Source of the DNA: Thermobispora bispora DSM 43833
GTDB lineage: Bacteria; Actinomycetota; Actinomycetes; Streptosporangiales; Streptosporangiaceae
Reading direction: 5' to 3'
Length of the DNA stretch: 64,000 nucleotides
NCBI RefSeq assembly: GCF_000092645.1
Contig: NC_014165.1
Coordinates: 3,720,001 to 3,784,000 of the forward strand
Shown: in pieces, positions 1-64,000 of the stretch
Layout of the letters: the number at the start of each line of letters is the position of its first letter
How positions within the stretch are numbered: position 1 is the first letter of the stretch
The notes under the pieces: model-generated
The model's database searches: none
What the model was told of the DNA's origin: nothing
What the model saw: only the letters and a program-made list of their open reading frames with translations
Made by a program: the position numbers and the translations under genes

Positions 1-104
1 GCCCCGGATCGCTGTGCCGTACGAGCACAGGGTTACCCCGGCCGGCGCCGGGGACCGCCGGGCGCCGAGGGGAGACCGCGGAGGCCCCACGATACGATGC
101 GGCC

Positions 105-551
105 ATGTTCGATCGGCGGGAGGCCGGCCGGAGCGCGCTGCTCGTCGCGCTCGTCAGGTTCGTGCTGCTCGCGGCCACGCTCGCCGGGCTCGCCGTGAGC
201 CATGCCGCGGTGCAGCCGTGCGGCGCCTCCCTGCCGATGGTGAGCGTCTCGTCTTCTCTCCCCATGGCGGCCGTCCCGGCGGCCGGCCATGACGCCGGGG
301 GACACGCCGGTCACCTCCCGGCGGCGCCGGCCGGGACGGCCGATCAGGATCCGGGGCATACGGTCCCGTTCGTGCTCTGTCTCGCGGTGATCGCCGTGCT
401 CGGGGTCGCCGTGGCGCTCGGCCTGATCCGCGCCGACTGCCTGCTCGCCGGCATCGCCGATGGGCGGGCACGGCCCGCCGGGCCGCCCGCCGTCCCCGGG
501 GCGTCACCGTTCGCCCTCTCCCTACGGCGCGTCACGGTGCTGCGCGTATAG
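105..551 (+). CDS. His-rich small membrane protein of a putative copper operon
   Basis: This 148-aa protein has an N-terminal hydrophobic segment (about residues 12-35), a short extracytoplasmic stretch rich in His and Gly (GHDAGGHAGH, about 63-72), and a second hydrophobic segment (about 90-110). I do not recognise a named family beyond a resemblance to small actinobacterial membrane proteins found near copper genes. It lies about 90 bp upstream of a multicopper oxidase on the same strand, and the His cluster suggests periplasm-side metal binding (inference). ATG was chosen as start; no strong ribosome-binding site is visible. Confidence 0.6.
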   Translation: MFDRREAGRSALLVALVRFVLLAATLAGLAVSHAAVQPCGASLPMVSVSSSLPMAAVPAAGHDAGGHAGHLPAAPAGTADQDPGHTVPFVLCLAVIAVLGVAVALGLIRADCLLAGIADGRARPAGPPAVPGASPFALSLRRVTVLRV

Positions 552-643
552 CGGCTCCGGCCGGGGCGGGGCGGTCGCCCGGACCGCACCGCCGTCCGGT
601 CCGCGGAACCGCACGTCCACCGACCGACCGTGAGTGAGCCGAT

Positions 644-2185
644 ATGTCAGCGATCGATCGTCGGCTCTTCCTGCGCGCAGGCCTGGCCGCCGCGGGAGGA
701 GCGTTCCTTGCCGCATGCTCCCGGCAGACCTTCGTCACGCCCGGCGGCCCCGAGGTGCGCGCCGCCGAGGCGGCCCGCCGCCCCGGCCCGGTCCGCGAGT
801 TCCAGATCATCGCCCAGGAGGGCGAGGCGGACCTCGGCGGGGTCACCGTGCGCACCTGGATGTACGGCGACCGCCTGCCCGGGCGGCCGATCAGGGTCCG
901 GACGGGCGAGGTCGTCCGGGCCCGCCTGGTCAACCGGCTGCCCGAGGAGACGACCGTCCACTGGCACGGCCTCGGGGTGCGCAACGACGCCGACGGCGTT
1001 CCCGGGGTCACCCAGCCGCCCGTGGCGCCGGGAGCGGAGCACACCTACGAGTTCACCGCGCCTCACCCCGGCACCTACTGGTTCCACCCGCACCACGGCA
1101 CCCAGCTCGACCGGGGCCTGTACGCCCCGCTCATCGTGGAGGATCCGGCCGAACCGCTGAGCTACGACGACGAGTGGGTCGTCGTGCTCGACGACTGGCT
1201 GGACGGCGTGACCGGCACGCCGGACGAGGTGCTCGCCGAGCTCACCGCGATGGCGAAGATGGGCTCGGCCGGCCACGGCGGTCACGGATCCGGCGGACCC
1301 GGCCATGGCTCCGGCCATGATGGCCACGCACCCACGCCGTCCGCCTCCGGCAAGTGGCCGCACATGATGATGAACGCGGAGAGCGACCTGCTCGGCGGGG
1401 AGGCCGGGGACGTCTACCACCCGCACTACCTGGTCAATGGCCGGGTCGCGGCCGCGCCGGAGACCTATCAGGCCAAGCCGGGCACCCGGGTGCGCATCAG
1501 GCTGATCAACGCGAGCGGGGACACCGCCTTCCGGGTCGCGCTCGGCGGCCACCGGATGACCGTGACCCACACCGACGGCTTCCCCGTGGAGCCGGTGGAG
1601 ACCGACGCCCTGCTGATCGGCATGGGCGAGCGGTACGACGTGCTCGTCACCCTCGCCGACGGGGTGTTCCCGCTGGTCGCCGCGGCCGAGGGCAAGCGGG
1701 CCGCCGCCCGCGCCCTGGTGCGCACCTCGGCGAAGGCCCGGGCGCCGAAGGCCGATGCCCGGCCGGCCGAGCTCGAGGGGCGCATCCTCTCCTACGACCG
1801 GCTCGTGCCCGCCGACGCGGTACGGCTGGCCGCCAAGGCACCGGACCGCACCATCACCTTCGCGCTCACCGGGAGCATGGCGAAGTACGACTGGGCGATC
1901 AACGGCCGGCCGTACGACCCCGAGGTGATCGAACCGGTCCGGTCCGGCGAGCGGGTGCGGATCAGGTTCGTCAACGGGACCCTGATGTGGCACCCCATGC
2001 ACGTGCACGGGCACACCTTCGCCCTCGGCGAACGGGGCGTACGCAAGGACACGGTGATCGTCTTGCCGGACGCCACGGTGACCGTCGACTTCGATGCCGA
2101 CAATCCGGGCATCTGGGCGGTGCACTGCCACAACATCTACCACGCGGCGGCCGGCATGATGACCCTCCTCGGCTACCAGGTGTGA
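644..2185 (+). CDS. Multicopper oxidase (laccase/CueO-like), exported
   Basis: This 513-aa copper enzyme oxidises substrate (Cu(I) or phenolics) and reduces O2 to water outside the membrane. The N terminus has twin Arg at 6-7, a hydrophobic stretch and a lipobox-like LAAC (Cys25), so Tat export and lipid anchoring are likely. All copper-ligand motifs are visible: HWHG (about 106-109), HPHHG (about 148-152), HPMHVHGH (about 450) and HCHNIYH (494-500) near the C terminus. A His/Gly/Met-rich insert (GHGGHGSGGPGHGSGHDGH, then HMMM) in the middle resembles the Met/His-rich copper loops of CueO-type oxidases. It is followed after 14 bp by a propeller lipoprotein. Family assignment is secure; the physiological substrate is inferred. 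Confidence 0.93.
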   Translation: MSAIDRRLFLRAGLAAAGGAFLAACSRQTFVTPGGPEVRAAEAARRPGPVREFQIIAQEGEADLGGVTVRTWMYGDRLPGRPIRVRTGEVVRARLVNRLPEETTVHWHGLGVRNDADGVPGVTQPPVAPGAEHTYEFTAPHPGTYWFHPHHGTQLDRGLYAPLIVEDPAEPLSYDDEWVVVLDDWLDGVTGTPDEVLAELTAMAKMGSAGHGGHGSGGPGHGSGHDGHAPTPSASGKWPHMMMNAESDLLGGEAGDVYHPHYLVNGRVAAAPETYQAKPGTRVRIRLINASGDTAFRVALGGHRMTVTHTDGFPVEPVETDALLIGMGERYDVLVTLADGVFPLVAAAEGKRAAARALVRTSAKARAPKADARPAELEGRILSYDRLVPADAVRLAAKAPDRTITFALTGSMAKYDWAINGRPYDPEVIEPVRSGERVRIRFVNGTLMWHPMHVHGHTFALGERGVRKDTVIVLPDATVTVDFDADNPGIWAVHCHNIYHAAAGMMTLLGYQV

Positions 2186-2199
2186 GGGGAGGACGGCGA

Positions 2200-3066
2200 A
2201 TGATCACGAGACTCCGCCTCATCGCCGCCGCGCTCCTGCTCGCGGGCGGGCTGACCGCCTGCGGTGCCACCGGGGAGCCGGGCGAACCCGCGCCCAGCGG
2301 GCAGGACACCGGCGTCGGGCACGTGCACGGGCTGGGCGCCGACCCGGCGACCGGCAAGGTGTACGTCGCCGGGCACTACGGCCTGTTCACCGTCGAGCGG
2401 GGGAGGCTGGTCCGCGTGGGCGACCAGGACGCCGACTTCATGGGCTTCACCGTCGCCGGTCCGCGGACGTTCTACGCGAGCGGCCACCCGAGCGCCGAGG
2501 ACATAGCGAACGGGGCGCAGCCCCACCTCGGTCTGATCCGCTCCACCGACGCCGGGCGCACCTGGACCCAGATCGCCCTGGCCGGCAAGGCGGACTTCCA
2601 CGCGCTCGAGGTCGCGGGCGAGGAGCGGATCTACGGCTACGACAGCCAGACCGGGCAGGTGTGGCGGGGCGACGGCGGAAGGCTCACCCCGGCGGCCCGG
2701 CTCGACCTGCTCGACCTGGCGGCCGGGCCCGCGGATCCCGGCACCGTCTACGCGACCACCCCCGAAGGGGTCATGATCAGCACGGATGCCGGGATGACCT
2801 TCCGCCCGCTGCGGGGCGCGCCGCTGCTGATGTTCCTCGAGGTGACCGACGACGGCCACCTGATCGGCGTGGACACCGACGCGCGGATCCGGGTGAGCAC
2901 CGACCGCGGCGCCACCTGGGCGGCCAAGGGCGCCCTGCCCATGCCGCCGGTCGCCTTCACCGCCGTCTCCCCGCAGCGGCTGCTCGCCGCCGCGATGGAC
3001 GGCTCGGTGTACGAGTCCACGGACGGTGGGGCGAGCGTCACGAGGATCGCCGCGCCCACCGCGTGA
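2200..3066 (+). CDS. Beta-propeller lipoprotein (F510_1955-type, sialidase/BNR-like)
   Basis: This 288-aa protein begins with a lipoprotein signal peptide ending in LTAC (about residue 21). It has repeated BNR/Asp-box-like motifs (STDAGRTW, STDAGMTF, STDRGATW, STDGGASV) typical of sialidase or VPS10-like propellers. The mature N terminus carries VGHVHGLG, the signature seen in the F510_1955 family annotated as glycosylhydrolase-like. I see no evidence that it hydrolyses sugars. It starts 14 bp after the oxidase stop with GGGGAGGAC upstream, so it is co-transcribed; together with the oxidase and the His-rich protein it forms a probable extracytoplasmic copper-handling operon. Confidence 0.85.
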   Translation: MITRLRLIAAALLLAGGLTACGATGEPGEPAPSGQDTGVGHVHGLGADPATGKVYVAGHYGLFTVERGRLVRVGDQDADFMGFTVAGPRTFYASGHPSAEDIANGAQPHLGLIRSTDAGRTWTQIALAGKADFHALEVAGEERIYGYDSQTGQVWRGDGGRLTPAARLDLLDLAAGPADPGTVYATTPEGVMISTDAGMTFRPLRGAPLLMFLEVTDDGHLIGVDTDARIRVSTDRGATWAAKGALPMPPVAFTAVSPQRLLAAAMDGSVYESTDGGASVTRIAAPTA

Positions 3067-3085
3067 GCCCGCGCGGGCGCCGTAC

Positions 3086-3134
3086 GGCTTCCGGCCCGGG
3101 GACGGCCACCGGCCCGGGCCGCGGGCCGGAAGCC
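3086..3134. terminator. Bidirectional hairpin between convergent genes
   Basis: Perfect 13-bp inverted repeat: GGCTTCCGGCCCG at 3086-3098 pairs with CGGGCCGGAAGCC at 3122-3134, with a GC-rich 23-nt loop. It sits exactly between the stop of the propeller lipoprotein and the stop of metG, which converge here. There is no U tract, as is usual in high-GC actinomycetes. Confidence 0.75.
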
Positions 3135-3138
3135 CCGG

Positions 3139-4731
3139 TCAGGCCTTGGACTCCTCCAGGCGCGGGAACAGCACCTCACCCTTGACGATCCGGGCGCCGG
3201 CGGGCAGCCGGCCCCACTGCGCCACCTCGCCGATGCGCTGATCGGCGAGCGGGCCGAGGTGCGGCTCGGCGCCGAGCGAGGCCCACAGCTTGGCACAGGC
3301 CACCGGCATGACCGGGTTGAGCAGCACCGCGATGCCGCGCAGCGCTTCGGCCGCCGTGTAGAGGATCGTGGCGAGCCGCGCCCGGGCCTCCGGCGAGTCG
3401 TCCTTGGCGACCTTCCACGGCTGCTGCTCGGTGAGGTAGCCGTTCACCTGCTTGATGAAGTCGAAGATGGCCCCGATGCCGCCGGAGAAGTCGAGGTTGT
3501 CGCCGATCATGCGGTCGGCCTGCTCGGCGGCGGCGGCGAGCCCGTCCGCGATCGCCTGCTCGGCCGGTCCGGCGTCCGTCGCCTCCGGCAGCGTCCCGCC
3601 GAAGTACTTCCCCACCATCGCGGCCACCCGGGACGCGAGGTTGCCGAAGTCGTTGGCGAGCTCGGAGGTGTACCGCGCGGCGAAGTCCTCCCAGGAGAAC
3701 GAGCCGTCCTGCCCGAACGGGATCGCCCGCAGGAAGTAGTACCGGTACGCGTCGACGCCGAAGGTCCCGGTGAGGTCGCGGGGCGAGATGCCGGTCAGGT
3801 TCGACTTGCTCATCTTCTCGCCGCCGACCATGAGCCAGCCGTTGGCGAAGATCTTCTTCGGCAGGGGCAGGCCGTTCGCCATGAGCATGGCCGGCCAGAT
3901 CACGGCGTGGAACCGGAGGATGTCCTTGCCCACCAGGTGCACGTCCGCCGGCCAGGTGGACCGGAACTTCTCCTCGTCGGAGCCGTAGCCGACCGCGGTC
4001 ACGTAGTTGAGCAGGGCGTCGACCCACACGTAGATCACGTGCTTGGGGTCCCACGGGATCGGGATGCCCCAGGTGAACGTGGACCGGGAGATCGACAGGT
4101 CCTGCAGGCCCTGCCGTACGAACTGGACGACCTCGTTGCGGGCGGAGGCGGGCTGGATGAAGTCCGGGTTGCGTTCGTAGTGCTCCAGCAGGCGCTGGCC
4201 GTACGCGGAGAGCCGGAAGAAGTAGTTCTCCTCCTTCAGCCACTCGATCGGGCGCTTGTGGATCGGGCACAGCTCGCCCTCGAGCAGCTCACCCGGAGAC
4301 TTGTACTCCTCGCACCCGACGCAGTACGGACCCTCGTAGCCGCCCTTGTAGATCTCCCCCTTGTCGTACAGGTCCTGGACGAACTCCTGCACGCGCTTGG
4401 TGTGCCGCGGCTCCGTGGTCCGGATGAAGTCGTCGTTGGCGATCTCCAGGTGCTCCCAGAGCGGCTTCCAGGCGGTCTCGACAAGCTTGTCGCACCACTC
4501 CTGGGGAGTCGTGCCGTTCGCCTCGGCCGTGCGCATGATCTTCTGGCCGTGCTCGTCGGTGCCGGTGAGGAACCACACCCTCTCCCCCCGCTGGCGATGC
4601 CAGCGGGTGAGCACGTCGCCGGCGACGGTCGTGTAGGCGTGGCCCAGGTGAGGAGCGTCGTTGACGTAGTAGATCGGCGTCGTGACGTAGAACGCCGACT
4701 CCCCGGATCCTGTCGTTCCTGTAGCCGCCAT
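3139..4731 (-). CDS. metG: Methionyl-tRNA synthetase
   Basis: Class I aminoacyl-tRNA synthetase of 530 aa that charges tRNA-Met. The HIGH-type motif is PHLGH near residue 26 and the second signature is EKMSKS near 300. A zinc-binding insert is visible in the CVGCEEYKSPGELLEGELCP segment (CxxC...CPIH). The length suits the short actinobacterial form without the C-terminal tRNA-binding domain. In mycobacteria metG sits in the same neighbourhood as rsmI and pmt, as here. Start is ATG. Confidence 0.97.
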   Translation of the reverse strand: MAATGTTGSGESAFYVTTPIYYVNDAPHLGHAYTTVAGDVLTRWHRQRGERVWFLTGTDEHGQKIMRTAEANGTTPQEWCDKLVETAWKPLWEHLEIANDDFIRTTEPRHTKRVQEFVQDLYDKGEIYKGGYEGPYCVGCEEYKSPGELLEGELCPIHKRPIEWLKEENYFFRLSAYGQRLLEHYERNPDFIQPASARNEVVQFVRQGLQDLSISRSTFTWGIPIPWDPKHVIYVWVDALLNYVTAVGYGSDEEKFRSTWPADVHLVGKDILRFHAVIWPAMLMANGLPLPKKIFANGWLMVGGEKMSKSNLTGISPRDLTGTFGVDAYRYYFLRAIPFGQDGSFSWEDFAARYTSELANDFGNLASRVAAMVGKYFGGTLPEATDAGPAEQAIADGLAAAAEQADRMIGDNLDFSGGIGAIFDFIKQVNGYLTEQQPWKVAKDDSPEARARLATILYTAAEALRGIAVLLNPVMPVACAKLWASLGAEPHLGPLADQRIGEVAQWGRLPAGARIVKGEVLFPRLEESKA

Positions 4732-4882
4732 GCCGAAATCCTATCGACCCTGTGCGGATGCCTTCGCGTGACCGCCGGAGCCTGTGGACGACCAGGCGGC
4801 GGAGGACCGGATCCGGCCGGCGGCACGGCCCGGCCGGCGCGCCACCGCGCCGCCGTGGGCCGTCCGGATCACACGAGGCTCG

Positions 4883-4908
4883 GCGCCCGAGCCGTCCCGC
4901 TCGGGCGC
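4883..4908 (-). terminator. Hairpin downstream of the GT2 gene
   Basis: GCGCCCGAGC (4883-4892), loop CGTCCC, GCTCGGGCGC (4899-4908): a perfect 10-bp stem. It follows the stop of the glycosyltransferase read on the minus strand and precedes metG, so it probably separates the two units. Confidence 0.65.
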
Positions 4909-4945
4909 TCTGATCGGTCCGGCTCAGACGCCCTGGGCGGTCCGC

Positions 4946-6184
4946 TCAGGCGCTCTGGGCCGTGCCGGCCACGGAGGAGTCGCGGGCCACCGCCTCGGCG
5001 GCCTCCTCGGCGGCGGAGGCGGCGACGTCCACCGCGGTCTCCTTCGACCGGCGGATGCCGAGGATGCTCACGAACAGCGTGGCGAAGATGGTCTGGCAGC
5101 TCATCATGAACGCGGTGGCCGACGGCACCACGAGCCGGAGCGACTCGGCCGGGATCAGCTCGCCGAAACCGCGCTCACCCCAGTGGACGAGCGAGGCGAT
5201 CAGGCCGCCGAAGCCGGCGACCGCGAGCAGCCCGCCGACGAGCAGCCCGCGCTCCAGGGTGATCACGTCGACCAGCCGCCGCACCCGCTTGTCCTGCGGG
5301 AGGAAGCCCTCCTCGGCCGCGTACACCTTGGTGAAGATCGCGAACAGCACGGCCTGGTAGCCGATCACGACCATGGCCGAGGCACCGACCAGGGTGTCGA
5401 CGTCGAACCCGAGCTCGCCGATGAAGACCGGGCCGGTGGAGAGCGCGATCCCCATGATCAAGCCGATGGCCATCAGCACCAGGCCGGGGATGAGGAACAG
5501 CCAGCGCGGGCTGTACAGCAGCAGGAAGCGCAGGTGGCGCCAGCCGTCCCGCCAGGAGCGCAGGTGCGGCGGGCGGGACCGGCCGTCCGGCGAGAGCGTG
5601 GTCGGCACCTCCCGGATGTCGAGCCCCTGCAGCGTGGCCTTCACCACCATCTCCGAGGCGAACTCCATGCCCCCGGTCTGCAGGCCGAGCCGGAGGATCG
5701 AGTCCCGGCGGAAGCCGCGCAGGCCGCAGTGGAAGTCGCCGACCGGGCTGTTGAAGAAGAGCCGTCCGATGAACGACAGGACCGGGTTGCCGAGGTAGCG
5801 GTGGAGCGGGGGCATGGCGCCCGGCGCGATGCCGCCCTTGAACCGGTTCCCCATGACCAGGTCGGCACCGTCCCGCAGCTCCTTGATGAAGGGCATCAGG
5901 TTGGTGAAGTCATAGGAGTCGTCCGCGTCTCCCATGATCACGTACTTGCCGCGGGCGGCGCGGATCCCGCCCATGAGGGCGTTGCCATAGCCCTTCTCCT
6001 CAACGTGGACCACCCGGGCACCGGCGTCCCTCGCGAGTTGCTGGGAACCGTCCGTGCTCCCGTTGTCAGCGACCACAACCTCGCCGTTGATCCCGTGCTC
6101 GCGCATGAACCCGATCGCCTTGGTCACACAGGTCGCAACGGTCTCGGCCTCGTTGAGGCAGGGCATGACTACGGTAAGTTCCAC
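4946..6184 (-). CDS. GT2 glycosyltransferase with C-terminal membrane domain (polyprenol-phosphate sugar synthase type)
   Basis: This 412-aa protein starts with the GT-A fold signature MPCLNEAETV, has NGSTDGS and GDADDSYD (the DxD-like metal site) and then about four hydrophobic segments (residues about 230-370). This architecture is shared with polyprenyl-phosphate glucose/mannose synthases of the DPM1/GtrB type, which load a sugar on a lipid carrier at the inner membrane face. The neighbouring membrane glycosyltransferase and O-mannosyltransferase are plausible consumers of the lipid-linked sugar (inference). Start is GTG with GGAG upstream. Confidence 0.88.
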   Translation of the reverse strand: MELTVVMPCLNEAETVATCVTKAIGFMREHGINGEVVVADNGSTDGSQQLARDAGARVVHVEEKGYGNALMGGIRAARGKYVIMGDADDSYDFTNLMPFIKELRDGADLVMGNRFKGGIAPGAMPPLHRYLGNPVLSFIGRLFFNSPVGDFHCGLRGFRRDSILRLGLQTGGMEFASEMVVKATLQGLDIREVPTTLSPDGRSRPPHLRSWRDGWRHLRFLLLYSPRWLFLIPGLVLMAIGLIMGIALSTGPVFIGELGFDVDTLVGASAMVVIGYQAVLFAIFTKVYAAEEGFLPQDKRVRRLVDVITLERGLLVGGLLAVAGFGGLIASLVHWGERGFGELIPAESLRLVVPSATAFMMSCQTIFATLFVSILGIRRSKETAVDVAASAAEEAAEAVARDSSVAGTAQSA

Positions 6185-6280
6185 GTCGCAACTCCTCGCA
6201 TATGACGGCAGGACACCAATGATGCCCGCTTCCTCGCCGGACCACGGTCAAGTCCCCAAAAGGGCTGGCATCCTGTAACC

Positions 6281-7774
6281 ATGGTCGCGGTCGCCGATCC
6301 TCCTTCACTCGGCGCCTCCCCGGTACGCCGCGGGTGGGGCCGGGTCACCGCGCCGCTCCGCCGGCATCGGGTCTTCGTGACCGCACTCGGCCTGGCGGCC
6401 GTCCTGCGGATCATCACCATGCTCGGGTTCGGCCCGGCCATGTGGTTCAACGACTCGTACGACTACGTGTCGGTGGCCCTGCGCCCACGGCCGCACCCGA
6501 TCCGCCCGGACGGTTATGCATTCTGGCTGCTTCTGCTAAAGCCGCTGCACAGTTTCGCCTTCGTCGTCTTCACCCAGCACGTGATGGGGCTGGGGATAGG
6601 CGTACTGATCTATGCGGTTCTGACCAAGAAATTTGGGACCCCACGCTGGGCGGCGACGCTCGCGGCCGCGCCGGTGCTCTTCGACGCCTACCAGATCCAG
6701 CTCGAGCAGCTCATCATGTCGGACACGCTCTTCACGCTGCTCGTGGTGGGCGTCATCGTCGTCGTGCTCTGGCAGACCCGGATGTCGTGGCAGGCCGGGG
6801 CAGCGGTCGGGCTGCTGCTCGCCATGGCCGCGCTGACCCGGAGCGTCGGCCTGCCGATCCTCGCCCTCGTCGTCTGCTACCTCCTGGTCAAGCGGGTCGG
6901 GTGGCGGCCGATCACCGCCATGGTCGTCACCTGCGCCACCCCGGTCCTCGCGTACATGGGCTGGTTCAAGGCGGTCAACGGGCAGTTCGCGATGACCAAC
7001 AGCGACGGGGTGATCCTCTACATGCGCACCTCGCTCTTCGCCGACTGCCACAAGATGGGGCTGGACAAGCGCGAGGACCTCGAGCTCGCCCTGCTGTGCA
7101 TCAACACCCCGCCCGAGCAGCGGGAGCCGTCCGCGCAGGCCTACCTGTGGTGGGACGACCAGAACCAGCTCCACGTGTTCGGCTCGGGCATGAAGTTCAT
7201 CCCCGAGATCAACGCCAACGCGAGCGAGTTCGCCAAGCGCGCCATCCTCGCCCAGCCCGGCGACTACCTCGCTACCGTGGCCAAGGACTTCTTCCGGGCC
7301 TTCCGGTGGGACCGCCCCCGGTTCCCGGACGCCAAGACGTTCCTGCAGTACGAGTTCGGCAATCCCTACACCCTGAAGATCCCCAAGTGGAGCTCCTACC
7401 AGAGCACCACAGACCGGGACGTCGAGGCGTACGAGCAGGGCCCCGCGGCCACCCGGATGGTCTCGCCGTGGTCGGACATCATGATCGCCTACCAGAAGGT
7501 GGTCCGGCTGCCCGGGACCGTGCTGGGGATCCTGCTCCTCATCGGCCTGTACGGCGTGGCCGTACGGTGGCGTGAGCTCGGCGGGCCGGTGCTGCTCCCC
7601 TGGCTCGCCGCGGTCGGCCTGATCCTCGCCCCGGCGGCGACCGCCGAGTTCGACTACCGGTACCTGCTGCCCGCCGTGCCCCTCGCCTGCCTCGCGGCCG
7701 CGATCGCGCTCACCCCGCGGCGGCACGCGCCCGTGCGGCCGTTCCGCCGTCAGCGGCCGTGGATGGCGTTGTAG
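6281..7774 (+). CDS. Polytopic membrane glycosyltransferase-like protein
   Basis: This 497-aa integral membrane protein has about nine to ten hydrophobic segments and an acidic loop shortly after the first one (FNDSYDYVSVAL, near residue 55), the arrangement seen in GT-C/GT39 polyprenol-dependent glycosyltransferases. A large soluble loop lies at about 245-405. No specific acceptor can be read from the sequence. It is divergent from the GT2 synthase, which could supply a lipid-linked sugar. The 3' end overlaps rsmI by 25 bp in convergent orientation. Confidence 0.75.
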   Translation: MVAVADPPSLGASPVRRGWGRVTAPLRRHRVFVTALGLAAVLRIITMLGFGPAMWFNDSYDYVSVALRPRPHPIRPDGYAFWLLLLKPLHSFAFVVFTQHVMGLGIGVLIYAVLTKKFGTPRWAATLAAAPVLFDAYQIQLEQLIMSDTLFTLLVVGVIVVVLWQTRMSWQAGAAVGLLLAMAALTRSVGLPILALVVCYLLVKRVGWRPITAMVVTCATPVLAYMGWFKAVNGQFAMTNSDGVILYMRTSLFADCHKMGLDKREDLELALLCINTPPEQREPSAQAYLWWDDQNQLHVFGSGMKFIPEINANASEFAKRAILAQPGDYLATVAKDFFRAFRWDRPRFPDAKTFLQYEFGNPYTLKIPKWSSYQSTTDRDVEAYEQGPAATRMVSPWSDIMIAYQKVVRLPGTVLGILLLIGLYGVAVRWRELGGPVLLPWLAAVGLILAPAATAEFDYRYLLPAVPLACLAAAIALTPRRHAPVRPFRRQRPWMAL

Positions 7775-8574
7775 AGATCCCGTTTCGGCACCCCGGCCGA
7801 CCTGGCCACCTCGGCGATCGCGTCCTTGCGCGGCACACCGGCCGCCTCCCGCCGCGCCACCTCGGCGATGAGCTCCGCCATGTCGGGCGGGGCCGCGTCC
7901 TCGGGCGCCCGCCCGGCGACGACCAGGGTGATCTCGCCCCGCACCTCGCCCGACGCCCAGGAGAGCAGCTCGGCGAGCGTGCCGCGCCGTACCTCCTCGT
8001 AGACCTTGGTGAGCTCGCGGCACGCGACCGCCGGGCGGTCCGGCCCGAACGCCTCGACCATCGCCTCCAGGCAGGCGCGCAGCCGGTGCGGCGCCTCGAA
8101 GAAGACCATGGTCCGTTCCTCGCCGGCGAGGGCGGCGAGCCGCCGCGCCCGCTCCCCGGGCTTGCGCGGCAGGAACCCCTCGAAGCAGAACCGGTCGCAC
8201 GGCAGGCCGGAGACCGCGAGCGCGGTGGTGACCGCGGACGGGCCCGGGACCGCGGTCACCGGGACGCCCTCCGCCACGGCGAGCCGGACCAGCCGGTACC
8301 CGGGGTCGGAGATCCCCGGCATCCCGGCATCGGTGATCACCACGACCGTACGGCCCTCGCGCAGCGCCGCGAGCAGCTCGCCGGACCGGGCCTCCTCGTT
8401 GGCGTCGAAGTAGGAGACGACCCGGGCGGTGAGGGTCACCCCCAGCTCGGCGGCGAGCCGCCGCAGCCGCCTGGTGTCCTCCGCCGCGATCACATCGGCG
8501 GTCTCGAGCGCCTCGCGGAGCCGCGGCGAGGCGTCAGCGAGCCGCCCGATCGGAGCCCCAGCCAAGACAAGCAC
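7750..8574 (-). CDS. rsmI: 16S rRNA (cytidine1402-2'-O)-methyltransferase
   Basis: This 274-aa SAM-dependent enzyme methylates C1402 of 16S rRNA. Visible family features are the N-terminal GAPIGRLADASPR, AEDTRRLRRL, the TDAGMPGISDPGYRL signature, and VPGPSAVTTALAVSGLP. It is divergent from the protein O-mannosyltransferase, the same arrangement known in mycobacteria and other actinobacteria. Start is GTG. Confidence 0.95.
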   Translation of the reverse strand: MLVLAGAPIGRLADASPRLREALETADVIAAEDTRRLRRLAAELGVTLTARVVSYFDANEEARSGELLAALREGRTVVVITDAGMPGISDPGYRLVRLAVAEGVPVTAVPGPSAVTTALAVSGLPCDRFCFEGFLPRKPGERARRLAALAGEERTMVFFEAPHRLRACLEAMVEAFGPDRPAVACRELTKVYEEVRRGTLAELLSWASGEVRGEITLVVAGRAPEDAAPPDMAELIAEVARREAAGVPRKDAIAEVARSAGVPKRDLYNAIHGR

Positions 8575-8680
8575 TCGTCCACCCTATGACTCGATGAAAG
8601 CTTCACGGAGCTAGGCCCGGATATCCCCAATCGGCGCGTACGCCGTGTTCTCTCGGGGCCACGACAGTACGCTGTCGGGC

Positions 8681-10288
8681 GTGGCGGTGACCGATTCTCC
8701 TTACAAGGCGTTCGAACAGCCCGAACAGACGACGGATGGCTCGGCCCCCGTCTCGCTGCGCGAGCGGCTGGTCCCACCCATGCCCGGCAGCGTCCTCTGG
8801 GGATGGGTCGGCCCGATCAGCGTGGCCCTCTTCGGGGCCGTCCTGCGGTTCCTGCGGCTCGACACGCCGCACGCCGTGGTCTTCGACGAGACCTACTACG
8901 CCAAGGACGCGTTCGCGACGATCAAGTACGGCGCCGAGCGGCAGTTCGTCGAGGGCGCGGACAAGATGCTGCTCGCCGGCAACGAGAACATCTTCAAGCA
9001 GTGCGCGAACGTTCAGGACTGCGCCGCCTACGTGGTCCACCCGCCGCTGGGCAAGTGGATGATCGGCCTCGGGGAGATGATCTTCGGGGTCAACCCGTTC
9101 GGCTGGCGGTTCGCCGCCGCGCTGTTCGGGGCGCTGTCGATCCTGATCATCGCCCGGGTGGCCCGCCGGATGACCCGCTCCACGCTGCTGGGGTGCGCCG
9201 CGGGCTTCCTCCTCGCCCTGGACGGGTTGCACTTCGTGCTCTCCCGTACGGCGCTGCTCGACATCTTCCTGACGTTCTGGGTGGTCGCCGCCTTCGCCTG
9301 CCTGGTCGCCGACCGGGACCACATGCGCAGACGGCTCGCGGACTGGCATGAGGCCTTCCTCGCCGGCAACGCGCCCGCTCAGCCGTCGCTCGGCTGGCGG
9401 CCCTGGCGGCTCGCCGCCGGGCTCTGCCTCGGCGCGGCCACGGCCACCAAGTGGACCGGCGTGTTCTTCATCATCGCCTTCGGGGTGATGTCCCTGCTCT
9501 GGGACGCCGGGGCGCGGCGGGTCGCCGGGCTGCCCAGGCCGTACCTGGGCCGGATCCGCGACCTGTCGCTCGCCGCCACCTGGCTCGGGGTGGTCCCCGT
9601 CCTGACCTACATCGCCTCGTTCGCCGGCTGGTTCGCCACCCCGAACGGGTGGGGCCGCAACTGGGAGACCGCCGTCGCCAAGGGCCCGGTCGGCTTCGTG
9701 ATCGACTCGCTGGGCTCGTGGTTCACCTATCAGAAGCAGGTGCTCAGCTTCCACACGGGCCTCGCCTCCCACCACCCCTACCAGTCCCAGCCCTGGCAGT
9801 GGCCGCTGCTGCTCCGGCCGGTGGCGTTCTTCTACGAGACGCCGCAGACCTGCGGCGAGCCCAACTGCTCGTGGGCGGTGCTCGGCACCGGAACCCCGGT
9901 GATCTGGTACGGCGGGCTCATCGCGATCCTCGCCATGGTCGCCTGGTACGTGTCCACCCGGGACTGGCGTGGGGGTGCGGTGCTCCTCGGCTACCTCGCC
10001 GGTTGGCTGCCGTGGTTCTACTTCGCGATCGCCGACAACCGGACCATGTTCCTCTTCTACGCCCTGCCGATGGTGCCGTTCATGGTCCTCGCGATCGTGC
10101 TGGTCTTCGGGCTCATCATCGGGCCGCAGGATGGGGAGCCCCGCCGTAGGACCGCGGGCGCGGTGGCCGCCGGCGCCTTCGCCCTGCTCGCGCTGGTGAA
10201 CTTCGGCTGGCTGTACCCGATCCTCGCCGCCGAGCCCATCCCGTACGAGGCCTGGCACGCCCGGATGCTCTTCAGGTCCTGGATCTGA
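8681..10288 (+). CDS. pmt: Protein O-mannosyltransferase (GT39)
   Basis: This membrane enzyme transfers mannose from polyprenol-phosphate-mannose to Ser/Thr of secreted proteins. The catalytic acidic pair lies in the first loop (VFDETYYAKD). It has about ten hydrophobic segments, and the C-terminal half has the PMT_4TMC pattern (WYGGLIAI, NRTMFLFYALP). The open frame extends to 8645, but GTG at 8681 or 8687 fits better because it leaves a typical short acidic cytoplasmic N terminus. The protein is about 535 aa. Divergent rsmI supports orthology with actinobacterial Pmt. Confidence 0.93.
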   Translation: MAVTDSPYKAFEQPEQTTDGSAPVSLRERLVPPMPGSVLWGWVGPISVALFGAVLRFLRLDTPHAVVFDETYYAKDAFATIKYGAERQFVEGADKMLLAGNENIFKQCANVQDCAAYVVHPPLGKWMIGLGEMIFGVNPFGWRFAAALFGALSILIIARVARRMTRSTLLGCAAGFLLALDGLHFVLSRTALLDIFLTFWVVAAFACLVADRDHMRRRLADWHEAFLAGNAPAQPSLGWRPWRLAAGLCLGAATATKWTGVFFIIAFGVMSLLWDAGARRVAGLPRPYLGRIRDLSLAATWLGVVPVLTYIASFAGWFATPNGWGRNWETAVAKGPVGFVIDSLGSWFTYQKQVLSFHTGLASHHPYQSQPWQWPLLLRPVAFFYETPQTCGEPNCSWAVLGTGTPVIWYGGLIAILAMVAWYVSTRDWRGGAVLLGYLAGWLPWFYFAIADNRTMFLFYALPMVPFMVLAIVLVFGLIIGPQDGEPRRRTAGAVAAGAFALLALVNFGWLYPILAAEPIPYEAWHARMLFRSWI

Positions 10289-10340
10289 TCTTCGAGCCGG
10301 GACCCTTGAGCCGACCGGCGGCGGAATCCCGGGTCCGGCC

Positions 10341-10459
10341 GCTCCCGGATCCGGCCGGTCGGGCGCTCCCGGATCCGACCGGCCGGGTGCCTCCGGATCC
10401 GACCGGACCGGCACTGCCCGATCTGACCGCCGGGCGCTCTCCGATCTGACCGGCCGGGC
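10341..10459. repeat. Degenerate 24-bp tandem repeat, five copies
   Basis: Five imperfect copies of about 24 bp lie between pmt and the next gene, with a core like CCGGATCCGACCGGCCGG that drifts to CCGATCTGACCGGCCGG in the last two. The core is self-complementary in part, so the tract can fold into successive hairpins. The 236-bp gap between the genes contains little else; the repeats end just before the GTG/ATG region of the downstream gene. Confidence 0.75.
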
Positions 10460-10524
10460 CGAACATGGTCACGCCGGGCGGGCAACCGTCGCCGCCGGCG
10501 GGGCCGGTAGGGCAGACTTCGGTC

Positions 10525-11841
10525 ATGCCCGCACCTGACGTGGCCGCCCTCCTCGCGGAGCTGGAGCGCACCGAACCGGAGCTCGCCCGCGCGGCACGGC
10601 TGGCGATCGACTGGCTCGCCGGCGGCAGGGCGCTGGAGACCATCAGCCAGCTCGACCTGTGCGAGTTCCTCTGGTACACGCTCCCGCTCAAGATCAGCGG
10701 GGACCGCTTCTCCATCGCGCGGGCACTGGGCGAGCTGCTCCGGCTGGGCGGGCTGTACCGGTACGCCGCGATGTGCCGGTCGCGCACCACAGCCCGGATC
10801 CTGCGGACCTACGCCAGGGACGGCGAAGAGGCCGGGGTCGCCGCCTACCACCGGGCCCTCAAGACCACCGGGGTACTGCCGCCGGACACCTCCGAGCTGA
10901 CGTGGAGCTCCATCATGGGGCCGGAGGAGGGCCGCGCGCACGCTTCATGCGCCGCGGCGCTCGAGCTCGCCATCGTCGCCGGCGAGATGACCCCCGACGA
11001 GCGGGCCGGCCGGGAGCGGCTCACCCGGAGGTGGCTCACCACTCCCCGGGCCGAGCTCGGCGGCGACTGCTGGCTCGACCGCGTCCACGGGGAACGGCTC
11101 AACCGGTGGGTGCTCGGGCACGGCTCGGCCCGGCGCGAGCTCGCCGAACCCTTCGAACTCCGGTTGCACGCCCCGATCCCGGTACCGCGCGAACCCCATC
11201 TCGAGCCGCTGCGCTGGCTGCTCGAGCTCGCCGAGAACGGCATTCCACTGACCGAACGGCTCAACCTCGCCCGGGCGGTCGCGGTCGAGGCCGTGGCCCG
11301 CTTCGGGTGGGAGGTCCTCACGTCCGGCTCGGTCCGCAGCGAGACCGAGGTGCCCGCGCTCACCAGCCTGAAGCTGATCGCGATCGACGACCTCGGCGCG
11401 CTCCGCCGTACCGGCAGAAGGCTCGTGCTCACCCGGAAGGGCCGGAAGCTCCTCGCGAACCCTGAGGCGCTGTGGAGCACCATGGGCAGGGTGCTCCTCA
11501 CGTTCGCACGGCGGCGGGTGGATCATCGGTTCGAGGTCTGCGCCCGCGAATCGGCGCTGATGCTGGTCGCCGACGGGCCGATGGAGGCGGACGAGCTGTA
11601 CGCCCAGGTCGCCGCGGTACTGAGCGACGAAGGGTGGCGTACGTCCGAGGGGACCGCGGTCACCCACATCGAGGTGGCCCGCCCGCTCAACGAGCTACGG
11701 CTCCGCCTCGACGCGCTCCGCCTGCGCACCGACCCCAGGTGGAACGCCTCCTGGCGGCTCACCCCGGTCGGCCGGGCGGCCGCGCTCGCCGCGTTGCGCG
11801 CCTACGCCCTGCGCCCGCGCCGCTACCTCGGCGACGAGTGA
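10525..11841 (+). CDS. Protein of unknown function, winged-helix-like segments
   Basis: I do not recognise a family for this 438-aa protein. It is a soluble, Leu/Arg/Glu-rich, mostly helical protein with no signal peptide or membrane segment. The stretch LTSLKLIAIDDL...LVLTRKGRKLL (about residues 275-315) looks like a winged-helix wing, and RLDALRLRTD...WRLTPVGRAA near the C terminus has the same flavour, so DNA or RNA contact is possible. ATG at 10525 was preferred to GTG at 10465 because the upstream 20 codons run into the repeat tract and are Pro/Gly-rich. Codon use is typical of the window. Confidence 0.7.
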   Translation: MPAPDVAALLAELERTEPELARAARLAIDWLAGGRALETISQLDLCEFLWYTLPLKISGDRFSIARALGELLRLGGLYRYAAMCRSRTTARILRTYARDGEEAGVAAYHRALKTTGVLPPDTSELTWSSIMGPEEGRAHASCAAALELAIVAGEMTPDERAGRERLTRRWLTTPRAELGGDCWLDRVHGERLNRWVLGHGSARRELAEPFELRLHAPIPVPREPHLEPLRWLLELAENGIPLTERLNLARAVAVEAVARFGWEVLTSGSVRSETEVPALTSLKLIAIDDLGALRRTGRRLVLTRKGRKLLANPEALWSTMGRVLLTFARRRVDHRFEVCARESALMLVADGPMEADELYAQVAAVLSDEGWRTSEGTAVTHIEVARPLNELRLRLDALRLRTDPRWNASWRLTPVGRAAALAALRAYALRPRRYLGDE

Positions 11842-12012
11842 GCCGAGCCCCTGGGCGGTCGCCCGGGCAGGGCCGATCTCGTCACTTCGGAACGGCGCGC
11901 GCTGAGTGAGCCGCCCGGGCCGGCGCCGCCGTACTCGGCGCTGCGCGTCACCACGGTGCACGCCGTCACGCCGGCGACGGATCGGCGCCGCCGCATCGGC
12001 GTATCACGGTCG

Positions 12013-12526
12013 TCAGTGCCGCGTCGCGGTCGCGCCCGGTGGGCGGTGGTCGGACGCCGGCCCTGACGGGCTCCACCCAGAGACCGCCAGGCGATCGGCC
12101 GCCCGGTTGCCGAGCTCCCGCGCGGGCACCAGCTCGGCCGCCGCGCCGAGGCCGAACGGCGGCATGTTCCCGTAGAGGGTCTCGTACCCGCGCACCGCGT
12201 AGGTCTCGTGCCAGATGCCCACGGCCCCGCTCTCGTACGCCCGCCGGTAGAAGCTTCCACGCCGGCCAGTGGTGGGCGTCCGGATCCCTGGCGTAGCGGA
12301 GAAGCTGCTCCATGCTGCGCCAGTACTGGACCATCATCACGGTCCGCCACCTGACGAACGTCTCCACGCCGAGCAGGCCACTGGACGGGTCGGCGTACAG
12401 CTCCTTGAGCATCGGGGCCATTTCCCTGGCGACCGGGAACCACGTGCGCACCGCGCGCAGCTTGTTGATCCGCATTCCGATCAGGAAGACGACGAAATCG
12501 CCCTCGATCTTGGCGCTCTGCCGCAT
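12013..12526 (-). pseudogene. DUF4188-family protein, frameshifted
   Basis: The first frame (from ATG 12526, preceded by GGAGGGGGC) encodes EGDFVVFLIGMRINKL through the tryptophan-rich HHWPAWK. The typical C-terminal part (FYRRAYESGAVGIWHETY...YGNMPPFGLG) continues in another frame down to the stop at 12013. The junction lies at about 12250-12257 and needs one lost or two gained bases. DUF4188 proteins are small proteins related to heme-degrading monooxygenase-like folds. The gene is divergent from a MerR regulator and probably its target. Mutation and sequencing error cannot be told apart here. Confidence 0.75.
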
Positions 12527-12548
12527 GCCCCCTCCATTGGGTAGCTCC

Positions 12549-12569
12549 ACTATCCAACAATTGGATAGT
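12549..12569. promoter_or_regulatory. Perfect inverted repeat, probable MerR operator
   Basis: ACTATCCAA (12549-12557), spacer CAA, TTGGATAGT (12561-12569): perfect 9-bp arms between the divergent DUF4188 gene and the MerR gene. Half-site-like sequences recur just downstream (ACTATCC at 12600-12606). Position and symmetry fit the dyad bound by MerR-family dimers, so joint control of both genes is likely. Confidence 0.65.
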
Positions 12570-12611
12570 AAAGCTATCTAGCGGGTGATTGGCAAGCAGT
12601 ACTATCCAGCC

Positions 12612-13319
12612 ATGCGGATCTCCGAGCTGAGCGCCGAGTCCGGGGTGCCCATCGCGACGATCAAGTACTACCTGCGTGAGGGACTGCTGCCCCCGGGTGA
12701 GCAGACGGCGGCGACCCGGGCCGAGTACGACCGGTCACACCTGCGCAGGCTCCGGCTCATCCGGGCGCTCCTCGAGGTCGGACGGCTCCCGCTCGCGACG
12801 ATCCGCACGATCATCACGGCGGTGGAGGACGAGAGCCTGAGCCTCCACGACATGCTGGGCTTCGCTCACCATGCGCTGGCCCGGGTGGAGCAGCCGCCGA
12901 ATCCGGATGACGAGGACTGGCGCGAGGCGAAGGAGATGGTCGATCGGCTCATCACCGAGATGGGCTGGAACGTGGACGCCTGCGCCCCGACCCGGGACGA
13001 GCTCGCGTGGACGCTCGTCACGCTCAAGCGCCTGGGCATGCCGGCCACACAGGACGACCTGATCCCGTACGCGAAGGCCGCCGATGATCTGGTCAGGTCA
13101 TACGACATGAAGAAGATCCCTCTCGACGCCCCTCGCGACACCCTCGTCGAGGCCGTGGTGGTCTACGAGGTCCTGTACGGCAAAGCGTTCGACGTGCTTC
13201 GCCGCCTCGCCCAGGAGTCCGAGTCGGCACGGCTTCTGGGCGGCTTCCCGGCCGGCACGCCCGCTTCCTCCGGCGCACCGGACCGGCCATCGTCCGCCGG
13301 GCGGGATCAGGAGGCTTGA
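12612..13319 (+). CDS. MerR-family transcriptional regulator
   Basis: This 235-aa protein starts with the MerR winged helix: MRISELSAESGVPIATIKYY, then REGLLPPG and a dimerisation helix. The C-terminal 150 residues are larger than in metal-sensing MerR proteins and lack Cys pairs, so an organic or protein ligand is more likely than a metal. ATG 12612 is used because the domain begins there. The gene is divergent from the DUF4188 gene across a perfect dyad. Confidence 0.88.
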   Translation: MRISELSAESGVPIATIKYYLREGLLPPGEQTAATRAEYDRSHLRRLRLIRALLEVGRLPLATIRTIITAVEDESLSLHDMLGFAHHALARVEQPPNPDDEDWREAKEMVDRLITEMGWNVDACAPTRDELAWTLVTLKRLGMPATQDDLIPYAKAADDLVRSYDMKKIPLDAPRDTLVEAVVVYEVLYGKAFDVLRRLAQESESARLLGGFPAGTPASSGAPDRPSSAGRDQEA

Positions 13320-13334
13320 TCGTCCGTTCGCCAC

Positions 13335-14051
13335 AGTCAGGCGAAGAGCTCCTCGGCACGGTCAACGATCACCGCTCGCCGCACCCACGACTCCAGCACC
13401 TCCGGATCGGTGCACCCGGTGATCCGCTCCCGAACCTCCGCAGAGACCTCCAGACCACGGGCCTCCAGCACCGCCAACAGCGCCACCGCCTCACCCTCGG
13501 CACGGCCCTCCGCACGGCCTTCGGCGCGGCCTTTGGCCTCTCCTTCTTTGCGACCTTGCTCGAGTCCTTCGGTGCGGCCTTGTTCGATCCAGTGGGACAG
13601 GTACTGGCGGGCGATGCTCTCGTAGTCGTAGCCGGTGGTGATCACGATCTCCCCTACGTGCCCGGGTGTCCCCGCGCGTCCCGCGATCGGCGTTCGGCCC
13701 GGCCTGATGGCGTCCGGCACCTGCTGATCGCGACCGGTCACAGTTCCACTCAGGCGAAGAGCTCCTCGGCACGGTCAACGGTCACCGCTCGCCGCACCCA
13801 CGACTCCAGCACCTCCGGATCGGTGCACCCGGTGATCCGCTCCCGAACCTCCGCAGAGACCTCCAGACCACGGGCCTCCAGCACCGCCAACAGCGCCACC
13901 GCCTCACCCTCGGCGCGGCCCTCGGCACGGCCCTCCGCACGGCCTTCGGCGCGGCCTTTGGCCTCTCCTTCTTTGCGGCCTTGTTCGATCCAGTGGGACA
14001 GGTACTGGCGGGCGATGCTCTCGTAGTCGTAGCCGGTGGTGGTCACGATCT
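13335..14051. repeat. Direct repeat of about 0.3 kb (13335-13651 and 13749-14051)
   Basis: The segment from TCAGGCGAAGAGC to CACGATCTCC occurs twice, about 414 bp apart, with only scattered substitutions plus a net 12-bp length difference inside a 12-bp microsatellite-like tract that encodes the GRAE repeats. Such near-identity over 0.3 kb indicates a recent duplication or gene conversion. Confidence 0.85.
13337..13741 (-). pseudogene. Truncated duplicate of the nuclease-like gene's 3' end
   Basis: About 105 codons at the 3' end repeat the C terminus of the next gene almost exactly, from TTGYDYESIARQYLSHWIEQ to the shared last residues RAEELFA. The first ~30 codons (MTGRDQQVPD...) are unrelated and have no homologous counterpart in the neighbour. 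The copy has one fewer GRAE unit and an extra TEGLEQGR block. It lacks the catalytic-domain region, so it is likely a non-functional remnant of a tandem duplication or of a second full-length paralogue. Confidence 0.75.
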
Positions 14052-14673
14052 CCTCCAGGTGCTTGCGCGCCACATCGGGTAACACCGCGAACACATAGTG
14101 CAGATACAGTTTCGCCCGTTCGGGGTCGAGGGTGTCCAGCGCCGCGACCATCGCCTCAAGCGCCGGGGTGATGCCGGGCTCGCCGGCGTGCATGACCGTG
14201 GAGAGCACGGCAAGCTCGGGGCTGGCCTTGGCCCGGGCCGGGTCGGTGATCAGGGGGATGGTGCCCGGGTGGACCACGAGCGGGGTGATCAGCCCACTCG
14301 GGCCGAGGGGGATGGCGCGTTCGCACCACCGGGCCACCCCGGGGTCGGCACAGATGATCAAAAGGGCGGTGGCGCATTTCAGCCGTGCCCGCAGGGTGGT
14401 GGCGTATACGGGCCAGCTGAAGCGTTTGCGAGCGTCGCGGTGTTTTTGCACCTCGACGATCAACGCCATCGTGGGCCCGCCTTGGGCGTCTCGCAGGACG
14501 ACGACGGAGTCGGCGCGGAATTCGACGGGTGCGGTTTGGGTGCAGTCGACCGCCTCGACCGTGGCGGTGGCGTATGAAGGGTGAATGCCGGCGGTCTCCC
14601 GGAGGAGTTCCACGGCGATGGCGGGGCGGTTGCGGATGAATTCGATGGGCATTTCGTGGTCGATCCTTGGCAC
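13750..14673 (-). CDS. PD-(D/E)XK nuclease-like protein with GRAE repeats (Rpn/YadD-like)
   Basis: This 307-aa protein has an N-terminal region with FRADSVVVL followed by ALIVEVQKHRD (about residues 50-85). This matches the D...ExQ core of Rpn-type putative transposase/nucleases of the PD-(D/E)XK superfamily. The C-terminal third is a helical tail with consecutive GRAE tetrapeptides encoded by 12-bp repeats, then a conserved ALLAVLEARGLEVS...RERI ending. Rpn proteins promote RecA-independent recombination in E. coli; that role is only inferred here. Repeat number differs from the truncated neighbour copy, suggesting phase-neutral length variation. Confidence 0.7.
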   Translation of the reverse strand: MPRIDHEMPIEFIRNRPAIAVELLRETAGIHPSYATATVEAVDCTQTAPVEFRADSVVVLRDAQGGPTMALIVEVQKHRDARKRFSWPVYATTLRARLKCATALLIICADPGVARWCERAIPLGPSGLITPLVVHPGTIPLITDPARAKASPELAVLSTVMHAGEPGITPALEAMVAALDTLDPERAKLYLHYVFAVLPDVARKHLEEIVTTTGYDYESIARQYLSHWIEQGRKEGEAKGRAEGRAEGRAEGRAEGEAVALLAVLEARGLEVSAEVRERITGCTDPEVLESWVRRAVTVDRAEELFA

Positions 14674-15101
14674 GCGCCGCAGATTACGCTGAGTATCGAT
14701 ATGGTTTCACAACGTCACAACCATGCTGTGGAAAACTCCCGCTCACCCCAGGAGGGAAATCCTTCGACCGCACCGAATACCAAATCAGAAGAAGCACCCC
14801 GAATCGCCCTGCCAGCCCGGCCTGCCGGTACGGAACGACTTCGACGGCGTGCCGAGAAACACCCGCGCGATGTGAGCGAAGACCGGAACCACGCCCGCAG
14901 CCGCTCCCGCGGGCGGTCCTTCGCGCGCGCTCCGTCGCCCGCGGCTCCGCCGTGCCCGCCTCGTGGTGAGCGCACAGCGGTACGGCATGCCGTGCCCGGC
15001 GGCCACCGGATCAATGGGCGACCCCGCGCAGGCGCTGAGCGGATCGACGAGATCGCAGGTACCCGCAAGGGCACCGCGACAGCCGTACCAAGGACTCAAA
15101 G
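14674..15101. other. Gene-poor interval upstream of the APH remnant
   Basis: No convincing gene is seen. The first ~150 bases are notably lower in GC than the rest of the window (for example TATCGATATGGTTTCACAAC). This suggests a regulatory region for the nuclease-like gene or imported DNA. The remaining open frames are low-complexity Arg/Pro/Ala translations typical of shadows. Confidence 0.5.
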
Positions 15102-15375
15102 GTGGGGACGGAAGCGAAGCGGCTCCAGTGGGAGGACCTGCTCCTCGCCGGGGAGCGGGTGCGGGTCATGGATTGGTCGCTCGCCTGCCGCGGACCGGCG
15201 TGGGCCGACGTGGCGATCCTCGTCCACCGGCTCATCATGGCCGGTCACCCTCCGGAGCGGGCGGAGCGGATCGCCGCCCGGGGCCCGCCTGGCGTACGGC
15301 TCGCCGGGCGCGGTGACCGGCCTGGCCGCGGTGCGGGCGCTGTCCGTCGCCGAGGCCCGGATACCTGCAGAAATG
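15102..15375 (+). pseudogene. Remnant of an APH/choline-kinase-type phosphotransferase
   Basis: The first frame encodes RVRVMDWSLACRGPAWAD followed by a helix with HRLIMAGHPPERAERIAAR, the C-terminal DW...GP..D motif of aminoglycoside-phosphotransferase-like kinases. After about 15275 the homologous continuation (LAYGSPGAVTGLAAVRAL...EARIPAE) is in another frame. The N-terminal kinase lobe and HxDxxxxN catalytic loop are absent. It is thus a 5'-truncated, frameshifted remnant beside a tRNA gene. Confidence 0.6.
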
Positions 15376-15376
15376 A

Positions 15377-15409
15377 GGGAGGCCGCTCCCGGATCGGGAA
15401 CGGCCTCCC
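15377..15409 (-). terminator. Terminator of tRNA-Ala
   Basis: GGGAGGCCG (15377-15385) pairs with CGGCCTCCC (15401-15409), with an inner TCCCG/CGGGA pair, giving one long stem 10 bp beyond the 3' end of the tRNA on the minus strand. Confidence 0.8.
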
Positions 15410-15418
15410 ACCTTCTGT

Positions 15419-15491
15419 GGAGCTAAGGGGATTTGAACCCCTGACCCCTTCGATGCGAACGAAGTGCGCTACCAGACTGCGCTATAGCCCC
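15419..15491 (-). tRNA. tRNA-Ala (anticodon CGC)
   Basis: A 73-nt cloverleaf is readable on the minus strand. The acceptor GGGGCTA pairs with TAGCTCC (one G-U). The D arm is GCGC...GCGC, the anticodon stem CTTCG/CGAAG has loop TTCGCAT (anticodon CGC), and the T arm is AGGGG-TTCAAAT-CCCCT. CCA is not encoded. It reads GCG, a very common Ala codon in this high-GC genome. Confidence 0.96.
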
Positions 15492-15538
15492 ACGACGCCA
15501 ACTAGGTTAGCAAATCTCTGGCGGTGTTGTGTCAACCG

Positions 15539-16198
15539 TCAGTCTCCGACGGCACGGCGGTCGTCGGAGTACTGGTCGTACAGCGGGACCCGCTTGCGCG
15601 TCTCGAACCGGACGACCTCCGCGTCCCTGGCCATGGCGGCACGCCGGCGTGCCCGCTCCCGGCGCAGGCGCGCGGCGCGGGCGCGTGCCTCGCGCTCCCG
15701 CCGCTCCTGGTCCAGCTTGGCCGCGGCCCGGAGCAGGGCGAGATAGAAGAGCAGCACCACGGCCGCGGGCGAGACCGCCCACCAGGGAATCAACCGGAAG
15801 GCGGCGGTGGCCACCGAGGCGACCAGAAGCAGCACGCACATGAACAGCCCTCTGCGGCGGCGGGCGATGACGCGCGCCCGGCGCCTGCCCGGGCTGAGCC
15901 GCGGCTTGCGGGCCGGTGCGTCGCCGGCCGGGGGAGCCGCGGCGCCGGAGTGCTCCGGAGCCTTCCCCTCGGGCGGGACCTCGACCGTGTCCTCACCGGT
16001 GGCGGCGGGTGCCCGCTCCTCGGCCGCCTCGGGCTCCGCCGCACCGTCCGGTTCCGTGCTCGTGCCCGGGGCGGCCTCCTGCTCCTCGGCGGGGTGCTCG
16101 TAGGCCACCTCGTCGTTGCGGTCCCTGCGCAGCCACATGGGCAGCAGCACGGCCAGCCACATCACGACGATCGCGAGGTAGAGGAGGGCGCTACCCAT
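15539..16198 (-). CDS. SepX/GlpR-like septal membrane protein
   Basis: This 219-aa protein has a membrane helix at the very N terminus (ALLYLAIVVMWLAVLLPMW), a long acidic/Pro/Ala-rich linker, two further hydrophobic segments near residues 125-165, and a basic coiled-coil-like tail (AKLDQERREREARARAARL). Sequence layout and synteny (GNAT, moaB, moaC, moeA, galU next to it) match SepX of Streptomyces and GlpR of Corynebacterium, the membrane partner of the gephyrin-like Glp in cell division. ATG 16198 is chosen because the helix begins directly after it. The assignment rests on memory of the family, not on a search. Confidence 0.65.
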   Translation of the reverse strand: MGSALLYLAIVVMWLAVLLPMWLRRDRNDEVAYEHPAEEQEAAPGTSTEPDGAAEPEAAEERAPAATGEDTVEVPPEGKAPEHSGAAAPPAGDAPARKPRLSPGRRRARVIARRRRGLFMCVLLLVASVATAAFRLIPWWAVSPAAVVLLFYLALLRAAAKLDQERREREARARAARLRRERARRRAAMARDAEVVRFETRKRVPLYDQYSDDRRAVGD

Positions 16199-16393
16199 GC
16201 GGCCTCCTGCGGGCACGGTGAACCCGCCCGGGGACTGGTATCTGCTGAGCGGTGTTCACGTCACGCACGGTAAGCCTGGATGTCACTGCATGACGAGCAT
16301 TGAGTCCGGTGTGTCGCCAGATCGTCAAAGCAGTTCATGTAATTCGATCCCGAGCAGCGCCGATCTAACGGGTGATTTGCCGCCATTGACCGC

Positions 16394-16413
16394 GTTCGCG
16401 AACGTTCGTGAAC
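16394..16413. promoter_or_regulatory. Near-perfect 20-bp palindrome upstream of the sepX-like gene
   Basis: GTTCGCGAACGTTCGTGAAC has one mismatched pair and contains the perfect palindrome CGAACGTTCG. It lies in the 283-bp gap between the GNAT gene and the sepX-like gene, about 200 bp before the latter's start. It could be an operator; the half-site GAAC/GTTC resembles actinobacterial LexA boxes, but the spacing differs. Confidence 0.4.
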
Positions 16414-16481
16414 ACCGATCGACCGGGCGTGGCCGCATGTCGCGCGGACCACGCACCGGCCCTGTCGCTCCGCTCAGGCGC

Positions 16482-17144
16482 CTATCCGGGGTTACCGGGG
16501 TTCCCCGTCCCTTGGCGGCTCTTCTGCGCCACCAACGCCTCTCTCGTACGGCGCCACCGGGGCAGCAGCCCACCCGGCACGTCCTCGACCGTGAGCGCGT
16601 AGCAGATGTGGTCGCGCCAGGCGCCGTCGATGTGGAGCTGACGCCGGCGTATGCCCTCCTCGCGGAATCCGAGCTTCTCCACCACCCGTCGGCTGGCGTG
16701 GTTCTCCGGCCGGATGTTCGCCTCGATCCGGTGGAGGCCGACCGTGAAGAAGCAGTGATCGACGGCCATGGCGAGGGCGGTGGGGATGATGCCCCGCCCG
16801 GCGAGCGCGCCGTCGATCCAGTAGCCCACCTGTCCCGATCTGGCCGAGCCCCAGACGATGGCTCCCACGGTGAGCTGACCGGCGAACGCGCCCTCGTACG
16901 TCACCACCCAGGGCAGGGCGATTCCCTGGCGTGCCTCACGGCGCAGGGTGGCGACCATCGAGATGTACGGCCCGAGCCCGGTCCGGAACAGCGGGGTCTC
17001 CGGATTGCTCGGCTCCCAGGGCCGCAGCCAATCCGCGTTGCGCAGCCGGACGTCTCGCCACTCCCGCACGTCTCGAAGACGCAGTGGCCGCAGCCCGACG
17101 GGGCCCTCCGTCAGGGTCACCGGCCAGCCGCGAAATCGGTCCAC
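16482..17144 (-). CDS. GNAT acetyltransferase (RimJ/RimL-like)
   Basis: This 220-aa protein has the acetyl-CoA-binding core: GQVGYWIDGALAGRGIIPTA (motif A), then the C-terminal EANIRPENHASRRVVEKLGF and EGIRRRQLHIDGAWRDHICY typical of RimJ/RimL proteins that acetylate N termini of ribosomal or other proteins. An orthologue-like GNAT sits beside moeA and the SepX homologue in other actinobacteria. The true acceptor is unknown. Start is GTG. Confidence 0.9.
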   Translation of the reverse strand: MDRFRGWPVTLTEGPVGLRPLRLRDVREWRDVRLRNADWLRPWEPSNPETPLFRTGLGPYISMVATLRREARQGIALPWVVTYEGAFAGQLTVGAIVWGSARSGQVGYWIDGALAGRGIIPTALAMAVDHCFFTVGLHRIEANIRPENHASRRVVEKLGFREEGIRRRQLHIDGAWRDHICYALTVEDVPGGLLPRWRRTREALVAQKSRQGTGNPGNPG

Positions 17145-17207
17145 CTGTCAATCATCCATCCATGAGGGCCCGCCGCGCTACCAGGGTTCCCATCTGACCT
17201 TACGACC

Positions 17208-17702
17208 TCACCGCGGGTGGTCGCCACCGTGAAGCTGCTCCACGACGTGGCGCAGGATCGGGGCGAGCACCGCCATCCCGTCACGAACCCCACCGGGCGA
17301 GCCCGGGAGGTTGACGATGAGGGTGGTGCCCGCGTGGCCGGCGATCCCGCGGGAGAGGATGGAGGTCGGCACCTTCTCCCGGTTCACCTGCCGTACGGCT
17401 TCCGCGATGCCGGGGATCTCCCGGTCGATGACGCGGCGGGTCATCTCGGGGGTGAGGTCGAGCGGGGTGACCCCGGTGCCCCCGGTCGTCACGATCACGT
17501 CGTACCCCTGGGCCACGCCCTCGCGCAGCGCCGCCTCCACGGGCTCGCCGTCCGGCACGACCCGCGGCCCGTCGACCTGGGCGCAGCCCGCCTCGGTGAG
17601 CAGGGCGGCGAGGATCGGACCCGACCGGTCCTCGTAGACCCCTGCCGCGGCGCGATTCGAGACCGTGATCACCAATGCCCGCACGTCGGTGCCTTCCTCC
17701 AT
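17208..17702 (-). CDS. moaB: Molybdenum cofactor biosynthesis protein MoaB/Mog
   Basis: This 164-aa MPT-binding protein of the MogA/MoaB fold adenylates molybdopterin before molybdate insertion. Signature motifs are VSNRAAAGVYEDRSGP at the N terminus and TTGGTGVTPLDLTPE in the centre; the NLPGSPGGVRDGM segment completes the pterin pocket. It is followed closely by moaC and moeA on the same strand, a compact Moco-like operon that does not include moaA within the window. Confidence 0.93.
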   Translation of the reverse strand: MEEGTDVRALVITVSNRAAAGVYEDRSGPILAALLTEAGCAQVDGPRVVPDGEPVEAALREGVAQGYDVIVTTGGTGVTPLDLTPEMTRRVIDREIPGIAEAVRQVNREKVPTSILSRGIAGHAGTTLIVNLPGSPGGVRDGMAVLAPILRHVVEQLHGGDHPR

Positions 17703-17746
17703 CCCTCTTGTGTCCGGCCGTCCGTGCCGATCGGGAACGCCGTGGC

Positions 17747-18223
17747 TCAGGCGCGGCCCGGCCGGACCCAGTGGCCGGTCTTGCCCCCGGTCTTCTCCTC
17801 GACCCGCACGTCGCTGATCACCGCCGCGGGGTCGACGGCCTTCACCATGTCGACCACGGCGAGCCCGGCGACGGCGACGGCGGTGAGCGCCTCCATCTCC
17901 ACGCCGGTCCGGTCGGCGGTCTTCACCCGTGCGCTGATCTCCACACCGCTGTCGGCCACGGTGAGCTCGACATCCACCCCGTGCAGGGCGATCGGGTGGC
18001 AGAGCGGGACGAGGTCCGGGGTGCGCTTCGCGCCCATGATCCCGGCGATCCGCGCCACGCCGAGGGCGTCCCCCTTCGGCAGATCGCCCGCGCGCAGCGC
18101 GGCGACCGCCTCGGGTGAGAGCAGCACCCGGCCGGTCGCCGTGGCCGTGCGGGCGCTGACCTCCTTGCCCGAGACGTCGACCATGCGCGCCGCCCCGGAC
18201 TCGTCGAGGTGCGGCAGGCTCAC
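17747..18223 (-). CDS. moaC: Cyclic pyranopterin monophosphate synthase
   Basis: This 158-aa enzyme converts the MoaA product into cPMP. Motifs: ARMVDVSGK at the N terminus, LCHPIALHGVDVE, TGVEMEALTAVAVA and the C-terminal KTGGKTGHW. The start is the GTG at 18223, which overlaps the moeA stop codon as GTGA, giving translational coupling. A longer open frame upstream in the same phase is a shadow of moeA. Confidence 0.95.
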   Translation of the reverse strand: MSLPHLDESGAARMVDVSGKEVSARTATATGRVLLSPEAVAALRAGDLPKGDALGVARIAGIMGAKRTPDLVPLCHPIALHGVDVELTVADSGVEISARVKTADRTGVEMEALTAVAVAGLAVVDMVKAVDPAAVISDVRVEEKTGGKTGHWVRPGRA

Positions 18224-19404
18224 AGCGGGATCACCTCCACCTCCGCCCCTTCGGGCAGCTCGGTCACGTCCTCCGGCACCACGATCAACGCGTTCGCCGT
18301 GGCGAGCGCCGCGAGCCGGTGGGAGCCCTGCCCGGTGACCGGGGTGACGGTGCCGCCGGAGAGCACCCCGCGGGCGAACGACCGCTTGCCCGCCGGCGAC
18401 CGCACCGGCCCCGTGACGGTCGCGCGCACGGTCTCCGGCGGCCCGGCGGGCAGCCCCTGCATCGCGCGCAGGGCCGGCTCGACGAAGAGCTTGAACGAGA
18501 CGAACGCGGAGACCGGGTTGCCGGGCAGCGCGAAGAGCGGCACGCGGTCCGGGCCGACCAGGCCGAACCCTTGCGGCATGCCGGGCTGCATGGCCACCCG
18601 CTCGAACACGACCTCCCCGAGAGGGGCGAGCGCCTCCTTCACCGGCTCGTACGCCCCCATCGACACCCCACCGCTGGTGATCACCACGTCGGCGCGGAGG
18701 AGCTGGTCTTCGAGGCGGTCGAGGAAGAGCTTCGGATCGTCGCCGACCACCCCGGCACGGAACCCGTCCGCGCCCGCCTCGCGCGCGGCCGCGGCGAGCA
18801 TGAAGCCGTTCGCGTCCCAGATCCGCCCGGTGCCGAGGGGGGTGCCCGGCTCGGCGAGCTCCGCCCCGGTGGAGACCACGGCGACGCGCGGGCGCGGCCG
18901 TACGGTCACCCGGCGGCGGCCGGCCGCGGCGAGGATGCCGAGCTGGGCGGGGGCGATCCGGGTGCCGGCCCGGAGCACCGTGTCCCCGGCCCGGACGTCC
19001 TCCCCCGCCGGCCGGACGGCGTGCCCCCGCGCCACCGGGCGGTCGATGGTGACGCGGGCGGTGCCGCCGTCCGTCCACTCCACCGGGACCACGGCGTCGG
19101 CGCCGGCCGGCAGGGGGGCGCCGGTCATGATGCGGGCGGCGTGCCCGGGCCCGATCGCGTGCACGCCGCCGTCACCGGCCGCGATGTCGTCGACCACGGG
19201 CAGGGTGACCGGGGCGGAGGCCACGTCCTCGGCGCGCACCGCGTAGCCGTCCATCGCCGAGTTGTCGAACGGGGGCAGCGGCACCGGGGCGGTCACGTCC
19301 TCGGCGAGCACGGTGCCGAGGGCGTGGTCGAGGTCGATCTCGAGCGGGGCGAGCGGCCGCACGGCCGCAAGGATGTCGGCGAGATGCCGGTCGACGGATT
19401 TCAT
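18220..19404 (-). CDS. moeA: Molybdopterin molybdenumtransferase MoeA / gephyrin-like Glp
   Basis: This 394-aa protein has complete MoeA domain order: N-terminal PFDNSAMDGYAVR, the GxPLPxGADAVVPVE segment, the MPT-binding core (VISTGAEL-like VVSTGAELAEPG, TSGGVSMG, GLPGNPV-like ALPGNPVSAFVSF) and a C-terminal beta domain. In Corynebacterium and Streptomyces the copy next to SepX/GlpR is Glp, which binds FtsZ and acts in division. Synteny here fits that copy, so a division role, a cofactor role, or both are possible. It sits 5 bp after galU. Confidence 0.92.
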   Translation of the reverse strand: MKSVDRHLADILAAVRPLAPLEIDLDHALGTVLAEDVTAPVPLPPFDNSAMDGYAVRAEDVASAPVTLPVVDDIAAGDGGVHAIGPGHAARIMTGAPLPAGADAVVPVEWTDGGTARVTIDRPVARGHAVRPAGEDVRAGDTVLRAGTRIAPAQLGILAAAGRRRVTVRPRPRVAVVSTGAELAEPGTPLGTGRIWDANGFMLAAAAREAGADGFRAGVVGDDPKLFLDRLEDQLLRADVVITSGGVSMGAYEPVKEALAPLGEVVFERVAMQPGMPQGFGLVGPDRVPLFALPGNPVSAFVSFKLFVEPALRAMQGLPAGPPETVRATVTGPVRSPAGKRSFARGVLSGGTVTPVTGQGSHRLAALATANALIVVPEDVTELPEGAEVEVIPL

Positions 19405-19409
19405 GATCT

Positions 19410-20315
19410 TCAGAGTCCTCGCTGGTCGAGGAACCGGCGCAGCCAGGGGAGGAACTCGGGGGCGAGGTCCTCGCGTTCGGCCGCGAACTGCACGACCGTT
19501 CGCAGGTAGTCGAGCTTGTTGCCGGTGTCGTAGCGGCGGCCCCGGAACAGCACGCCGTGCACCGGGCCGCCCTCGTCGGGGCCGCGCGTCGCGAGCGTGC
19601 GCAGCGCGTCGGTGAGCTGGATCTCCCCGCCCCGGCCCGGCGGGGTGTTCTCCAGCACCTCGAACACGGCCGGGTCGATCACGTAGCGGCCGATCACCGC
19701 CCAGTTCGAGGGGGCCTGGCCGGCGGGTGGCTTCTCCACGAGGTCCGTGACGCGGACCACGTCCTCCTCGTCGGTGGGCACGACCGCGGCCGCGCCGTAC
19801 CGCGTGATCTCCTCCGGGGACACCTCCATGAGCGCGACGACGCTGCCGCCGTAGGTGCCGCGCACCTCGATCATCCGCTTGAGGAGGGGGTCGCGCGGGT
19901 CGATGATGTCGTCGCCGAGCAGGCAGGCGAACGGTTCCCGTCCGACGTGCTGCTTGGCGCAGAGCACGGCGTGGCCCAGCCCGCGCGGCTCGCCCTGCCG
20001 TACGTAGTGCATGGTCGCCAGGTTGACCGGCTCCGTGATCTGTGACAGCCGCTCCTCGTCACCCTTGGCGCGGAGCAGGTGCTCCAGCTCGTACGCTACA
20101 TCGAAGTGATCCTCGATGGACCGCTTGTTGCGGCCGGTGATGACGAGCACGTCGAGCAGGCCGGCGGAGACCGCCTCTTCGACGACGTACTGGATCGCCG
20201 GCTTGTCGACGATCGGCAGCATCTCCTTCGGGGTCGCCTTCGTCGCGGGCAGGAAGCGGGTCCCGAGACCCGCGGCGGGCACCACGGCCTTGGTCACAGG
20301 AGCGAAGTCACCCAT
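19410..20315 (-). CDS. galU: UTP-glucose-1-phosphate uridylyltransferase
   Basis: This 301-aa enzyme makes UDP-glucose from UTP and glucose-1-phosphate. The nucleotide-binding signature GLGTRFLPATKATPKEMLPI and the VDKPAIQYVVEEA motif are intact. The FACLLGDDI segment carries the metal-binding Asp, and the C-terminal RYDTGNKLDYL is family-typical. It is the first gene of the galU-moeA-moaC-moaB unit, with only 5 bp to moeA, and is divergent from the 5-formyl-THF cyclo-ligase across 24 bp. Confidence 0.96.
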   Translation of the reverse strand: MGDFAPVTKAVVPAAGLGTRFLPATKATPKEMLPIVDKPAIQYVVEEAVSAGLLDVLVITGRNKRSIEDHFDVAYELEHLLRAKGDEERLSQITEPVNLATMHYVRQGEPRGLGHAVLCAKQHVGREPFACLLGDDIIDPRDPLLKRMIEVRGTYGGSVVALMEVSPEEITRYGAAAVVPTDEEDVVRVTDLVEKPPAGQAPSNWAVIGRYVIDPAVFEVLENTPPGRGGEIQLTDALRTLATRGPDEGGPVHGVLFRGRRYDTGNKLDYLRTVVQFAAEREDLAPEFLPWLRRFLDQRGL

Positions 20316-20339
20316 GCTTGAACACTAACTGGAGCGGCG

Positions 20340-20915
20340 ATGGATAAGGCGAACCTGCGACGGCGGATCCTGGCCGCCCGGGCCGGCCTGAGCGAGGAGA
20401 CCCTGCGGACGTCGGCGGCCGCGACGCGCGAGCTCCTGCTCGATCAGCCCTGGGTGCAGATGGCCGGGCTGGTGGCGTGTTACTGGTCGATCGGCACCGA
20501 GCCCGACACCCACGGGCTGATCCTCGCGCTGTGGAAGCACGGCGCCACGGTGATGCTGCCGGTCCAGCGGCCGGACGGCGACCTCGACTGGGCGGTTTAC
20601 GACGGGCCTGACTCCCTGGCGCCGGGGCCGTACGGAATCATGGAACCGGTGGACGAGCGACGCGGGGTGGACGCGATCCGCACCGCATCGCTGGTGATCG
20701 TGCCCGCGCTCGCCGTCGACCGCTCGACCGGGGTACGGCTGGGCCGCGGCAAGGGGTCCTACGACCGGGCGCTCGCCAGGGTGGGGCCGCACACGCCGAC
20801 GGTCGCGCTGCTCCACGAGGGCGAGCTCCTCGATGGGGTCCCGGCCGAGCCACACGACCAGCGCGTCCGATATGTGGCGCTACCTGGCGAACTAATCCTG
20901 TTAGGTCATCCATAA
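20340..20915 (+). CDS. 5-formyltetrahydrofolate cyclo-ligase
   Basis: This 191-aa ATP-dependent enzyme converts 5-formyl-THF to 5,10-methenyl-THF. Features: an N-terminal LRRRILAARAGLSEE helix, the substrate-site YWSIGTEPDTH segment, a central PALAVDRSTGVRLGRGKGSYDRAL motif (the ATP/folate loop), and the C-terminal PAEPHDQRV. GGAGCGGCG precedes the ATG. The adjacency to divergent galU is conserved in mycobacteria. Confidence 0.93.
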   Translation: MDKANLRRRILAARAGLSEETLRTSAAATRELLLDQPWVQMAGLVACYWSIGTEPDTHGLILALWKHGATVMLPVQRPDGDLDWAVYDGPDSLAPGPYGIMEPVDERRGVDAIRTASLVIVPALAVDRSTGVRLGRGKGSYDRALARVGPHTPTVALLHEGELLDGVPAEPHDQRVRYVALPGELILLGHP

Positions 20916-20955
20916 TCGGGAGTGCCGGAAAACTCGCTGGAGAGGGCGGACCGAA

Positions 20956-22452
20956 CTGAACGTCTGGCTGCTGCTGTCCGCGACTGTCGTCATAGCGGCC
21001 ATCGCGTCGGTTCGGATCGCCTATCGCACCGGCCTGCCCAGCCTGCTGATCTACCTCGCGCTCGGCATCCTCCTCGGCGAGGCAGGGCTCGGCATCCAGT
21101 TCGACAACGCCGAGCTCGCCCAGCAGCTCGGGCTCATCGCGCTCACCGTGATCCTCGCCGAGGGTGGCCTCACCACCGACTGGAACCGCGTCCGCGACGG
21201 CGTGCCGCTCGCGCTCATCCTCGCCACCCTCGGCGTCGTGGTGAGCTTCATCGTGCACGGGGTGGCTGTGCACTACCTGCTCGGGTTCGACTGGCGCATG
21301 TCGCTCCTGGTCGGCGGGGTGATCGCCTCCACGGACGCCGCCGCGGTCTTCTCCGTGCTGCGCCGGCTCCCGCTGAAGCCCAAACTCGGCGGCATCCTCG
21401 AGGCGGAGTCGGGCTTCAACGACCCGCCCGCGGTCATCGTGGTCATGCTGCTGAGCCAGGCCGCCGACCCGACGCCGTCGATCGGCGAGCTCCTGCTCGG
21501 CGGCCTGTACCAGCTCGGGGTCGGGACCATCGTCGCGTTCGTGGCCGGCCCGCTCGGGGTCCAGGCGCTGCGCCGGGTCGCGCTCCCCGCCTCCGGTCTC
21601 TACCCCATCGCCGTGCTGGCGCTCGCCTTCATCGCCTACAGCGGGGCGGCGCTGCTCGGCGGCAGCGGCTTCCTCGCCGTCTACATCGCCTCGATCATCC
21701 TGGGGAACGCGCGCCTGCCGCACCGGACCGCCACCCGCGGGTTCGCCGAGGGCGCCGCCTGGCTCGCCCAGATCGGCCTGTTCGTCATGCTCGGCCTGCT
21801 GGCGAGCCCGTCCGAGCTGCCCGACGCGCTTGTCCCGGCCTTCATCGCCGGCCTCGCGCTGATCCTGATCGCCCGGCCGATCTCCGTGGTGGTCAGCGTG
21901 CTGGTCGCGCGGCTCACCCGCTTGGGCTCGGTGACGCTGCCGGAGCTGGTGTTCCTGTCCTGGGCCGGCCTGCGCGGCGCGGTGCCGATCGTGCTCACCA
22001 CGATCCCCTGGGCCGCCGGCGTACCCGGAGCCCAGGAGCTGTTCGACATCATCTTCATCATCGTCGTGGTGTTCACCCTGCTGCAGGGCCCCACCCTGCC
22101 GTTCGCCGCCAAGCTGCTCAAGGTGACCGCCGAGGACGAGGCGCGCGAGGTGACGATCGAGGCCGCGCCGCTGGAGGAGCTCAAGGCGGACGTGCTCCAG
22201 GTCCGGATCCCGCCCGGGTCGCAGCTCCAGGGGGTGGAGATCTTCGAGCTCCGGTTGCCGCCGGACGCCAGGGTTCCCCTGGTGGTGCGGGACGGCAGCC
22301 CGTTCGTGCCGTCGCCGTCCGACCGGCTCCAGGTCGGCGACCAGTTCCTTGTGATCATTCCGGCGGCCCACCGGGAGCAGGTCGAGCGCCGCCTGCGCGC
22401 GGTGAGCCGCCGCGGCAAGCTGGCCGCCTGGTACGGCGAGCGCGGCGACTGA
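20956..22452 (+). CDS. Potassium/proton antiporter (CPA1, NhaP2/CvrA type), apparent CTG start
   Basis: This 498-aa membrane antiporter has about 12-13 hydrophobic segments, the helix-5 ATDAA-like motif as ASTDAAAVFS, and a C-terminal soluble TrkA-C/RCK-C domain (about 415-498, VRIPPGSQLQGVEIFELRLP), the layout of K+/H+ antiporters. The membrane domain continues in frame upstream of the first ATG (21148) to LNVWLLLSATVVIAAIASVR. The only initiator there with a good ribosome-binding site is CTG at 20956, with GGAGAGGG 9 bases upstream. No ATG, GTG or TTG exists in frame before it. Confidence 0.88.
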   Translation: MNVWLLLSATVVIAAIASVRIAYRTGLPSLLIYLALGILLGEAGLGIQFDNAELAQQLGLIALTVILAEGGLTTDWNRVRDGVPLALILATLGVVVSFIVHGVAVHYLLGFDWRMSLLVGGVIASTDAAAVFSVLRRLPLKPKLGGILEAESGFNDPPAVIVVMLLSQAADPTPSIGELLLGGLYQLGVGTIVAFVAGPLGVQALRRVALPASGLYPIAVLALAFIAYSGAALLGGSGFLAVYIASIILGNARLPHRTATRGFAEGAAWLAQIGLFVMLGLLASPSELPDALVPAFIAGLALILIARPISVVVSVLVARLTRLGSVTLPELVFLSWAGLRGAVPIVLTTIPWAAGVPGAQELFDIIFIIVVVFTLLQGPTLPFAAKLLKVTAEDEAREVTIEAAPLEELKADVLQVRIPPGSQLQGVEIFELRLPPDARVPLVVRDGSPFVPSPSDRLQVGDQFLVIIPAAHREQVERRLRAVSRRGKLAAWYGERGD

Positions 22453-22568
22453 GCTTCGCCGCAGGTCAGCGGGTGGGAATCCGGGAGGTCCGGAGTGGCG
22501 TTCACTCGTGGTGATTGCCTACCATTAGCAATCGGCTTTGTAGAGTGCTAGCCACTTTGGAGGAACGC

Positions 22569-22844
22569 GTGCCCACGTATCAGTACGTCTGCACCGCTTG
22601 CGGTGAGCGGCTGGAGGCCGTGCAGAAGTTCACGGACGATCCGCTGTCCGAGTGTCCCTCCTGCAAGGGGAAGCTCCGCAAGGTGTTCTCGGCCGTGGGC
22701 ATCGTGTTCAAGGGGTCGGGCTTCTACCGCACCGACAGCCGGGCCTCTTCTTCGTCCACTGATTCGTCGTCGAGCGGTTCCTCGTCGAACGGCTCCGCGT
22801 CGTCGAAGGAGCCGGCCTCCTCGTCCAGCTCCTCCGCCGCCTGA
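22569..22844 (+). CDS. FmdB-family zinc-ribbon protein
   Basis: This 91-aa protein begins PTYQYVCTACGE and carries a second CPSC pair, a regulatory-protein zinc ribbon of the FmdB type, followed by KVFSAVGIVFKGSGFYRTD and a Ser-rich acidic disordered tail (about residues 58-91). The start is GTG at 22569 with GGAGGAACGC upstream. In mycobacteria the orthologue (Rv0991c) lies beside the cyclo-ligase and has been linked to redox-sensitive chaperone activity; function here is inferred. Confidence 0.9.
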   Translation: MPTYQYVCTACGERLEAVQKFTDDPLSECPSCKGKLRKVFSAVGIVFKGSGFYRTDSRASSSSTDSSSSGSSSNGSASSKEPASSSSSSAA

Positions 22845-22904
22845 GACCGGGCTTTCTGCGCGTTCCGCGCACTGATCCCCGTCCTCGCCGTTTCTCGCCG
22901 CCGC

Positions 22905-22994
22905 GTGGACCGGCGCGTCGCCGCCTGAGCGGGCGGTGGGCCAGCGCGTCGCCGCTGAGCGGCCGGTGGACCGGCGCGTCGCCGTGGCCGGCGG
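22905..22994. repeat. 30-bp tandem repeat, three copies
   Basis: Three units of 29-31 bp begin at 22905, 22936 and 22966 with the core GTGGACCGGCGCGTCGCCG. They lie in the 274-bp gap between the FmdB gene and the MTA phosphorylase gene and encode nothing convincing. Confidence 0.7.
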
Positions 22995-23118
22995 GTGCGG
23001 GCCCGGGAACCGGTACCGAGGTGCCCCTTCCGGTGAACCGCGACCGGCCGGGGCCGGTTTTCCACAGGAGCCGGCGGGGAACGGAGCAGGGCGTGCCCGC
23101 CCCGCTAGGGTCGGCGGC

Positions 23119-23913
23119 ATGGCGGAGCTCGCAGAGATCGGAGTCATCGGCGGATCGGGGTTCTACTCCCTGCTCGAAGACGCCGAAGAGGTCGCGGTGG
23201 ACACGCCGTACGGCCCACCGAGCGACAGGATCACCTTGGGCCGGATCGGCGGCCGGTCGGTGGCCTTCCTCCCCAGACACGGGCGCGGCCACGTCCACCC
23301 GCCGCATCGCATCCCCTACCGGGCGAACATCTGGGCGCTGCACTCGCTCGGCGTGCGCCAGGTGCTCGCGCCCAATGCGGTGGGGTCGCTCAGGACCGAG
23401 TACGGACCGGGGACGCTGGTCATCCCCGACCAGCTCGTGGACCGGACCTCCGGGCGCATCCAGACCTTCTACGACACCGGCGGGGCGGTCCACGTGCCCT
23501 TCGCCGACCCCTACTGCCCGCACGGGCGCGCCACGGCGGTACGGGTGGCGCGAGAGGCGGGGTGGGAGACGGTCGACGGCGGCACCATGGTGGTGATCGA
23601 AGGCCCCCGGTTCTCCACCAGGGCCGAGTCGCAGTGGTACGCGTCGGCCGGCTGGACGGTCATCGGCATGACCGGCCACCCCGAGGCCGTGCTCGCCCGG
23701 GAGCTGGCCATTTGTTACACCTCGATCTGCCTGGTGACCGATCGCGACGCGGGCATCGAGGCCGGGCAGGGGGTCACCCAGCAGGAGGTCCTCGCGTTCT
23801 TCCGGGCCCATGCGGGCCGGCTGCGCGCCCTGACCAAGGAGATCGCGGCCGCCCTGCCGGCCGAACGGACCTGCCCGTGCGCCACGGCCCTCGACGGCAT
23901 GAAGCTCCCCTGA
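23119..23913 (+). CDS. mtnP: S-methyl-5'-thioadenosine phosphorylase family
   Basis: This 264-aa purine-nucleoside-phosphorylase-fold enzyme cleaves MTA to adenine and methylthioribose-1-phosphate. The N-terminal GVIGGSGFYSL phosphate-binding loop, PRHGRGHVHPPHRIPYRANI, and TMVVIEGPRFSTRAES are intact, followed by IGMTGHPEAVLARELAICY. The downstream residue pattern (VTDRDAG) does not securely separate MTA from MTI/inosine specificity. ATG 23119 starts directly at the fold. The next gene begins 2 bp after the stop. Confidence 0.9.
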   Translation: MAELAEIGVIGGSGFYSLLEDAEEVAVDTPYGPPSDRITLGRIGGRSVAFLPRHGRGHVHPPHRIPYRANIWALHSLGVRQVLAPNAVGSLRTEYGPGTLVIPDQLVDRTSGRIQTFYDTGGAVHVPFADPYCPHGRATAVRVAREAGWETVDGGTMVVIEGPRFSTRAESQWYASAGWTVIGMTGHPEAVLARELAICYTSICLVTDRDAGIEAGQGVTQQEVLAFFRAHAGRLRALTKEIAAALPAERTCPCATALDGMKLP

Positions 23914-23915
23914 CC

Positions 23916-24554
23916 ATGCGCCGGGCGCGTCTCATCCTCGCCCGCCATCGGCGGCTCCTGGCCGCGCTCCTCGCGGGGATCGCCGCGGTGTGCGCGCTCC
24001 ACCGGCTCGCGCCGCCTCGCGGCGTCCCGGTGCTCGCCGCGGCCCGCGACCTGCCCGGCGGCCGGCTCTCCGCATCCGACGTCACGGTGGTACGGCTCCC
24101 GCCCGATGCGCTGCCCGACGGGGTGCTCCGCCCGGGAACCCCGATGGCCGGGCGGGTGGTGGCCGGGCCCATGCGCCGGGGCGAGCCCATCACCGACGTC
24201 CGGTTGCTCGGGCCGGGGATCCTGCGGGCCCAGGGGCAGGGCCTCGTGGCCACGCCGGTGCGGATCGCCGATGCGCGGGTGGCCGAGCTGCTCTCCCCCG
24301 GTGACGTGGTCGACGTGCTGGCCGCCTTCGATGGGGCCGCACTCGGTGGCGCGTACCCGGACGATGCGGCGTCCGGCGGTACGGCCGCGCCGGCGTCAGC
24401 TCCCGTGGCACGGCAGGTGAGGGTGCTGGCCCGCCCGCCGGGCGGGGACGGCGAGGGTGCCCTGCTCGTGCTCGCCACCACGGTGGATCAGGCGGCCCGG
24501 CTCGCGCACGCTCAGGCCCACGGCCGGCTCGCGGTCGCCATCCATCCGCGCTGA
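23916..24554 (+). CDS. SAF-domain (CpaB/RcpC-like) membrane-anchored protein
   Basis: This 212-aa protein has one N-terminal membrane helix (LLAALLAGIAAVCAL), then the SAF motif VLAAARDLPGGRLSASDV...LRPGTPMAGRVVAGPMRRGEPIT, then a RcpC/CpaB-type region (QGLVATPVRIADARVAELLSPGDVVDVLAA). CpaB proteins belong to Flp-pilus assembly, but no other pilus genes are nearby, so the role is open. It follows mtnP after 2 bp, so the two are likely co-transcribed. Confidence 0.85.
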   Translation: MRRARLILARHRRLLAALLAGIAAVCALHRLAPPRGVPVLAAARDLPGGRLSASDVTVVRLPPDALPDGVLRPGTPMAGRVVAGPMRRGEPITDVRLLGPGILRAQGQGLVATPVRIADARVAELLSPGDVVDVLAAFDGAALGGAYPDDAASGGTAAPASAPVARQVRVLARPPGGDGEGALLVLATTVDQAARLAHAQAHGRLAVAIHPR

Positions 24555-24977
24555 GGCGTACGGAGAGGCTTCGCGGTCGTTGGCAGAGCGGCCGGAAGGC
24601 TCCGGTGCCAGGAGGTTCTGGGGCCGGGGCTGGGTGGCCGCCGTGATGCGCGGCCGCACGACCTTTTCGCCCGCACCGGTCAGCTTTTCGCCCACACCGG
24701 TCGGCTGCGAGTGCGGAGGTGTGAGAGCCGCGGAGGGTGTGAGAGCGCGCTGCGGGCCGTGGCCGGTGACCGCGTCGAGTACCCCTGGGCCGGCCGGAGT
24801 GAGGCTTCGGCTTTCCGGTGGCGGGCGTGTGCCGCGTGACGCCGCGGTGTGCCGCGTGACGGCGAGGTGTGCCGCGTGGTGGCTGGGTGTGCCCGGGACC
24901 ACGACCGGTTCACCGGTGAAGGCCGGGGCTCACCGCTGGGATGCCGGAGCGTTCACAGCCTGGGGGACCGAGAGCGT
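24555..24977. repeat. Intergenic mosaic of three short tandem repeats
   Basis: This 423-bp gap between convergent genes holds no convincing gene. It contains CTTTTCGCCC-type units (21 bp apart, at 24663 and 24684), two GTGTGAGAG units 18 bp apart around 24719-24745, and three to four 20-bp units beginning GTGTGCCGCGTG at 24827, 24847 and 24867 with a degenerate fourth at 24887. Confidence 0.7.
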
Positions 24978-26054
24978 TCACAGCTGAGAGGCCGCGAGCT
25001 TGGGGTCGTACTCCCAGTGCCAGGGTTCGAAGGGGCTCCGGTAGGCCCAGTCCGGGTGGAACCAGCCGAACCGCTTGGCGTTCGCCTCCATCCAGTTGAA
25101 CTCGGCGGAGCGGAAGATCTGGATGCCCCCGCACAGGTCGACCGCGAGCCCGTACCCGTGGTTGCTGCGGCCCGGGACCGCGGCGTAGCCGGGGCGCCGG
25201 TAGTAGATGGCCTGCTGCTCGGCCAGGCTGCGGTACGCGTCGGAGACGCACAGCGGCCGCCCGAACCGCTTACGGAAGGCGAGATCGAGGTCGGCGAGCG
25301 CGATGGCGGCGTCCGCGCGGAGCAGCTCGTTCGGCTTGCCCGGCAGGGGGCAGAGGACCTCCCGCGGCAGCAGGCCGTTGGGGTACTGCTCGGCGAGATC
25401 CACCTTGGTCGGGTCGCACCCGCCCTGGTTCGACTTGTTGATCTTTACGCCGATCTTGATCAGCTTCTGGGTGAGGGTCTTGACGAGCGCGGACGACCGC
25501 TTGCGCAGCATGTCGATCTCCGCGTTGACCTGGGCCTGCTGCAGGAGGTTCGCCGAGCGGAGCCGCTGGGCCTCGGCGGCGAGCCGCTCCTGCCGCCGGA
25601 GCATCTGCTCGGCGCGCCCCAGGACGTTGTTGCGCCCGGCCACGAGGTAGTCCACGTCGCTCATCGCCCGCAGCGTCGCCGTGCCGTCCCCCGAGGTGAG
25701 GAACGGGCTGAGCCCCCGCATCGTGGGGTTCTGGTAGACCGCCGTCACCAGCTCGACCAGCGGCCGGCGCATCTTCCGCAGCTCCTGGTTGGCCTTCTGG
25801 AGCTCCTCCAGGGTGGCGGCGAGCTTCCGCTGGGTCACCGTCTGCTGCTTCCGCCGGGCCTCCAAGGTCTTCGTCGCCTCCTCGAGCTCCCGGTACGCCT
25901 GCTGGGCCTGGCGCCGGAGCTCGGTCAGCGTGACCGGTTCCTTCTTAGCGGTCCCGGCGGCTGCAGCGTGTGCGGTGCCGTACGAGACGTTGAGCAATAC
26001 CGAAGTCAGCACCGTGGTGACCGCGATCAGCGGAGCTGATCGGGTAAAGGACAC
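24978..26054 (-). CDS. Secreted M15-family D,D-carboxypeptidase with coiled coil
   Basis: This 358-aa protein has a signal peptide (to about residue 31, ending AHA), a long coiled coil (about 40-215, rich in LEEATKTLEARRKQQ-like heptads), and a C-terminal peptidase M15B/VanY domain. The zinc ligands are visible in RSNHGYGLAVDLCGG (H and D) and EPWHWEY (H). It should trim peptidoglycan peptides outside the membrane. The coiled coil resembles those of RipA/FtsX-activated hydrolases and may control activity. Start is GTG. Confidence 0.9.
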   Translation of the reverse strand: MSFTRSAPLIAVTTVLTSVLLNVSYGTAHAAAAGTAKKEPVTLTELRRQAQQAYRELEEATKTLEARRKQQTVTQRKLAATLEELQKANQELRKMRRPLVELVTAVYQNPTMRGLSPFLTSGDGTATLRAMSDVDYLVAGRNNVLGRAEQMLRRQERLAAEAQRLRSANLLQQAQVNAEIDMLRKRSSALVKTLTQKLIKIGVKINKSNQGGCDPTKVDLAEQYPNGLLPREVLCPLPGKPNELLRADAAIALADLDLAFRKRFGRPLCVSDAYRSLAEQQAIYYRRPGYAAVPGRSNHGYGLAVDLCGGIQIFRSAEFNWMEANAKRFGWFHPDWAYRSPFEPWHWEYDPKLAASQL

Positions 26055-26143
26055 GACTGACTCCTTCGTTTGCCGACCTGTGACCTCGAGTCGGCACGCA
26101 CGTTACTACAGAGTCATGAGTGCTTGGTGAGTCCGATCGGAGC

Positions 26144-27121
26144 TCACAGGGTGAGCACGCCCGTGAGGATGGGCTGCATGGGCGCCGGTGCGGCTCCACC
26201 GGGCGTTGGCGCGAGATCGCGGTGCGCGGCGGGGGCATCGCTGCGCGCGACCGGGACCCCGGAGCCCGTGGGCGCGGCATCGCTGCGCATGGGCGCGATC
26301 TCGCCGCGGAGGGTGGAGACGCCGCCGGTGGGCGTCCGGCAGATCCGCCACACCAGGATGCCGGCCCGGTCCTTCACGCAGGCCGGGACCGGTTGCGGCG
26401 CCGGCTGCGCCGGTGCGGGCTGTGAGGGGGCCTGCGTCTCCTCCGGCCGGTCGTTCTGCTTCTCCCGTCTCTCGTCCCGCTTCTCGTCCCGTCGCTCGGC
26501 CGGCCGCTTCTTCGCCCGGGCCGCGCCCGACCGCAGTGCCGCGAACGGTGGCCGGATGATCGGCTTCGGCAGGGTCTGCTGGATCAGCCCTTCGTACACG
26601 GTCATCGGGCCGGGCGATTGCGGCATCCGGGTGGGGTTCAACAGGCCGTCGCGTGCTTCTTTCGGCGGTGCCTGCCCGCCGCCGCTCCGGGGCACGGAGC
26701 GGTCCCGGGTGGCGGTCTGCCCGGCGGCCGGGGCCGCGAGGGCGGCGTCGCCCGTGGTCGTGGTCGCACCGGTGCGGACGCCCTGCCCGGTGCCGGCCAT
26801 GCCGCCGCCCTGGTGTGCGGTGTCCCCCGCGTCACCGGCGGCCGGCCTGCCCGGCCGGGGCGGCACCTGAGTGGGTGGCGACGGCGGTAAGAGGGAGAGC
26901 ATGCCCATCGGCGCGGAGCGCGCCATCGGCGACTGTGCCGGATCACCCGCCCGGGCCATGCCGGCTGCCCTCTCCGGGTAGCCGGTGACGTCGGCCATGA
27001 ACATGCCCGAGGCCAGGATCCCCGGCGCGATCAACGCGGCGAGCAGGCCCACTGGGCGGACACGAATACCTCTGCGCGTCGTCTTCGTCACGTTCAGTGA
27101 CGGTAGACACGGAGTGCGCAC
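26144..27121 (-). CDS. Secreted or anchored Pro/Ala-rich protein of unknown function
   Basis: This frame of up to 325 aa has a hydrophobic N-terminal segment (VGLLAALIAPGILASGMFMA, about residues 23-42), followed by a low-complexity extracellular region rich in Pro, Ala, Gly and Met. A charged patch of KR/ER repeats (about 208-235) and a short Cys pair (PACVKDRAG...WRICRT) follow. I do not recognise a family. GTG 27121 and GTG 27091 are both possible starts; the latter leaves KTTRRG before the helix. Third-position GC is high across the frame, supporting coding. Confidence 0.6.
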   Translation of the reverse strand: MRTPCLPSLNVTKTTRRGIRVRPVGLLAALIAPGILASGMFMADVTGYPERAAGMARAGDPAQSPMARSAPMGMLSLLPPSPPTQVPPRPGRPAAGDAGDTAHQGGGMAGTGQGVRTGATTTTGDAALAAPAAGQTATRDRSVPRSGGGQAPPKEARDGLLNPTRMPQSPGPMTVYEGLIQQTLPKPIIRPPFAALRSGAARAKKRPAERRDEKRDERREKQNDRPEETQAPSQPAPAQPAPQPVPACVKDRAGILVWRICRTPTGGVSTLRGEIAPMRSDAAPTGSGVPVARSDAPAAHRDLAPTPGGAAPAPMQPILTGVLTL

Positions 27122-27236
27122 CCGGACGCCGCGGCTTGACAGGGCTTTACCTGACCCAGGCCCGCGGATGACCCACGCTACTTGCGTCAGGGGTGCGCGA
27201 GCCCGACCGCCGATTCGCTAGGCTTATTCTCTGCAA

Positions 27237-27309
27237 GCCTCCGTAGCTCAGGGGATAGAGCACCGCTCTCCTAAAGCGGGTGCCGCAGGTTCGAATCCTG
27301 CCGGGGGCA
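27237..27309 (+). tRNA. tRNA-Arg (anticodon CCT)
   Basis: Cloverleaf of 73 nt: acceptor GCCTCCG pairs with CGGGGGC (one U-G), D arm GCTC...GAGC, anticodon stem CCGCT/AGCGG with loop CTCCTAA (anticodon CCT), T arm GCAGG-TTCGAAT-CCTGC. CCA is not encoded. It decodes AGG. Confidence 0.96.
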
Positions 27310-27465
27310 CTCCTCTCACCTCGACAGATGCCCGCTGAACCGGGCGTTCCATCGACCTTCCGCCGTGGGCGGCCGTGCGCTGGAAGCAGGTAGGGATCGC
27401 CGCCCGCGGAACGTTCACGGAACGATCTCGGAATCGCCTGTCCAGGTCGCTCCCTGACCAGCGAA

Positions 27466-27487
27466 AGGCCCGGACCACGCCGGGCCT
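27466..27487 (+). terminator. Hairpin downstream of tRNA-Arg
   Basis: AGGCCCGG (27466-27473), loop ACCACG, CCGGGCCT (27480-27487): a perfect 8-bp stem. A second perfect hairpin (GAGCCCTCC 27523-27531 with GGAGGGCTC 27544-27552) follows. The 27310-27661 gap otherwise holds nothing I can support; these two stems probably end tRNA transcription and that of the convergent gene. Confidence 0.6.
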
Positions 27488-27661
27488 GTTCCAAGATCGG
27501 ATGACGGGCCCGGCGACGAGAAGAGCCCTCCCCGGCGTGCGGTGGAGGGCTCGGGACTCGGTCGAGAGCATGCCCCGGGGATCCGGACCGTTCCAGCGCT
27601 CAAGGACTCCGCAGGTCACCGCGTGAGCACCGCACGCCGCCGAACCTCCAAGGGCCGGGCA

Positions 27662-28153
27662 TCAGCCGAAGCAGTCCTGGTTCCTGAGGAGGATGCCGAA
27701 CTCGGTGACCTTGCCCCTCTTGACCTCGAAGGCGTACTGCGCCTTGCTGTTGCCCGGCACCCTGACCCGGTACAGGCCGTACATGTCCTTCTTGATGCCC
27801 GGGTAGGCCACCTTGAGCTGCCGGAAGGTGGACCCGAGCCTGATGCCCCGCGGGGTCTTCATGCCCTTACCGGCGTAGATGGCGGCCACCCCGACCCGCG
27901 GAGAGATCCACACGCCCGCCTTGTTCTTGGGGGTCCGGAACTTCTTCAAGTCCCAGCCGGAGCAGCCACCGCCACGACCCGGGAACTTCTGAACCAGCAG
28001 ACCGGTGGCCCTGGCCTGCTTCAGGCTCATACCGAGCTTGAGCGTTCCATATCCGTACGGCCCCAGCGTCGGGTTCGCCTTGGCCGAGGCCGCGGTGGCG
28101 CCGCTGACCACCAGCGACCCGGCGAGGACCGAAACCATGATCATCTTCTTCAT
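27662..28153 (-). CDS. Small secreted protein of unknown function
   Basis: This 163-aa protein has a clear signal peptide (MKKMIMVSVLAGSLVVSGAT, cleavage about ASA-KA). The mature part begins LGPYGYGTLKLGMSLKQARA, a pattern seen in small actinobacterial exported proteins with a KLGM...A repeat; a second copy-like segment is GIRLGSTFRQLKVAYPG. Three Cys are present (CSGW and C-terminal DCFG), which could form a disulfide. The function is unknown. ATG 28153 is preferred over the frame's 28192 start because the signal peptide begins there. Confidence 0.75.
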   Translation of the reverse strand: MKKMIMVSVLAGSLVVSGATAASAKANPTLGPYGYGTLKLGMSLKQARATGLLVQKFPGRGGGCSGWDLKKFRTPKNKAGVWISPRVGVAAIYAGKGMKTPRGIRLGSTFRQLKVAYPGIKKDMYGLYRVRVPGNSKAQYAFEVKRGKVTEFGILLRNQDCFG

Positions 28154-28391
28154 GCCACTAGCATGGCGGGACCGTGTTCCGCTCTTGATCACGGGTTGCG
28201 GTTTACGGGCGGGACGGCGGGTGACCGAGGGCGACCTGAAACCTCATCGTCGGCTCGTTCGGCATGGAGTCGGAACCGCCGCGGCGACCCGGTTCCCGGA
28301 AACCGCTCCTCTGCATCCCCGACGTGACGACGTGCCACGCCGCGCCGGACCCGTTGCACGTGGTGCACCGGCATCAGGCGGGCATGGGCGC

Positions 28392-28649
28392 GTGGTGTAC
28401 GCGGGCGTCGACATCAAGAGCCGTCGTGCCGTGGTCGAGCTCGTCCCCCCGGCGCACGACCCGGGGTTCCGCTGCGCCGGCCGGGACATCCGCGCCCGGC
28501 CGTACGAGGAGATCATCGCGCTGCGCCCGGAGTGGCACGCCGGCGCCGACGACAAGGGAAAGATCACGATCGTCTGCATCGTAGGCCGCAAGGACGAAGC
28601 CCGCATGAGCACCGGCGGCCCGCATCTCTGGATCGGTCCCACTGCTTAG
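28392..28649 (+). CDS. Possible small protein of unknown function
   Basis: About 85 aa (GTG 28392) with strong GC preference at third positions, ending KGKITIVCIVGRKDEARMST...WIGPTA. No domain is recognised and no good ribosome-binding site is seen. It may be the 3' remnant of a longer gene, because the frame stays open upstream while composition becomes less gene-like. Confidence 0.35.
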   Translation: MVYAGVDIKSRRAVVELVPPAHDPGFRCAGRDIRARPYEEIIALRPEWHAGADDKGKITIVCIVGRKDEARMSTGGPHLWIGPTA

Positions 28650-28662
28650 GTGCGACACCACT

Positions 28663-28676
28663 GTGACCAAGGTCAC
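28663..28676. promoter_or_regulatory. Perfect inverted repeat upstream of the oxidoreductase gene
   Basis: GTGACC-AA-GGTCAC lies 87 bp before the ATG of the FAD oxidoreductase. It is a candidate operator; no ECF41-type TGTCACA/CGTC promoter was found there. Confidence 0.4.
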
Positions 28677-28762
28677 TCGAAGGCCACCTCACGCCGGGAG
28701 CGCCTGTCCCGTCCGTGCCGGTGAACGTGCCCCGATCGGGGCGCCCGGCGGAGGAAGATGAG

Positions 28763-29953
28763 ATGACGCCCACAACGATCGTCGTGCTCGGCGGCGGCTA
28801 CACCGGCGTGATGAGCGCGATCCGCCTGGCCCGGCGCACCCGCCGCACCCGCACCCGGGTGATCTTGGTCAACCCGTCCGACCGGTTCACCGAGCGGCTG
28901 CGGCTGCACCAGATCGCCACCGGCCAGCGGACGGCCGACCACCGCATTCCGGCGCTGCTCCACGGCACCGGCGCCGAGTTCGTCCGTGGCCGGGCCACGC
29001 ACCTCGACCCGGAGCGGCGCGAGGTCCGCATCGCCGGTGACGGCGGCGAGCGGACGCTCGGCTACGACTACCTGGTGTACGCCCTGGGTGCGGTCACCGA
29101 TACCAGCGTGCCGGGGGTGGACGCGCACGCCCACACGCTGGACGACGCGGAGGCGGCGCACCGCTTCGCCGAGCGGCTGGCCGAACTCACCCACCGAGGC
29201 GGCACCGTCGCGGTGGTGGGCTCCGGCCTCACCGGGGTCGAGGCGGCGGCCGAGATCGCCGAGGGCCATCCGAACCTGCACGTGACGTTGCTCGGCAGCG
29301 CGGAGCCGGGCTCGATGATGGGCGCGAAGGCACGCCGGCACCTGCTGGGCGCCCTTGACCGGCTCGGGGTGGAGATCTGTACCGGGGTCCGGGTGACCAA
29401 GGTGCCGCCGAACGCGGTGGAGCTGAACGGCGGTGAGACGGTACCGGTGGACGCGGTGCTGTGGACGGCCGGGGTGGTCGCCGCCCCGCTGGCCCGGGCG
29501 GCGGGCCTCACGGTGGACGACCGGGGCCGGGTGGTGGTGGACGCGACCCTCGCGTCGGTGTCGCACCCGTCGGTGTACGCCGTCGGGGACGCCGCCGCCA
29601 TCCGGCAGTCCTGGGGCATGATCCACGGCACCTGTCAGAGCGGCGTGCCGTCGGCCGCGTACGCCGCGGACGCCATCGCCCGCCGGCTGCGCGGTAAGCG
29701 GCCCAGGCCGTTCCGGTTCGGATACGTGCACCAGCCCGTCAGCCTCGGCCGCCGCGACGCGGTCGTCCAGTTCACCCGGCCCGACGATACGCCGGGCCGG
29801 TGGTGCCTGACCGGACGGGCGGCGGTCGTCTACAAGGAGGCGGTGACACGGAGCCCGGCCGTGATCTATCGGCTGTCGCGGTGGCTGACCATCCCGGCCC
29901 GGGCACTGGCCCGCACCGGAGGACGGGCTAACCGGCCGGTCGCAGCCGGGTGA
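28763..29953 (+). CDS. NAD(P)/FAD-dependent oxidoreductase (NDH-2-like)
   Basis: This 396-aa flavoprotein has the FAD-binding Rossmann signature IVVLGGGYTGVMSAIRL at the N terminus, a second NAD(P) Rossmann fold at about 150 (VAVVGSGLTGVEAAAEIA), and the FAD-contacting YAVGDAAAI (about 273). This matches type II NADH dehydrogenase-like proteins. The ATG at 28763 follows GGAGGAAG. It converges with and overlaps by 26 bp the ECF41 sigma gene; oxidoreductases are common partners of that sigma group. Confidence 0.9.
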   Translation: MTPTTIVVLGGGYTGVMSAIRLARRTRRTRTRVILVNPSDRFTERLRLHQIATGQRTADHRIPALLHGTGAEFVRGRATHLDPERREVRIAGDGGERTLGYDYLVYALGAVTDTSVPGVDAHAHTLDDAEAAHRFAERLAELTHRGGTVAVVGSGLTGVEAAAEIAEGHPNLHVTLLGSAEPGSMMGAKARRHLLGALDRLGVEICTGVRVTKVPPNAVELNGGETVPVDAVLWTAGVVAAPLARAAGLTVDDRGRVVVDATLASVSHPSVYAVGDAAAIRQSWGMIHGTCQSGVPSAAYAADAIARRLRGKRPRPFRFGYVHQPVSLGRRDAVVQFTRPDDTPGRWCLTGRAAVVYKEAVTRSPAVIYRLSRWLTIPARALARTGGRANRPVAAG

Positions 29954-30794
29954 GCTTGTCCGGGTTGCTGATCAGGTGGATGGTGTGCACGGCCCCGCCG
30001 GCCAGGTGCAGGGTGATCGCGGCGACCGGCGTCGTGCCCGAGTAGACCACGATGCCGGGGCCGCCGTTCAGCTCCACGATCTCCGCACGCGGATCGGCGG
30101 GCGCACGGCCGGCGAAGGTCACCAGCGCCCGCGCCACCGATTCCACGCCGACGATGGGCTTGCGCGGTGCGGGCGCCTTGCCGCCGCCGTCGCTGATCAG
30201 CGTCACCTCCGGCGCCAGCACGGCCATGAGCCCGGCCAGGTCGCCGCCCGCCGCGGCGGCGAGGAACCGCTTGGTCACTTCCGCCCATGTGGTCCGGTCC
30301 GTGTCGTACCGGACGCGCCGCCGCTCGACGTGCTCGCGGGCTCGGCGGGCGGTCTGGCGCACCGAGGCCTCGCTGCGCCCGACCATCTCGGCGATCTCTC
30401 CGTAGGAGTAGCCGAACGCCTCGCGCAGCACGAAGACCGCCCGCTCCAGCGGCGACAGCGATTCGAGCAGCAGGAGCATGGCGGTCGAGACGGTGTCCGT
30501 GAGCGCGACGTTCTCCGCGATGTCGGGCGTGGTGGCGATGGGCTCCGGCAGCCATGGCCCGACGTACTCCTCCCGCCGTGCCCGGGCGCTGCGCAGCCGG
30601 TCGATCGCCAGGCGGGTCACCACCCGCACCAGGTACGCCTCCGGGTCGGCCACCTCGGCCGGGTTCACCGCGGACCAGCGCAGCAAGGCGTCCTGCACCA
30701 CGTCCTCGGCGTCGCCGGCCCGGCCCAGCATGCGGTAGGCGATCGCGAACAGCCGATCCCGGTGTTCGCCGAAGCGGTGCGCGTGCCCGCCCAA
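29928..30794 (-). CDS. ECF41-family RNA polymerase sigma factor (SigJ-like)
   Basis: This 288-aa protein has Sigma70 region 2 (FAIAYRMLGRAGDAEDVVQD) and region 4 (LSPLERAVFVLREAFGYSYGEIAEMVG...RQTARRAREHV). It has all three ECF41 hallmarks: WLPEP in the linker, DGGGK, and NPDKL in the SnoaL-like C-terminal extension. In ECF41 factors the extension modulates activity without a classic anti-sigma factor, and the neighbouring oxidoreductase or carboxymuconolactone-decarboxylase gene is usually the target. Here the neighbour is the convergent flavoprotein. A start in the range 30770-30794 is likely. Confidence 0.93.
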   Translation of the reverse strand: MGGHAHRFGEHRDRLFAIAYRMLGRAGDAEDVVQDALLRWSAVNPAEVADPEAYLVRVVTRLAIDRLRSARARREEYVGPWLPEPIATTPDIAENVALTDTVSTAMLLLLESLSPLERAVFVLREAFGYSYGEIAEMVGRSEASVRQTARRAREHVERRRVRYDTDRTTWAEVTKRFLAAAAGGDLAGLMAVLAPEVTLISDGGGKAPAPRKPIVGVESVARALVTFAGRAPADPRAEIVELNGGPGIVVYSGTTPVAAITLHLAGGAVHTIHLISNPDKLTRLRPAG

Positions 30795-31081
30795 GGCGCG
30801 TAACCCTTCACTCCATGGCTTCCACAGCGATCACGGCGAGTCTGCCGCCGCCTCCGGCGCGGGTCCAGATCTCAACATCAGGGCATATCCTCGGCCCGCA
30901 CAGGCCGCGGTGCACCACGGAACGCTGCGCGCTCGCCCGATCGGCAGATGGATGGACGCCGGCTCACCCGGCTCGGTGAGAGAGACCCGTCGGCGAGCAG
31001 GCCTGGCGACCGCGGCGAGACCGCACACCCCAGCCCTGGCAAGCCGTGGTACGGCGCTCGCTCACACGTCCGCCTGAATCG
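30795..31081. other. Intergenic region without a supported gene
   Basis: About 290 bp between the divergent sigma gene and the TetR-ABC operon promoter. Open frames here are Arg/Ser/Pro-rich and lack a start with a ribosome-binding site. Confidence 0.5.
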
Positions 31082-31123
31082 TTGACAGGGGACTGAACGC
31101 GATTTAGCCTGAATCACGTTCAG
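31082..31123 (+). promoter_or_regulatory. Promoter and probable operator of the TetR-ABC operon
   Basis: TTGACA (31082-31087), 17-bp spacer, TAGCCT (31105-31110): close to the housekeeping sigma consensus. CTGAATCACGTTCAG (31109-31123), with 5-bp inverted arms, overlaps the -10 box and start region. A further CTGAACG half-site lies in the spacer (31092-31098). Repression by the TetR protein encoded 33 bp downstream is the natural reading. Confidence 0.7.
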
Positions 31124-31155
31124 CGTACTGAGTCGAGTTCAACCAGATCGCGCTC

Positions 31156-31869
31156 ATGACAGAGGACGGCCGGAGCAGGCGGAGACGAACGTTCGACGAT
31201 CCCGATCGCACGGCGCGAGCCCGGATCCGGGACGCCGCGATCGCGCGTTTCGCCGCCCAGGGGGTGGCCGCCACCAACCTCAAGGACATCGCCGCCGACG
31301 CGGGGGTGTCGACCCCGCTCGTCATCCACCACTTCGGCTCGAAGGAAGGGCTCCGGGCCGCCTGTGATCAGTACATCGCCTCCTGGATCAGGGAGCGGAA
31401 GACCGCGTCGATGACGGCCGGCAAGGACCTCGACCCCTTCCTGGCGCTCCGCGACGCGCTCGACGGCACACCGGTCATCGCCTACCTCGCCAGGACGATC
31501 GCCGACGGTTCCCCCCACGTGGACCAACTGATCGACGAGATGGTCGAGGACTCGCTGACCTACCTGGCCGAAGGGGTCGAGAAGGGGCTCATCAAGCCGG
31601 CCGAGAACCTCCGGGAGCAGGCCTCGCTCATATGCGTGTGGCTGCTGGGCGCGCTCGTCCTCCACAAGCACGTCAAACGGCTGCTGGGGATCGACCTGAT
31701 CGAGGGCGACCCTCACTCCCTGATCAAGTGGATGCGGATCAACCTCGAGGTCCTCGCCAAGGGGGTCATCGCCGAGGACTTCTACGACACGTGGCGGGAC
31801 GCCTTGCAGGCAGCCGAAGCGCAGACCGCCGCCGAGCGCGGCGACGACGCAGACCGGGAAACGCCATGA
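31156..31869 (+). CDS. TetR-family regulator
   Basis: This 237-aa protein has an N-terminal Tet[24 protein letters not shown], then [25 protein letters not shown]. The C-terminal ligand domain is helical. It is the first gene of an operon; its stop overlaps the ATG of the ABC ATPase gene as ATGA, and a dyad sits on its promoter. It probably represses its own operon and responds to an exporter substrate. Confidence 0.93.
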
Positions 31870-32795
31870 CCGTTGCCATCGCCACCTCTGGACTCGTCAA
31901 GACCTTCGGGGCGACGCGGGCCCTCGACGGGCTCGATCTCACCGTGCACGCCGGAGAGGTCCACGGCTTCCTGGGGCCGAACGGCGCCGGGAAGTCCACG
32001 ACCATCCGGATCCTGCTGGGCTTCATCCGGGCGGATTCCGGCTCGGTCACCGTGCTCGGCGGTGATCCGTGGCGCGACGCGGTGGCGCTGCACACCCGCA
32101 TGGCGTACGTGCCGGGCGACGTCGAGCTGTGGCCCAACCTCACCGGCGGGGAGATCATCGATCTGCTCGGCAGGCTGCGCGGCGGCTTGAACCGGAAGCG
32201 CCGTGACGAACTGATCGAACGGTTCAACCTCGACCCGTCGAAGAAGGGCCGCACGTACTCCAAGGGCAACCGGCAGAAGGTCGCCATCGTGGCCGCGCTC
32301 GCGTCCGACGCGGAGCTGCTGCTGCTCGACGAGCCGACGTCCGGCCTCGACCCGTTGATGGAGGTCGTGTTCCAGGACGTGATCCGCGAGGCCAAGGAGG
32401 CGGGCCGTACCGTCCTGCTGTCCAGCCACATCCTCGCCCAGGTGGAGAAGCTCGCCGACCGGGTCAGCATCATCCGGAAGGGCAGGATCGTCGAGTCCGG
32501 AACGCTGACCGAGATGCGGTACCTCACCCGGACGTCCGTGGAGGCCGACACCGCCGCCCCGGTGACCGGGCTCGACCGGCTGCCGGGGGTGCACGACGCC
32601 GAGGTCGACGGCACCCGCGTGCGGTTCTCGGTGGACGGCGCCCACCTCGACGGGGCGATCAAGCACCTGAGCGGGTTCGGCATCCGCGCGCTCACCTGCC
32701 ACCCGCCGACGCTCGAGGAGCTCATGCTCCGGCACTACGGCGACGAGCTCACCGCCGAGACCAGCGGGCGGCCGCGCGAGGGGGTGAGGGGATGA
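31866..32795 (+). CDS. ABC transporter ATP-binding protein (drug-exporter type)
   Basis: This 309-aa ATPase has Walker [10 protein letters not shown], Walker [13 protein letters not shown] and the H-loop SSHILAQVE. The signature motif is YSKGNRQK rather than LSGGQ, as in many actinobacterial DrrA/antibiotic-exporter ATPases. The ATG overlaps the TetR stop, and the permease ATG overlaps this stop, so all three genes are translationally coupled. The likely role is export of a hydrophobic compound. Confidence 0.94.
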
Positions 32796-34444
32796 CCGCG
32801 ACCGCCACCCCCGCCATCGGCCGTACGGCCAGGCCGGCCGCCGGAGGCGCCCTGGCCGGAACGGGCCTGCTGCTGCGCTTCGCCCTGCGGCGCGACCGCG
32901 TCCGCATCCCGGTGTGGCTCGCCGCTCTCGTGCTCGGCACGGTGTGGCCCGTGACCGCCTTCCGGGAGGTGTACCCGACGGAGGCCGCGCGGCAGGCCGC
33001 GGCCGCCACGATGAACAGCCCGGCCGGGCTGGCGTTCTCCGGGCCGGCGCACTACCTGAGCGACTACCACTACGGCTCGATGGTGAGCCACCAGGTGCTC
33101 GGCTTCCTGGCGATCTTCGTCGGGATCATGAGCGTGCTCCTGGTTATCCGGCACACCCGGGCCGAGGAGGAGGCGGGGCGGGCCGAGCTCATCCGGGCGG
33201 GCGTGGTGGGGCGGCACGCACCGCTCGCCGCGGCGCTGATCCTGGCGACCGCGGTGAACCTCGCCCTCGGGCTTCTGCTCACGGTGGCCGTCGGGTCGAC
33301 CGGGCTGGAGGGGGTGACCTGGGAGGGGTCGCTGCTGTACGGCGCGGCGAACACGGCGGCCGGGATCACGTTCGCCGGGGTCGCGGCGGTGACCGCGCAG
33401 CTCACCGAGCACTCCCGGGGCGCGTCCGGTATGGGCCTCGCGGTGGTCGGGGCGGCCTATCTCGTGCGGGCCGCCGGTGACTCCGCGGACAGCGGGCTGT
33501 CGTGGGCCTCGCCGATCGGCTGGATCCAGCAGACCTTCGCCTACCTCGACGACCGGTGGTGGCCGCTGCTGCTGAACCTGTCCACGGCGGCGGTGCTGAC
33601 CGCGATCGGGTTCCGGCTCAGCCTGCGCCGCGATCTCGGAGCCGGTATGCGGGCCGCCCGGCGGGGACGGCCGGCCGCCTCCCCCATGCTCACGACCCCG
33701 CTCGGCTTCGCGCTGCGCCTGCACCGGGGCATGCTGATCGGCTTCGCCGCCGGCATGGTCGCGCTCGGCGCCTCGTACGGGACGTTCCTCGGCGACATCG
33801 AGGAGATGTTCCGGGACGTCGAGCTGCTGCGGAACGCGATGGCGCAGCTCGGCGGGGCCACGGTCACGGACCTCTACGTCACCATGGTCATGACGATCCT
33901 CGCGATCGTCGCCGCGATCCACGTGGTGCTCACGACGCTGCGGCCGCGTTCGGAGGAGACCTCCGGCCGGGCCGCGTCCGTGCTGGCGACCGGGCTGTCC
34001 CGGACCGGCTGGCTGGGCAGCCACCTGGCGGTGGCCGTGGTGGGCGGACCGGTGCTGACCGTGCTGTCGGGCCTGGCGTTCGCGGCGGCCGGCGCGCCCG
34101 TCGCCGAGGACGGCGGCCTGCTCGGGAAGCTCCTCGCGGCCTCCGCGGCCTACACCCCTGCCCTGTGGGTGACCGCCGGTTTCGCGGTGGCCCTGGTGGG
34201 GTGGCTGCCCCGGGCGACCGCGCTGGCGTGGGTGCTCGTGGCGTACGCCGGGGTGATCGGGTACTTCGGGATGATCCTGGACATCCCCGACTGGCTGACG
34301 AACCTATCGCCGTTCAGCCACATCCCCCGGCTGCCGGTCGACGAGTTCCGCTGGGCTCCGCTGCTGATCCTCACCGCGATCGCGGCCGGGCTCATCGCGG
34401 CCGGGCTGTACGGCTTCCGCCGCCGCGACCTCGACAGCAAGTGA
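32792..34444 (+). CDS. ABC exporter permease (ABC-2-like, 12 TM)
   Basis: This 550-aa membrane protein consists of two related halves of about six hydrophobic segments each. Each half begins with an amphipathic segment ([20 protein letters not shown] and [20 protein letters not shown]), the layout of actinobacterial antibiotic-exporter permeases such as the tetronasin-resistance type. It is coupled by an ATGA overlap to the ATPase. The substrate is unknown. Confidence 0.9.
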
Positions 34445-34932
34445 GCCTGGACAGGCCGCGGCGTTCCCGGGCGCTGGGGCACCGCCGCGGCGTGACGCGC
34501 GCTGCCCGACCCGATCGGCGGCCAACGATCCGGTGACCTTGGGCCACCCGCCGCGGCAAGAGCCCGGCCCGCCACGCCCGGCGGACGGCCGGCCCGCCGG
34601 GCGTCCGCATCCCACGGTGCCCGAGCACGGCGATAAGTGACGGGCGGGTCCCCGGAACCGGGGACGAGGTGCAATCCCAGTGCTCGAGCCTGACGGTGAC
34701 GGCCGGGTCGCGGACGCCCGGGACAAGGTGTGCGCCCCGGCGCCCCGGCCGCGGCGATGACCCATGCGCCGGACCACGCCTGCGTGCGGGCGGCCACGGT
34801 GCGCGTGCCCCACCCGACTCTGTGCACCGTGTCCCCACCCACGGAGAACCCGAAGGTTTCCCTGGACGGGAAGGACCCTGCCACGCAGGCGCGATCCGGG
34901 CGCATGGGTCGACCGGAGATCACCCGAGCCGG
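34445..34932. other. Intergenic region with hairpin and repeated segment
   Basis: This is a 488-bp gap between convergent genes. CCGCGGCG (34456-34463) pairs with CGCCGCGG (34483-34490), a plausible terminator for the ABC operon. Two related blocks beginning GTGACGGGCGGGTC (34637) and GTGACGGCCGGGTC (34694) lie further on; the first contains the stem TCCCCGGAACCGGGGA. No gene is supported. Confidence 0.5.
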
Positions 34933-36078
34933 TCAGAGGCCGAACGACCGGCCGATGATCTCACGCTGGATCTCATTGGTCCCGCCGTAGATGGTGGCGC
35001 CCAGGGCCATCCGGACGTGCTGGACCATGGTGAACTCCGTGGAGTACCCGTAGCCGCCCATCATCTGCATGCCCTCCAAGGCCATCGCCTTGGCGACCTC
35101 GGTCGCCTTGAGCTTCGCCATGGACGACTCCCGGGTGAGCGGCCGGGTGCGATCCGGGTCATCCGCCTGCCTGGCCACCGAGTAGACCAGCAGGCGCGCA
35201 TACTCGATCTCGGTGGCCAGATCGGCCAGGCGATGTTTGATCGCCTGGAACGATCCCACGGGCCGCCCGAACTGCCGACGCTCGCGCACGAACTCCAGGC
35301 AGTCGTCGAACGCCCGCTCGGCGATGCCCAGCGTGTTCGCCGCCAGGATCAGGCGCTCGGTGTCCAAACCGACCATGAGCTGCCGCCACCCGGCGTCGAC
35401 CTCGCCGACCACGGCGTCCTCCGGGAGCACGCAGTCGGTGAAGTAGAGGTCGTTGACCTCGGGCCCGTTCATGGTGTCGATCGGCTTGATCGTCAGCCCG
35501 GGGGTCTCCCTCGGCACATGGAACATCGTCAGGCCGTGGTGCTTCTTCTCCCCCTGCGACGTCCGGGCGACGAGCAGGATGCCGTCCGCGGCGTGCGCGT
35601 TGGTGCACCACGTCTTCTGCCCGTTGATGACCCAGCCGTCCGAGGTGCGCTCCGCGCGGCAGGTGATCGCCGCCGCATCGGAGCCGGCCTCCGGTTCCGA
35701 GATCGAGATCGCCATCGCCGCCCCCTCGGCGATCCGGCCGAGCACGGCTCGCTTGAGGGGTTCCGCGGCGAACCTGTTGTAGATGCCGCCGACGATGAGC
35801 GTGGTGCCCAGCCACGGCAGGGGTGCCATGCCCCGGGCGAGCTCCTCGAGGAGAATGCACAGATCGACGTGGTCGCCGCCGGCTCCGCCGTACTCCTCGG
35901 GGAGGTTGATCGCCGCCCAGCCGAGTTCGGCGATCTTGCGGTTGAGTTCCATGCTGTGGGCCTCGCGGCCACCATCGGTCAGCTTGTCGCGCTGTTCCTT
36001 GGTGCCCACCTCCCGGCGGCAGAACTCACGGACCGCCTCGGCGAAGGCCTTTTGCTCATCGGTGAAGTCGAGGGGCAT
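34933..36078 (-). CDS. Acyl-CoA dehydrogenase
   Basis: This 381-aa flavoenzyme introduces a double bond into acyl-CoA. Features: the N-terminal helical domain, the middle beta domain (ISEPEAGSDAAAITCRAERT) and the C-terminal GMQMMGGYGYSTEFTM...YGGTNEIQREIIGRSFGL ending typical of the family. The catalytic Glu region cannot be assigned with certainty by eye. It is the last gene of the catabolic operon that runs leftward from 44823. Confidence 0.93.
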   Translation of the reverse strand: MPLDFTDEQKAFAEAVREFCRREVGTKEQRDKLTDGGREAHSMELNRKIAELGWAAINLPEEYGGAGGDHVDLCILLEELARGMAPLPWLGTTLIVGGIYNRFAAEPLKRAVLGRIAEGAAMAISISEPEAGSDAAAITCRAERTSDGWVINGQKTWCTNAHAADGILLVARTSQGEKKHHGLTMFHVPRETPGLTIKPIDTMNGPEVNDLYFTDCVLPEDAVVGEVDAGWRQLMVGLDTERLILAANTLGIAERAFDDCLEFVRERRQFGRPVGSFQAIKHRLADLATEIEYARLLVYSVARQADDPDRTRPLTRESSMAKLKATEVAKAMALEGMQMMGGYGYSTEFTMVQHVRMALGATIYGGTNEIQREIIGRSFGL

Positions 36079-36156
36079 GGCATCCTCCTGCCACTGAACA
36101 GATCGGGGGTACGTCGCCCGCGCTACGTGGATCTCACGCGCACCGCACGCGTCGGC

Positions 36157-37462
36157 TCAGGAGACCGCGACCTCAACGCCCTGCTCCTCTTCGGCCGGTG
36201 CCTTCGGCCGGACCACGAGCGCCGAGGTGATCGAGATCACCACGGTCGCGATCAGCAGGACCGGCAGCGGCCACCAGTGGGCGGACCCGTCGGGCGGCAC
36301 GAGTGCCGTGGCGACGATCGGGGTCGGGCCGGCCCAGGCGACCCCGGCGAAGGCGCTGCACAGCGCGACCCCGCTGTAGGTCCGAGGTGAGGCTGGACAC
36401 CACCGCATAGGTGGGCGCGTGCCCGACGACCAGCGCGACCGTGAACGCGATGGTCATGAGCAGCATGTTCCCGCTGTCGAAGAGCAGGAACATCGGGAAC
36501 GCGAAGACGGCGGTGAACACGGAGCCGATGAGGAACATCCGCCGGGCCGGGAACCTGTCGGACAGCACCGCGAACCCGAGCATCGCGAACAGGTCGATGG
36601 TGCCGGCGATGAGCAGGATGATCAGCGTGTCGCCGCGCGTGAACCCGTGGACGTTCGTCGCGAGCGTGAGCATGTAGGTGGTGATGAGGTAGAAGAGCAC
36701 GATGACGGCCGCCTGCAGGCCGATGCCGGCGAGGACCCGGCCGGGCATGGTCCGCAGGACGTTCCCGATCGGGTTCCGCTGGACCGCCCCGGCCTTCTTG
36801 ACCTCGGAGAAGTCGGTCGTCTCCTCGACGCCGAGGCGGATCATCATGCCGACCACCACCAGGACGAAGCCGGTGAGGAAGGGGATCCGCCATCCCCAGC
36901 TCATCAGGTCCTCGTTGGGCAGGCGGGCGACGAAGTACATGACCGTGGTGGAGAGCACCAGGGCGAGCGGGCTGGCGACCTGCGGGGCGGACCCGTAGAA
37001 CCGGATCCGGTTCTTGGGGGCGTGCTCCACGCTCATCAGCACGGCACCGCCCCACTCACCGCCGATGGCCACGCCCTGCAGGAAGCGCAGGATGGTCAGG
37101 AGGATCGGTGCCCAGACACCGATCTGCTCCCACGTCGGCAGCAGGCCGATCAGGCCGGTCGAGCCGCCCATGATGCTGAGCGTGGCGATGAGCGTGGCCC
37201 GGCGGCCGATGCGGTCTCCGAGGTGACCGAAGACGAAACCGCCGACGGGCCGGGCGAGGAACGCCACGCCGAACGTCCCGAACGACGCCAGGAGCCCGAC
37301 GCGGGAGTCGAGCTGGGGGAAGAAGATCGAGGAGAAGACGAGGGTCGCGGACGTCGCGTAGATGAAGAAGTCGAACCACTCGATGGTGGTGCCGACCAGG
37401 CTGGCGACGTACGCCCTTTTCTGCTGCCCGGTGCCGAAGGCCGGGGCCTGGGGGGTGTTCAT
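36157..37462 (-). pseudogene. MHS-family MFS transporter, frameshifted by a small deletion
   Basis: The first ~350 residues match metabolite:H+ symporters (TIEWFDFFIYAT, GHLGDRIGRRATL, GEWGGAVLMSVEHAP). After YAVVSSLTS the frame breaks at about 36378-36388. The expected continuation YSGVALCSAFAGVAWAGPTP, and the last helix up to the stop at 36157, lie in another frame. The conserved F/LPxxVRYSG segment is missing, so about 20 bases were probably lost. The protein would normally have 12 helices and import an organic acid for the surrounding catabolic genes. Confidence 0.82.
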
Positions 37463-37562
37463 GGCATACCTCTCGGGGGGTGAGACCTCTCGGGGGTGAG
37501 AGAGTCAGGGGGATATGGCAGGCGGATTCGCCGGCGGGGCACGGCAGCGGATCCGCCGGTGC

Positions 37563-38346
37563 TCAGAAGCGCGCGTAGCCGTTGGAGAGCACGGTTGCGG
37601 CGTCGCTCCGCGCCTCGAACGCCAGGCCGGAGTCGTCCGGCCGGGCGACCAGGTTCACCGTGCCGCCGGGGAACACGGGAGCCGCGAACCGCACGCTGAG
37701 CTCCTTCAGCTCCCACGGCCGGCGGTCCGCCGCGGCGGCGAGCTCCCGGGCCGCGATCCCCAGCGTGCACAGCCCGTGCAGGATGGGCCGGTCGAAGCCG
37801 TAGGAAGCGGCCACCTCGGGGTCGATGTGCACGGGGTGCCGGTCGCCGGTGAGCCGGTAGAGCGCCGGAAGGTTCTCGTCGATGTGAACCCTCCGCTCGA
37901 ACACCGGTTCATCGACCGTACGGCGCGGCGCCGACGGGCCGCGGTCCCCACCCCAGCCACCGCGACCGGGCAGGAAGATCGAATACACCGCGGTGAACTG
38001 GGCGCACTCCACGACTATGTCCACCATCGCGGCCTTGCCCTTGTCCCAGACGTTCGCGCATGTCGAGCGTCCCGGACGGGGCGAAGGCCTCATGGACGGT
38101 GAGGATCTGGGCGGCGTGGAGCGATCTCAGGCGATCGTAGACACCGAGATTCCCCGCCTTTTCCACGGCCCACAATCCGAGGCCGAGCCCGAAGGTCGGC
38201 AACACCTTCAGATCCCGTTCGTAAACGAGCTCGAGCTCGGATGCTTTCGCGCCGACGCACAGCGCGTACAGAATCGCATCGGAGTCGGTGTACGAAACGG
38301 TGCGCCGGCCGAGATCGTAACCGGCGAGCTCCGCGAGTTCCGTCAT
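37563..38346 (-). pseudogene. MaoC-like enoyl-CoA hydratase, frameshifted
   Basis: The first frame (ATG 38346, overlapping the upstream dehydrogenase stop as ATGA) encodes the N-terminal hotdog domain with SDAILYALCVGA up to PSGTLDMRE. The second frame resumes with NVWDKGKAAMVDIVVE and contains the catalytic MaoC region YRLTGDRHPVHIDPEVAASY...ILHGLCTLG. The junction is at about 38051-38059. Both halves are well conserved, so the lesion is small and recent. An intact protein would hydrate enoyl-CoA in the same pathway. Confidence 0.82.
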
Positions 38347-39536
38347 TTGAACGCCCCAATTCCGGTGATCGACTGCCCGAGCACCAGCGTGTGCACCTCG
38401 TTGGTGCCTTCGTACGTGTAGACCGATTCGAGGTTGTTCATGTGGCGGATCACCGGGTATTCGAGGGTGATCCCGTTCGCGCCGAGCATGGCGCGGGCCT
38501 CGCGTGCCACGTGCAGCGCCTGCGCGACGTTGTCCTTCTTTCCGAAGCTGATCTGCGCGGGCGTCAGCTCACCGGCGTCCTTGAGCCGGCCCAGATGCAG
38601 CGCCAAAAGGTGGGCGCGGTTCACCCGGATGAGCATGTCGGCGAGCTTGCTCTGGGTGAGCTGGAACGCCGCCAGCGGTTTGCCGAATTGCGTGCGGGTG
38701 AGGGTGTAGTCGAGCGCGGCCTCATAGCAGCTCCGCGCGGCGCCGACCGCGCCGAAGAGAATTCCGAAACGCGCCTCGTTCAGGCACGAGAGCGGGCCTT
38801 TCAACCCGACGATCCCCGGCAATACCGCATCGCCGGGAACTCGGACGTTGTCCAGAACCAGCTCGGAGGTGACCGAGGCCCGCAGCGACATCTTGTGCCG
38901 CACGGTGTTCGCCGTGAATCCCGGGGTCTTCGTGTCGACGATGAACCCCCGGACGCCCTCGTCGGCGCGCGCCCAGACGATGGCGACATCGGCGATCGAG
39001 CCGTTGGTGATCCACATCTTGGTGCCGTTGAGCACCCAGTCGGATCCGTCACGGCGCGCCACGGTGCGCATGCCGGCGGGATCGCTTCCCGCGTCGGGCT
39101 CGGTCAGGCCGAAGCAGCCGATGACCTCCCCGGCCGCCATCCGCGGCAGCCACTCCTGCTTCTGCTCTTCTGAGCCGTACTTCCAGATGGGGAACATCGC
39201 CAGGGAGCCCTGCACCGAGACGAAGCTGCGCAGGCCGCTGTCCCCGGCCTCGAGCTCCAAGCACGCGGTGCCGTAGCTCACCGCGTTGAGCCCGGCGCAG
39301 CCGTACCCGGACAGGTGCATGCCGAGCAGGCCGAGCTCCCCGAATTCGGTGGCGAGTTCCCGGGGGAATTCACCGCGTTCGAACCAGCCGGCCACCTCGG
39401 GCAGGATCCGGTCGGTGACGAACTCCCGGACCGTGTGCGCGATCATGCGCTCTTCGTCGCTCAGCAGCTTTTCGACGCCGAGGAAGTCGCGGGGATCGGG
39501 GCGTGCCATTGAAACGGACAACGTGGGGTCCTTCAC
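38343..39536 (-). CDS. Acyl-CoA dehydrogenase (glutaryl-CoA dehydrogenase-like)
   Basis: This 397-aa enzyme contains FVSVQGSLAMFPIWKYGSEEQK, the FGLTEPDAGSDP motif, a TKMWITNGSIADVAIVWA segment and the C-terminal TYEGTNEVHTLVLGQ. The pattern is closest to glutaryl-CoA dehydrogenases, but decarboxylating specificity cannot be inferred from these motifs. GTG 39536 overlaps the crotonase stop by 1 base; ATG 39509 is the alternative start. Confidence 0.92.
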   Translation of the reverse strand: MKDPTLSVSMARPDPRDFLGVEKLLSDEERMIAHTVREFVTDRILPEVAGWFERGEFPRELATEFGELGLLGMHLSGYGCAGLNAVSYGTACLELEAGDSGLRSFVSVQGSLAMFPIWKYGSEEQKQEWLPRMAAGEVIGCFGLTEPDAGSDPAGMRTVARRDGSDWVLNGTKMWITNGSIADVAIVWARADEGVRGFIVDTKTPGFTANTVRHKMSLRASVTSELVLDNVRVPGDAVLPGIVGLKGPLSCLNEARFGILFGAVGAARSCYEAALDYTLTRTQFGKPLAAFQLTQSKLADMLIRVNRAHLLALHLGRLKDAGELTPAQISFGKKDNVAQALHVAREARAMLGANGITLEYPVIRHMNNLESVYTYEGTNEVHTLVLGQSITGIGAFK

Positions 39537-40303
39537 TACTCGGTCGGTCGGGAGGAGGCGGACGGGACATGCCGTTGCCGGGCCGCGGCGACGAGACTCC
39601 GGCGCTCCGGGCTCGCCAGGAGCTCAACGCGCACCTTCTGCCAGAGGGAGTCGGCGTACCTGCCCTCGTCGAGCTCGCGGAGCAGCCGGCGCGTCGCGCC
39701 GACCGCCGCCTTGGGCAGGGCCGCGATCGAGCGGGCCAGCTCCAGTGCCCGCTCCCTGGCGTCGGGGTCGGCCCGGTGGGTGGCGATGCCCGCTTCGACG
39801 GAGGCCACGGCGTCGAACCGCTCGGCCAGCAGCAGCATCCGGGTGACCGTGGCGCGCGGCAGCGTGGCGTGCATCCGGCGGATGGACTCGGGGTTGTAGA
39901 GGAGGCCCAGTTCCACCGCCGGCACGCGGAAGCAGGCCTGCGGGCCGGCGACACGGAGGTCGCAGGAGAGCGCGAGCTCCACCGCGGCTCCGATGCAGGG
40001 ACCGGAGACCGCCGCCACCGTCGGCACTGGAGCGTTCCGAAGGGCGGTGCACGCGGCGCTGAGTTCGCGGTCGAACTCCAGATCCGACGGCGTTCCGGTG
40101 AGGTCGGCGAAGTCGGCGCCCGCGCTGAACACGGGACCGGTGGCGCTCAGCACCACCGCGCCCACGTCCGCGGGCATCGGCTCCACCATCTCGCGCAGCG
40201 ATCGCAGCAGCGCACGCGAGAGCGCGTTGCGCCGCTCCGGCCGATCGAGCCGGATCTCGAGCACGCCATCCAGCCGGTGCGCGACGATCGCCGATCCGGT
40301 CAT
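39536..40303 (-). CDS. Enoyl-CoA hydratase/isomerase (crotonase) family
   Basis: This 255-aa crotonase has the oxyanion-hole signatures FSAGADFADL and GPCIGAAVELALSCDLRVA. The first catalytic Glu position (in AVELALSCD) is kept. The usual second Glu (PEx in FGxPE) is Ala in FRVPAVELGL, so simple hydratase activity is doubtful; isomerase, dehalogenase or hydrolase variants of the superfamily are alternatives. The ATG overlaps the amidase stop (ATGA). Confidence 0.88.
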   Translation of the reverse strand: MTGSAIVAHRLDGVLEIRLDRPERRNALSRALLRSLREMVEPMPADVGAVVLSATGPVFSAGADFADLTGTPSDLEFDRELSAACTALRNAPVPTVAAVSGPCIGAAVELALSCDLRVAGPQACFRVPAVELGLLYNPESIRRMHATLPRATVTRMLLLAERFDAVASVEAGIATHRADPDARERALELARSIAALPKAAVGATRRLLRELDEGRYADSLWQKVRVELLASPERRSLVAAARQRHVPSASSRPTE

Positions 40304-41688
40304 TTCGGCGTTCCCGCGAGCGTCTCCGCCATCCAGCGCTCACGCACCGGACGGTGATCGAACCCGAGCGCCTCCTCGAGCTCCTCGGCCACGTTGAGCA
40401 GCAACGCGTCCGCGCCGCAGCGGGCGACGAGCTGGGCGCCGATCGGCAGCCCGTCCGCGAGGCCGGCCGGCAGGCTGATCGCCGGCGTCGCCGCCACGTT
40501 GAACGGGGCGGTGAACGGGAACGCCCCCCAGAGCCAGTCGACGTCTTCCCCGGCGATCTGCGTGGGGCGCTGCCGGTGCGGGAACGCCACCGTGGCCACC
40601 GTCGGGGTCAGCACCACGGAGTAGTCCTCGAAGAACCGGTCCACGCGCCGCCGGAACTCGACCAGCCGCTCCCTCGCTCGGGCGACGTCGGCGCTCGTCT
40701 GCCGCGCGGCCGCCCGGAGCGTGGCCAGCATGTACCGGGTGAGGAGCTCGGGACGCTGCAGCAGGTGCTGACGCTCCCGCAGCTCGTCGTCGAGCACGAG
40801 CGGGCCGAAGATCTCCTGCCAGCCGCCGATGGGGACGTCGCACTCGACGACGTCGTGGCCGAGATCGGCCAGGATGCGGGCGACCCGCTCGACCGCGGCC
40901 CGTACGGGCGCTTCCACGGGCCGGCCGCCGGGCCGGGCGCAGAACCCGATGCGCAGCCGCGGGGGCGTCTCCCGGGCGAACCGCCGCTCGGCGAGCACTT
41001 CGGTCACGACCCTGGCGTCGTCCACCGTCCACGCCAGCGGGCCGGCGGTGACGAAGTCCGTCATGGCCCGGAAGCCGCGCTCGTCGGGGCAGGTCCCGGT
41101 GGTCGGCTTGAACCCGACCAGGCCGCAGAACGCCGCCGGGATCCGGATGGACCCGCCGCCGTCCGAGCCGAGCGCGGCGGTGGCCAGGCCCCCGCCCACG
41201 GATGCGGCGGCTCCCCCGCTGGACCCGCCCGAGGTACGGGAGGGATCCCAAGGGTTCGCGGTGTCCGGGATGAGCAGGTTCTCGTTCGTGGCCGAGTGGC
41301 AGAACTCCGGCACGTTCGTCTTGCCCGGGATGACCACCCCGGCCCGCCGGAGCCGGGCCACCGCGCCGGAGTCCGAGCGGACGATCCGGCCTCTGCAGGT
41401 CAGCGAGCCGAACGTGGTCTCATAGTCGGCGAGGTCGAAGGCGTCCTTGATGGACACCGGAACCCCCAGCAACGGCGCGCGCTCGCCGCGCCGGTAGCGT
41501 TCGGCGGCCTCCTCGGCCTGCCGCCGGGCCAGCTCCGGGGTGCAGGTGATGTAGGCGTGGAGCTGCGCGTTGACCGCGTCGAGCCGCGCCAGCAGCGCCT
41601 CCGTGACCTCGACCGGGCTGAGCGTCCCCTTCGCGTACGCGGCGGTGAGATCGCGTATTCGCCAGTACACCGGCTGCTGCTCAGCCAA
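40300..41688 (-). CDS. Amidase (amidase-signature family)
   Basis: This 462-aa hydrolase has the Ser-cisSer-Lys triad: the Lys in GVPVSIKDAFD and the two Ser within RTSGGSSGGAAASVGGG, followed by GSDGGGSIRIPAAFCG. Amidase-signature enzymes cleave amide or carbamate bonds; here it probably releases a carboxylic acid for CoA activation (inference). The start overlaps the 3' end of the SDR gene by 8 bp, and the stop overlaps the crotonase ATG. Confidence 0.93.
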   Translation of the reverse strand: MAEQQPVYWRIRDLTAAYAKGTLSPVEVTEALLARLDAVNAQLHAYITCTPELARRQAEEAAERYRRGERAPLLGVPVSIKDAFDLADYETTFGSLTCRGRIVRSDSGAVARLRRAGVVIPGKTNVPEFCHSATNENLLIPDTANPWDPSRTSGGSSGGAAASVGGGLATAALGSDGGGSIRIPAAFCGLVGFKPTTGTCPDERGFRAMTDFVTAGPLAWTVDDARVVTEVLAERRFARETPPRLRIGFCARPGGRPVEAPVRAAVERVARILADLGHDVVECDVPIGGWQEIFGPLVLDDELRERQHLLQRPELLTRYMLATLRAAARQTSADVARARERLVEFRRRVDRFFEDYSVVLTPTVATVAFPHRQRPTQIAGEDVDWLWGAFPFTAPFNVAATPAISLPAGLADGLPIGAQLVARCGADALLLNVAEELEEALGFDHRPVRERWMAETLAGTPK

Positions 41689-42366
41689 CGGGATACACTC
41701 CCCCGCTGATGCCGTAGACCTCGCCGGTGATGTAGCCGGCCTCCGGGCCGACGAGGAAGGACACCAGAGCCGCCACGTCCTCGGGGCGCCCGACTCGGCC
41801 GACCAGGGAGCGCTTCTCGGCGTATCCCTCGAAGAACTCGTCCGGGTAGATGCGGCGGAGGAACTCGTTGTAGATGAGGCCGGGCGCGATCGCGTTGACC
41901 CGGATGCCGAACCGCCCGTTCTCGGCCGCGGCGACCCGGGTCAGGGCCAGCACGCCGGCCTTCGCCGCTGGGCCTGCATGATCGGCAGGGCGTAGCGCAT
42001 GGTGTAGAAGGTGCCGTTGAGGTCGACGTCCAGGCAGCGCCGCCACGTCTCACTCGACATCTCGGCGACCGGCTCGATCTTGCTCCAGCCGGCGTTGTTG
42101 ATGAGGACGTCGAGCCGGCCCTTGCGCTCGGCGATGTCGGTGATGACGGACCGGACGGCGGACTCATCGGTGACGTCCAGCAGGTAGGAGGAGAACTCCC
42201 GCCCGAACTCGGAGCTCAGCTTCTCCGTCTTCTCACGGAGCCGCCGCTCGTGGATGTCCGTGACCACGACGTCGAATCCGTCGGCGGCGAGCCGGTGCGC
42301 GACGGCGGATCCGATTCCGGCACCGGCGGCGGCGGTGACGAGGGCGACCTGGCGTGACTCCATCAT
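41681..42366 (-). pseudogene. Short-chain dehydrogenase/reductase with deleted active site
   Basis: The N-terminal half is intact: ALVTAAAGAGIGSAVAHRLA (NAD(P) site) and VLINNAGWSKIEP (NNAG). After YALPIMQAQRR the frame breaks at about 41964-41970 and resumes with KAGVLALTRVAAAENG...NAIAPG and the C-terminal GGVYPVG. About 70-75 bases that should encode the catalytic Ser and the YxxxK Tyr are missing, so no activity is expected even with frameshifting. Repeated GGCG/GCGGCG at the edges suggests deletion by microhomology. Confidence 0.85.
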
Positions 42367-42406
42367 TCCTCTTTTCCGTGCGGTTTCCGTGCGGTGCTCG
42401 GTGACG

Positions 42407-43222
42407 TCACTTCTCGACGCACTGCCGGAGCACGTCGACGGTCCGCTCCGGCTGATCGATCAGCATCAGATGCCCGGCCTCGGCGATCTCCCGGTACTCG
42501 GCGTGCTCGATCGCGCCGAGAATGATGTCCGCGGCCTTGCGCGGGCAGAACGTGTCGTGCTCGGCGCCGATGACCGTCACCGGCGTCTGCGGAGTGATCG
42601 CCTCAAGCTCCGGGGTGAGCGGATTCCCGGACAGCGAGGCCATCGCGGTCGCCGCGTTGATGTACCCGGCACCGTCGCCGACCGCCTCGACCCTCTCCCG
42701 GGTCACCGCGTCCACATCGACCGCGGTGTTGTGCAGCGCCGCTGCGGTGTCCGAGCGGAGCGCGGCGGCCTGCGCGGCCTTGTCCCCGCCGCGGAACAGC
42801 TCGATCCGCTCCGCGTAGAACCCCGCCGCCGCGCGGCCGACGACGCTGGACGTGCCCATGACAACGGCGTGGCGCACCAGGTCGGGGCGGGCCGCGGCCG
42901 CGGAGAGCACCACGGTGCCGCCCAGGGAGAATCCGACGCCCACGGCCGGCCCGGTCACCTGCTCCAGGAAGGCCAGGAAGTCGTCCCGGAGCTGAGCGAG
43001 GGTGCCCTGGGCGTCGCCCACCGTCGTCCGCCCGTGCCCGCGCAGGTCATAGGCATAGGTGGTCACCTTGGTGAGGCCTCGCTGTACGGGTTCCCAGCTC
43101 CGCCCGTCCTGGGCGAGCCCGTGCACCAGGACGACGGGAGGACCGTCACCGGCGCGGGTGTAGTGCACCTCGATGTCGTTCAGGGTCACCTTGTGCTCGG
43201 TGATCCCGCCGCCGGAACTCAT
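42407..43222 (-). CDS. Alpha/beta hydrolase
   Basis: This 271-aa hydrolase has the oxyanion loop VLVHGLAQDGRSW, the nucleophile elbow GVGFSLGGTVVL (Ser in GFSLGG), an acid near GAEHDTFCP and the catalytic His in EAGHLMLIDQPE. The ATG at 43222 overlaps the ligase stop as ATGA; the longer open frame upstream is a shadow of the ligase gene. Ester, lactone or ring-cleavage-product substrates are all possible. Confidence 0.92.
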   Translation of the reverse strand: MSSGGGITEHKVTLNDIEVHYTRAGDGPPVVLVHGLAQDGRSWEPVQRGLTKVTTYAYDLRGHGRTTVGDAQGTLAQLRDDFLAFLEQVTGPAVGVGFSLGGTVVLSAAAARPDLVRHAVVMGTSSVVGRAAAGFYAERIELFRGGDKAAQAAALRSDTAAALHNTAVDVDAVTRERVEAVGDGAGYINAATAMASLSGNPLTPELEAITPQTPVTVIGAEHDTFCPRKAADIILGAIEHAEYREIAEAGHLMLIDQPERTVDVLRQCVEK

Positions 43223-44823
43223 GATTCCCCCTCTTGCGCGACCATTTCCCGGAGTACGTTCTTGCGGATCTTTCCGGCCGGCGTCTGCGGCATGTCGGAG
43301 ACGATGACGAGCGATTCCGGCCAGAGCCTGCGCGGAACTCCCTGTCCGGCGAGCCATTCGGTCAGCTCCGCCAATGTCGGTGCCTCGCCGCGGGGCTCTA
43401 TGACCGCGCAGATCCGTTCGCCGAGCCGTTCATCCGGCCGGCCGACGACGGCGACCCGGGCGATCTTCTCGTGTTCCGCGAGCGCGTTCTCGATCGGCAC
43501 CGGGGCGATGTTCACGCCGCCCCGGATGATCAGGTCCTTGAGCCGACCGGTGATGCGCAGATAGCCGTTCTCGTCGACGACGCCGAGATCACCGGTCCGG
43601 AAGAATCCGTCCTTGGTGAAAGACGACCGGTACAGCGCGTCCTGCCCCACGTACCCGAGGAAGAGCGAGGGCGTCCGCATGACCACCTCGCCTTCGGTGC
43701 CGCGCGGGGCGATCTCGCCGTCCTCGGTGATGACCTCCAGGTGAACGCCCGGCAGGACCTTCCCGCAGCTATTGGCGATCAGTTCCGGCGGGTCGTCCGG
43801 GAGGCTCGAGGTGGCGCCGCCCTCGCTCATCGCCCAGATCGATGCGACGAGGGTGTTCGGCATCTCCTGCCGGGCGCGCTCGATCAGCTCGGGTGGGACC
43901 GGCGCACCACCGCACAGGAAGACCTCCATGTCGGCGAGCTTCGGCTCCGGCGAATCCCACTCCGCGTTGACGAGATCGACCAGGAAGGGAGTGGCGGCCA
44001 CGGTGATCGCGCACCGGTGCCGTGCCACGAGCTCCAGCGCGCGCCGGGGGTCCCACCGGTCTTGGATGACCAGTTCCGCACCGGTCAGGATCGACATCCT
44101 GACCCCGTGCCAGAACCCGGTACTGTGCCCCAGGGGTGAGGGCATGAAGATCGATCGGGCACCGGTGACGCAGTACCGCTCGATGACCCCCTGGTTGTAG
44201 GCGGCGAGGCTGTCCTCGGAATGGGCGATGGCCTTGGGGTGCCCGGTCGTACTCGAGGAGAAGAGGATGTGCGCGGTCCCCGGGGGCAACTCCGGGGTGG
44301 ACGGTTCCGGGCCGGTGAAGTCCGCCCAGGTCCGCTGCTCCTGGTCGCCTTCGATGAGCAGCACGTGCAGGCGGCGGCCGAGCTGTTCCGCCACCTGCTT
44401 CGTCTCGGTGGCGAAATCACGGCCGCGGTGGCGGGCCGGGCAGACCAGCGCCTTGGCGCCGACCAGCTGAGCGGTGTAGGCCAGGTGCCCGGGATCGCTC
44501 GTCACCGGCGCCGTCGCGGGGATCAGATCGGCACGGACGGCGGCCAGATGGACTGCGAGCCACTCCGTCCAGTTCGGCATGGCGATGAGCACGACGTCAC
44601 CGGGAGCGAGGCCCCGGGCCCGCATCTCGCCGCCGATCGCGTCAGCGAGATCTCGCAGCTCGGCCCGGGTCAGCCGGTGGCCGCGGTCGTCGATGACCGC
44701 GGTCTTGCCCGGGTCCTGCCGGAGAAGTTCTTGGAAGGCCTCCTTGACGTGGGGAAGCCGGCGCGGTGGCTCGGCATGCCCCGCGGAGGCCTCGGTGGTG
44801 ACGGCGACCTCACTGGTGTCCAC
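43219..44823 (-). CDS. AMP-dependent acyl-CoA synthetase/ligase
   Basis: This 534-aa ANL-superfamily enzyme activates a carboxylic acid to its CoA thioester via an acyl-adenylate. Motifs: the P-loop HILFSSSTTGHPKAIAHS, the A5-like WAMSEGGATS, the FRTGDLGVVDENGYLRITGR hinge and the C-terminal catalytic Lys in TPAGKIRKNVL. As the first gene of the catabolic operon, directly behind the regulated promoter, it probably defines pathway entry. Confidence 0.94.
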   Translation of the reverse strand: MDTSEVAVTTEASAGHAEPPRRLPHVKEAFQELLRQDPGKTAVIDDRGHRLTRAELRDLADAIGGEMRARGLAPGDVVLIAMPNWTEWLAVHLAAVRADLIPATAPVTSDPGHLAYTAQLVGAKALVCPARHRGRDFATETKQVAEQLGRRLHVLLIEGDQEQRTWADFTGPEPSTPELPPGTAHILFSSSTTGHPKAIAHSEDSLAAYNQGVIERYCVTGARSIFMPSPLGHSTGFWHGVRMSILTGAELVIQDRWDPRRALELVARHRCAITVAATPFLVDLVNAEWDSPEPKLADMEVFLCGGAPVPPELIERARQEMPNTLVASIWAMSEGGATSSLPDDPPELIANSCGKVLPGVHLEVITEDGEIAPRGTEGEVVMRTPSLFLGYVGQDALYRSSFTKDGFFRTGDLGVVDENGYLRITGRLKDLIIRGGVNIAPVPIENALAEHEKIARVAVVGRPDERLGERICAVIEPRGEAPTLAELTEWLAGQGVPRRLWPESLVIVSDMPQTPAGKIRKNVLREMVAQEGES

Positions 44824-44873
44824 GTGACTTCCTTCGACGCGAGAGGCGACTGCCGCGGTGGATGGGCAGCTCG

Positions 44874-44936
44874 ATTCTGTGGCCCGCCCTACCGCAAGTC
44901 AAGAGAGTGACATCGCTTTTTTGAAAAGGCGATGTC
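44874..44936 (-). promoter_or_regulatory. Promoter and operator of the catabolic operon
   Basis: On the minus strand, TTGACT (44902-44897) and CAGAAT (44879-44874) are spaced by 17 bp. Directly upstream is a strong inverted repeat: GACATCGC (44909-44916) and GCGATGTC (44929-44936) with an inner CTTTT/AAAAG. The divergent TetR gene starts at 44984, so the dyad serves both directions. Confidence 0.7.
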
Positions 44937-44983
44937 GCTATCACGATGGCCTGCTACGATCAGTGCCGAGGGAGAGGAGGGTG

Positions 44984-45655
44984 ATGGCGCACACGCCGAG
45001 CACCGCCAAGGGCAGGAACACCAGGGCGCGGATCCTGAGCGCCGCCCGGCAGGTCTTCGGTCGCGACGGATACGTCGGCACCACCATGAGCGCGGTGGCT
45101 TCAGAGGCCGACATGTCCCTGGGAGGGCTCTACCGGTACTTCCGGGACAAGGAAGACCTGTTCGCCGCCCTCATCGCGGACACCCATGAAGAGCTCTTCC
45201 AGGCCAGCGGCAACACGCCCCACGACCTCGCCACCAGCCCATACGAGGCCATCCTCGAGGCCAACCAAGGCTACCTGACCCACTACCACCGGAACCGCGA
45301 CATCATGCGGACCCTGGTCGAGGCGGCGAGCGTGGAAGAGCGGTTCCGCGACTACTGGTGGGAGATGCGCAACCGCCACATCGCCCGGTTCGCCACGGCG
45401 CTGAAGGTCAAGTGCGGCATCGAGGAGGTCGATGGCCTGGCCGTGGACGACCTCGCCGAGGCGGCGGCGTGCATGGTCGAGCAGTCCGCCTACGTCTGGT
45501 ACGCACAGGACCGGCTCCGCGAGGCGACCATGCCCATCGACCGGGCGGCGCGCATCGTGACCCGGATCTGGTACAACGCGTTCTTCGGCGGCGAGACGCC
45601 ACCCGCCGGGCGAGGGTCGCACCCCGGCGAACGGTACGCCACGGCCGACGCGTGA
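44984..45655 (+). CDS. TetR-family regulator of the catabolic operon
   Basis: This 223-aa protein has an N-terminal HTH: RARILSAARQVFGRDGYVGT, then MSAVASEADMSLGGLYRYFRDKEDL. The C-terminal domain resembles TetR_C regulators of acyl-CoA pathways. The ATG at 44984 has GGAGAGGAGGG upstream; the open frame starts earlier but lacks a ribosome-binding site there. It is divergent from the ligase-led operon across the GACATCGC dyad, and an acyl-CoA thioester is the likely inducer. Confidence 0.93.
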   Translation: MAHTPSTAKGRNTRARILSAARQVFGRDGYVGTTMSAVASEADMSLGGLYRYFRDKEDLFAALIADTHEELFQASGNTPHDLATSPYEAILEANQGYLTHYHRNRDIMRTLVEAASVEERFRDYWWEMRNRHIARFATALKVKCGIEEVDGLAVDDLAEAAACMVEQSAYVWYAQDRLREATMPIDRAARIVTRIWYNAFFGGETPPAGRGSHPGERYATADA

Positions 45656-46379
45656 TCCCGCCCCGCGGCGGGCGGTGGGGCATCCGTGGGAACCGGCCCC
45701 GGCCGGCACGGCCGCGCTCGTAGCGGATCATGTCGCACGCCCGGGCTGAGACGTGCCCGGCGGCGCCGGTGCGGCGGTTCGCCGGCGCACGCGGCCTGAC
45801 AGCGCGTATCCGGGCCGGGAGCGTCCCGCATCATCGGCTCGGCTCCTCCTCCCCTCCAGCCGTGTCCCCGGGCGTCCACCGCGCGTCTGCTCAGGGGCCA
45901 TCCCGCATGCCGACCCGGCCGGGCACGCAGGTGCTCGCGGATGAAAGGAATGCCGGTCGATCGGGCCCTCGTGCCGGCCCCGCACGCCCGCCTCCCTCGG
46001 TCGCGCGCCGTGCCGGCACGCCTCCGCCACCCCAGCGCCCGCCCCGCTCCCCGCGACCCCCGGCGATTCCGGTCAGTGTGCCGGTCCCCGCATGACGGTG
46101 CCGCCGGTCACGAGCGGAGTGCCCACCGCCGGCGCCGCCTCGGCCTCCGGCGATGCCGTCAGGCCGGCAGCTGCCGAACGCGCCCCAGAGCCGCCGCGGC
46201 CGTACCCCGTCACGGTGGGGTGATAAGGGATGACTTATCGCGACCCCTCCCGTTTCCGACCCTAGGATGATGATCCGCAAGGGTTTCGGGTCAGGAACGG
46301 AGACAGCCGGATGTAAAGCGCCCGCGGGCTCACCGCTCGCCGTCGGCTGTCGCTGAGGCGCTATCGCTAAGGAGTTCAG
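45656..46379. other. Long intergenic region, no supported gene
   Basis: These 724 bp are very GC-rich with Arg/Pro/Ala-rich shadow frames only. One clean inverted repeat is present: GATAAG-GGATGA-CTTATC at 46222-46239, about 140 bp before the DUF4328 gene, a possible operator for it. Confidence 0.5.
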
Positions 46380-47441
46380 GTGTATCCCCCTCCGCCGTCC
46401 ACCCCCAATTCACCATGGCCGCCGCCCCCTCCGGGGCAGGTGCCGCCGCCGGCCGGGCCGGAACCTCACCCTGGATCCCAGGTCCCGCCCTCCGCCGGGC
46501 CGGGGTATCACCCCGGATCCCAGGTTCCGCCTGCGGGGCCGGGACCTCACCCGGGAGCTCAGGTTCCGCCGCCGGCCTATCCCCCACCGGGCGGCGCCGG
46601 CCAGCCGCACGGCGGCCCCGCCCAGCCGCACAGTGGCCCCGCCCAGCCGCACGGTGGTCCCGCTCAGCCGCACGGTTACCAGCCGCCCATGCCCCCGCCG
46701 CCGGGGGCCTACGGGCAGCCCATGCCTCCCGCACCGGGACCGCACCCGGCGGCGCCCGCGCAGCTCCGGCCGGTGCGCGGACTGAGAACGGCCGCCGTCG
46801 TCATGCTGGCCATCGACGCCGTGGTGTGCCTGATCGCGTCGATCATCGACGTGGAGCGCGCCGCGCTCATCCAGCGGATCATCGACGACGAGCCTGTCGA
46901 GATCGAGGAGATCAAGGCCAGTGACGCGCTCTATGCGGCCTCGGGCCTGCTGGAGCTCGCCGTCTATTTCGTCACGGCCGTCATGTTCCTGATCTGGCTC
47001 TACCGGGCCCGGATCAACGCGGAGCTGCTGAGCCCGTGGCCGCACCGGCGGAGCAGACCGTGGGTGATCTGGGGATGGATCGTCCCGATCATCAGCCTCT
47101 GGTTCCCCAAGCAGATCGTCGATGACATCTGGGCGTCGTCCCAGCCCGGTGTCCTGGCGCGGTCCCGGGATCTCGCCTCGGCACCCCGATCCGGCCTGAT
47201 CTGGGCATGGTGGCTGGCGTGGGTGTTCAGCCTGTGGATCGGGCAGGTGTCGGCCCGGCTGTTCCGGAAGGCCGACGAGCTCCCCGAGCTCAAGCAGGCG
47301 GCGCAGATGGACATCTTCCTCAACTTCGCGACCATCGTCGCGGCGATCCTCGCCATCGCGGTCGTGCTGTCGATCACCCGGCACCAGGAGAACCACCGCC
47401 TGACCGCGATGTCACCGTGGCAGCCGCACCCTCCGATGTGA
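46380..47441 (+). CDS. DUF4328 membrane protein with Pro-rich N terminus
   Basis: This 353-aa protein starts with a ~130-residue disordered segment of Pro/Gly/His/Gln repeats (for example GGPAQPHSGPAQPHGGPAQP), then four hydrophobic segments (about 137-155, 188-205, 225-245, 275-295 and a final one at about 320-340). The DUF4328 core RINAELLSPWPHRRSRPWVIWGW and VPIISLWFPKQIVDDIW is clearly present. The function of DUF4328 is not known; Pro-rich tails often mediate protein-protein contacts at the membrane. Start is GTG at 46380. Confidence 0.88.
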   Translation: MYPPPPSTPNSPWPPPPPGQVPPPAGPEPHPGSQVPPSAGPGYHPGSQVPPAGPGPHPGAQVPPPAYPPPGGAGQPHGGPAQPHSGPAQPHGGPAQPHGYQPPMPPPPGAYGQPMPPAPGPHPAAPAQLRPVRGLRTAAVVMLAIDAVVCLIASIIDVERAALIQRIIDDEPVEIEEIKASDALYAASGLLELAVYFVTAVMFLIWLYRARINAELLSPWPHRRSRPWVIWGWIVPIISLWFPKQIVDDIWASSQPGVLARSRDLASAPRSGLIWAWWLAWVFSLWIGQVSARLFRKADELPELKQAAQMDIFLNFATIVAAILAIAVVLSITRHQENHRLTAMSPWQPHPPM

Positions 47442-47822
47442 CCCCGCTGCCCGGCCGTGCCGGGCGCGGCGGGTTCGCGGCCGCCTGCCGGCGCGGACGC
47501 CACCCGCGATAGACCACCGCGCCTTCCCGCACCGCCCCCGCGCCCTCCCACGCCGGCCGGGGACGGCCCGCCGTACGGGCACACCCCGCGGCGGCGAGCG
47601 GCGCGCCACGCATCACGCCAGGCCGGTTCCCCGCGCCGGCCCCGCCGGTCCGGTACGGCATCGCCCGCGACGGCACGCCGTACCCACCGACGGCCTGGGC
47701 ACGATCGGGCGGCCGGGTCCCCCGGACACCGGAGCGCGGACCGCCGCCCGGGCACGCCCCGGTCGCCACTCGATCAGGCCAAAGGAACCCGGGCCCTGGC
47801 CGAGCCGGCCGAGCTCCCGCCA
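47442..47822. other. Intergenic, no supported gene
   Basis: 381 bp between convergent genes; open frames are shadow-like and no clear hairpin terminator was found. Confidence 0.5.
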
Positions 47823-48911
47823 TCACGGCAGGTCGGGCTGCCAGATGACGCGCTCGGGGTAGACGTGCGCGATCGGGGAGAGCCGGTATCTGCTGCCCTC
47901 GGTGGCGTCCGCGTCGAACACCCAGCCGACCCCTTGGTACGCGAACGGGGTGGCCTGCCGGGCCGCGGTGCACCGCTCGGGGTCCGTCACCACCGTCTGG
48001 CCCGGCGCCACGGTGAGCACGTCCGTTTCCCGCATCCCGGGGCACGGATTCCACGAGTCGGCCCGCACGTACTCCAAGCGCGCCTTGACCTTCGACGGCG
48101 CCTCCCCGCGATTCTCGATCTTGAGTGCGAAGAGGATCCGGTCCGCGTCCACCCGGGCGCAGACCCGCCAGAGGACCTCGTCCGGTCCGTCATAGGGGGC
48201 ACTGCACCGGCTGTCCCCGCCGAGGGTCCCCTTCTCCAGGCCGGCGGGTGCCGCGGACGACATCCGGGTGATCGGTGTGGCCGGCACGGAGGAGGATCCG
48301 GACGCGCGAGGATCCTGCGGCCGCTCACCCACCACGATGGCCGCTCCCACCGTGGCGGCGAGGGCGACCACCGCGCCGCCGACGGCGAAGGTGCGCCGCG
48401 TCAGCCATCCATGCAGGCGCCGCCACCGCGGCGTCGCTCCGTGGCCGGCCGCGGGAACCGCTCCGTCCGCGGGCGGGGCGGGAGCGCGGTCCGCCGCCCG
48501 GCCGGTGTCTCCGTCCGGGTACGGCACGGCCGCTGCGGGGGCGGTGGCGGCCTGTGGTGCGGCGCCGGTCTGGGGTGCGGCGGCGCCGTTCATGGAAGTT
48601 TCGAGATACTCGGCCGCCCGTGCTCTCCAGCGCTGATGCGGCTCAAGCCGCTCGCGCGCCCGGTCCACCCGCTCGGCGAGCCGGATGAGCCGTTCGGCGT
48701 CGGCGCCCGGTAACCGCAGCGCTTCGGCGATCTTCTCGGCCAAGCCGGCGCCGGGCAGGGCGATCCGGCTCGACCAGATCTGCTTACGCCCGCTGAGCCA
48801 GCGGGAGATCCGGGACTCATCAGCGGATACCCCCAGATCGCGCAGCCGCTTGACGAGCACCTTCGCCGGTAGGCCCGCCCGATCGACGACGGCCCGGAAC
48901 TCGCCGGACAC
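47823..48911 (-). CDS. HTH-transmembrane protein of unknown function, possibly frameshifted at the 5' end
   Basis: This protein of about 362 aa has an N-terminal helix-turn-helix-like segment (AGLPAKVLVKRLRDLGVSADESRISRWLSG), a helical part, a Pro/Ala linker, one membrane helix near residue 178 (FAVGGAVVALAATVGAAIVV) and an extracytoplasmic domain with Cys pairs (SRCSAPYDG, RVCARV, NPCPGM, ERCTAA). An in-phase-shifted ORF just upstream (ATG 48972: MHDAEVGFEKLADDLGTALDE) looks like the missing N terminus, with a 1-base loss or 2-base gain at about 48908-48914. So the true start may be 48972 with a frameshift. Similar HTH-TM proteins may sense cell-wall stress, but this is unproven. Confidence 0.6.
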   Translation of the reverse strand: MSGEFRAVVDRAGLPAKVLVKRLRDLGVSADESRISRWLSGRKQIWSSRIALPGAGLAEKIAEALRLPGADAERLIRLAERVDRARERLEPHQRWRARAAEYLETSMNGAAAPQTGAAPQAATAPAAAVPYPDGDTGRAADRAPAPPADGAVPAAGHGATPRWRRLHGWLTRRTFAVGGAVVALAATVGAAIVVGERPQDPRASGSSSVPATPITRMSSAAPAGLEKGTLGGDSRCSAPYDGPDEVLWRVCARVDADRILFALKIENRGEAPSKVKARLEYVRADSWNPCPGMRETDVLTVAPGQTVVTDPERCTAARQATPFAYQGVGWVFDADATEGSRYRLSPIAHVYPERVIWQPDLP

Positions 48912-49149
48912 TCATCCAGCGCCGTGCCGAGATCGTCGGCCAGCTTCTCGAAGCCCACCTCCGCGTCGTGCATTGGGTCGGCTCCCCCTCGCCCCGTCGT
49001 ACCGCAGCCCGATCTACGCAGGTCACTGCACCGGACCCGGAATTCGCGCCACGCCGAACCCGCGGCGGCCGCTGTGGCGGCGAACACCGCGGTGGCCTGT
49101 GGCGAACCTTCACCGCCAAAGCTAGATCAAATCACTGGGGAGATTGAGC

Positions 49150-49368
49150 ATGATCAGAAAAGTCGCCTTACCGATCGCACCTCGGCCGCGAAGCCCAGGC
49201 CCTGGGACGCCACGTCAGACGAGCGACGCCGACCTCTCCCGGCTCTGGATCCGCAGCGGCCCGGATGGCCTGATCACCCAGGTCCAGGGCCGTTGCCGCG
49301 AGGCGCCCATGCCGGCCGCGGATGGCTTGAGGATCTTCTTCTCTCCGCGCTGCACCGGCACGCAATAG
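49150..49368 (+). CDS. Possible small protein
   Basis: 72 aa from ATG 49150 with GGGGAG about 8 bases upstream. It is basic at the N terminus (MIRKVALPIAPRPRS) and has two Cys late in the chain. No family is recognised, and coding evidence is weak. Confidence 0.3.
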   Translation: MIRKVALPIAPRPRSPGPGTPRQTSDADLSRLWIRSGPDGLITQVQGRCREAPMPAADGLRIFFSPRCTGTQ

Positions 49369-49431
49369 GTCAACTCATTGGCTGACTAATCTATCGGTTG
49401 CCAAGTAAATGGTCATTTAGGAGGGTGATTA

Positions 49432-50082
49432 ATGGGTCGCCGGACTTGGATACCCGGCATCCTCGTCCTCGCGTTGACCCTCTCCGGCTGCGGCATGCTC
49501 GGTTTTCAGGGCGACGTCAGCGCGCGGGACGTGTCGCAGACGGAGAGCAGGGCGGAACAGAACACCACCGAGGACCGGGAGCAGAACACCCAGGACGCGG
49601 AAGCCCAGGCTCAGCGAGACGCCTCCGCGGAGCAGGCGGGCTCGGCCACGCCCGGGGTCGCGGACACCTCCAAGGCGATCATCAAGGCGACCTTCGACGC
49701 GCCGTTCGCGCCCAACGGGAAAGTGGACGTCGCCATTCACAGCTTCAAGCGCCGCGGGAAGCTGGTGGACCTGGTCTTCTCGCTGACGCCGCGCCTCCCC
49801 GAAGGGCAGGAGCACCATGAGAAGCAGCTCAGCCCGTTCGACATCCTGGGGGATCAGAGCTTCACCGTCACCTTGATCGACACCGTGAACATGAAGCGGC
49901 ACGTCGTGGTCAAGGACTCCCGGGGCAAGGAGCTCAAGCCCGACGACGTGTGGACCGAGACCCACCTCGGTCAGCCGATGGTGCTCACCTACACCTTCGC
50001 GGCGCCGCCGGAGAACGTCACGAAGATGGACGTGCACATCGCGAACTGGGCGCCGTTCACCGACGTCCCGCTGGAGTCGTGA
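49432..50082 (+). CDS. Lipoprotein of unknown function paired with an OmpA-domain protein
   Basis: This 216-aa protein has a lipoprotein signal with lipobox LSGC (Cys20), then a Glu/Gln/Asp-rich linker (about 35-75), then an Ig-like beta domain (KVDVAIHSFKRRGKLVDLVFSL...VLTYTFAAPPENVTKMDVHI) reminiscent of DUF4352-type domains. GGAGGGTG precedes the start. Its stop overlaps the OmpA-domain gene's ATG (TGATG), so the two are translationally coupled and probably form one envelope complex. Confidence 0.85.
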   Translation: MGRRTWIPGILVLALTLSGCGMLGFQGDVSARDVSQTESRAEQNTTEDREQNTQDAEAQAQRDASAEQAGSATPGVADTSKAIIKATFDAPFAPNGKVDVAIHSFKRRGKLVDLVFSLTPRLPEGQEHHEKQLSPFDILGDQSFTVTLIDTVNMKRHVVVKDSRGKELKPDDVWTETHLGQPMVLTYTFAAPPENVTKMDVHIANWAPFTDVPLES

Positions 50083-50612
50083 TGTGGCGGGCATTCGCCG
50101 CACTGCCGCTCCTGCTGACCACCCCGAGCCCGGAGCCCTCGGTGCCGCCCTCGGCGATCCAGGAGTCGATCAGGGACCTGGCGGTCTCCGACTTCATCCG
50201 TGACCTGACGCTCACCATCGAGCCGCTGGAGGTGGAGACGCAGGTCGGCGACCGGACCACGGTGTCGATCTCGTCGGACGTGCTCTTCGCCTTCGACAAG
50301 GCCGACCTCACCGAGGTCGCCAAGCGCCGGATCGCCGAGCTCGCCAAGCGCCTGCAGAACGTGAAGGGCGTGGTGCTGGTCGAGGGGCACACCGACGCGC
50401 TCGGCTCCGCGGCGTACAACCTGCGCCTGTCCCGGCTCCGCGCCAACGCGGTCAAGGAAGAGCTGAGCAAGGCGGTCCCCGGCCTGCAGATCAAGGCCGT
50501 CGGGTACGGCGAGACCCGCCCGATCGCGCCCAACAAGACGAAGGACGGCAAGGACAACCCCGAAGGCCGGGCGAAGAACCGCCGGGTGACCATCTCCTAC
50601 CGGGGTGGCTGA
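50082..50612 (+). CDS. OmpA-family C-terminal domain protein
   Basis: This 176-aa protein has a short N-terminal hydrophobic segment, a spacer, and a peptidoglycan-binding OmpA C-terminal domain: SSDVLFAFDKADLTEVAKRR, the VVLVEGHTDALGSAAYNLRLS core (with the D and R that contact meso-DAP) and a C-terminal NPEGRAKNRRVTISYR. OmpA-domain proteins anchor envelope proteins to the wall; in Gram-positive actinomycetes they occur in only a few contexts (such as ArfA/OmpATb of mycobacteria). Confidence 0.9.
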   Translation: MWRAFAALPLLLTTPSPEPSVPPSAIQESIRDLAVSDFIRDLTLTIEPLEVETQVGDRTTVSISSDVLFAFDKADLTEVAKRRIAELAKRLQNVKGVVLVEGHTDALGSAAYNLRLSRLRANAVKEELSKAVPGLQIKAVGYGETRPIAPNKTKDGKDNPEGRAKNRRVTISYRGG

Positions 50613-50661
50613 CCGTTTCCCGGGGTAGGGCCTACTCCGCGGGCCGCCCCGGGTGCCCGGT

Positions 50662-50690
50662 GCTCCCGGCCGTCTCCGCCGGCCGGGAGC
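50662..50690 (+). terminator. Hairpin after the OmpA-domain gene
   Basis: GCTCCCGGCC (50662-50671), 9-nt loop, GGCCGGGAGC (50681-50690): a perfect 10-bp stem 50 bp past the stop. Confidence 0.75.
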
Positions 50691-50848
50691 GGCCCGCTCA
50701 CGAACGGAACCGGGAAGCCGCTCACCACCGCGATCCGTCCACGGCCCAGGCCTCCTGCCGCTGTGCTCGGGCATGGAGCGTCGCGTCACATTCCGGCGCG
50801 CCGTTCCGCCGGAGAGGCGTACCGGTCGACAACGGCAAGGAGTGCGCC

Positions 50849-51322
50849 ATGGAGCCACGGTTGGACCTGCTGAGCACCCGGGCCGGCGGCGACCTGTTCA
50901 CGATGCTGGTCTCGGCGAACAACGCGCTCGCCGCCTCGCCGCTGCCGCGGGCCACGCAGGAGCTGGTGAAGATCCGCGCCAGCCAGATCAACGGTTGCGG
51001 GTTCTGCGTCGACATGCACACCAAGGAGGCGGCGCACGCCGGGGAGAGCCCGGTGCGCCTCAACCTGATCGCGGCGTGGCGGGAGGCCACGGTGTTCACC
51101 GGCGCCGAGCGCGCCGCCCTGGAACTGGTGGAGCAGGGCACCCGGCTCGCGGACGCGGCCGGTGGCGTGACGGACGAGGCGTGGGCGGACGCCGCCGAGC
51201 ACTACGACGAGGAGCAGCTCGCCGCCCTGGTGTGCCAGATCGCCCTGATCAACGCCTTCAACCGCCTGAGCGTCATCGTCAAGCGGCCCGCCGGTTCGTA
51301 TCGGCCCGGCCGGTACGCGTGA
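50849..51322 (+). CDS. Carboxymuconolactone decarboxylase/AhpD-like protein
   Basis: This 157-aa protein has the CMD motif EL(V)KIRASQINGCGFCVDMH: the CxxC (CGFC) and the following His are the AhpD-type redox/proton-relay residues. It is likely an alkylhydroperoxidase-like antioxidant protein rather than a decarboxylase. ATG 50849 is preceded by CAAGGAGTGC. A CGTCACA-N16-CGCC sequence upstream (50784-50810) is a weak resemblance to ECF41 promoters (TGTCACA...CGTC); ECF41 often controls CMD genes, but the sigma gene is 20 kb away. Confidence 0.92.
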   Translation: MEPRLDLLSTRAGGDLFTMLVSANNALAASPLPRATQELVKIRASQINGCGFCVDMHTKEAAHAGESPVRLNLIAAWREATVFTGAERAALELVEQGTRLADAAGGVTDEAWADAAEHYDEEQLAALVCQIALINAFNRLSVIVKRPAGSYRPGRYA

Positions 51323-51415
51323 CCCGGCGGTCTGGCCGGTACACGTGACCCGCCGGTCTGGCCGGTACACGTGACCCGCCGGTCTGGCCGGTACGCGTGA
51401 CCCGGCGGCCCGGCC
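51312..51415. repeat. 26-bp tandem repeat, four copies
   Basis: Four units beginning GGTACRCGTGACCCGSCGG at 51312, 51338, 51364 and 51390 have an exact period of 26 bp. The first unit contains the stop codon of the CMD gene. Each unit has a CGCGTG or CACGTG core flanked by GGTAC/GACC. The rest of 51416-51662 is GC-rich and gene-free. Confidence 0.9.
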
Positions 51416-51662
51416 GCCGACGTTCCGGCCGGCCTCGCCCGGAAACGGGCCGGCCCTCGGCGTTTCCCGCCCTGGGCGCGGGCGGCCCGGCGGGCGGGAG
51501 CGCGGAGGGTCCCACCGCCGCGCCGCGCTCCTTGGGCGGCCGGCGAGCCGGCCCCGGCCCGCGCGCCGAGGCGGGGGATTCCTTCCGGCTTGTGAGACAA
51601 GCCATACCACGATCCGGACAGATCCGCTTGGACGAGCAGCTCCGGTGCGCCAAACTGGGGCG

Positions 51663-52991
51663 ATGATCGACCTACCTCGTCACTGGTACAACATCCTGGC
51701 CGACCTGCCCACCCCTCCCCCGCCTCCACTGCACCCGGGCACCCTGAAGCCGGTCGGACCGGACGATCTGGCGCCACTGTTCCCGATGGAGCTCATCGCC
51801 CAAGAGGTGAGCACCGACCGGTTCATCGAGATCCCGGAGGACGTGCTCGACATCTACCGGCTCTGGCGGCCCACCCCGCTGATCCGGGCGCGGCGGCTCG
51901 AGCGCGCCCTCGGCACCCCGGCGCGGATCTACTACAAGTACGAGGGCGTCTCCCCCTCCGGCTCGCACAAGCCGAACACGGCCGTGCCGCAGGCGTACTA
52001 CAACGCCAAGGAGGGGATCAAGAAGCTCACCACCGAGACCGGTGCCGGGCAGTGGGGCTCGTCGCTCGCGTTCGCGTGCGCGCAGTTCGGCCTGGAGTGC
52101 GAGATCTGGATGGTCCGCTCCTCCTACGACCAGAAGCCGTACCGGCGCACGCTCATGCGCGTGTACGGCGCGACCGTGCACGCGAGCCCGTCCCCGGTGA
52201 CCGAGGCGGGCAAGAAGATCCTGGCGGAGAACCCGGACTCCCCGGGCAGCCTCGGCATCGCGATCAGTGAGGCGGTGGAGGTCGCCGCCGCCTCGCCGGA
52301 CGCCCGGTACGCGCTCGGCAGCGTGCTCAACCACGTGCTGCTCCACCAGACCGTGATCGGTGAGGAGGCCCTGCGGCAGCTCGCGGAGCTCGGCGAGACC
52401 CCCGACCTGATCATCGGCTGCACCGGTGGCGGCTCCAACTTCGGCGGGCTGGTCTTCCCGTTCCTCCGGGAGAAGCTCCAGGGCAAGATCAACCCGGTGA
52501 TCCGGGCGGTCGAGCCGGCCGCGTGCCCGTCGTTCACCCGCGGCACCTACGCCTACGACTTCGGGGACACCGCGGGGCTGACGCCGCTGCTCAAGATGCA
52601 CACGCTCGGCCACGACTTCGTGCCCGACCCGATCCACGCCGGCGGCCTTCGGTACCACGGGATGTCGCCGCTGCTCTCCCACGTCTACGAGCTCGGCCTG
52701 TTCGAGGCGGTGACCCGGAACCAGACCGAGTGCTTCGAGGCGGGGGTGCGGTTCGCCCGCGCCGAGGGCATCATCCCGGGCCCGGAGCCGACGCACGCCA
52801 TCGCCGAGACCATCGCCGAGGCGCTGCGCTGCAAGGAGACCGGCGAGGAGAAGGTGATCCTTACCGCGCTGTCCGGCCACGGCCACTTCGACCTCGGCGC
52901 CTACGACCGGTACCTCTCCGGCGAGCTGGAGGACTTCACGCTGCCGCCGGAGCGCATCGCGGAGTCCCTGGCCACCCTGCCCAAGGTCTGA
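51663..52991 (+). CDS. trpB2: Tryptophan synthase beta chain-like protein TrpB2
   Basis: This 442-aa PLP enzyme converts indole (or O-phosphoserine plus indole) to tryptophan. The PLP Lys is in GSHKPNTA, the glycine-rich phosphate site is [12 protein letters not shown], and the beta-replacement Glu region is [11 protein letters not shown]. The N terminus ([20 protein letters not shown]) and overall length identify the TrpB2 subfamily, which acts without TrpA. ATG 51663 is chosen. Confidence 0.93.
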
Positions 52992-53010
52992 CCGCTCGTC
53001 CGGAGCGGTC
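52990..53010 (+). terminator. Hairpin at the end of trpB2
   Basis: GACCGCTC (52990-52997), loop, GAGCGGTC (53003-53010), overlapping the last stop bases. Confidence 0.6.
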
Positions 53011-53158
53011 CGCGCGCCCGGCGCCACCCCGTGCCGTACGGCACGGCCGGTGCGCGACGGCCGCGCGGCGAGGTGGGCCCGGCCTGCCCAGGTCCGCCGT
53101 GGACGGGCCGGGCCCGCCGTTCCGGCCGGGCGGGATCCGGTGCCCACGGCCGTTCGGT

Positions 53159-53270
53159 TCCGGGCGTACGGGACCGGGTGCCTACGGGTGCCCGGGCCGC
53201 TCCGGGCGTACGGGACGGAGTGCCCGCCTTCCCGGGGCCGGTCCGGGCGGACGGGCGGAGTCCCGCGGCT
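53159..53270. repeat. About 42-bp imperfect repeat, three copies
   Basis: The unit TCCGGGCGTACGGGAC and its neighbours recur at 53159, 53201 and 53242 (the third degenerate) in the 350-bp gap between trpB2 and hypB. The surrounding DNA also carries two copies of a GTGATCAG block (53279 and 53341). Confidence 0.6.
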
Positions 53271-53343
53271 CCGCGCCCGTGATCAGTGCGGACCGGGTGC
53301 GGCTCAGGACCGGGGATGGCGAGCCGCGGGTCCGCGCCGGTGA

Positions 53344-54129
53344 TCAGGGCACCCGCTGCCGGGAGCCGAGCCCGCTCAGCCAGGCGCACCACTCGTCGAT
53401 CCCGGTGCCGTTCTTCACGCTGGTCTCGATCGTGGCCGCCGCCGGGTTGACCGCGCGGAGGTTGGCGTAGAAGGCGTCCAGGTCGAAGTCGAGGTACGGC
53501 AGCAGGTCGATCTTGTTGACGATGACGAGGTCGGCCGTGCGGAACATGATCGGATACTTGAGCGGCTTCTCCTCGCCCTCGGTGATCGAGTAGACCATCG
53601 CGCGGGCGTGCTCGCCGACGTCGAACTCCGCCGGGCAGACGAGGTTCCCGACGTTCTCGATGACGAGGAGGTCGAGCTCGTCCAGCGGCAGGGACGGCAG
53701 GGCGGAGCGCACCATGGGGGCGTCGAGGTGGCACTCGCCGCCGAAGCCCTTGCCGGTGTTGACCAGGGCGATCGCCGCGCCGAACCCCGCGAGCCGGTCC
53801 GCGTCGAGGCTGGTCTCGATGTCGCCCTCGATGATCCCGATCCGCATCCGGTCGCTCAGCCGGCGCAGCGTCTCCCGGAGCAGGGAGGTCTTGCCGGCCC
53901 CGGGGGACGACATGAGGTTCACCACGGTCACCCCGGCCGCGGCGAAGTCGGCGCGGTTCGCCGCGGCGGTCCTCTCGTTCTCGCCGAGGATCCGCTCCAG
54001 CACCTCGACGCGTTCGGCACCGGTGGCGTACCCCGAGTGGTCACCCACGTCACGGGCCGCCGCCTCACCGGGCGCGCCGACGTGGCCGTGGCCGTGCCCG
54101 TGATCGTCATGCCGGTGGAACCGTCCCAT
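53344..54129 (-). CDS. hypB: Hydrogenase nickel-incorporation GTPase HypB
   Basis: This 261-aa GTPase delivers Ni2+ to the [NiFe] active site with HypA. It begins with the metal-storing His tract MGRFHRHDDHGHGHGHVG, has the P-loop LMSSPGAGKTSLL, the IEGDIETSLDADR switch region, the NTGKGFGGECHLD zinc/nickel segment and the NKIDLLPY specificity motif. It follows hypA by 6 bp on the same strand and is convergent with trpB2. Confidence 0.96.
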   Translation of the reverse strand: MGRFHRHDDHGHGHGHVGAPGEAAARDVGDHSGYATGAERVEVLERILGENERTAAANRADFAAAGVTVVNLMSSPGAGKTSLLRETLRRLSDRMRIGIIEGDIETSLDADRLAGFGAAIALVNTGKGFGGECHLDAPMVRSALPSLPLDELDLLVIENVGNLVCPAEFDVGEHARAMVYSITEGEEKPLKYPIMFRTADLVIVNKIDLLPYLDFDLDAFYANLRAVNPAAATIETSVKNGTGIDEWCAWLSGLGSRQRVP

Positions 54130-54135
54130 CGGTGC

Positions 54136-54474
54136 TCACTCCTCCGCGAGTTCCAGCGACGTGATCAGGAATTCCTCCCCCGAGACGATCTCCACCCGCT
54201 GGCTCCCGCACCCGCCGCAGAGCAGGATCGGCGCGGTGATCGTCTCGGTGTGCTCGCACTCGGTGCAGCGGATCCGCGCGGGCACGTGCTCGACGCGCAG
54301 CTCCGCCCCGTCGAGCGGGGTGTCCTGGGTGACCAGGGACCAGCAGTAGACCAGGGTGTCGGGGACGATCTGCCGCAGGTGGCCGACCTTGACGTTCACG
54401 GCGCGCACCCGCCGCTCCCCCGCGTGCTTGGTGACGACGCCGAAGATGGACTGGCAGATCGACAGTTCGTGCAC
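54136..54474 (-). CDS. hypA: Hydrogenase maturation nickel metallochaperone HypA
   Basis: This 112-aa protein has an N-terminal MHELSI with His2 as the nickel ligand, and a zinc site of two CxxC pairs (CTECEHTE and LLCGGCGS). It hands nickel to HypB for insertion into the large subunit. It is upstream of hypB with 6 bp between them. Confidence 0.95.
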   Translation of the reverse strand: MHELSICQSIFGVVTKHAGERRVRAVNVKVGHLRQIVPDTLVYCWSLVTQDTPLDGAELRVEHVPARIRCTECEHTETITAPILLCGGCGSQRVEIVSGEEFLITSLELAEE

Positions 54475-54696
54475 GGTTCGGGCTCCCTGGGTGTCACGCC
54501 GGGTTGCGCCGACGTTACCGGTTCACGCCGTCGTCACGCCACCATCGGCCGCGTGTGCCTCTCCCGCGGTCCGGGCCCCGCCAGCCGTCCGGCCCCTCCG
54601 CCGGCCCGGCTCGCCGGGAGCCCCGCGGCCCCGGTCGCGCCACGCGCCATGCGCCCGCCCCTCCCGCGCGCCGGCTCGGGCCGCGCGGGAGGCGGC

Positions 54697-55755
54697 TCAC
54701 GACCCGCGGCGCAGGGTCTGCGACGGTGACTCGCCCCAGCGCTTGCGGTAGAGCGCCGCGAAGTTGCTCAGGTGGGTGAACCCCCAGTGCTCCGCGATGT
54801 GCGTGACCGTCACCCCGTCGGAGGGGATCGCGTCGAGGAGCTCCTCACGGGCACGTTCCAGACGGCGGTCGCGCAGGTAGGCCATGGGGGTGGTGCCGAG
54901 CTCGGCGCGGAACCCCTGCTGGATCGCCCGGACGCTCATCTTCACGTGGCGGGCGATGTCCTTCATGGTGATCGGCTCACGGAGGTTCGCCTCGATGAAG
55001 TCGAGCGTCTCGCGCACCGCCCGCTTCATCGGCCGGGGCGCCGGGCGCACGAGCTGCTCGTGGTAGTTGGACGGCTGGACGAAGAGCAGGCTGCTCATGA
55101 TCAGCTCTTCGAGCGAGCCGATGCCGTGCCCGCGCCGTAACAGCGAGCCCGGGCGGAGGATCTCGGTGCTCAGCAGCTGGATCGCCCCGTTCCACCGCAC
55201 CGCGGTGTCGGTGAACAGGTCCATCTCCGGCTCGAAGACGATCGGCCGGTTCACCGTACGGCCGAGCAGCCGGGTGAGGAACCGGACCAGCGCCTCCTGC
55301 TCGATCCGCATGATGAGCTGGGGCGAGTCGTGGTCGAACCGCATGGTGAGCGCCTGCCCGGGCGAGGTGACCAGGGCGTGGGTGGAGTTCGCCTCGACCG
55401 TCCGGTCGCCGAGCCGGCACACGGCCCGGCCGTTCATCGGCATGTGGACCGCGTAGTAGGGGCCGAGCTTCGGGAACTCCACGGTCGCCGCGACGTGCAG
55501 GTCGAGGTAGAGCATGGACACGTTGCGGAGCCGTACCCCGTGGAGGCTCGCGGCGAAGCCCTCCGTGGCCGTGACGGTGAGGCGGTTGGCGGATAACGCC
55601 TTGCCGATCAGTTGCGACGCCTCGGCCGGATCGTCCGTGTAGAAGATCTCGCGGCCTTCCAGCGCCCGGGGGATCCCCCGCGACCGGGCCCTGGGGCGCA
55701 CCGGGTGGGACGTGCGCCTGGCGTCGATGAAACCGAACTTGGCCAATCGGGTCAC
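54697..55755 (-). CDS. AraC-family transcriptional regulator, likely of the hydrogenase operon
   Basis: This 352-aa protein has an N-terminal AraC-binding-like domain (about 60-210) and a C-terminal AraC HTH pair: LREPITMKDIARHVKMSVRAIQQGFRAELGTTPMAYLRD and ITHIAEHWGFTHLSNFAALYRKRWGESPSQTL. It is divergent from the DUF1641-hydrogenase genes across 285 bp. That gap contains a TCGCAAA/TTTGCGA inverted repeat. Regulation of the hydrogenase is inferred only from position. Confidence 0.85.
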   Translation of the reverse strand: MTRLAKFGFIDARRTSHPVRPRARSRGIPRALEGREIFYTDDPAEASQLIGKALSANRLTVTATEGFAASLHGVRLRNVSMLYLDLHVAATVEFPKLGPYYAVHMPMNGRAVCRLGDRTVEANSTHALVTSPGQALTMRFDHDSPQLIMRIEQEALVRFLTRLLGRTVNRPIVFEPEMDLFTDTAVRWNGAIQLLSTEILRPGSLLRRGHGIGSLEELIMSSLLFVQPSNYHEQLVRPAPRPMKRAVRETLDFIEANLREPITMKDIARHVKMSVRAIQQGFRAELGTTPMAYLRDRRLERAREELLDAIPSDGVTVTHIAEHWGFTHLSNFAALYRKRWGESPSQTLRRGS

Positions 55756-55897
55756 GCTCAGCTCCTCCCTCCGCCCATGGGAGCCGGACGGCGACGGCCG
55801 GACCGAACGGAGAGCGGCCGGACAGGCTCCACGGTGCCACTCACTATGGCGGTTTTCTCACCACGCTCGGTGTCTTCGCCTGACCGCCAAGAGTCAT

Positions 55898-55929
55898 TCG
55901 CAAATATGACAACGCGTGCGCCTTTGCGA
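55898..55929. promoter_or_regulatory. Spaced inverted repeat before the hydrogenase operon
   Basis: TCGCAAA (55898-55904) and TTTGCGA (55923-55929) are separated by 18 bp, in the divergent intergenic region between the AraC-type gene and DUF1641. The spacing resembles a dimer site spanning about two helical turns and is a candidate for the regulator. Confidence 0.5.
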
Positions 55930-56040
55930 TAGCCAGCCCATGTAACGCGTTCCTAACCTTTGGTTACGGGCAGCCCTCATTCCTGTGAGTTTCGTATCCC
56001 TTCACCACGAGTTGAAGGGCGACCTTCCGTGGAGGTGCTT

Positions 56041-56577
56041 GTGGCACCTGACAGCCAGGTCATCGCCCCGAGGACCAGCGAAGCCCTGCTGGCGAAACTC
56101 AACGAGCCCCGGGTGGCCGAGGCGCTCTACGACCTGCTCGACCACCTCGACCTGCTGGCCGTCCTGGTCGAAGGCCTCGACGCGCTGGCCCGCCGCGGGG
56201 ACACGATCGCCGGCAACCTCACCAAAGCCGTGGGGGAGCTACGCCTGGCGGTGTCCACGACACCCGAGGCACTGAAACCGATCGACCTTCCCAAGCTGGC
56301 GTCGAGCCTGCGCATCCTCTTCGCCGCCATCTCCGACGCCACCCCCGGCCTGGAGGCGCTGTTCAGATCCGATCTCACCGACCCCCGCGTCGTCGAGGTC
56401 GTCTCCATGGCCTCCCGTGCGCTCCGCAAGGGCGCCGAGCAGGACAAGCGTGAGCCCGTGACCTCCTGGACCGTCTTCTCGCTGCTGCGGGTGCTCAAGG
56501 ACGAGGACGTCGCCCGCGGGCTCGGCTTCCTGGTCCAGGTGGCCAAGGCGCTCGGCCACGAGCTCAACCACGGCTGA
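56041..56577 (+). CDS. DUF1641 protein, hydrogenase-associated
   Basis: This 178-aa mostly helical protein is of a family (DUF1641) that frequently occurs with [NiFe]-hydrogenase or formate-dehydrogenase loci. Motifs include LLDHLDLLAVLVEGLDALARRG and DPRVVEVVSMASRALRKG. GTG 56041 is chosen because GGAGGTG precedes it by 5 bases. It starts the hydrogenase operon; the small subunit begins 79 bp downstream. The role is unknown; possibly assembly or membrane association. Confidence 0.82.
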   Translation: MAPDSQVIAPRTSEALLAKLNEPRVAEALYDLLDHLDLLAVLVEGLDALARRGDTIAGNLTKAVGELRLAVSTTPEALKPIDLPKLASSLRILFAAISDATPGLEALFRSDLTDPRVVEVVSMASRALRKGAEQDKREPVTSWTVFSLLRVLKDEDVARGLGFLVQVAKALGHELNHG

Positions 56578-56656
56578 CCACGCGGCGGCCCGCCATCGCC
56601 GTTTCCCCCTCATCGCCCCCGGGGCGTGGTCCGGAGATTCTTCGGGAGGAGATCCC

Positions 56657-57628
56657 ATGTCATCAGTGCTGTGGCTCCAGGGCGGGGCATGCAGCGGGAA
56701 CACCATGTCGTTCCTGAACGCCGACGAGCCGAACGTCGTCGACCTGATCACCGACTTCGGGCTGGACCTGATCTGGCACCCGTCGCTCGGGGCGGAGCTC
56801 GGCGACAACGCGCAGAAGCTGTTCTGGGACTGCGTCGAGGGCCGGCGGCCCCTCGACATCTTCGTCTTCGAGGGCACCGTGATGCGAGGCCCGAACGGCA
56901 CCGGCCGCTACGACATGTTCGCGGGCCGGCCCATGAAGGACTGGGTGACCGACCTGGCGGCCGCGGCCCAGATCGTGGTCGCGATCGGCGACTGCGCGTG
57001 CTGGGGCGGCATCCCGGCGACCGAGCCGAACCCCACCGACTCCACCGGCCTGCAGTTCCACAAGCGCGAGCGCGGCGGCTTCCTCGGCCCGGACTTCCGC
57101 TCCAAGATGGGGCTGCCCGTGATCAACATCCCCGGCTGCCCGGCGCACCCCGACTGGATCACGCAGGTGATCGTGGCGCTCGCCACCGGGCGCGCCGGCG
57201 ACATCGCCCTCGACGAGCTGCACCGGCCGCAGACCTTCTTCAAGACGTTCACCCAGACCGGGTGCACCCGGGTTCAGTTCTTCGAGTACAAGCAGTCCAC
57301 CCCCTCCTTCGGTGAGGGAACGCGCACCGGCTGCCTCTTCTACGAGTTCGGCTGCCGCGGCCCGATGACGCACTCGCCGTGCAACCGGATCCTGTGGAAC
57401 CGGCAGTCCTCCAAGACCCGCGCCGGCATGCCCTGCCTGGGCTGCACCGAGCCGGAGTTCCCCTTCTTCGACCTCGCCCCCGGCACGGTGTTCAAGACCC
57501 AGAAGGTCAGCGGCGTGATCCCGAAGGAGATCCCCGAGGGCGCCGACCACCTCACCTACATGGCGCACGCGGCCGCGGCCCAGATCGCCGCCCCGCAGTG
57601 GTCCAAGGAAGACATGTTCGTCGTCTGA
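56657..57628 (+). CDS. hhyS: Group 1h [NiFe]-hydrogenase small subunit
   Basis: This 323-aa electron-transfer subunit carries three Fe-S clusters. The N-terminal cluster site is GGACSGNTMSFL: the usual second Cys is Asn15, in line with the unusual 3-Cys/1-Asp proximal cluster reported for actinobacterial (group 1h/5) hydrogenases. Other Cys ligands are in GDCACWGG (113, 115), PGCPAHPDW (161), and the C-terminal GCLFYEFGCRGPMTHSPCNR and MPCLGC. There is no Tat signal, so the enzyme is cytoplasmic-side. GGGAGGAG precedes the ATG. Confidence 0.94.
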   Translation: MSSVLWLQGGACSGNTMSFLNADEPNVVDLITDFGLDLIWHPSLGAELGDNAQKLFWDCVEGRRPLDIFVFEGTVMRGPNGTGRYDMFAGRPMKDWVTDLAAAAQIVVAIGDCACWGGIPATEPNPTDSTGLQFHKRERGGFLGPDFRSKMGLPVINIPGCPAHPDWITQVIVALATGRAGDIALDELHRPQTFFKTFTQTGCTRVQFFEYKQSTPSFGEGTRTGCLFYEFGCRGPMTHSPCNRILWNRQSSKTRAGMPCLGCTEPEFPFFDLAPGTVFKTQKVSGVIPKEIPEGADHLTYMAHAAAAQIAAPQWSKEDMFVV

Positions 57629-57679
57629 CGCCGGCGACGGCGCCCCGCAGTCGGCCATTAGGAAAGGACTGAGCCCTCA

Positions 57680-59287
57680 ATGTCAGTGATGGACCTTCAG
57701 GTGAGCCCGCTCGGCCGGGTCGAGGGCGACCTCGATGTACGGGTGACGCTGGAGGACGGCGTCGTCACCTCGGCGTGGACCGAGGCCTCGATGTTCCGGG
57801 GCTTCGAGATCATCCTCCGCGGCAAGGACCCCCAGGCCGGGCTGATCGTCTGCCCGCGCATCTGCGGCATCTGCGGCGGCAGCCACCTGTACAAGTCCGC
57901 GTACGCGCTCGACGTCGCCTGGCGGACCCACCTCCCGCACAACGCCACGCTCATCCGCAACATCTGCCAGGCCTGCGAGACCCTGCAGAGCATCCCGCGG
58001 TACTTCTACGCGCTCTTCGCCCCCGACCTCACCCACAAGAACTACGCGAACTCCCCGCTCTACGACGAGGCGGTCCGGCGGTTCGCCCCCTACGTGGGCA
58101 CCAGCTACGGCCCCGGCGTGGTGCTCTCCCAGAAGCCGGTCGAGGTGTACGCCATCTTCGGCGGGCAGTGGCCGCACTCGAGCTTCATGGTCCCCGGCGG
58201 GGTGATGTGCGCGCCCACCCTCGCGGACGTCACCCGCTCGATCGCGATTCTCGAGCACTGGAAGGACAACTGGCTCGAGAAGCAGTGGCTGGGCTGCTCC
58301 ATCGACCGCTGGCTGGAGAACCGCACCTGGGACGACGTGCTCGCCTGGGTGGAGGAGAACGAGTCCCACTACAACAGCGACTGCGGGTTCTTCATCCGCT
58401 ACGCGGTCGACATCGGCCTCGACAAGTACGGCGCGGGCGTGGGCAACTACATCGCCACCGGCACCTACTTCGAGCCGTCGCTGTACGAGAACCCGACGAT
58501 CGAGGGCCGGAACGCGGCGCTCATCGCCCGGTCCGGCGTCTACGCCAACGGGCAGTGGTACGAGTTCGACCAGGCCCGGATCCGGGAGGACGTCACCCAC
58601 TCCTTCTACGAGGGCACGGGAGCGCTCCACCCGTTCGAGGGCGAGACCAAGCCGATCGACCCGGAGGTCGGGCGCAAGCAGGGCAAGTACAGCTGGGCGA
58701 AGTCGCCGCGGTACGACGTGCCCGGGCTCGGCCACATCCCGCTGGAGGCGGGCCCGCTCGCCCGGCAGATGATCGCCGGCGGCCCGGACGCGGCCCCGCA
58801 CCAGGACAGCGACCCGCTCTTCGTCGACATCGTGAAGTCGATCGGCCCGTCGGTGCTGGTCCGCCAGCTCGCCCGGATGCACGAGGCGGCGAAGTACTAC
58901 AAGTGGGTGCGCTCCTGGCTCGACCAGCTCGACCTGCACGACAGCTTCTACACCAAGCCCACCGAGTACCCGGAGGGCAAGGGCTTCGGGGCGACCGAGG
59001 CGGCGCGCGGCGCGCTCGCCGACTGGATCGTGATCGAGAATGGCAAGATCGCGAACTACCAGGTGATCACTCCGACCGCCTGGAACATCGGGCCGCGGGA
59101 CCGCGAGGAGGCCCTGGGCCCCATCGAGCGCGCCATGGTCGGCGCCCGGGTCACCGACCCGGAGGACCCGGTGGAGCTGGCCCACGTGGCCCGCAGCTTC
59201 GACTCCTGCCTGGTGTGCACGGTGCACGCCTACGACGGCAAGACCGGTCGCGAGCTGAGCAAGTTCGTGATCAACGGGATGGTCTGA
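57680..59287 (+). CDS. hhyL: Group 1h [NiFe]-hydrogenase large subunit
   Basis: This 535-aa catalytic subunit oxidises H2 at a Ni-Fe(CN)2CO site. The four Ni ligands are Cys62 and Cys65 (PRICGICGGSH) and Cys510 and Cys513 (DSCLVCTVH). The C-terminal 19 residues after His516 (starting AYDGKTG) should be removed by the maturation protease encoded next. ATG 57680 is preceded by AGGAAAGGAC. Group 1h enzymes are high-affinity and scavenge atmospheric H2. Confidence 0.96.
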   Translation: MSVMDLQVSPLGRVEGDLDVRVTLEDGVVTSAWTEASMFRGFEIILRGKDPQAGLIVCPRICGICGGSHLYKSAYALDVAWRTHLPHNATLIRNICQACETLQSIPRYFYALFAPDLTHKNYANSPLYDEAVRRFAPYVGTSYGPGVVLSQKPVEVYAIFGGQWPHSSFMVPGGVMCAPTLADVTRSIAILEHWKDNWLEKQWLGCSIDRWLENRTWDDVLAWVEENESHYNSDCGFFIRYAVDIGLDKYGAGVGNYIATGTYFEPSLYENPTIEGRNAALIARSGVYANGQWYEFDQARIREDVTHSFYEGTGALHPFEGETKPIDPEVGRKQGKYSWAKSPRYDVPGLGHIPLEAGPLARQMIAGGPDAAPHQDSDPLFVDIVKSIGPSVLVRQLARMHEAAKYYKWVRSWLDQLDLHDSFYTKPTEYPEGKGFGATEAARGALADWIVIENGKIANYQVITPTAWNIGPRDREEALGPIERAMVGARVTDPEDPVELAHVARSFDSCLVCTVHAYDGKTGRELSKFVINGMV

Positions 59288-59295
59288 CGCGGCGC

Positions 59296-59329
59296 CCGGG
59301 CGGACGCGCGGCCTGCGCCGTCCGCCCGG
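59296..59329 (+). terminator. Hairpin after hhyL (possible partial terminator)
   Basis: CCGGGCGGACG (59296-59306), 12-nt loop, CGTCCGCCCGG (59319-59329): a perfect 11-bp stem 9 bases past the stop. It lies between the structural genes and the accessory genes, so it may reduce expression of the latter or protect the hhySL message. Confidence 0.6.
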
Positions 59330-59411
59330 CCCCGCGGCGACCCCGGCGGACGGGCGCGCATCGCCCCACCTGCCGTGGGCCGGTCATCGCGACGAGTTGG
59401 GGGTGAATCGC

Positions 59412-60227
59412 ATGACGCGGCTCCACCGGGAGCCGGCCGAGGGCATGGAGGCGAGCGGGTGCCGGGTGCTCATCGTCGGGTGCGGCAACCTGCTCCGCGG
59501 CGACGACGGGGTGGGGCCGATCCTCATCCGGCATCTGTGGGAGCGCGGCATCCCCGATGGCGCGCAGATCGTCGACGGCGGCACCGCCGGGATGGACATC
59601 GGGTTCCGCATGCGCGGCGCCCGCAAGGTCGTGATCGTCGACGCGAGCCGGACCGGGGCCCAGCCCGGAACGATCTACCGGGTCCCCGGCCCGGCCGTCG
59701 AGCAGCTCCCTCCGCTGGAGGGCATGAACACCCACTCCTTCCGGTGGGATCACGCGCTCGCCTTCGCCCACTGGCTGCTCAAGGACGAGTACCCCGAGGA
59801 CGTGACCGTGTTCCTGATCGAGGCGGAGCGCGTGGATCCGGGCGCCGAGCTGTCCCCGGCGGTACGGCGGTCGATGGAGAGGGTGATCGAGATCATCGAG
59901 GAGGAGTTCCTCGCCGAGCTGGGGCCGCCCGGCCGCCCGACGGTCGAGTTCACCGCGGACGGCTACCTGCGGATGGGCCCGGACCTCGCCGCCCGCCACT
60001 TCCCAGGCGGGTCGGCGGTGGCGGTCCGCCGGGCGGGCGAGCTGTGGCTGTACCCGCTGCGCGGGCCGCAGGCGGGCGGGCTTCCGCTGAAGCAGCGCAC
60101 CCCGGCCGGTGACCGGTCCGTGCTGGTGCGGGAGGCGCTCGACGACCGGGTGCCGGTCGGCACCCGCACCGCCGTCTGGGACGGCCTGCACGGCGCCCTG
60201 CGCATCCCGCTCGACGCGGGGGCCTGA
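59412..60227 (+). CDS. Hydrogenase maturation protease with C-terminal extension
   Basis: This 271-aa protein has an HyaD/HycI-type endopeptidase domain in its first ~175 residues: GCGNLLRGDDGVGPIL (with the nickel-sensing Asp/Glu), a DGGTAGMDI loop, and a HSFRWDHAL segment. It should clip hhyL after His516. About 95 extra residues (from TVEFTADGYLRMGPDLA to RIPLDAGA) form a separate beta-rich domain not usual for the protease. ATG 59412 is used with GGGGG upstream. The stop overlaps the next ATG. Confidence 0.87.
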   Translation: MTRLHREPAEGMEASGCRVLIVGCGNLLRGDDGVGPILIRHLWERGIPDGAQIVDGGTAGMDIGFRMRGARKVVIVDASRTGAQPGTIYRVPGPAVEQLPPLEGMNTHSFRWDHALAFAHWLLKDEYPEDVTVFLIEAERVDPGAELSPAVRRSMERVIEIIEEEFLAELGPPGRPTVEFTADGYLRMGPDLAARHFPGGSAVAVRRAGELWLYPLRGPQAGGLPLKQRTPAGDRSVLVREALDDRVPVGTRTAVWDGLHGALRIPLDAGA

Positions 60228-60490
60228 TGGGGCGCGACGGCGAAGGGGGCGCGCCCCGCCGAGATCGGGAGGACCGCCGGCCGCGCCCGGCCCGGGACCC
60301 CGGTGACCTCGACCGGACCGTGGACACCGTGGTCGTGCCGGACAAGGGCCGGTGGGCCGTCGACCTCATCGTGATGTCCCGCGAGTCGGTGGTACGGCAC
60401 CGCATCTCCGTCCACCCGACCAAGGAGCGCGCCGAGATCAGCGCCCGGATCATCAAGCGGACCGCCGACCGTGACCTGGGGGGCCGTTGA
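60227..60490 (+). CDS. Small hydrogenase-associated protein of unknown function
   Basis: This 87-aa protein has a charged, disordered N terminus (Arg/Asp/Pro/Gly, about 1-30), then a beta-alpha segment RWAVDLIVMSRESVVRHRIS...KERAEISARIIKRTADRD. It is ATG-coupled to the protease gene and 1 bp before the TPR gene, and thus firmly inside the operon. The family is not recognised. Confidence 0.75.
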   Translation: MGRDGEGGAPRRDREDRRPRPARDPGDLDRTVDTVVVPDKGRWAVDLIVMSRESVVRHRISVHPTKERAEISARIIKRTADRDLGGR

Positions 60491-60491
60491 A

Positions 60492-61742
60492 GTGAGTCAG
60501 CATGTGATCGCCGGGGCCCGGACCGCGCCCGTGGTACGGCCCCAGCCGCTCGGGGCGTTCCCGCTGCCCGCGGGCCTGTTGCTCATCCCGGGCGGGGAGG
60601 AGACCGAGCCGTGCCGGAAGGAGCTGGTGGCCGGCCGGATCCCCGCGCACTGGCCGGCCGCGCTGCGCGCCCACGAGCTCGCCTTCGCCGGGGACCTCGC
60701 CGGGGCGCGGGAGGCGCTCCGCGGCGACGACCCGGTGACCCGGTACAACCGGTTCGTCATCGACCCCGAGGGTGAGGACGAGGAGCGCCTCCGCGCGGAC
60801 CTCGGGGAGCCGCTCGGCGCCCTGGTCGACCTGGTCCGCTTCACCCTGGGGCGCACGGACGAGCCGCCCGCGCTCGGCGCCGCGGACGGGGAGATCGCCG
60901 CGCTCATCCTCTCCGCCCAGGCCACCCACGCGGTGAGCCGCGGCGAGCCCGGGCTCGCGCTGCGGCTGCTCGGCGACGCGGTACGGCTCGCCGAGGGCGA
61001 GTCCCCGGCGCTCGCCGGGGTGCTGCTCGGCGCGGCCGCGGACATCCGCAAGGGCGCCGAAGGGCCGAGCCCGGAGGTGGTGGCCGAGCTGCGCCGGGCG
61101 CTCGGCCTGCTCAAGGACACCGACCTGCGGGTCGGGCAGGCCGAGCTCCACCTGGCCCTCGCGCTGACCCTGCACGAGGCGGCCGGAGGCCGCCGCGACC
61201 TGCTCGTCGAGGCGGTCCGCGAGTACCGCGCGGCCCTGCGGCTGGTGACCTCCGAGGAGGCGCCGGAGGTGTGGGCGGCCGCGCACCTCAACCTCGCCAC
61301 CGCCTACCTCACCATGCCCATGACCGAGGCGTCCGACCGGCTGCGGCAGGGCATCGCCGTGCAGTCGCTGCGCTCGGCGCTGAAGGTGTACCGGCCGGAG
61401 ACCCACCCCCGGCAGTGGGCGAGCGCGCAGCTCAACCTCGCCAACGCCCTGGTCTACGCGCCGTCCCGCCACCGGGAGCAGAACCTGCGCGAGGCGGTCG
61501 AGCTGTATGAGGCCGTGCTCAAGGTGCGCGACGCCGGAAGCGACCCGCTGGGGCGCGCCCGGGTGCTCGCCAACCAGGGCAACGCGCTCGCGCACCTCGG
61601 CATGTTCGGCGAGGCCCGGGAGCGGCTGCACGAGGCCCGGTCCCTGTTCGCCGCGTGCGGTGACGAGGAGGCGGTCCGCACGGTCGACGGCCTCCTCGGG
61701 GAGATCGCGGCGCACACCGGCGCGGGCACGGCGGAGGGGTAG
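60492..61742 (+). CDS. TPR-repeat protein of the hydrogenase operon
   Basis: This 416-aa protein has an N-terminal segment (about 1-140) of no recognised fold followed by helical TPR-like repeats, with degenerate units such as APEVWAAAHLNLATAYLTM and PRQWASAQLNLANALVYAP and canonical ARVLANQGNALAHLGMFGEA. TPR proteins act as assembly scaffolds; in group 1h loci they are likely maturation or docking factors (inference). GTG 60492 immediately follows the previous stop. Confidence 0.82.
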   Translation: MSQHVIAGARTAPVVRPQPLGAFPLPAGLLLIPGGEETEPCRKELVAGRIPAHWPAALRAHELAFAGDLAGAREALRGDDPVTRYNRFVIDPEGEDEERLRADLGEPLGALVDLVRFTLGRTDEPPALGAADGEIAALILSAQATHAVSRGEPGLALRLLGDAVRLAEGESPALAGVLLGAAADIRKGAEGPSPEVVAELRRALGLLKDTDLRVGQAELHLALALTLHEAAGGRRDLLVEAVREYRAALRLVTSEEAPEVWAAAHLNLATAYLTMPMTEASDRLRQGIAVQSLRSALKVYRPETHPRQWASAQLNLANALVYAPSRHREQNLREAVELYEAVLKVRDAGSDPLGRARVLANQGNALAHLGMFGEARERLHEARSLFAACGDEEAVRTVDGLLGEIAAHTGAGTAEG

Positions 61743-62067
61743 GGCCGATGGGCTTGCGCCTGCCGTACCGGAGCCCCGGACTCCCGCCACTGCCCCGGCC
61801 TCAGGGGCGACACACCGGCGAATCGGGCGAGATGCCTACCGATCCGCAGGTCACGGGCATATGGTGGGGCACTACCGAGGCGGTCGCCCGCGGCGCATGC
61901 CGCGGCCGCCGTCCCGGTGGTGCGGTCGGCACGGCCTCATGCGCGCTCGGTTGCGGCGGCTCCGGGACCGTGCCCGAGGTCCGGTACGCGGGAAGGGCCG
62001 CCACCGATCAACCGCCCGGGCGATCGGGGCGCTGAAGCCGGCCGAGCGGTACGGAGGGGAAGGCACG
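61743..62067. other. Intergenic region before the NifU-Rieske gene
   Basis: 325 bp without a supported gene. A 95-codon frame from ATG 61748 has an Arg/Gly/Pro-rich, shadow-like composition. It may hold a secondary promoter; none is clear. Confidence 0.45.
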
Positions 62068-62937
62068 ATGAGCACGACCGCGCAGACCACGAGCATCACC
62101 GAACTCGCCGAGCGGGTGGACGAGGCGGCGCGCCGGGTGGCCGGGCTCGACCCGGAGGCGCGGAAGGCCGCCGAGGAGCTCAAGGAGGCGGTGGAGGCCG
62201 TCCACCGCGCCGGGCTGATCACGATCGTGCGGCGCATGCGCGCCGACGAGCGGGCGCGCGAGCTGCTCTTCGAGCTCGTGGACGAGCCCGAGGTGCGCAT
62301 GCTCTTCATGCTCCACGGCATCATCCGCCCGGATCCGATGACCGAGGCGTCCCGGGTGATCGACGCGATCCGGCCGATGGTGCGGTCCCACGGCGGCGAC
62401 GTGGAGCTGGTCCGGGTCGAGGACGGGGTCGCGTACGTCCGGCTGAAGGGCGCCTGCACCGGCTGCTCGGCCCCTGCCGTGGCCCTGCGGGAGGGGATCG
62501 AGGAGGCGCTGATCGAGCGGGTGCCCGCGATCACCAGGGTCGAGGTGCTGCCCCCGGAGCCGTCGCCGGTGCTCATCCCGCTGAGCGCGGTGCGGTTCGG
62601 CCGGGACGATGGCTGGGTACGGGCCATACCGGTCGAGCAGGTCCCGGACGGCCGGATCACCCCCCTTCACCTGACCGCCAAGGACGGCACCGAGCAGGAG
62701 GCGATCGTGGTCCGGCTGGGCGACCGGTTCACCGCGTACGTCAACGAGTGCGCGCATCAGGCCATGCCGCTCGACGACGCGCTGCTCGACCGGGAGGCGG
62801 GCACGATCACCTGCCCCTGGCACGGGTTCAGCTTCGACGCGGAGTCCGGCGAGTGCCTGAGCATGCCCGGCGCGCAACTGGAACGGCTTCCGCTCCGCAT
62901 CGACGACGGCCACGTGTGGATCAAGGTCGGCTCATGA
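62068..62937 (+). CDS. NifU-like/Rieske fusion protein (HhyE/HucE-like electron carrier)
   Basis: This 289-aa fusion has a NifU C-terminal-type Fe-S domain (GACTGCSAP, CxxC, about residue 132) followed by a Rieske [2Fe-2S] domain with both ligand pairs: CAHQAMPLDDALLDR (CxH) and TITCPWHGFSF (CxxH). In mycobacterial hydrogenase loci, similar proteins (HucE, HhyE) link the hydrogenase to the respiratory chain. ATG 62068 is preceded by GGAGGGGAAGG. It is coupled to the NHL gene by ATGA. Confidence 0.9.
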   Translation: MSTTAQTTSITELAERVDEAARRVAGLDPEARKAAEELKEAVEAVHRAGLITIVRRMRADERARELLFELVDEPEVRMLFMLHGIIRPDPMTEASRVIDAIRPMVRSHGGDVELVRVEDGVAYVRLKGACTGCSAPAVALREGIEEALIERVPAITRVEVLPPEPSPVLIPLSAVRFGRDDGWVRAIPVEQVPDGRITPLHLTAKDGTEQEAIVVRLGDRFTAYVNECAHQAMPLDDALLDREAGTITCPWHGFSFDAESGECLSMPGAQLERLPLRIDDGHVWIKVGS

Positions 62938-64000
62938 GCGCGCCGGAGGTCATCGAAGGGGACGTGGCCGCGGGCTGGGCACCGCGCACCTGGCTCGGCG
63001 CCCCGGCGCCCGGCGGCCTCGCGCTGCCCCCGGCGGCGCCGACGATGGCCTGGCTGTACTCGCCGCGCGGGGTGTACCTCGACGACCGGCACCTGGTGGT
63101 GGCCGACTCGGGGAACCACCGGGTGCTGATCTGGCACGGCGTCCCGGAGGAGGACGAGCGGCCCGCCGACGTGGTGCTCGGCCAGCCCGACGGCACCAGC
63201 GAAGGCCCGGCCGCGGGCGGGCGCGGCCCCGAGCACGGCCTCCACCTGCCGACCGGGGTGCTGATCCACGACGGGCGGCTGATCGTCGCCGACGCCTGGC
63301 ACCACCGCGTGCTCATCTGGGACGAGGTGCCGCGCCGGTCCGGCCGGCGGCCCGACCTGGTGCTCGGCCAGCCGGACCTCGGCTCGGCCGAGCCGAACCG
63401 GGGCGGGGAGTGCTCGGCGCGCTCGATGTACTGGCCGTACGGCGTGGCCGTGGTGGGCGGCCGGTTCTATGTGGCCGACACGGGCAACCGGCGGGTCCTC
63501 GGCTGGGCGGGCGGAATCCCGTCCTCCCCGGACGAGCCGCCCGACCTGATCCTCGGCCAGCCCGGCCCCGCCGAGCGCGAGGAGAACCGCGGGGAGGGGG
63601 TCGGCCCGGCGAGCTTCCGCTGGCCGCACGGCATCACCGGCACGCCGGAGCTGCTGCTCGTCGCCGACGCGGGCAACCACCGGGTGCTCGGCTGGCGCCC
63701 GCACCCCGGCGGCGACCGCGGCGCGGACCTGGTGCTCGGCCAGCCGGACCCGTACACCGCGGCGGAGTTCCCGTACGGGCCGCAGCGGGCGGACCGGCTC
63801 CGCTTCCCCTACGCGGCCTCCCTCGACGGGGATCGCCTCGCGGTGGCCGACACGGCCAACAACCGGATCCTGCTCTGGCACGGCGTGCCCACCGCCTCGG
63901 GGCAGGCCGCGGACGCCGTGCTGGGGCAGCCGTCCTTCACGGCGAACGGGGAGAACCGGTGGTCCGGCGTGGCCCGGGACACGCTGTGCTGGCCGTACGG
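62934..64000 (+). CDS. NHL-repeat beta-propeller protein, 3' end outside the window
   Basis: The open frame runs off the window end (at least 355 aa). It contains five or more NHL-like repeats of the form VVADSGNHRVLIWHGVP, IVADAWHHRVLIWDEVP, YVADTGNRRVLGWAGGIP, and VADAGNHRVLGW, separated by VLGQPD. NHL proteins of this type accompany group 1h hydrogenases in streptomycetes and related genera; the role is unknown. ATG overlaps the upstream stop. Confidence 0.88.
   Translation, partial: MSAPEVIEGDVAAGWAPRTWLGAPAPGGLALPPAAPTMAWLYSPRGVYLDDRHLVVADSGNHRVLIWHGVPEEDERPADVVLGQPDGTSEGPAAGGRGPEHGLHLPTGVLIHDGRLIVADAWHHRVLIWDEVPRRSGRRPDLVLGQPDLGSAEPNRGGECSARSMYWPYGVAVVGGRFYVADTGNRRVLGWAGGIPSSPDEPPDLILGQPGPAEREENRGEGVGPASFRWPHGITGTPELLLVADAGNHRVLGWRPHPGGDRGADLVLGQPDPYTAAEFPYGPQRADRLRFPYAASLDGDRLAVADTANNRILLWHGVPTASGQAADAVLGQPSFTANGENRWSGVARDTLCWPY

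Follow-up and report, generated by a model that had tools for sequence, protein, structure and literature searches.

Which [NiFe]-hydrogenase is encoded at positions 53344-64000 of this stretch of the Thermobispora bispora DSM 43833 chromosome (the window, 64,000 nt in all), and what do the genes around its structural subunits do? Traces of H2 in air sustain soil bacteria through Huc, a known group 2a enzyme that oxidizes H2 at sub-atmospheric levels, is insensitive to O2, carries three [3Fe-4S] clusters, and reduces menaquinone. A sequence-only reading had assigned the island to group 1h (Hhy). The word hydrogenase has no occurrence in the available part of the T. bispora genome paper.

Hydrogenase group of the operon

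The island is very probably the complete huc operon of T. bispora, encoding a membrane-attached group 2a [NiFe]-hydrogenase. The large subunit, HucL (57680..59287, plus strand), is 83% identical to that of Mycobacterium smegmatis and scores 1034.6 bits against Huc (PDB 7UUS_A), versus 116.7 bits against HofG (5AA5), which we take to be the 1h-type reference. Among solved structures, the next different enzyme after Huc reaches 223 bits. The small subunit, HucS (56657..57628, plus strand), is 89% identical to M. smegmatis HucS and gives 700 bits to Huc (PDB 7UUR/7UTD), while any other structure stays at or below 140 bits. The group is assigned from these full-length subunit scores against solved structures. 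Upstream, the DUF1641 protein (56029..56577, plus strand; PF07849, E 1.5e-10) is, by its match to PDB 7UUS_Q (E 2.9e-29, residues 42-200 of the 205-residue ORF), HucM, the scaffold and membrane-associated Huc subunit of known structure; the ORF opens at 55960 and the start codon at 56029 is uncertain. The structure of HucM has been solved and its deletion causes loss of the oligomer (PMC10017518). The scaffold is not universal, since HucM was not found in any of the 11 genomes whose huc locus is without hucM. As judged from sequence, the group 2a call rests on subunit similarity, HucM, and the HucE-type Rieske protein described below.

The sequence-only reading had correctly recognized the structural genes and the DUF1641 protein. 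On the minus strand lie hypB (53344..54129, Ni-insertion GTPase, PF02492, E 2e-19), a neighbour in many Huc loci, and hypA (54136..54474, Ni metallochaperone, PF01155, E 4.2e-31). The earlier reading had also placed hypC, hypD, hypE, and hypF outside the window, and we found them past 64000, at the equivalents of about 64073 (hypF), 66421 (hypC), 68097 (hypE), and 69579 (hypD). A search of positions 53000-64000 gave no Rfam match at E <= 0.1.

That the island is instead a group 1h (Hhy) hydrogenase with an extended accessory set retains almost no probability. Huc and Hhy are alike in oxidizing atmospheric H2, in having operons without a cytochrome b gene, and in using a NifU-type partner (PMC6883350). 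However, both structural subunits match group 2a Huc, HucM is encoded in the operon, and the NifU protein of the operon carries a Rieske domain, not the two C-terminal CxxC motifs of HhyE, which is described as devoid of Rieske in the available text (PMC6883350). We rejected the 1h label on comparison with solved structures and with the genome's own, separate HofG-type locus. The latter lies on the same chromosome (C1:3077495-3081620), 0.7 Mb from the huc operon, and its large subunit (at C1:3078.8 kb) is the reverse of HucL, with 1077.9 bits to HofG (5AA5) and 123 to Huc. Its companion protein is a DUF5947 protein with a NifU match below cut-off and, in the domain search, no Rieske match; a 20-kb stretch around the locus has no 87-aa, TPR, or NHL genes at E 1e-4.

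The distribution of the accessory families points the same way. The sequence-only reading had predicted that the 87-aa, TPR, and NHL families co-occur with hhyL, and had named a lack of such co-occurrence as its refutation. In a phylum-wide sample of 197 genomes, just six had a match at the Huc level (at least 999 bits), too few for this comparison, which was therefore moved to 148 Mycobacterium genomes. Here, the three families accompany hucL (NHL in 38, TPR in 40, and 87-aa in 39 of 41 genomes; Fisher p 1.3e-30 to 1.7e-35, species relatedness ignored) but are missing from all 63 hhyL-only genomes, with no co-occurrence with hhyL (p 0.71 to 1, likewise ignoring relatedness). The 1h version is therefore refuted on its own terms: in this Mycobacterium sample, the families track huc rather than hhy. 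One genome with both hydrogenases has an extra 87-aa paralogue adjoining hhyS. The notion of an atmospheric-H2 uptake hydrogenase with a dedicated gene set feeding the quinone pool survives in spirit, but under another group, and the correction prevents the Huc of a thermophile from being classed with the wrong type of enzyme.

The gene order, with araC divergent from hucM-S-L-protease-87aa-TPR-hucE-NHL, recurs in M. smegmatis and in the majority of 80 actinobacterial loci, a conservation that far exceeds chance; these 80, mostly from Mycobacterium, are the best among 423 relatives. Among loci with enough flank, the genes found near hucL are the protease (77/77), the 87-aa protein (71/77), the TPR protein (76/76), hucE (72/74), and NHL (70/72).

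Accessory proteins and the gap before hucE

The HycI-type maturation protease (59445..60227, plus strand; TIGR00072, E 1.7e-40) has, as previously noticed, an extra domain, a C-terminal extension of about 100 residues. The ORF opens at 59397; counted from this first start, the protease lies 109 nt after hucL, and counted from 59445, 157 nt. The protease part spans roughly residues 1-159 and its model resembles 1CFZ (TMt 0.77); the C-terminal domain, at about 166-256, is a separate gene in three loci (L081, L083, and L086). Modelled together, the two parts return maturation proteases of 148-162 residues as their top ten matches, and the full-protein model is thus silent on the fold of the C-terminal domain itself.

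The 87-aa protein (60227..60490, plus strand) is predicted to form three strands and a helix, and matches no Pfam or NCBIfam family. Its AlphaFold2 model is confident at residues 31-80. Foldseek gave no match at E <= 0.001 (best 0.029) and VIA-align a best Z of 6.0, among unrelated folds; without a usable match, we took no function from the fold. The TPR-like protein (60492..61742, plus strand, with a start at 60471 or 60492) matches TPR_12 (PF13424) weakly, with E 2.7e-4 and 21.5 bits, below the cut-off of 30.1. The NHL-repeat protein (62934..64000, plus strand; 380 aa; PF01436, E 1.4e-26, six stretches) is cut off by the end of the window, its gene running on to a point equivalent to 64076. 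TPR and NHL proteins, named hcaA and hcaB, are often companions of group 2a hydrogenases (PMC7248562), and the T. bispora operon has both. Between them lies hucE (62068..62937, plus strand), a NifU domain (PF01106, E 6.2e-23) fused to a Rieske domain (PF00355, E 8e-13). Its translation has the NifU CxxC as CTGC and the Rieske CxH-x18-CxxH as CAH-x18-CPWH, in line with the HucE hallmark of a NifU CxxC and a C-terminal Rieske motif (PMC6883350). The 87-aa ORF, the TPR-like protein (albeit below the Pfam cut-off), the NifU-Rieske fusion, and the NHL protein had all been seen earlier, as proteins of no proven role, a statement since overtaken for HucM (PMC10017518) and HucE (PMC6883350).

The same reading had described the genes as tightly spaced, which is true of most junctions, but not of the one between TPR and hucE, where a gap of 325 nt (61743..62067, plus strand) compares with a median of 16 nt in 75 related loci. 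Seven other loci have an additional ORF here, about 111-125 aa long. Aligned with this extra gene, the T. bispora gap gives two colinear pieces in different frames (21.2 and 20.0 bits; best shuffle 20.8 in 20 trials), a faint resemblance that might reflect a decayed copy. A search of the T. bispora genome with the protein of one of these loci (L015) revealed no intact copy elsewhere (best E 0.038, partial). We discarded the ORF at 61748-62035 (95 aa) as a gene, as none of the ORFs in the 80 loci matched it at E <= 1e-4 and it has no Pfam match.

We think it rather probable that the 87-aa, TPR, and NHL proteins, together with the detachable protease domain, form an assembly machinery specific to Huc. 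The alternative is that the 87-aa, TPR, NHL, and HucE proteins serve the mature enzyme, mainly in electron transfer or as parts of the complex. It draws on HucE, a protein with motifs of both NifU and Rieske type whose gene stands with those of the structural subunits and for which a function as immediate electron acceptor has been proposed (PMC6883350). This alternative seems rather unlikely, since Huc as purified consists of HucS, HucL, and HucM (PMC10017518), neither Pfam nor NCBIfam gives the 87-aa, TPR, or NHL protein a match to a cofactor-binding family, and the TPR, NifU-type, and NHL genes of cyanobacteria are maturation factors by proposal (PMC2408588, PMC3126725). In M. smegmatis, H2 uptake depends on HucE, and loss of HucE abolishes activity staining despite an artificial acceptor, the authors also naming assembly as a possibility (PMC6883350). 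As active Huc needs HucE even with such an acceptor, a role in assembly or Fe-S delivery is favoured for it, at least in part.

A candidate regulator and its putative operator

Most actinobacterial huc loci have an araC gene beside hucM, with a 37-bp element between them, an association that is new here. In T. bispora, the AraC-type protein (54697..55755, minus strand) is encoded divergently from hucM and has an effector domain (AraC_binding_2, PF14525, E 8.7e-42) and an HTH_18 domain (PF12833, E 1e-22). Of 73 loci with sufficient flanking sequence, 63 have such a gene near hucL, and close orthologues occur in 35 of the 148 Mycobacterium genomes, all 35 of them hucL-positive. The element (55897..55933, plus strand) has two 17-bp half-sites (55897-55913 and 55917-55933) with a 20-bp period, and no other internal offset that we compared comes close to this one; the half-sites agree only in part (summed cross-score -0.21 at the best offset). 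AraC family proteins typically recognize a pair of direct half-sites in the target promoter, spaced by about two turns of the helix.

We searched for the element in 62 gaps with a PWM whose seed was taken from all 62; all shuffles permuted single bases. When training was restricted to mycobacterial sites, the model placed the element at the top in 13 of the 15 loci held out and gave the T. bispora element the top score of 127,922 window positions; with up to 3 mismatches allowed, the genome has no other match. Four of the 62 gaps score below zero (L083, L086, L089, and L090). L085 and L060 fall outside these 62. We counted 60 sites in or adjoining hucM, including one inside hucM in L090 that is probably due to chance. 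In well-scoring loci, about 81-143 bp separate the element from the inferred start of hucM downstream.

We consider it likely that the AraC-type regulator controls hucM and the genes that follow through this element. The element might instead serve as a core promoter or be bound by a different regulator, which we regard as rather improbable. The distance to hucM could suit a promoter, three araC-bearing loci lack the element (L085, where araC is on the same strand, L089, and L090), and regulators acting downstream of GylR have yet to be named in the available text (PMC13098282). Yet the half-sites and their period fit the AraC family, none of the 10 loci without an adjacent araC scores above zero, a locus with araC but no hucM (L058) has the element, and in L060 each of two hucM-like genes has its own. 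Since the direct regulator of huc was left open in a 2026 paper (PMC13098282), the AraC gene and its element are a testable candidate. A further-reaching reading, for which the odds are somewhat favourable, is that the AraC-type protein is this missing direct regulator in many actinobacteria, including M. smegmatis, and that it binds the element upstream of hucM. Its N-terminal domain would then sense a metabolic signal and link the oxidation of atmospheric H2 to it, perhaps acting downstream of GylR. The gene and the element offer a concrete test of which protein binds the huc promoter, and M. smegmatis has both.

Proposed working and known systems

In the scheme that follows, identities, group by similarity, co-occurrence, and the conserved element were computed here, while catalysis, oligomer, quinone route, and the HucE requirement come from the M. 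smegmatis papers. By homology to the solved Huc of M. smegmatis, HucL would split H2 at the NiFe site, electrons would then travel through HucS, and HucM would gather HucSL dimers into a large oligomer, in which menaquinone is delivered through a hydrophobic tube. The active site would be built by HypA and HypB (in the window) and by HypF, HypC, HypE, and HypD (just outside), and HucL would be trimmed by the protease of the operon. Assembly would probably be the task of the 87-aa, TPR, and NHL proteins, along with the detachable protease domain, and the AraC-type regulator would presumably act on hucM onwards through the 37-bp element. The parts played by the 87-aa, TPR, NHL, and AraC proteins are inferred, as is whatever the operon does in T. 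bispora.

The closest known system is M. smegmatis Huc (PDB 7UTD/7UUR/7UUS/8DQV), which shares with T. bispora the order HucM, HucS, HucL, protease, 87-aa, TPR, HucE, NHL as well as the divergent AraC gene and the 37-bp element; HucM is 45% and the 87-aa protein 42% identical between them. The two differ in the 325-nt TPR-hucE gap and in the hyp genes: T. bispora has hypA/hypB beyond araC and hypF directly after the NHL gene, whereas M. smegmatis has hypB-hypA (minus strand) and hypF-C-D downstream of NHL. Hhy and the HofG-type locus of T. bispora are, like huc, uptake hydrogenases with a NifU-type partner, but their large subunit is distant from HucL and the partner lacks Rieske. In Bacillota, the Huc operons of Parageobacillus and Kyrpidia have TPR and NHL genes as hcaA and hcaB, given as unclear in function in the available text (PMC7248562). 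Compared by description, those of Parageobacillus share with T. bispora DUF1641, HypA/B, small and large subunits, protease, TPR, NifU, and NHL, but come as several operons with extra hypothetical genes (PMC12976888). Finally, the extended hyp operon of Nostoc (asr0689-alr0693) adjoins hupSL, the cyanobacterial uptake hydrogenase, and, like huc, has TPR, NifU-type, and NHL genes between the structural and hyp genes, with a proposed role in maturation (PMC3126725, PMC2408588). By their descriptions, two small cyanobacterial genes with reported transmembrane regions are set apart from the T. bispora 87-aa protein, with its predicted strands and helix.

Identity and gene content of the hydrogenase island

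The hydrogenase island of T. bispora, a strict thermophile, is an ordinary, complete Huc operon, which the sequence-only reading had misassigned to group 1h. Its large subunit matches Huc of M. smegmatis (7UUS) with 1034.6 bits over residues 4-516; the next different enzyme reaches 223 bits, and HofG (5AA5), which we take to be representative of group 1h, 116.7 bits. The small subunit scores 700 bits to Huc and 140 to the next match, and the DUF1641 protein matches HucM (E 2.9e-29). These bit-score margins leave little room for doubt about the assignment to group 2a. The NifU-Rieske protein shares the architecture of HucE described for group 2a, whereas HhyE has two CxxC motifs instead (PMC6883350).

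The genome encodes two further hydrogenase large subunits, three in all. The one at 3078.8 kb of the chromosome (C1) has 1077.9 bits to HofG and only 123 to Huc, and its partner is a DUF5947 protein with two readable CxxC motifs and no Rieske match. From these sequence comparisons, we regard this gene as marking the group 1h locus of T. bispora. The third hydrogenase has four genes (locus record L010, 9564-13588; C1:2147.5-2151.6 kb), adjoins a cation-transport ATPase-like ORF, and resembles a group 3b enzyme in its layout.

All the genes listed by the sequence-only reading were located in the window (C1:3720001-3784000 of a 4,189,976-bp single-contig genome). The minus strand carries hypB, hypA, and an AraC-type gene unmentioned in that reading, and the plus strand carries, in order, the genes for DUF1641, small subunit, large subunit, protease, 87-aa, TPR, NifU-Rieske, and NHL proteins. 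The NHL gene ends 76 bases beyond the window edge, where it is overlapped by the start of hypF. The other hyp genes lie just past position 64000: hypF comes first, then hypC, the gene of a 244-aa protein with a HypC-like domain at its end, that of a SIS-domain protein, hypE (AIRS domains; named by its position), and hypD. The 244-aa protein (record L007 of this stretch, 16708-17442; window equivalent 66708-67442) and the GmhA/SIS-type protein (L007 17439-18110; 67439-68110), both between hypC and hypE, were found repeatedly, in many Huc loci.

Distribution and roles of the accessory genes

The proposed link of the accessory families to hhyL did not survive a co-occurrence test in 148 Mycobacterium genomes, where we found an association with hucL instead. 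Of these genomes, 22 have both hucL and hhyL, 19 only hucL, 63 only hhyL, and 44 neither, which makes 41 with hucL and 85 with hhyL. The NHL, TPR, and 87-aa families are present in 38, 40, and 39 of the 41 hucL genomes, in none of the 63 with hhyL only, and in 1, 0, and 0 of the 44 with neither (p from 1.3e-30 to 1.7e-35, relatedness ignored); these genomes reveal no association with hhyL. The missing cases fall among three assemblies with 360-640 contigs (G203, G224, G303), and the lone outside NHL match is a fragment in a genome 63% complete (G318). One genome departs from this pattern: in G206, where both hydrogenases are present, a second 87-aa gene is divergent from hhyS. This paralogue lies between hypA-hypB and hhyS on the minus strand (L099 11534-11872; 23534-23872 of the L098+L099 join) and is the only link of the family to a group 1h locus that we observed.

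The order from hucS to the NHL gene is almost invariant across 80 actinobacterial huc loci, the best 80 of 423 relatives and mostly from Mycobacterium. Among loci with enough flank, we found hucS and the protease in 77/77, the 87-aa gene in 71/77, TPR in 76/76, hucE in 72/74, NHL in 70/72, hucM in 62/73, and araC in 63/73. Four loci (L083, L085, L089, L090) have hypA-hypB between hucM and hucS. In 7 of 75 loci, an extra ORF of ~111-125 aa separates the TPR gene from hucE (L011 14044-14397, L012 13923-14276, L015 13769-14128, L058 13710-14069, L083 9862-10239, L085 13897-14232, L090 11535-11909). The copies are similar by eye, that of L085 being doubtful, and the two tested had no Pfam match. 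The window has a long TPR-hucE gap at this place (61743-62067), possibly, on statistically weak grounds, a decayed remnant of the ORF.

HucM is the scaffold of the Huc oligomer, in which it also makes up a hydrophobic tube that leads to the membrane and serves menaquinone. When HucM is deleted, the enzyme is still active but the large oligomer is lost (PMC10017518). Both H2 uptake and staining for activity depend on HucE (PMC6883350). The TPR (hcaA) and NHL (hcaB) genes were already reported in group 2a operons, with unclear function (PMC7248562); PMC7784904 also describes the NHL gene, and PMC12976888 such companion genes. For their counterparts in cyanobacteria, related by position and domain, a role as maturation factors has been proposed (PMC2408588, PMC3126725). 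Since purified Huc was made up of S, L, and M (PMC10017518), we favour the view that the 87-aa, TPR, and NHL proteins act in assembly. The predicted structure of the 87-aa protein has three strands and one helix, and structure comparison returned no meaningful match. The extra domain of the protease is a gene of its own in L081, L083, and L086 and is therefore a detachable partner.

Eleven Huc loci lack hucM upstream of hucS (L055, L057, L058, L059, L061, L070, L071, L073, L076, L077, L087). HucM was found nowhere in their genomes (0/11, in possibly incomplete assemblies; a single control genome was positive), and their Huc should be without the known oligomer scaffold. Ten also lack an adjacent araC and an above-zero copy of the element described below; L058 retains both.

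A candidate switch of the huc operon

Close orthologues of the AraC-type protein score 533 bits or more, and the next paralogues 264 or less. These orthologues and HucM occur in an identical set of 35 of the 148 Mycobacterium genomes. Neither was found in six hucL genomes (HucM being searched with one sequence only), and some of these absences may reflect contig ends because the six assemblies are fragmented or incomplete.

A search of 62 araC-hucM gaps revealed a conserved 37-bp element with two 17-bp half-sites (consensus TKCGCAATCCTGACAGC-nnn-TGCGCGAAAGCGATAGG). Under a model trained on 56 of those same gaps, it scores above zero in 58 of the 62, the best of 310 single-base shuffles reaching -15.9. 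A held-out model, trained on 47 mycobacterial sites only and not fully blind, as its seed consensus drew on all gaps, placed the top match of the entire record in the gap for 13 of 15 held-out loci (Pseudonocardia, other actinobacteria, and MAGs, window included). In the window, the element has the top rank among 127,922 positions; the model failed in L089 and L090 and had thin margins in L083 and L086. Scanning both strands of ~1.67 Mb (window plus L007-L090) gave 60 sites above zero in or next to hucM, of which that of L090 is probably a chance match, plus that of the window and that of L058, which lies between araC and hucS. No site above zero occurs in the ten loci without adjacent araC, nor in L085, where araC is on the same strand as hucM. 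Of the internal offsets compared, one of 20 bp clearly scores best, though the half-sites are only partly alike. In L060, a Pseudonocardia locus, the element precedes each of two hucM-like genes (6677-8883).

According to a 2026 study, huc has no identified direct regulator, and the word AraC is absent from the main text of that paper (PMC13098282); among the papers listed by searches of an open-access library, none links an AraC-type protein to huc by title or term counts. The AraC-type gene and the element are a candidate switch of the huc operon, which gives one specific, testable prediction on its control. From araC to the NHL gene, the huc locus of M. smegmatis has a gene order identical to that of T. 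bispora, and the element is present there with a score of 54.6.
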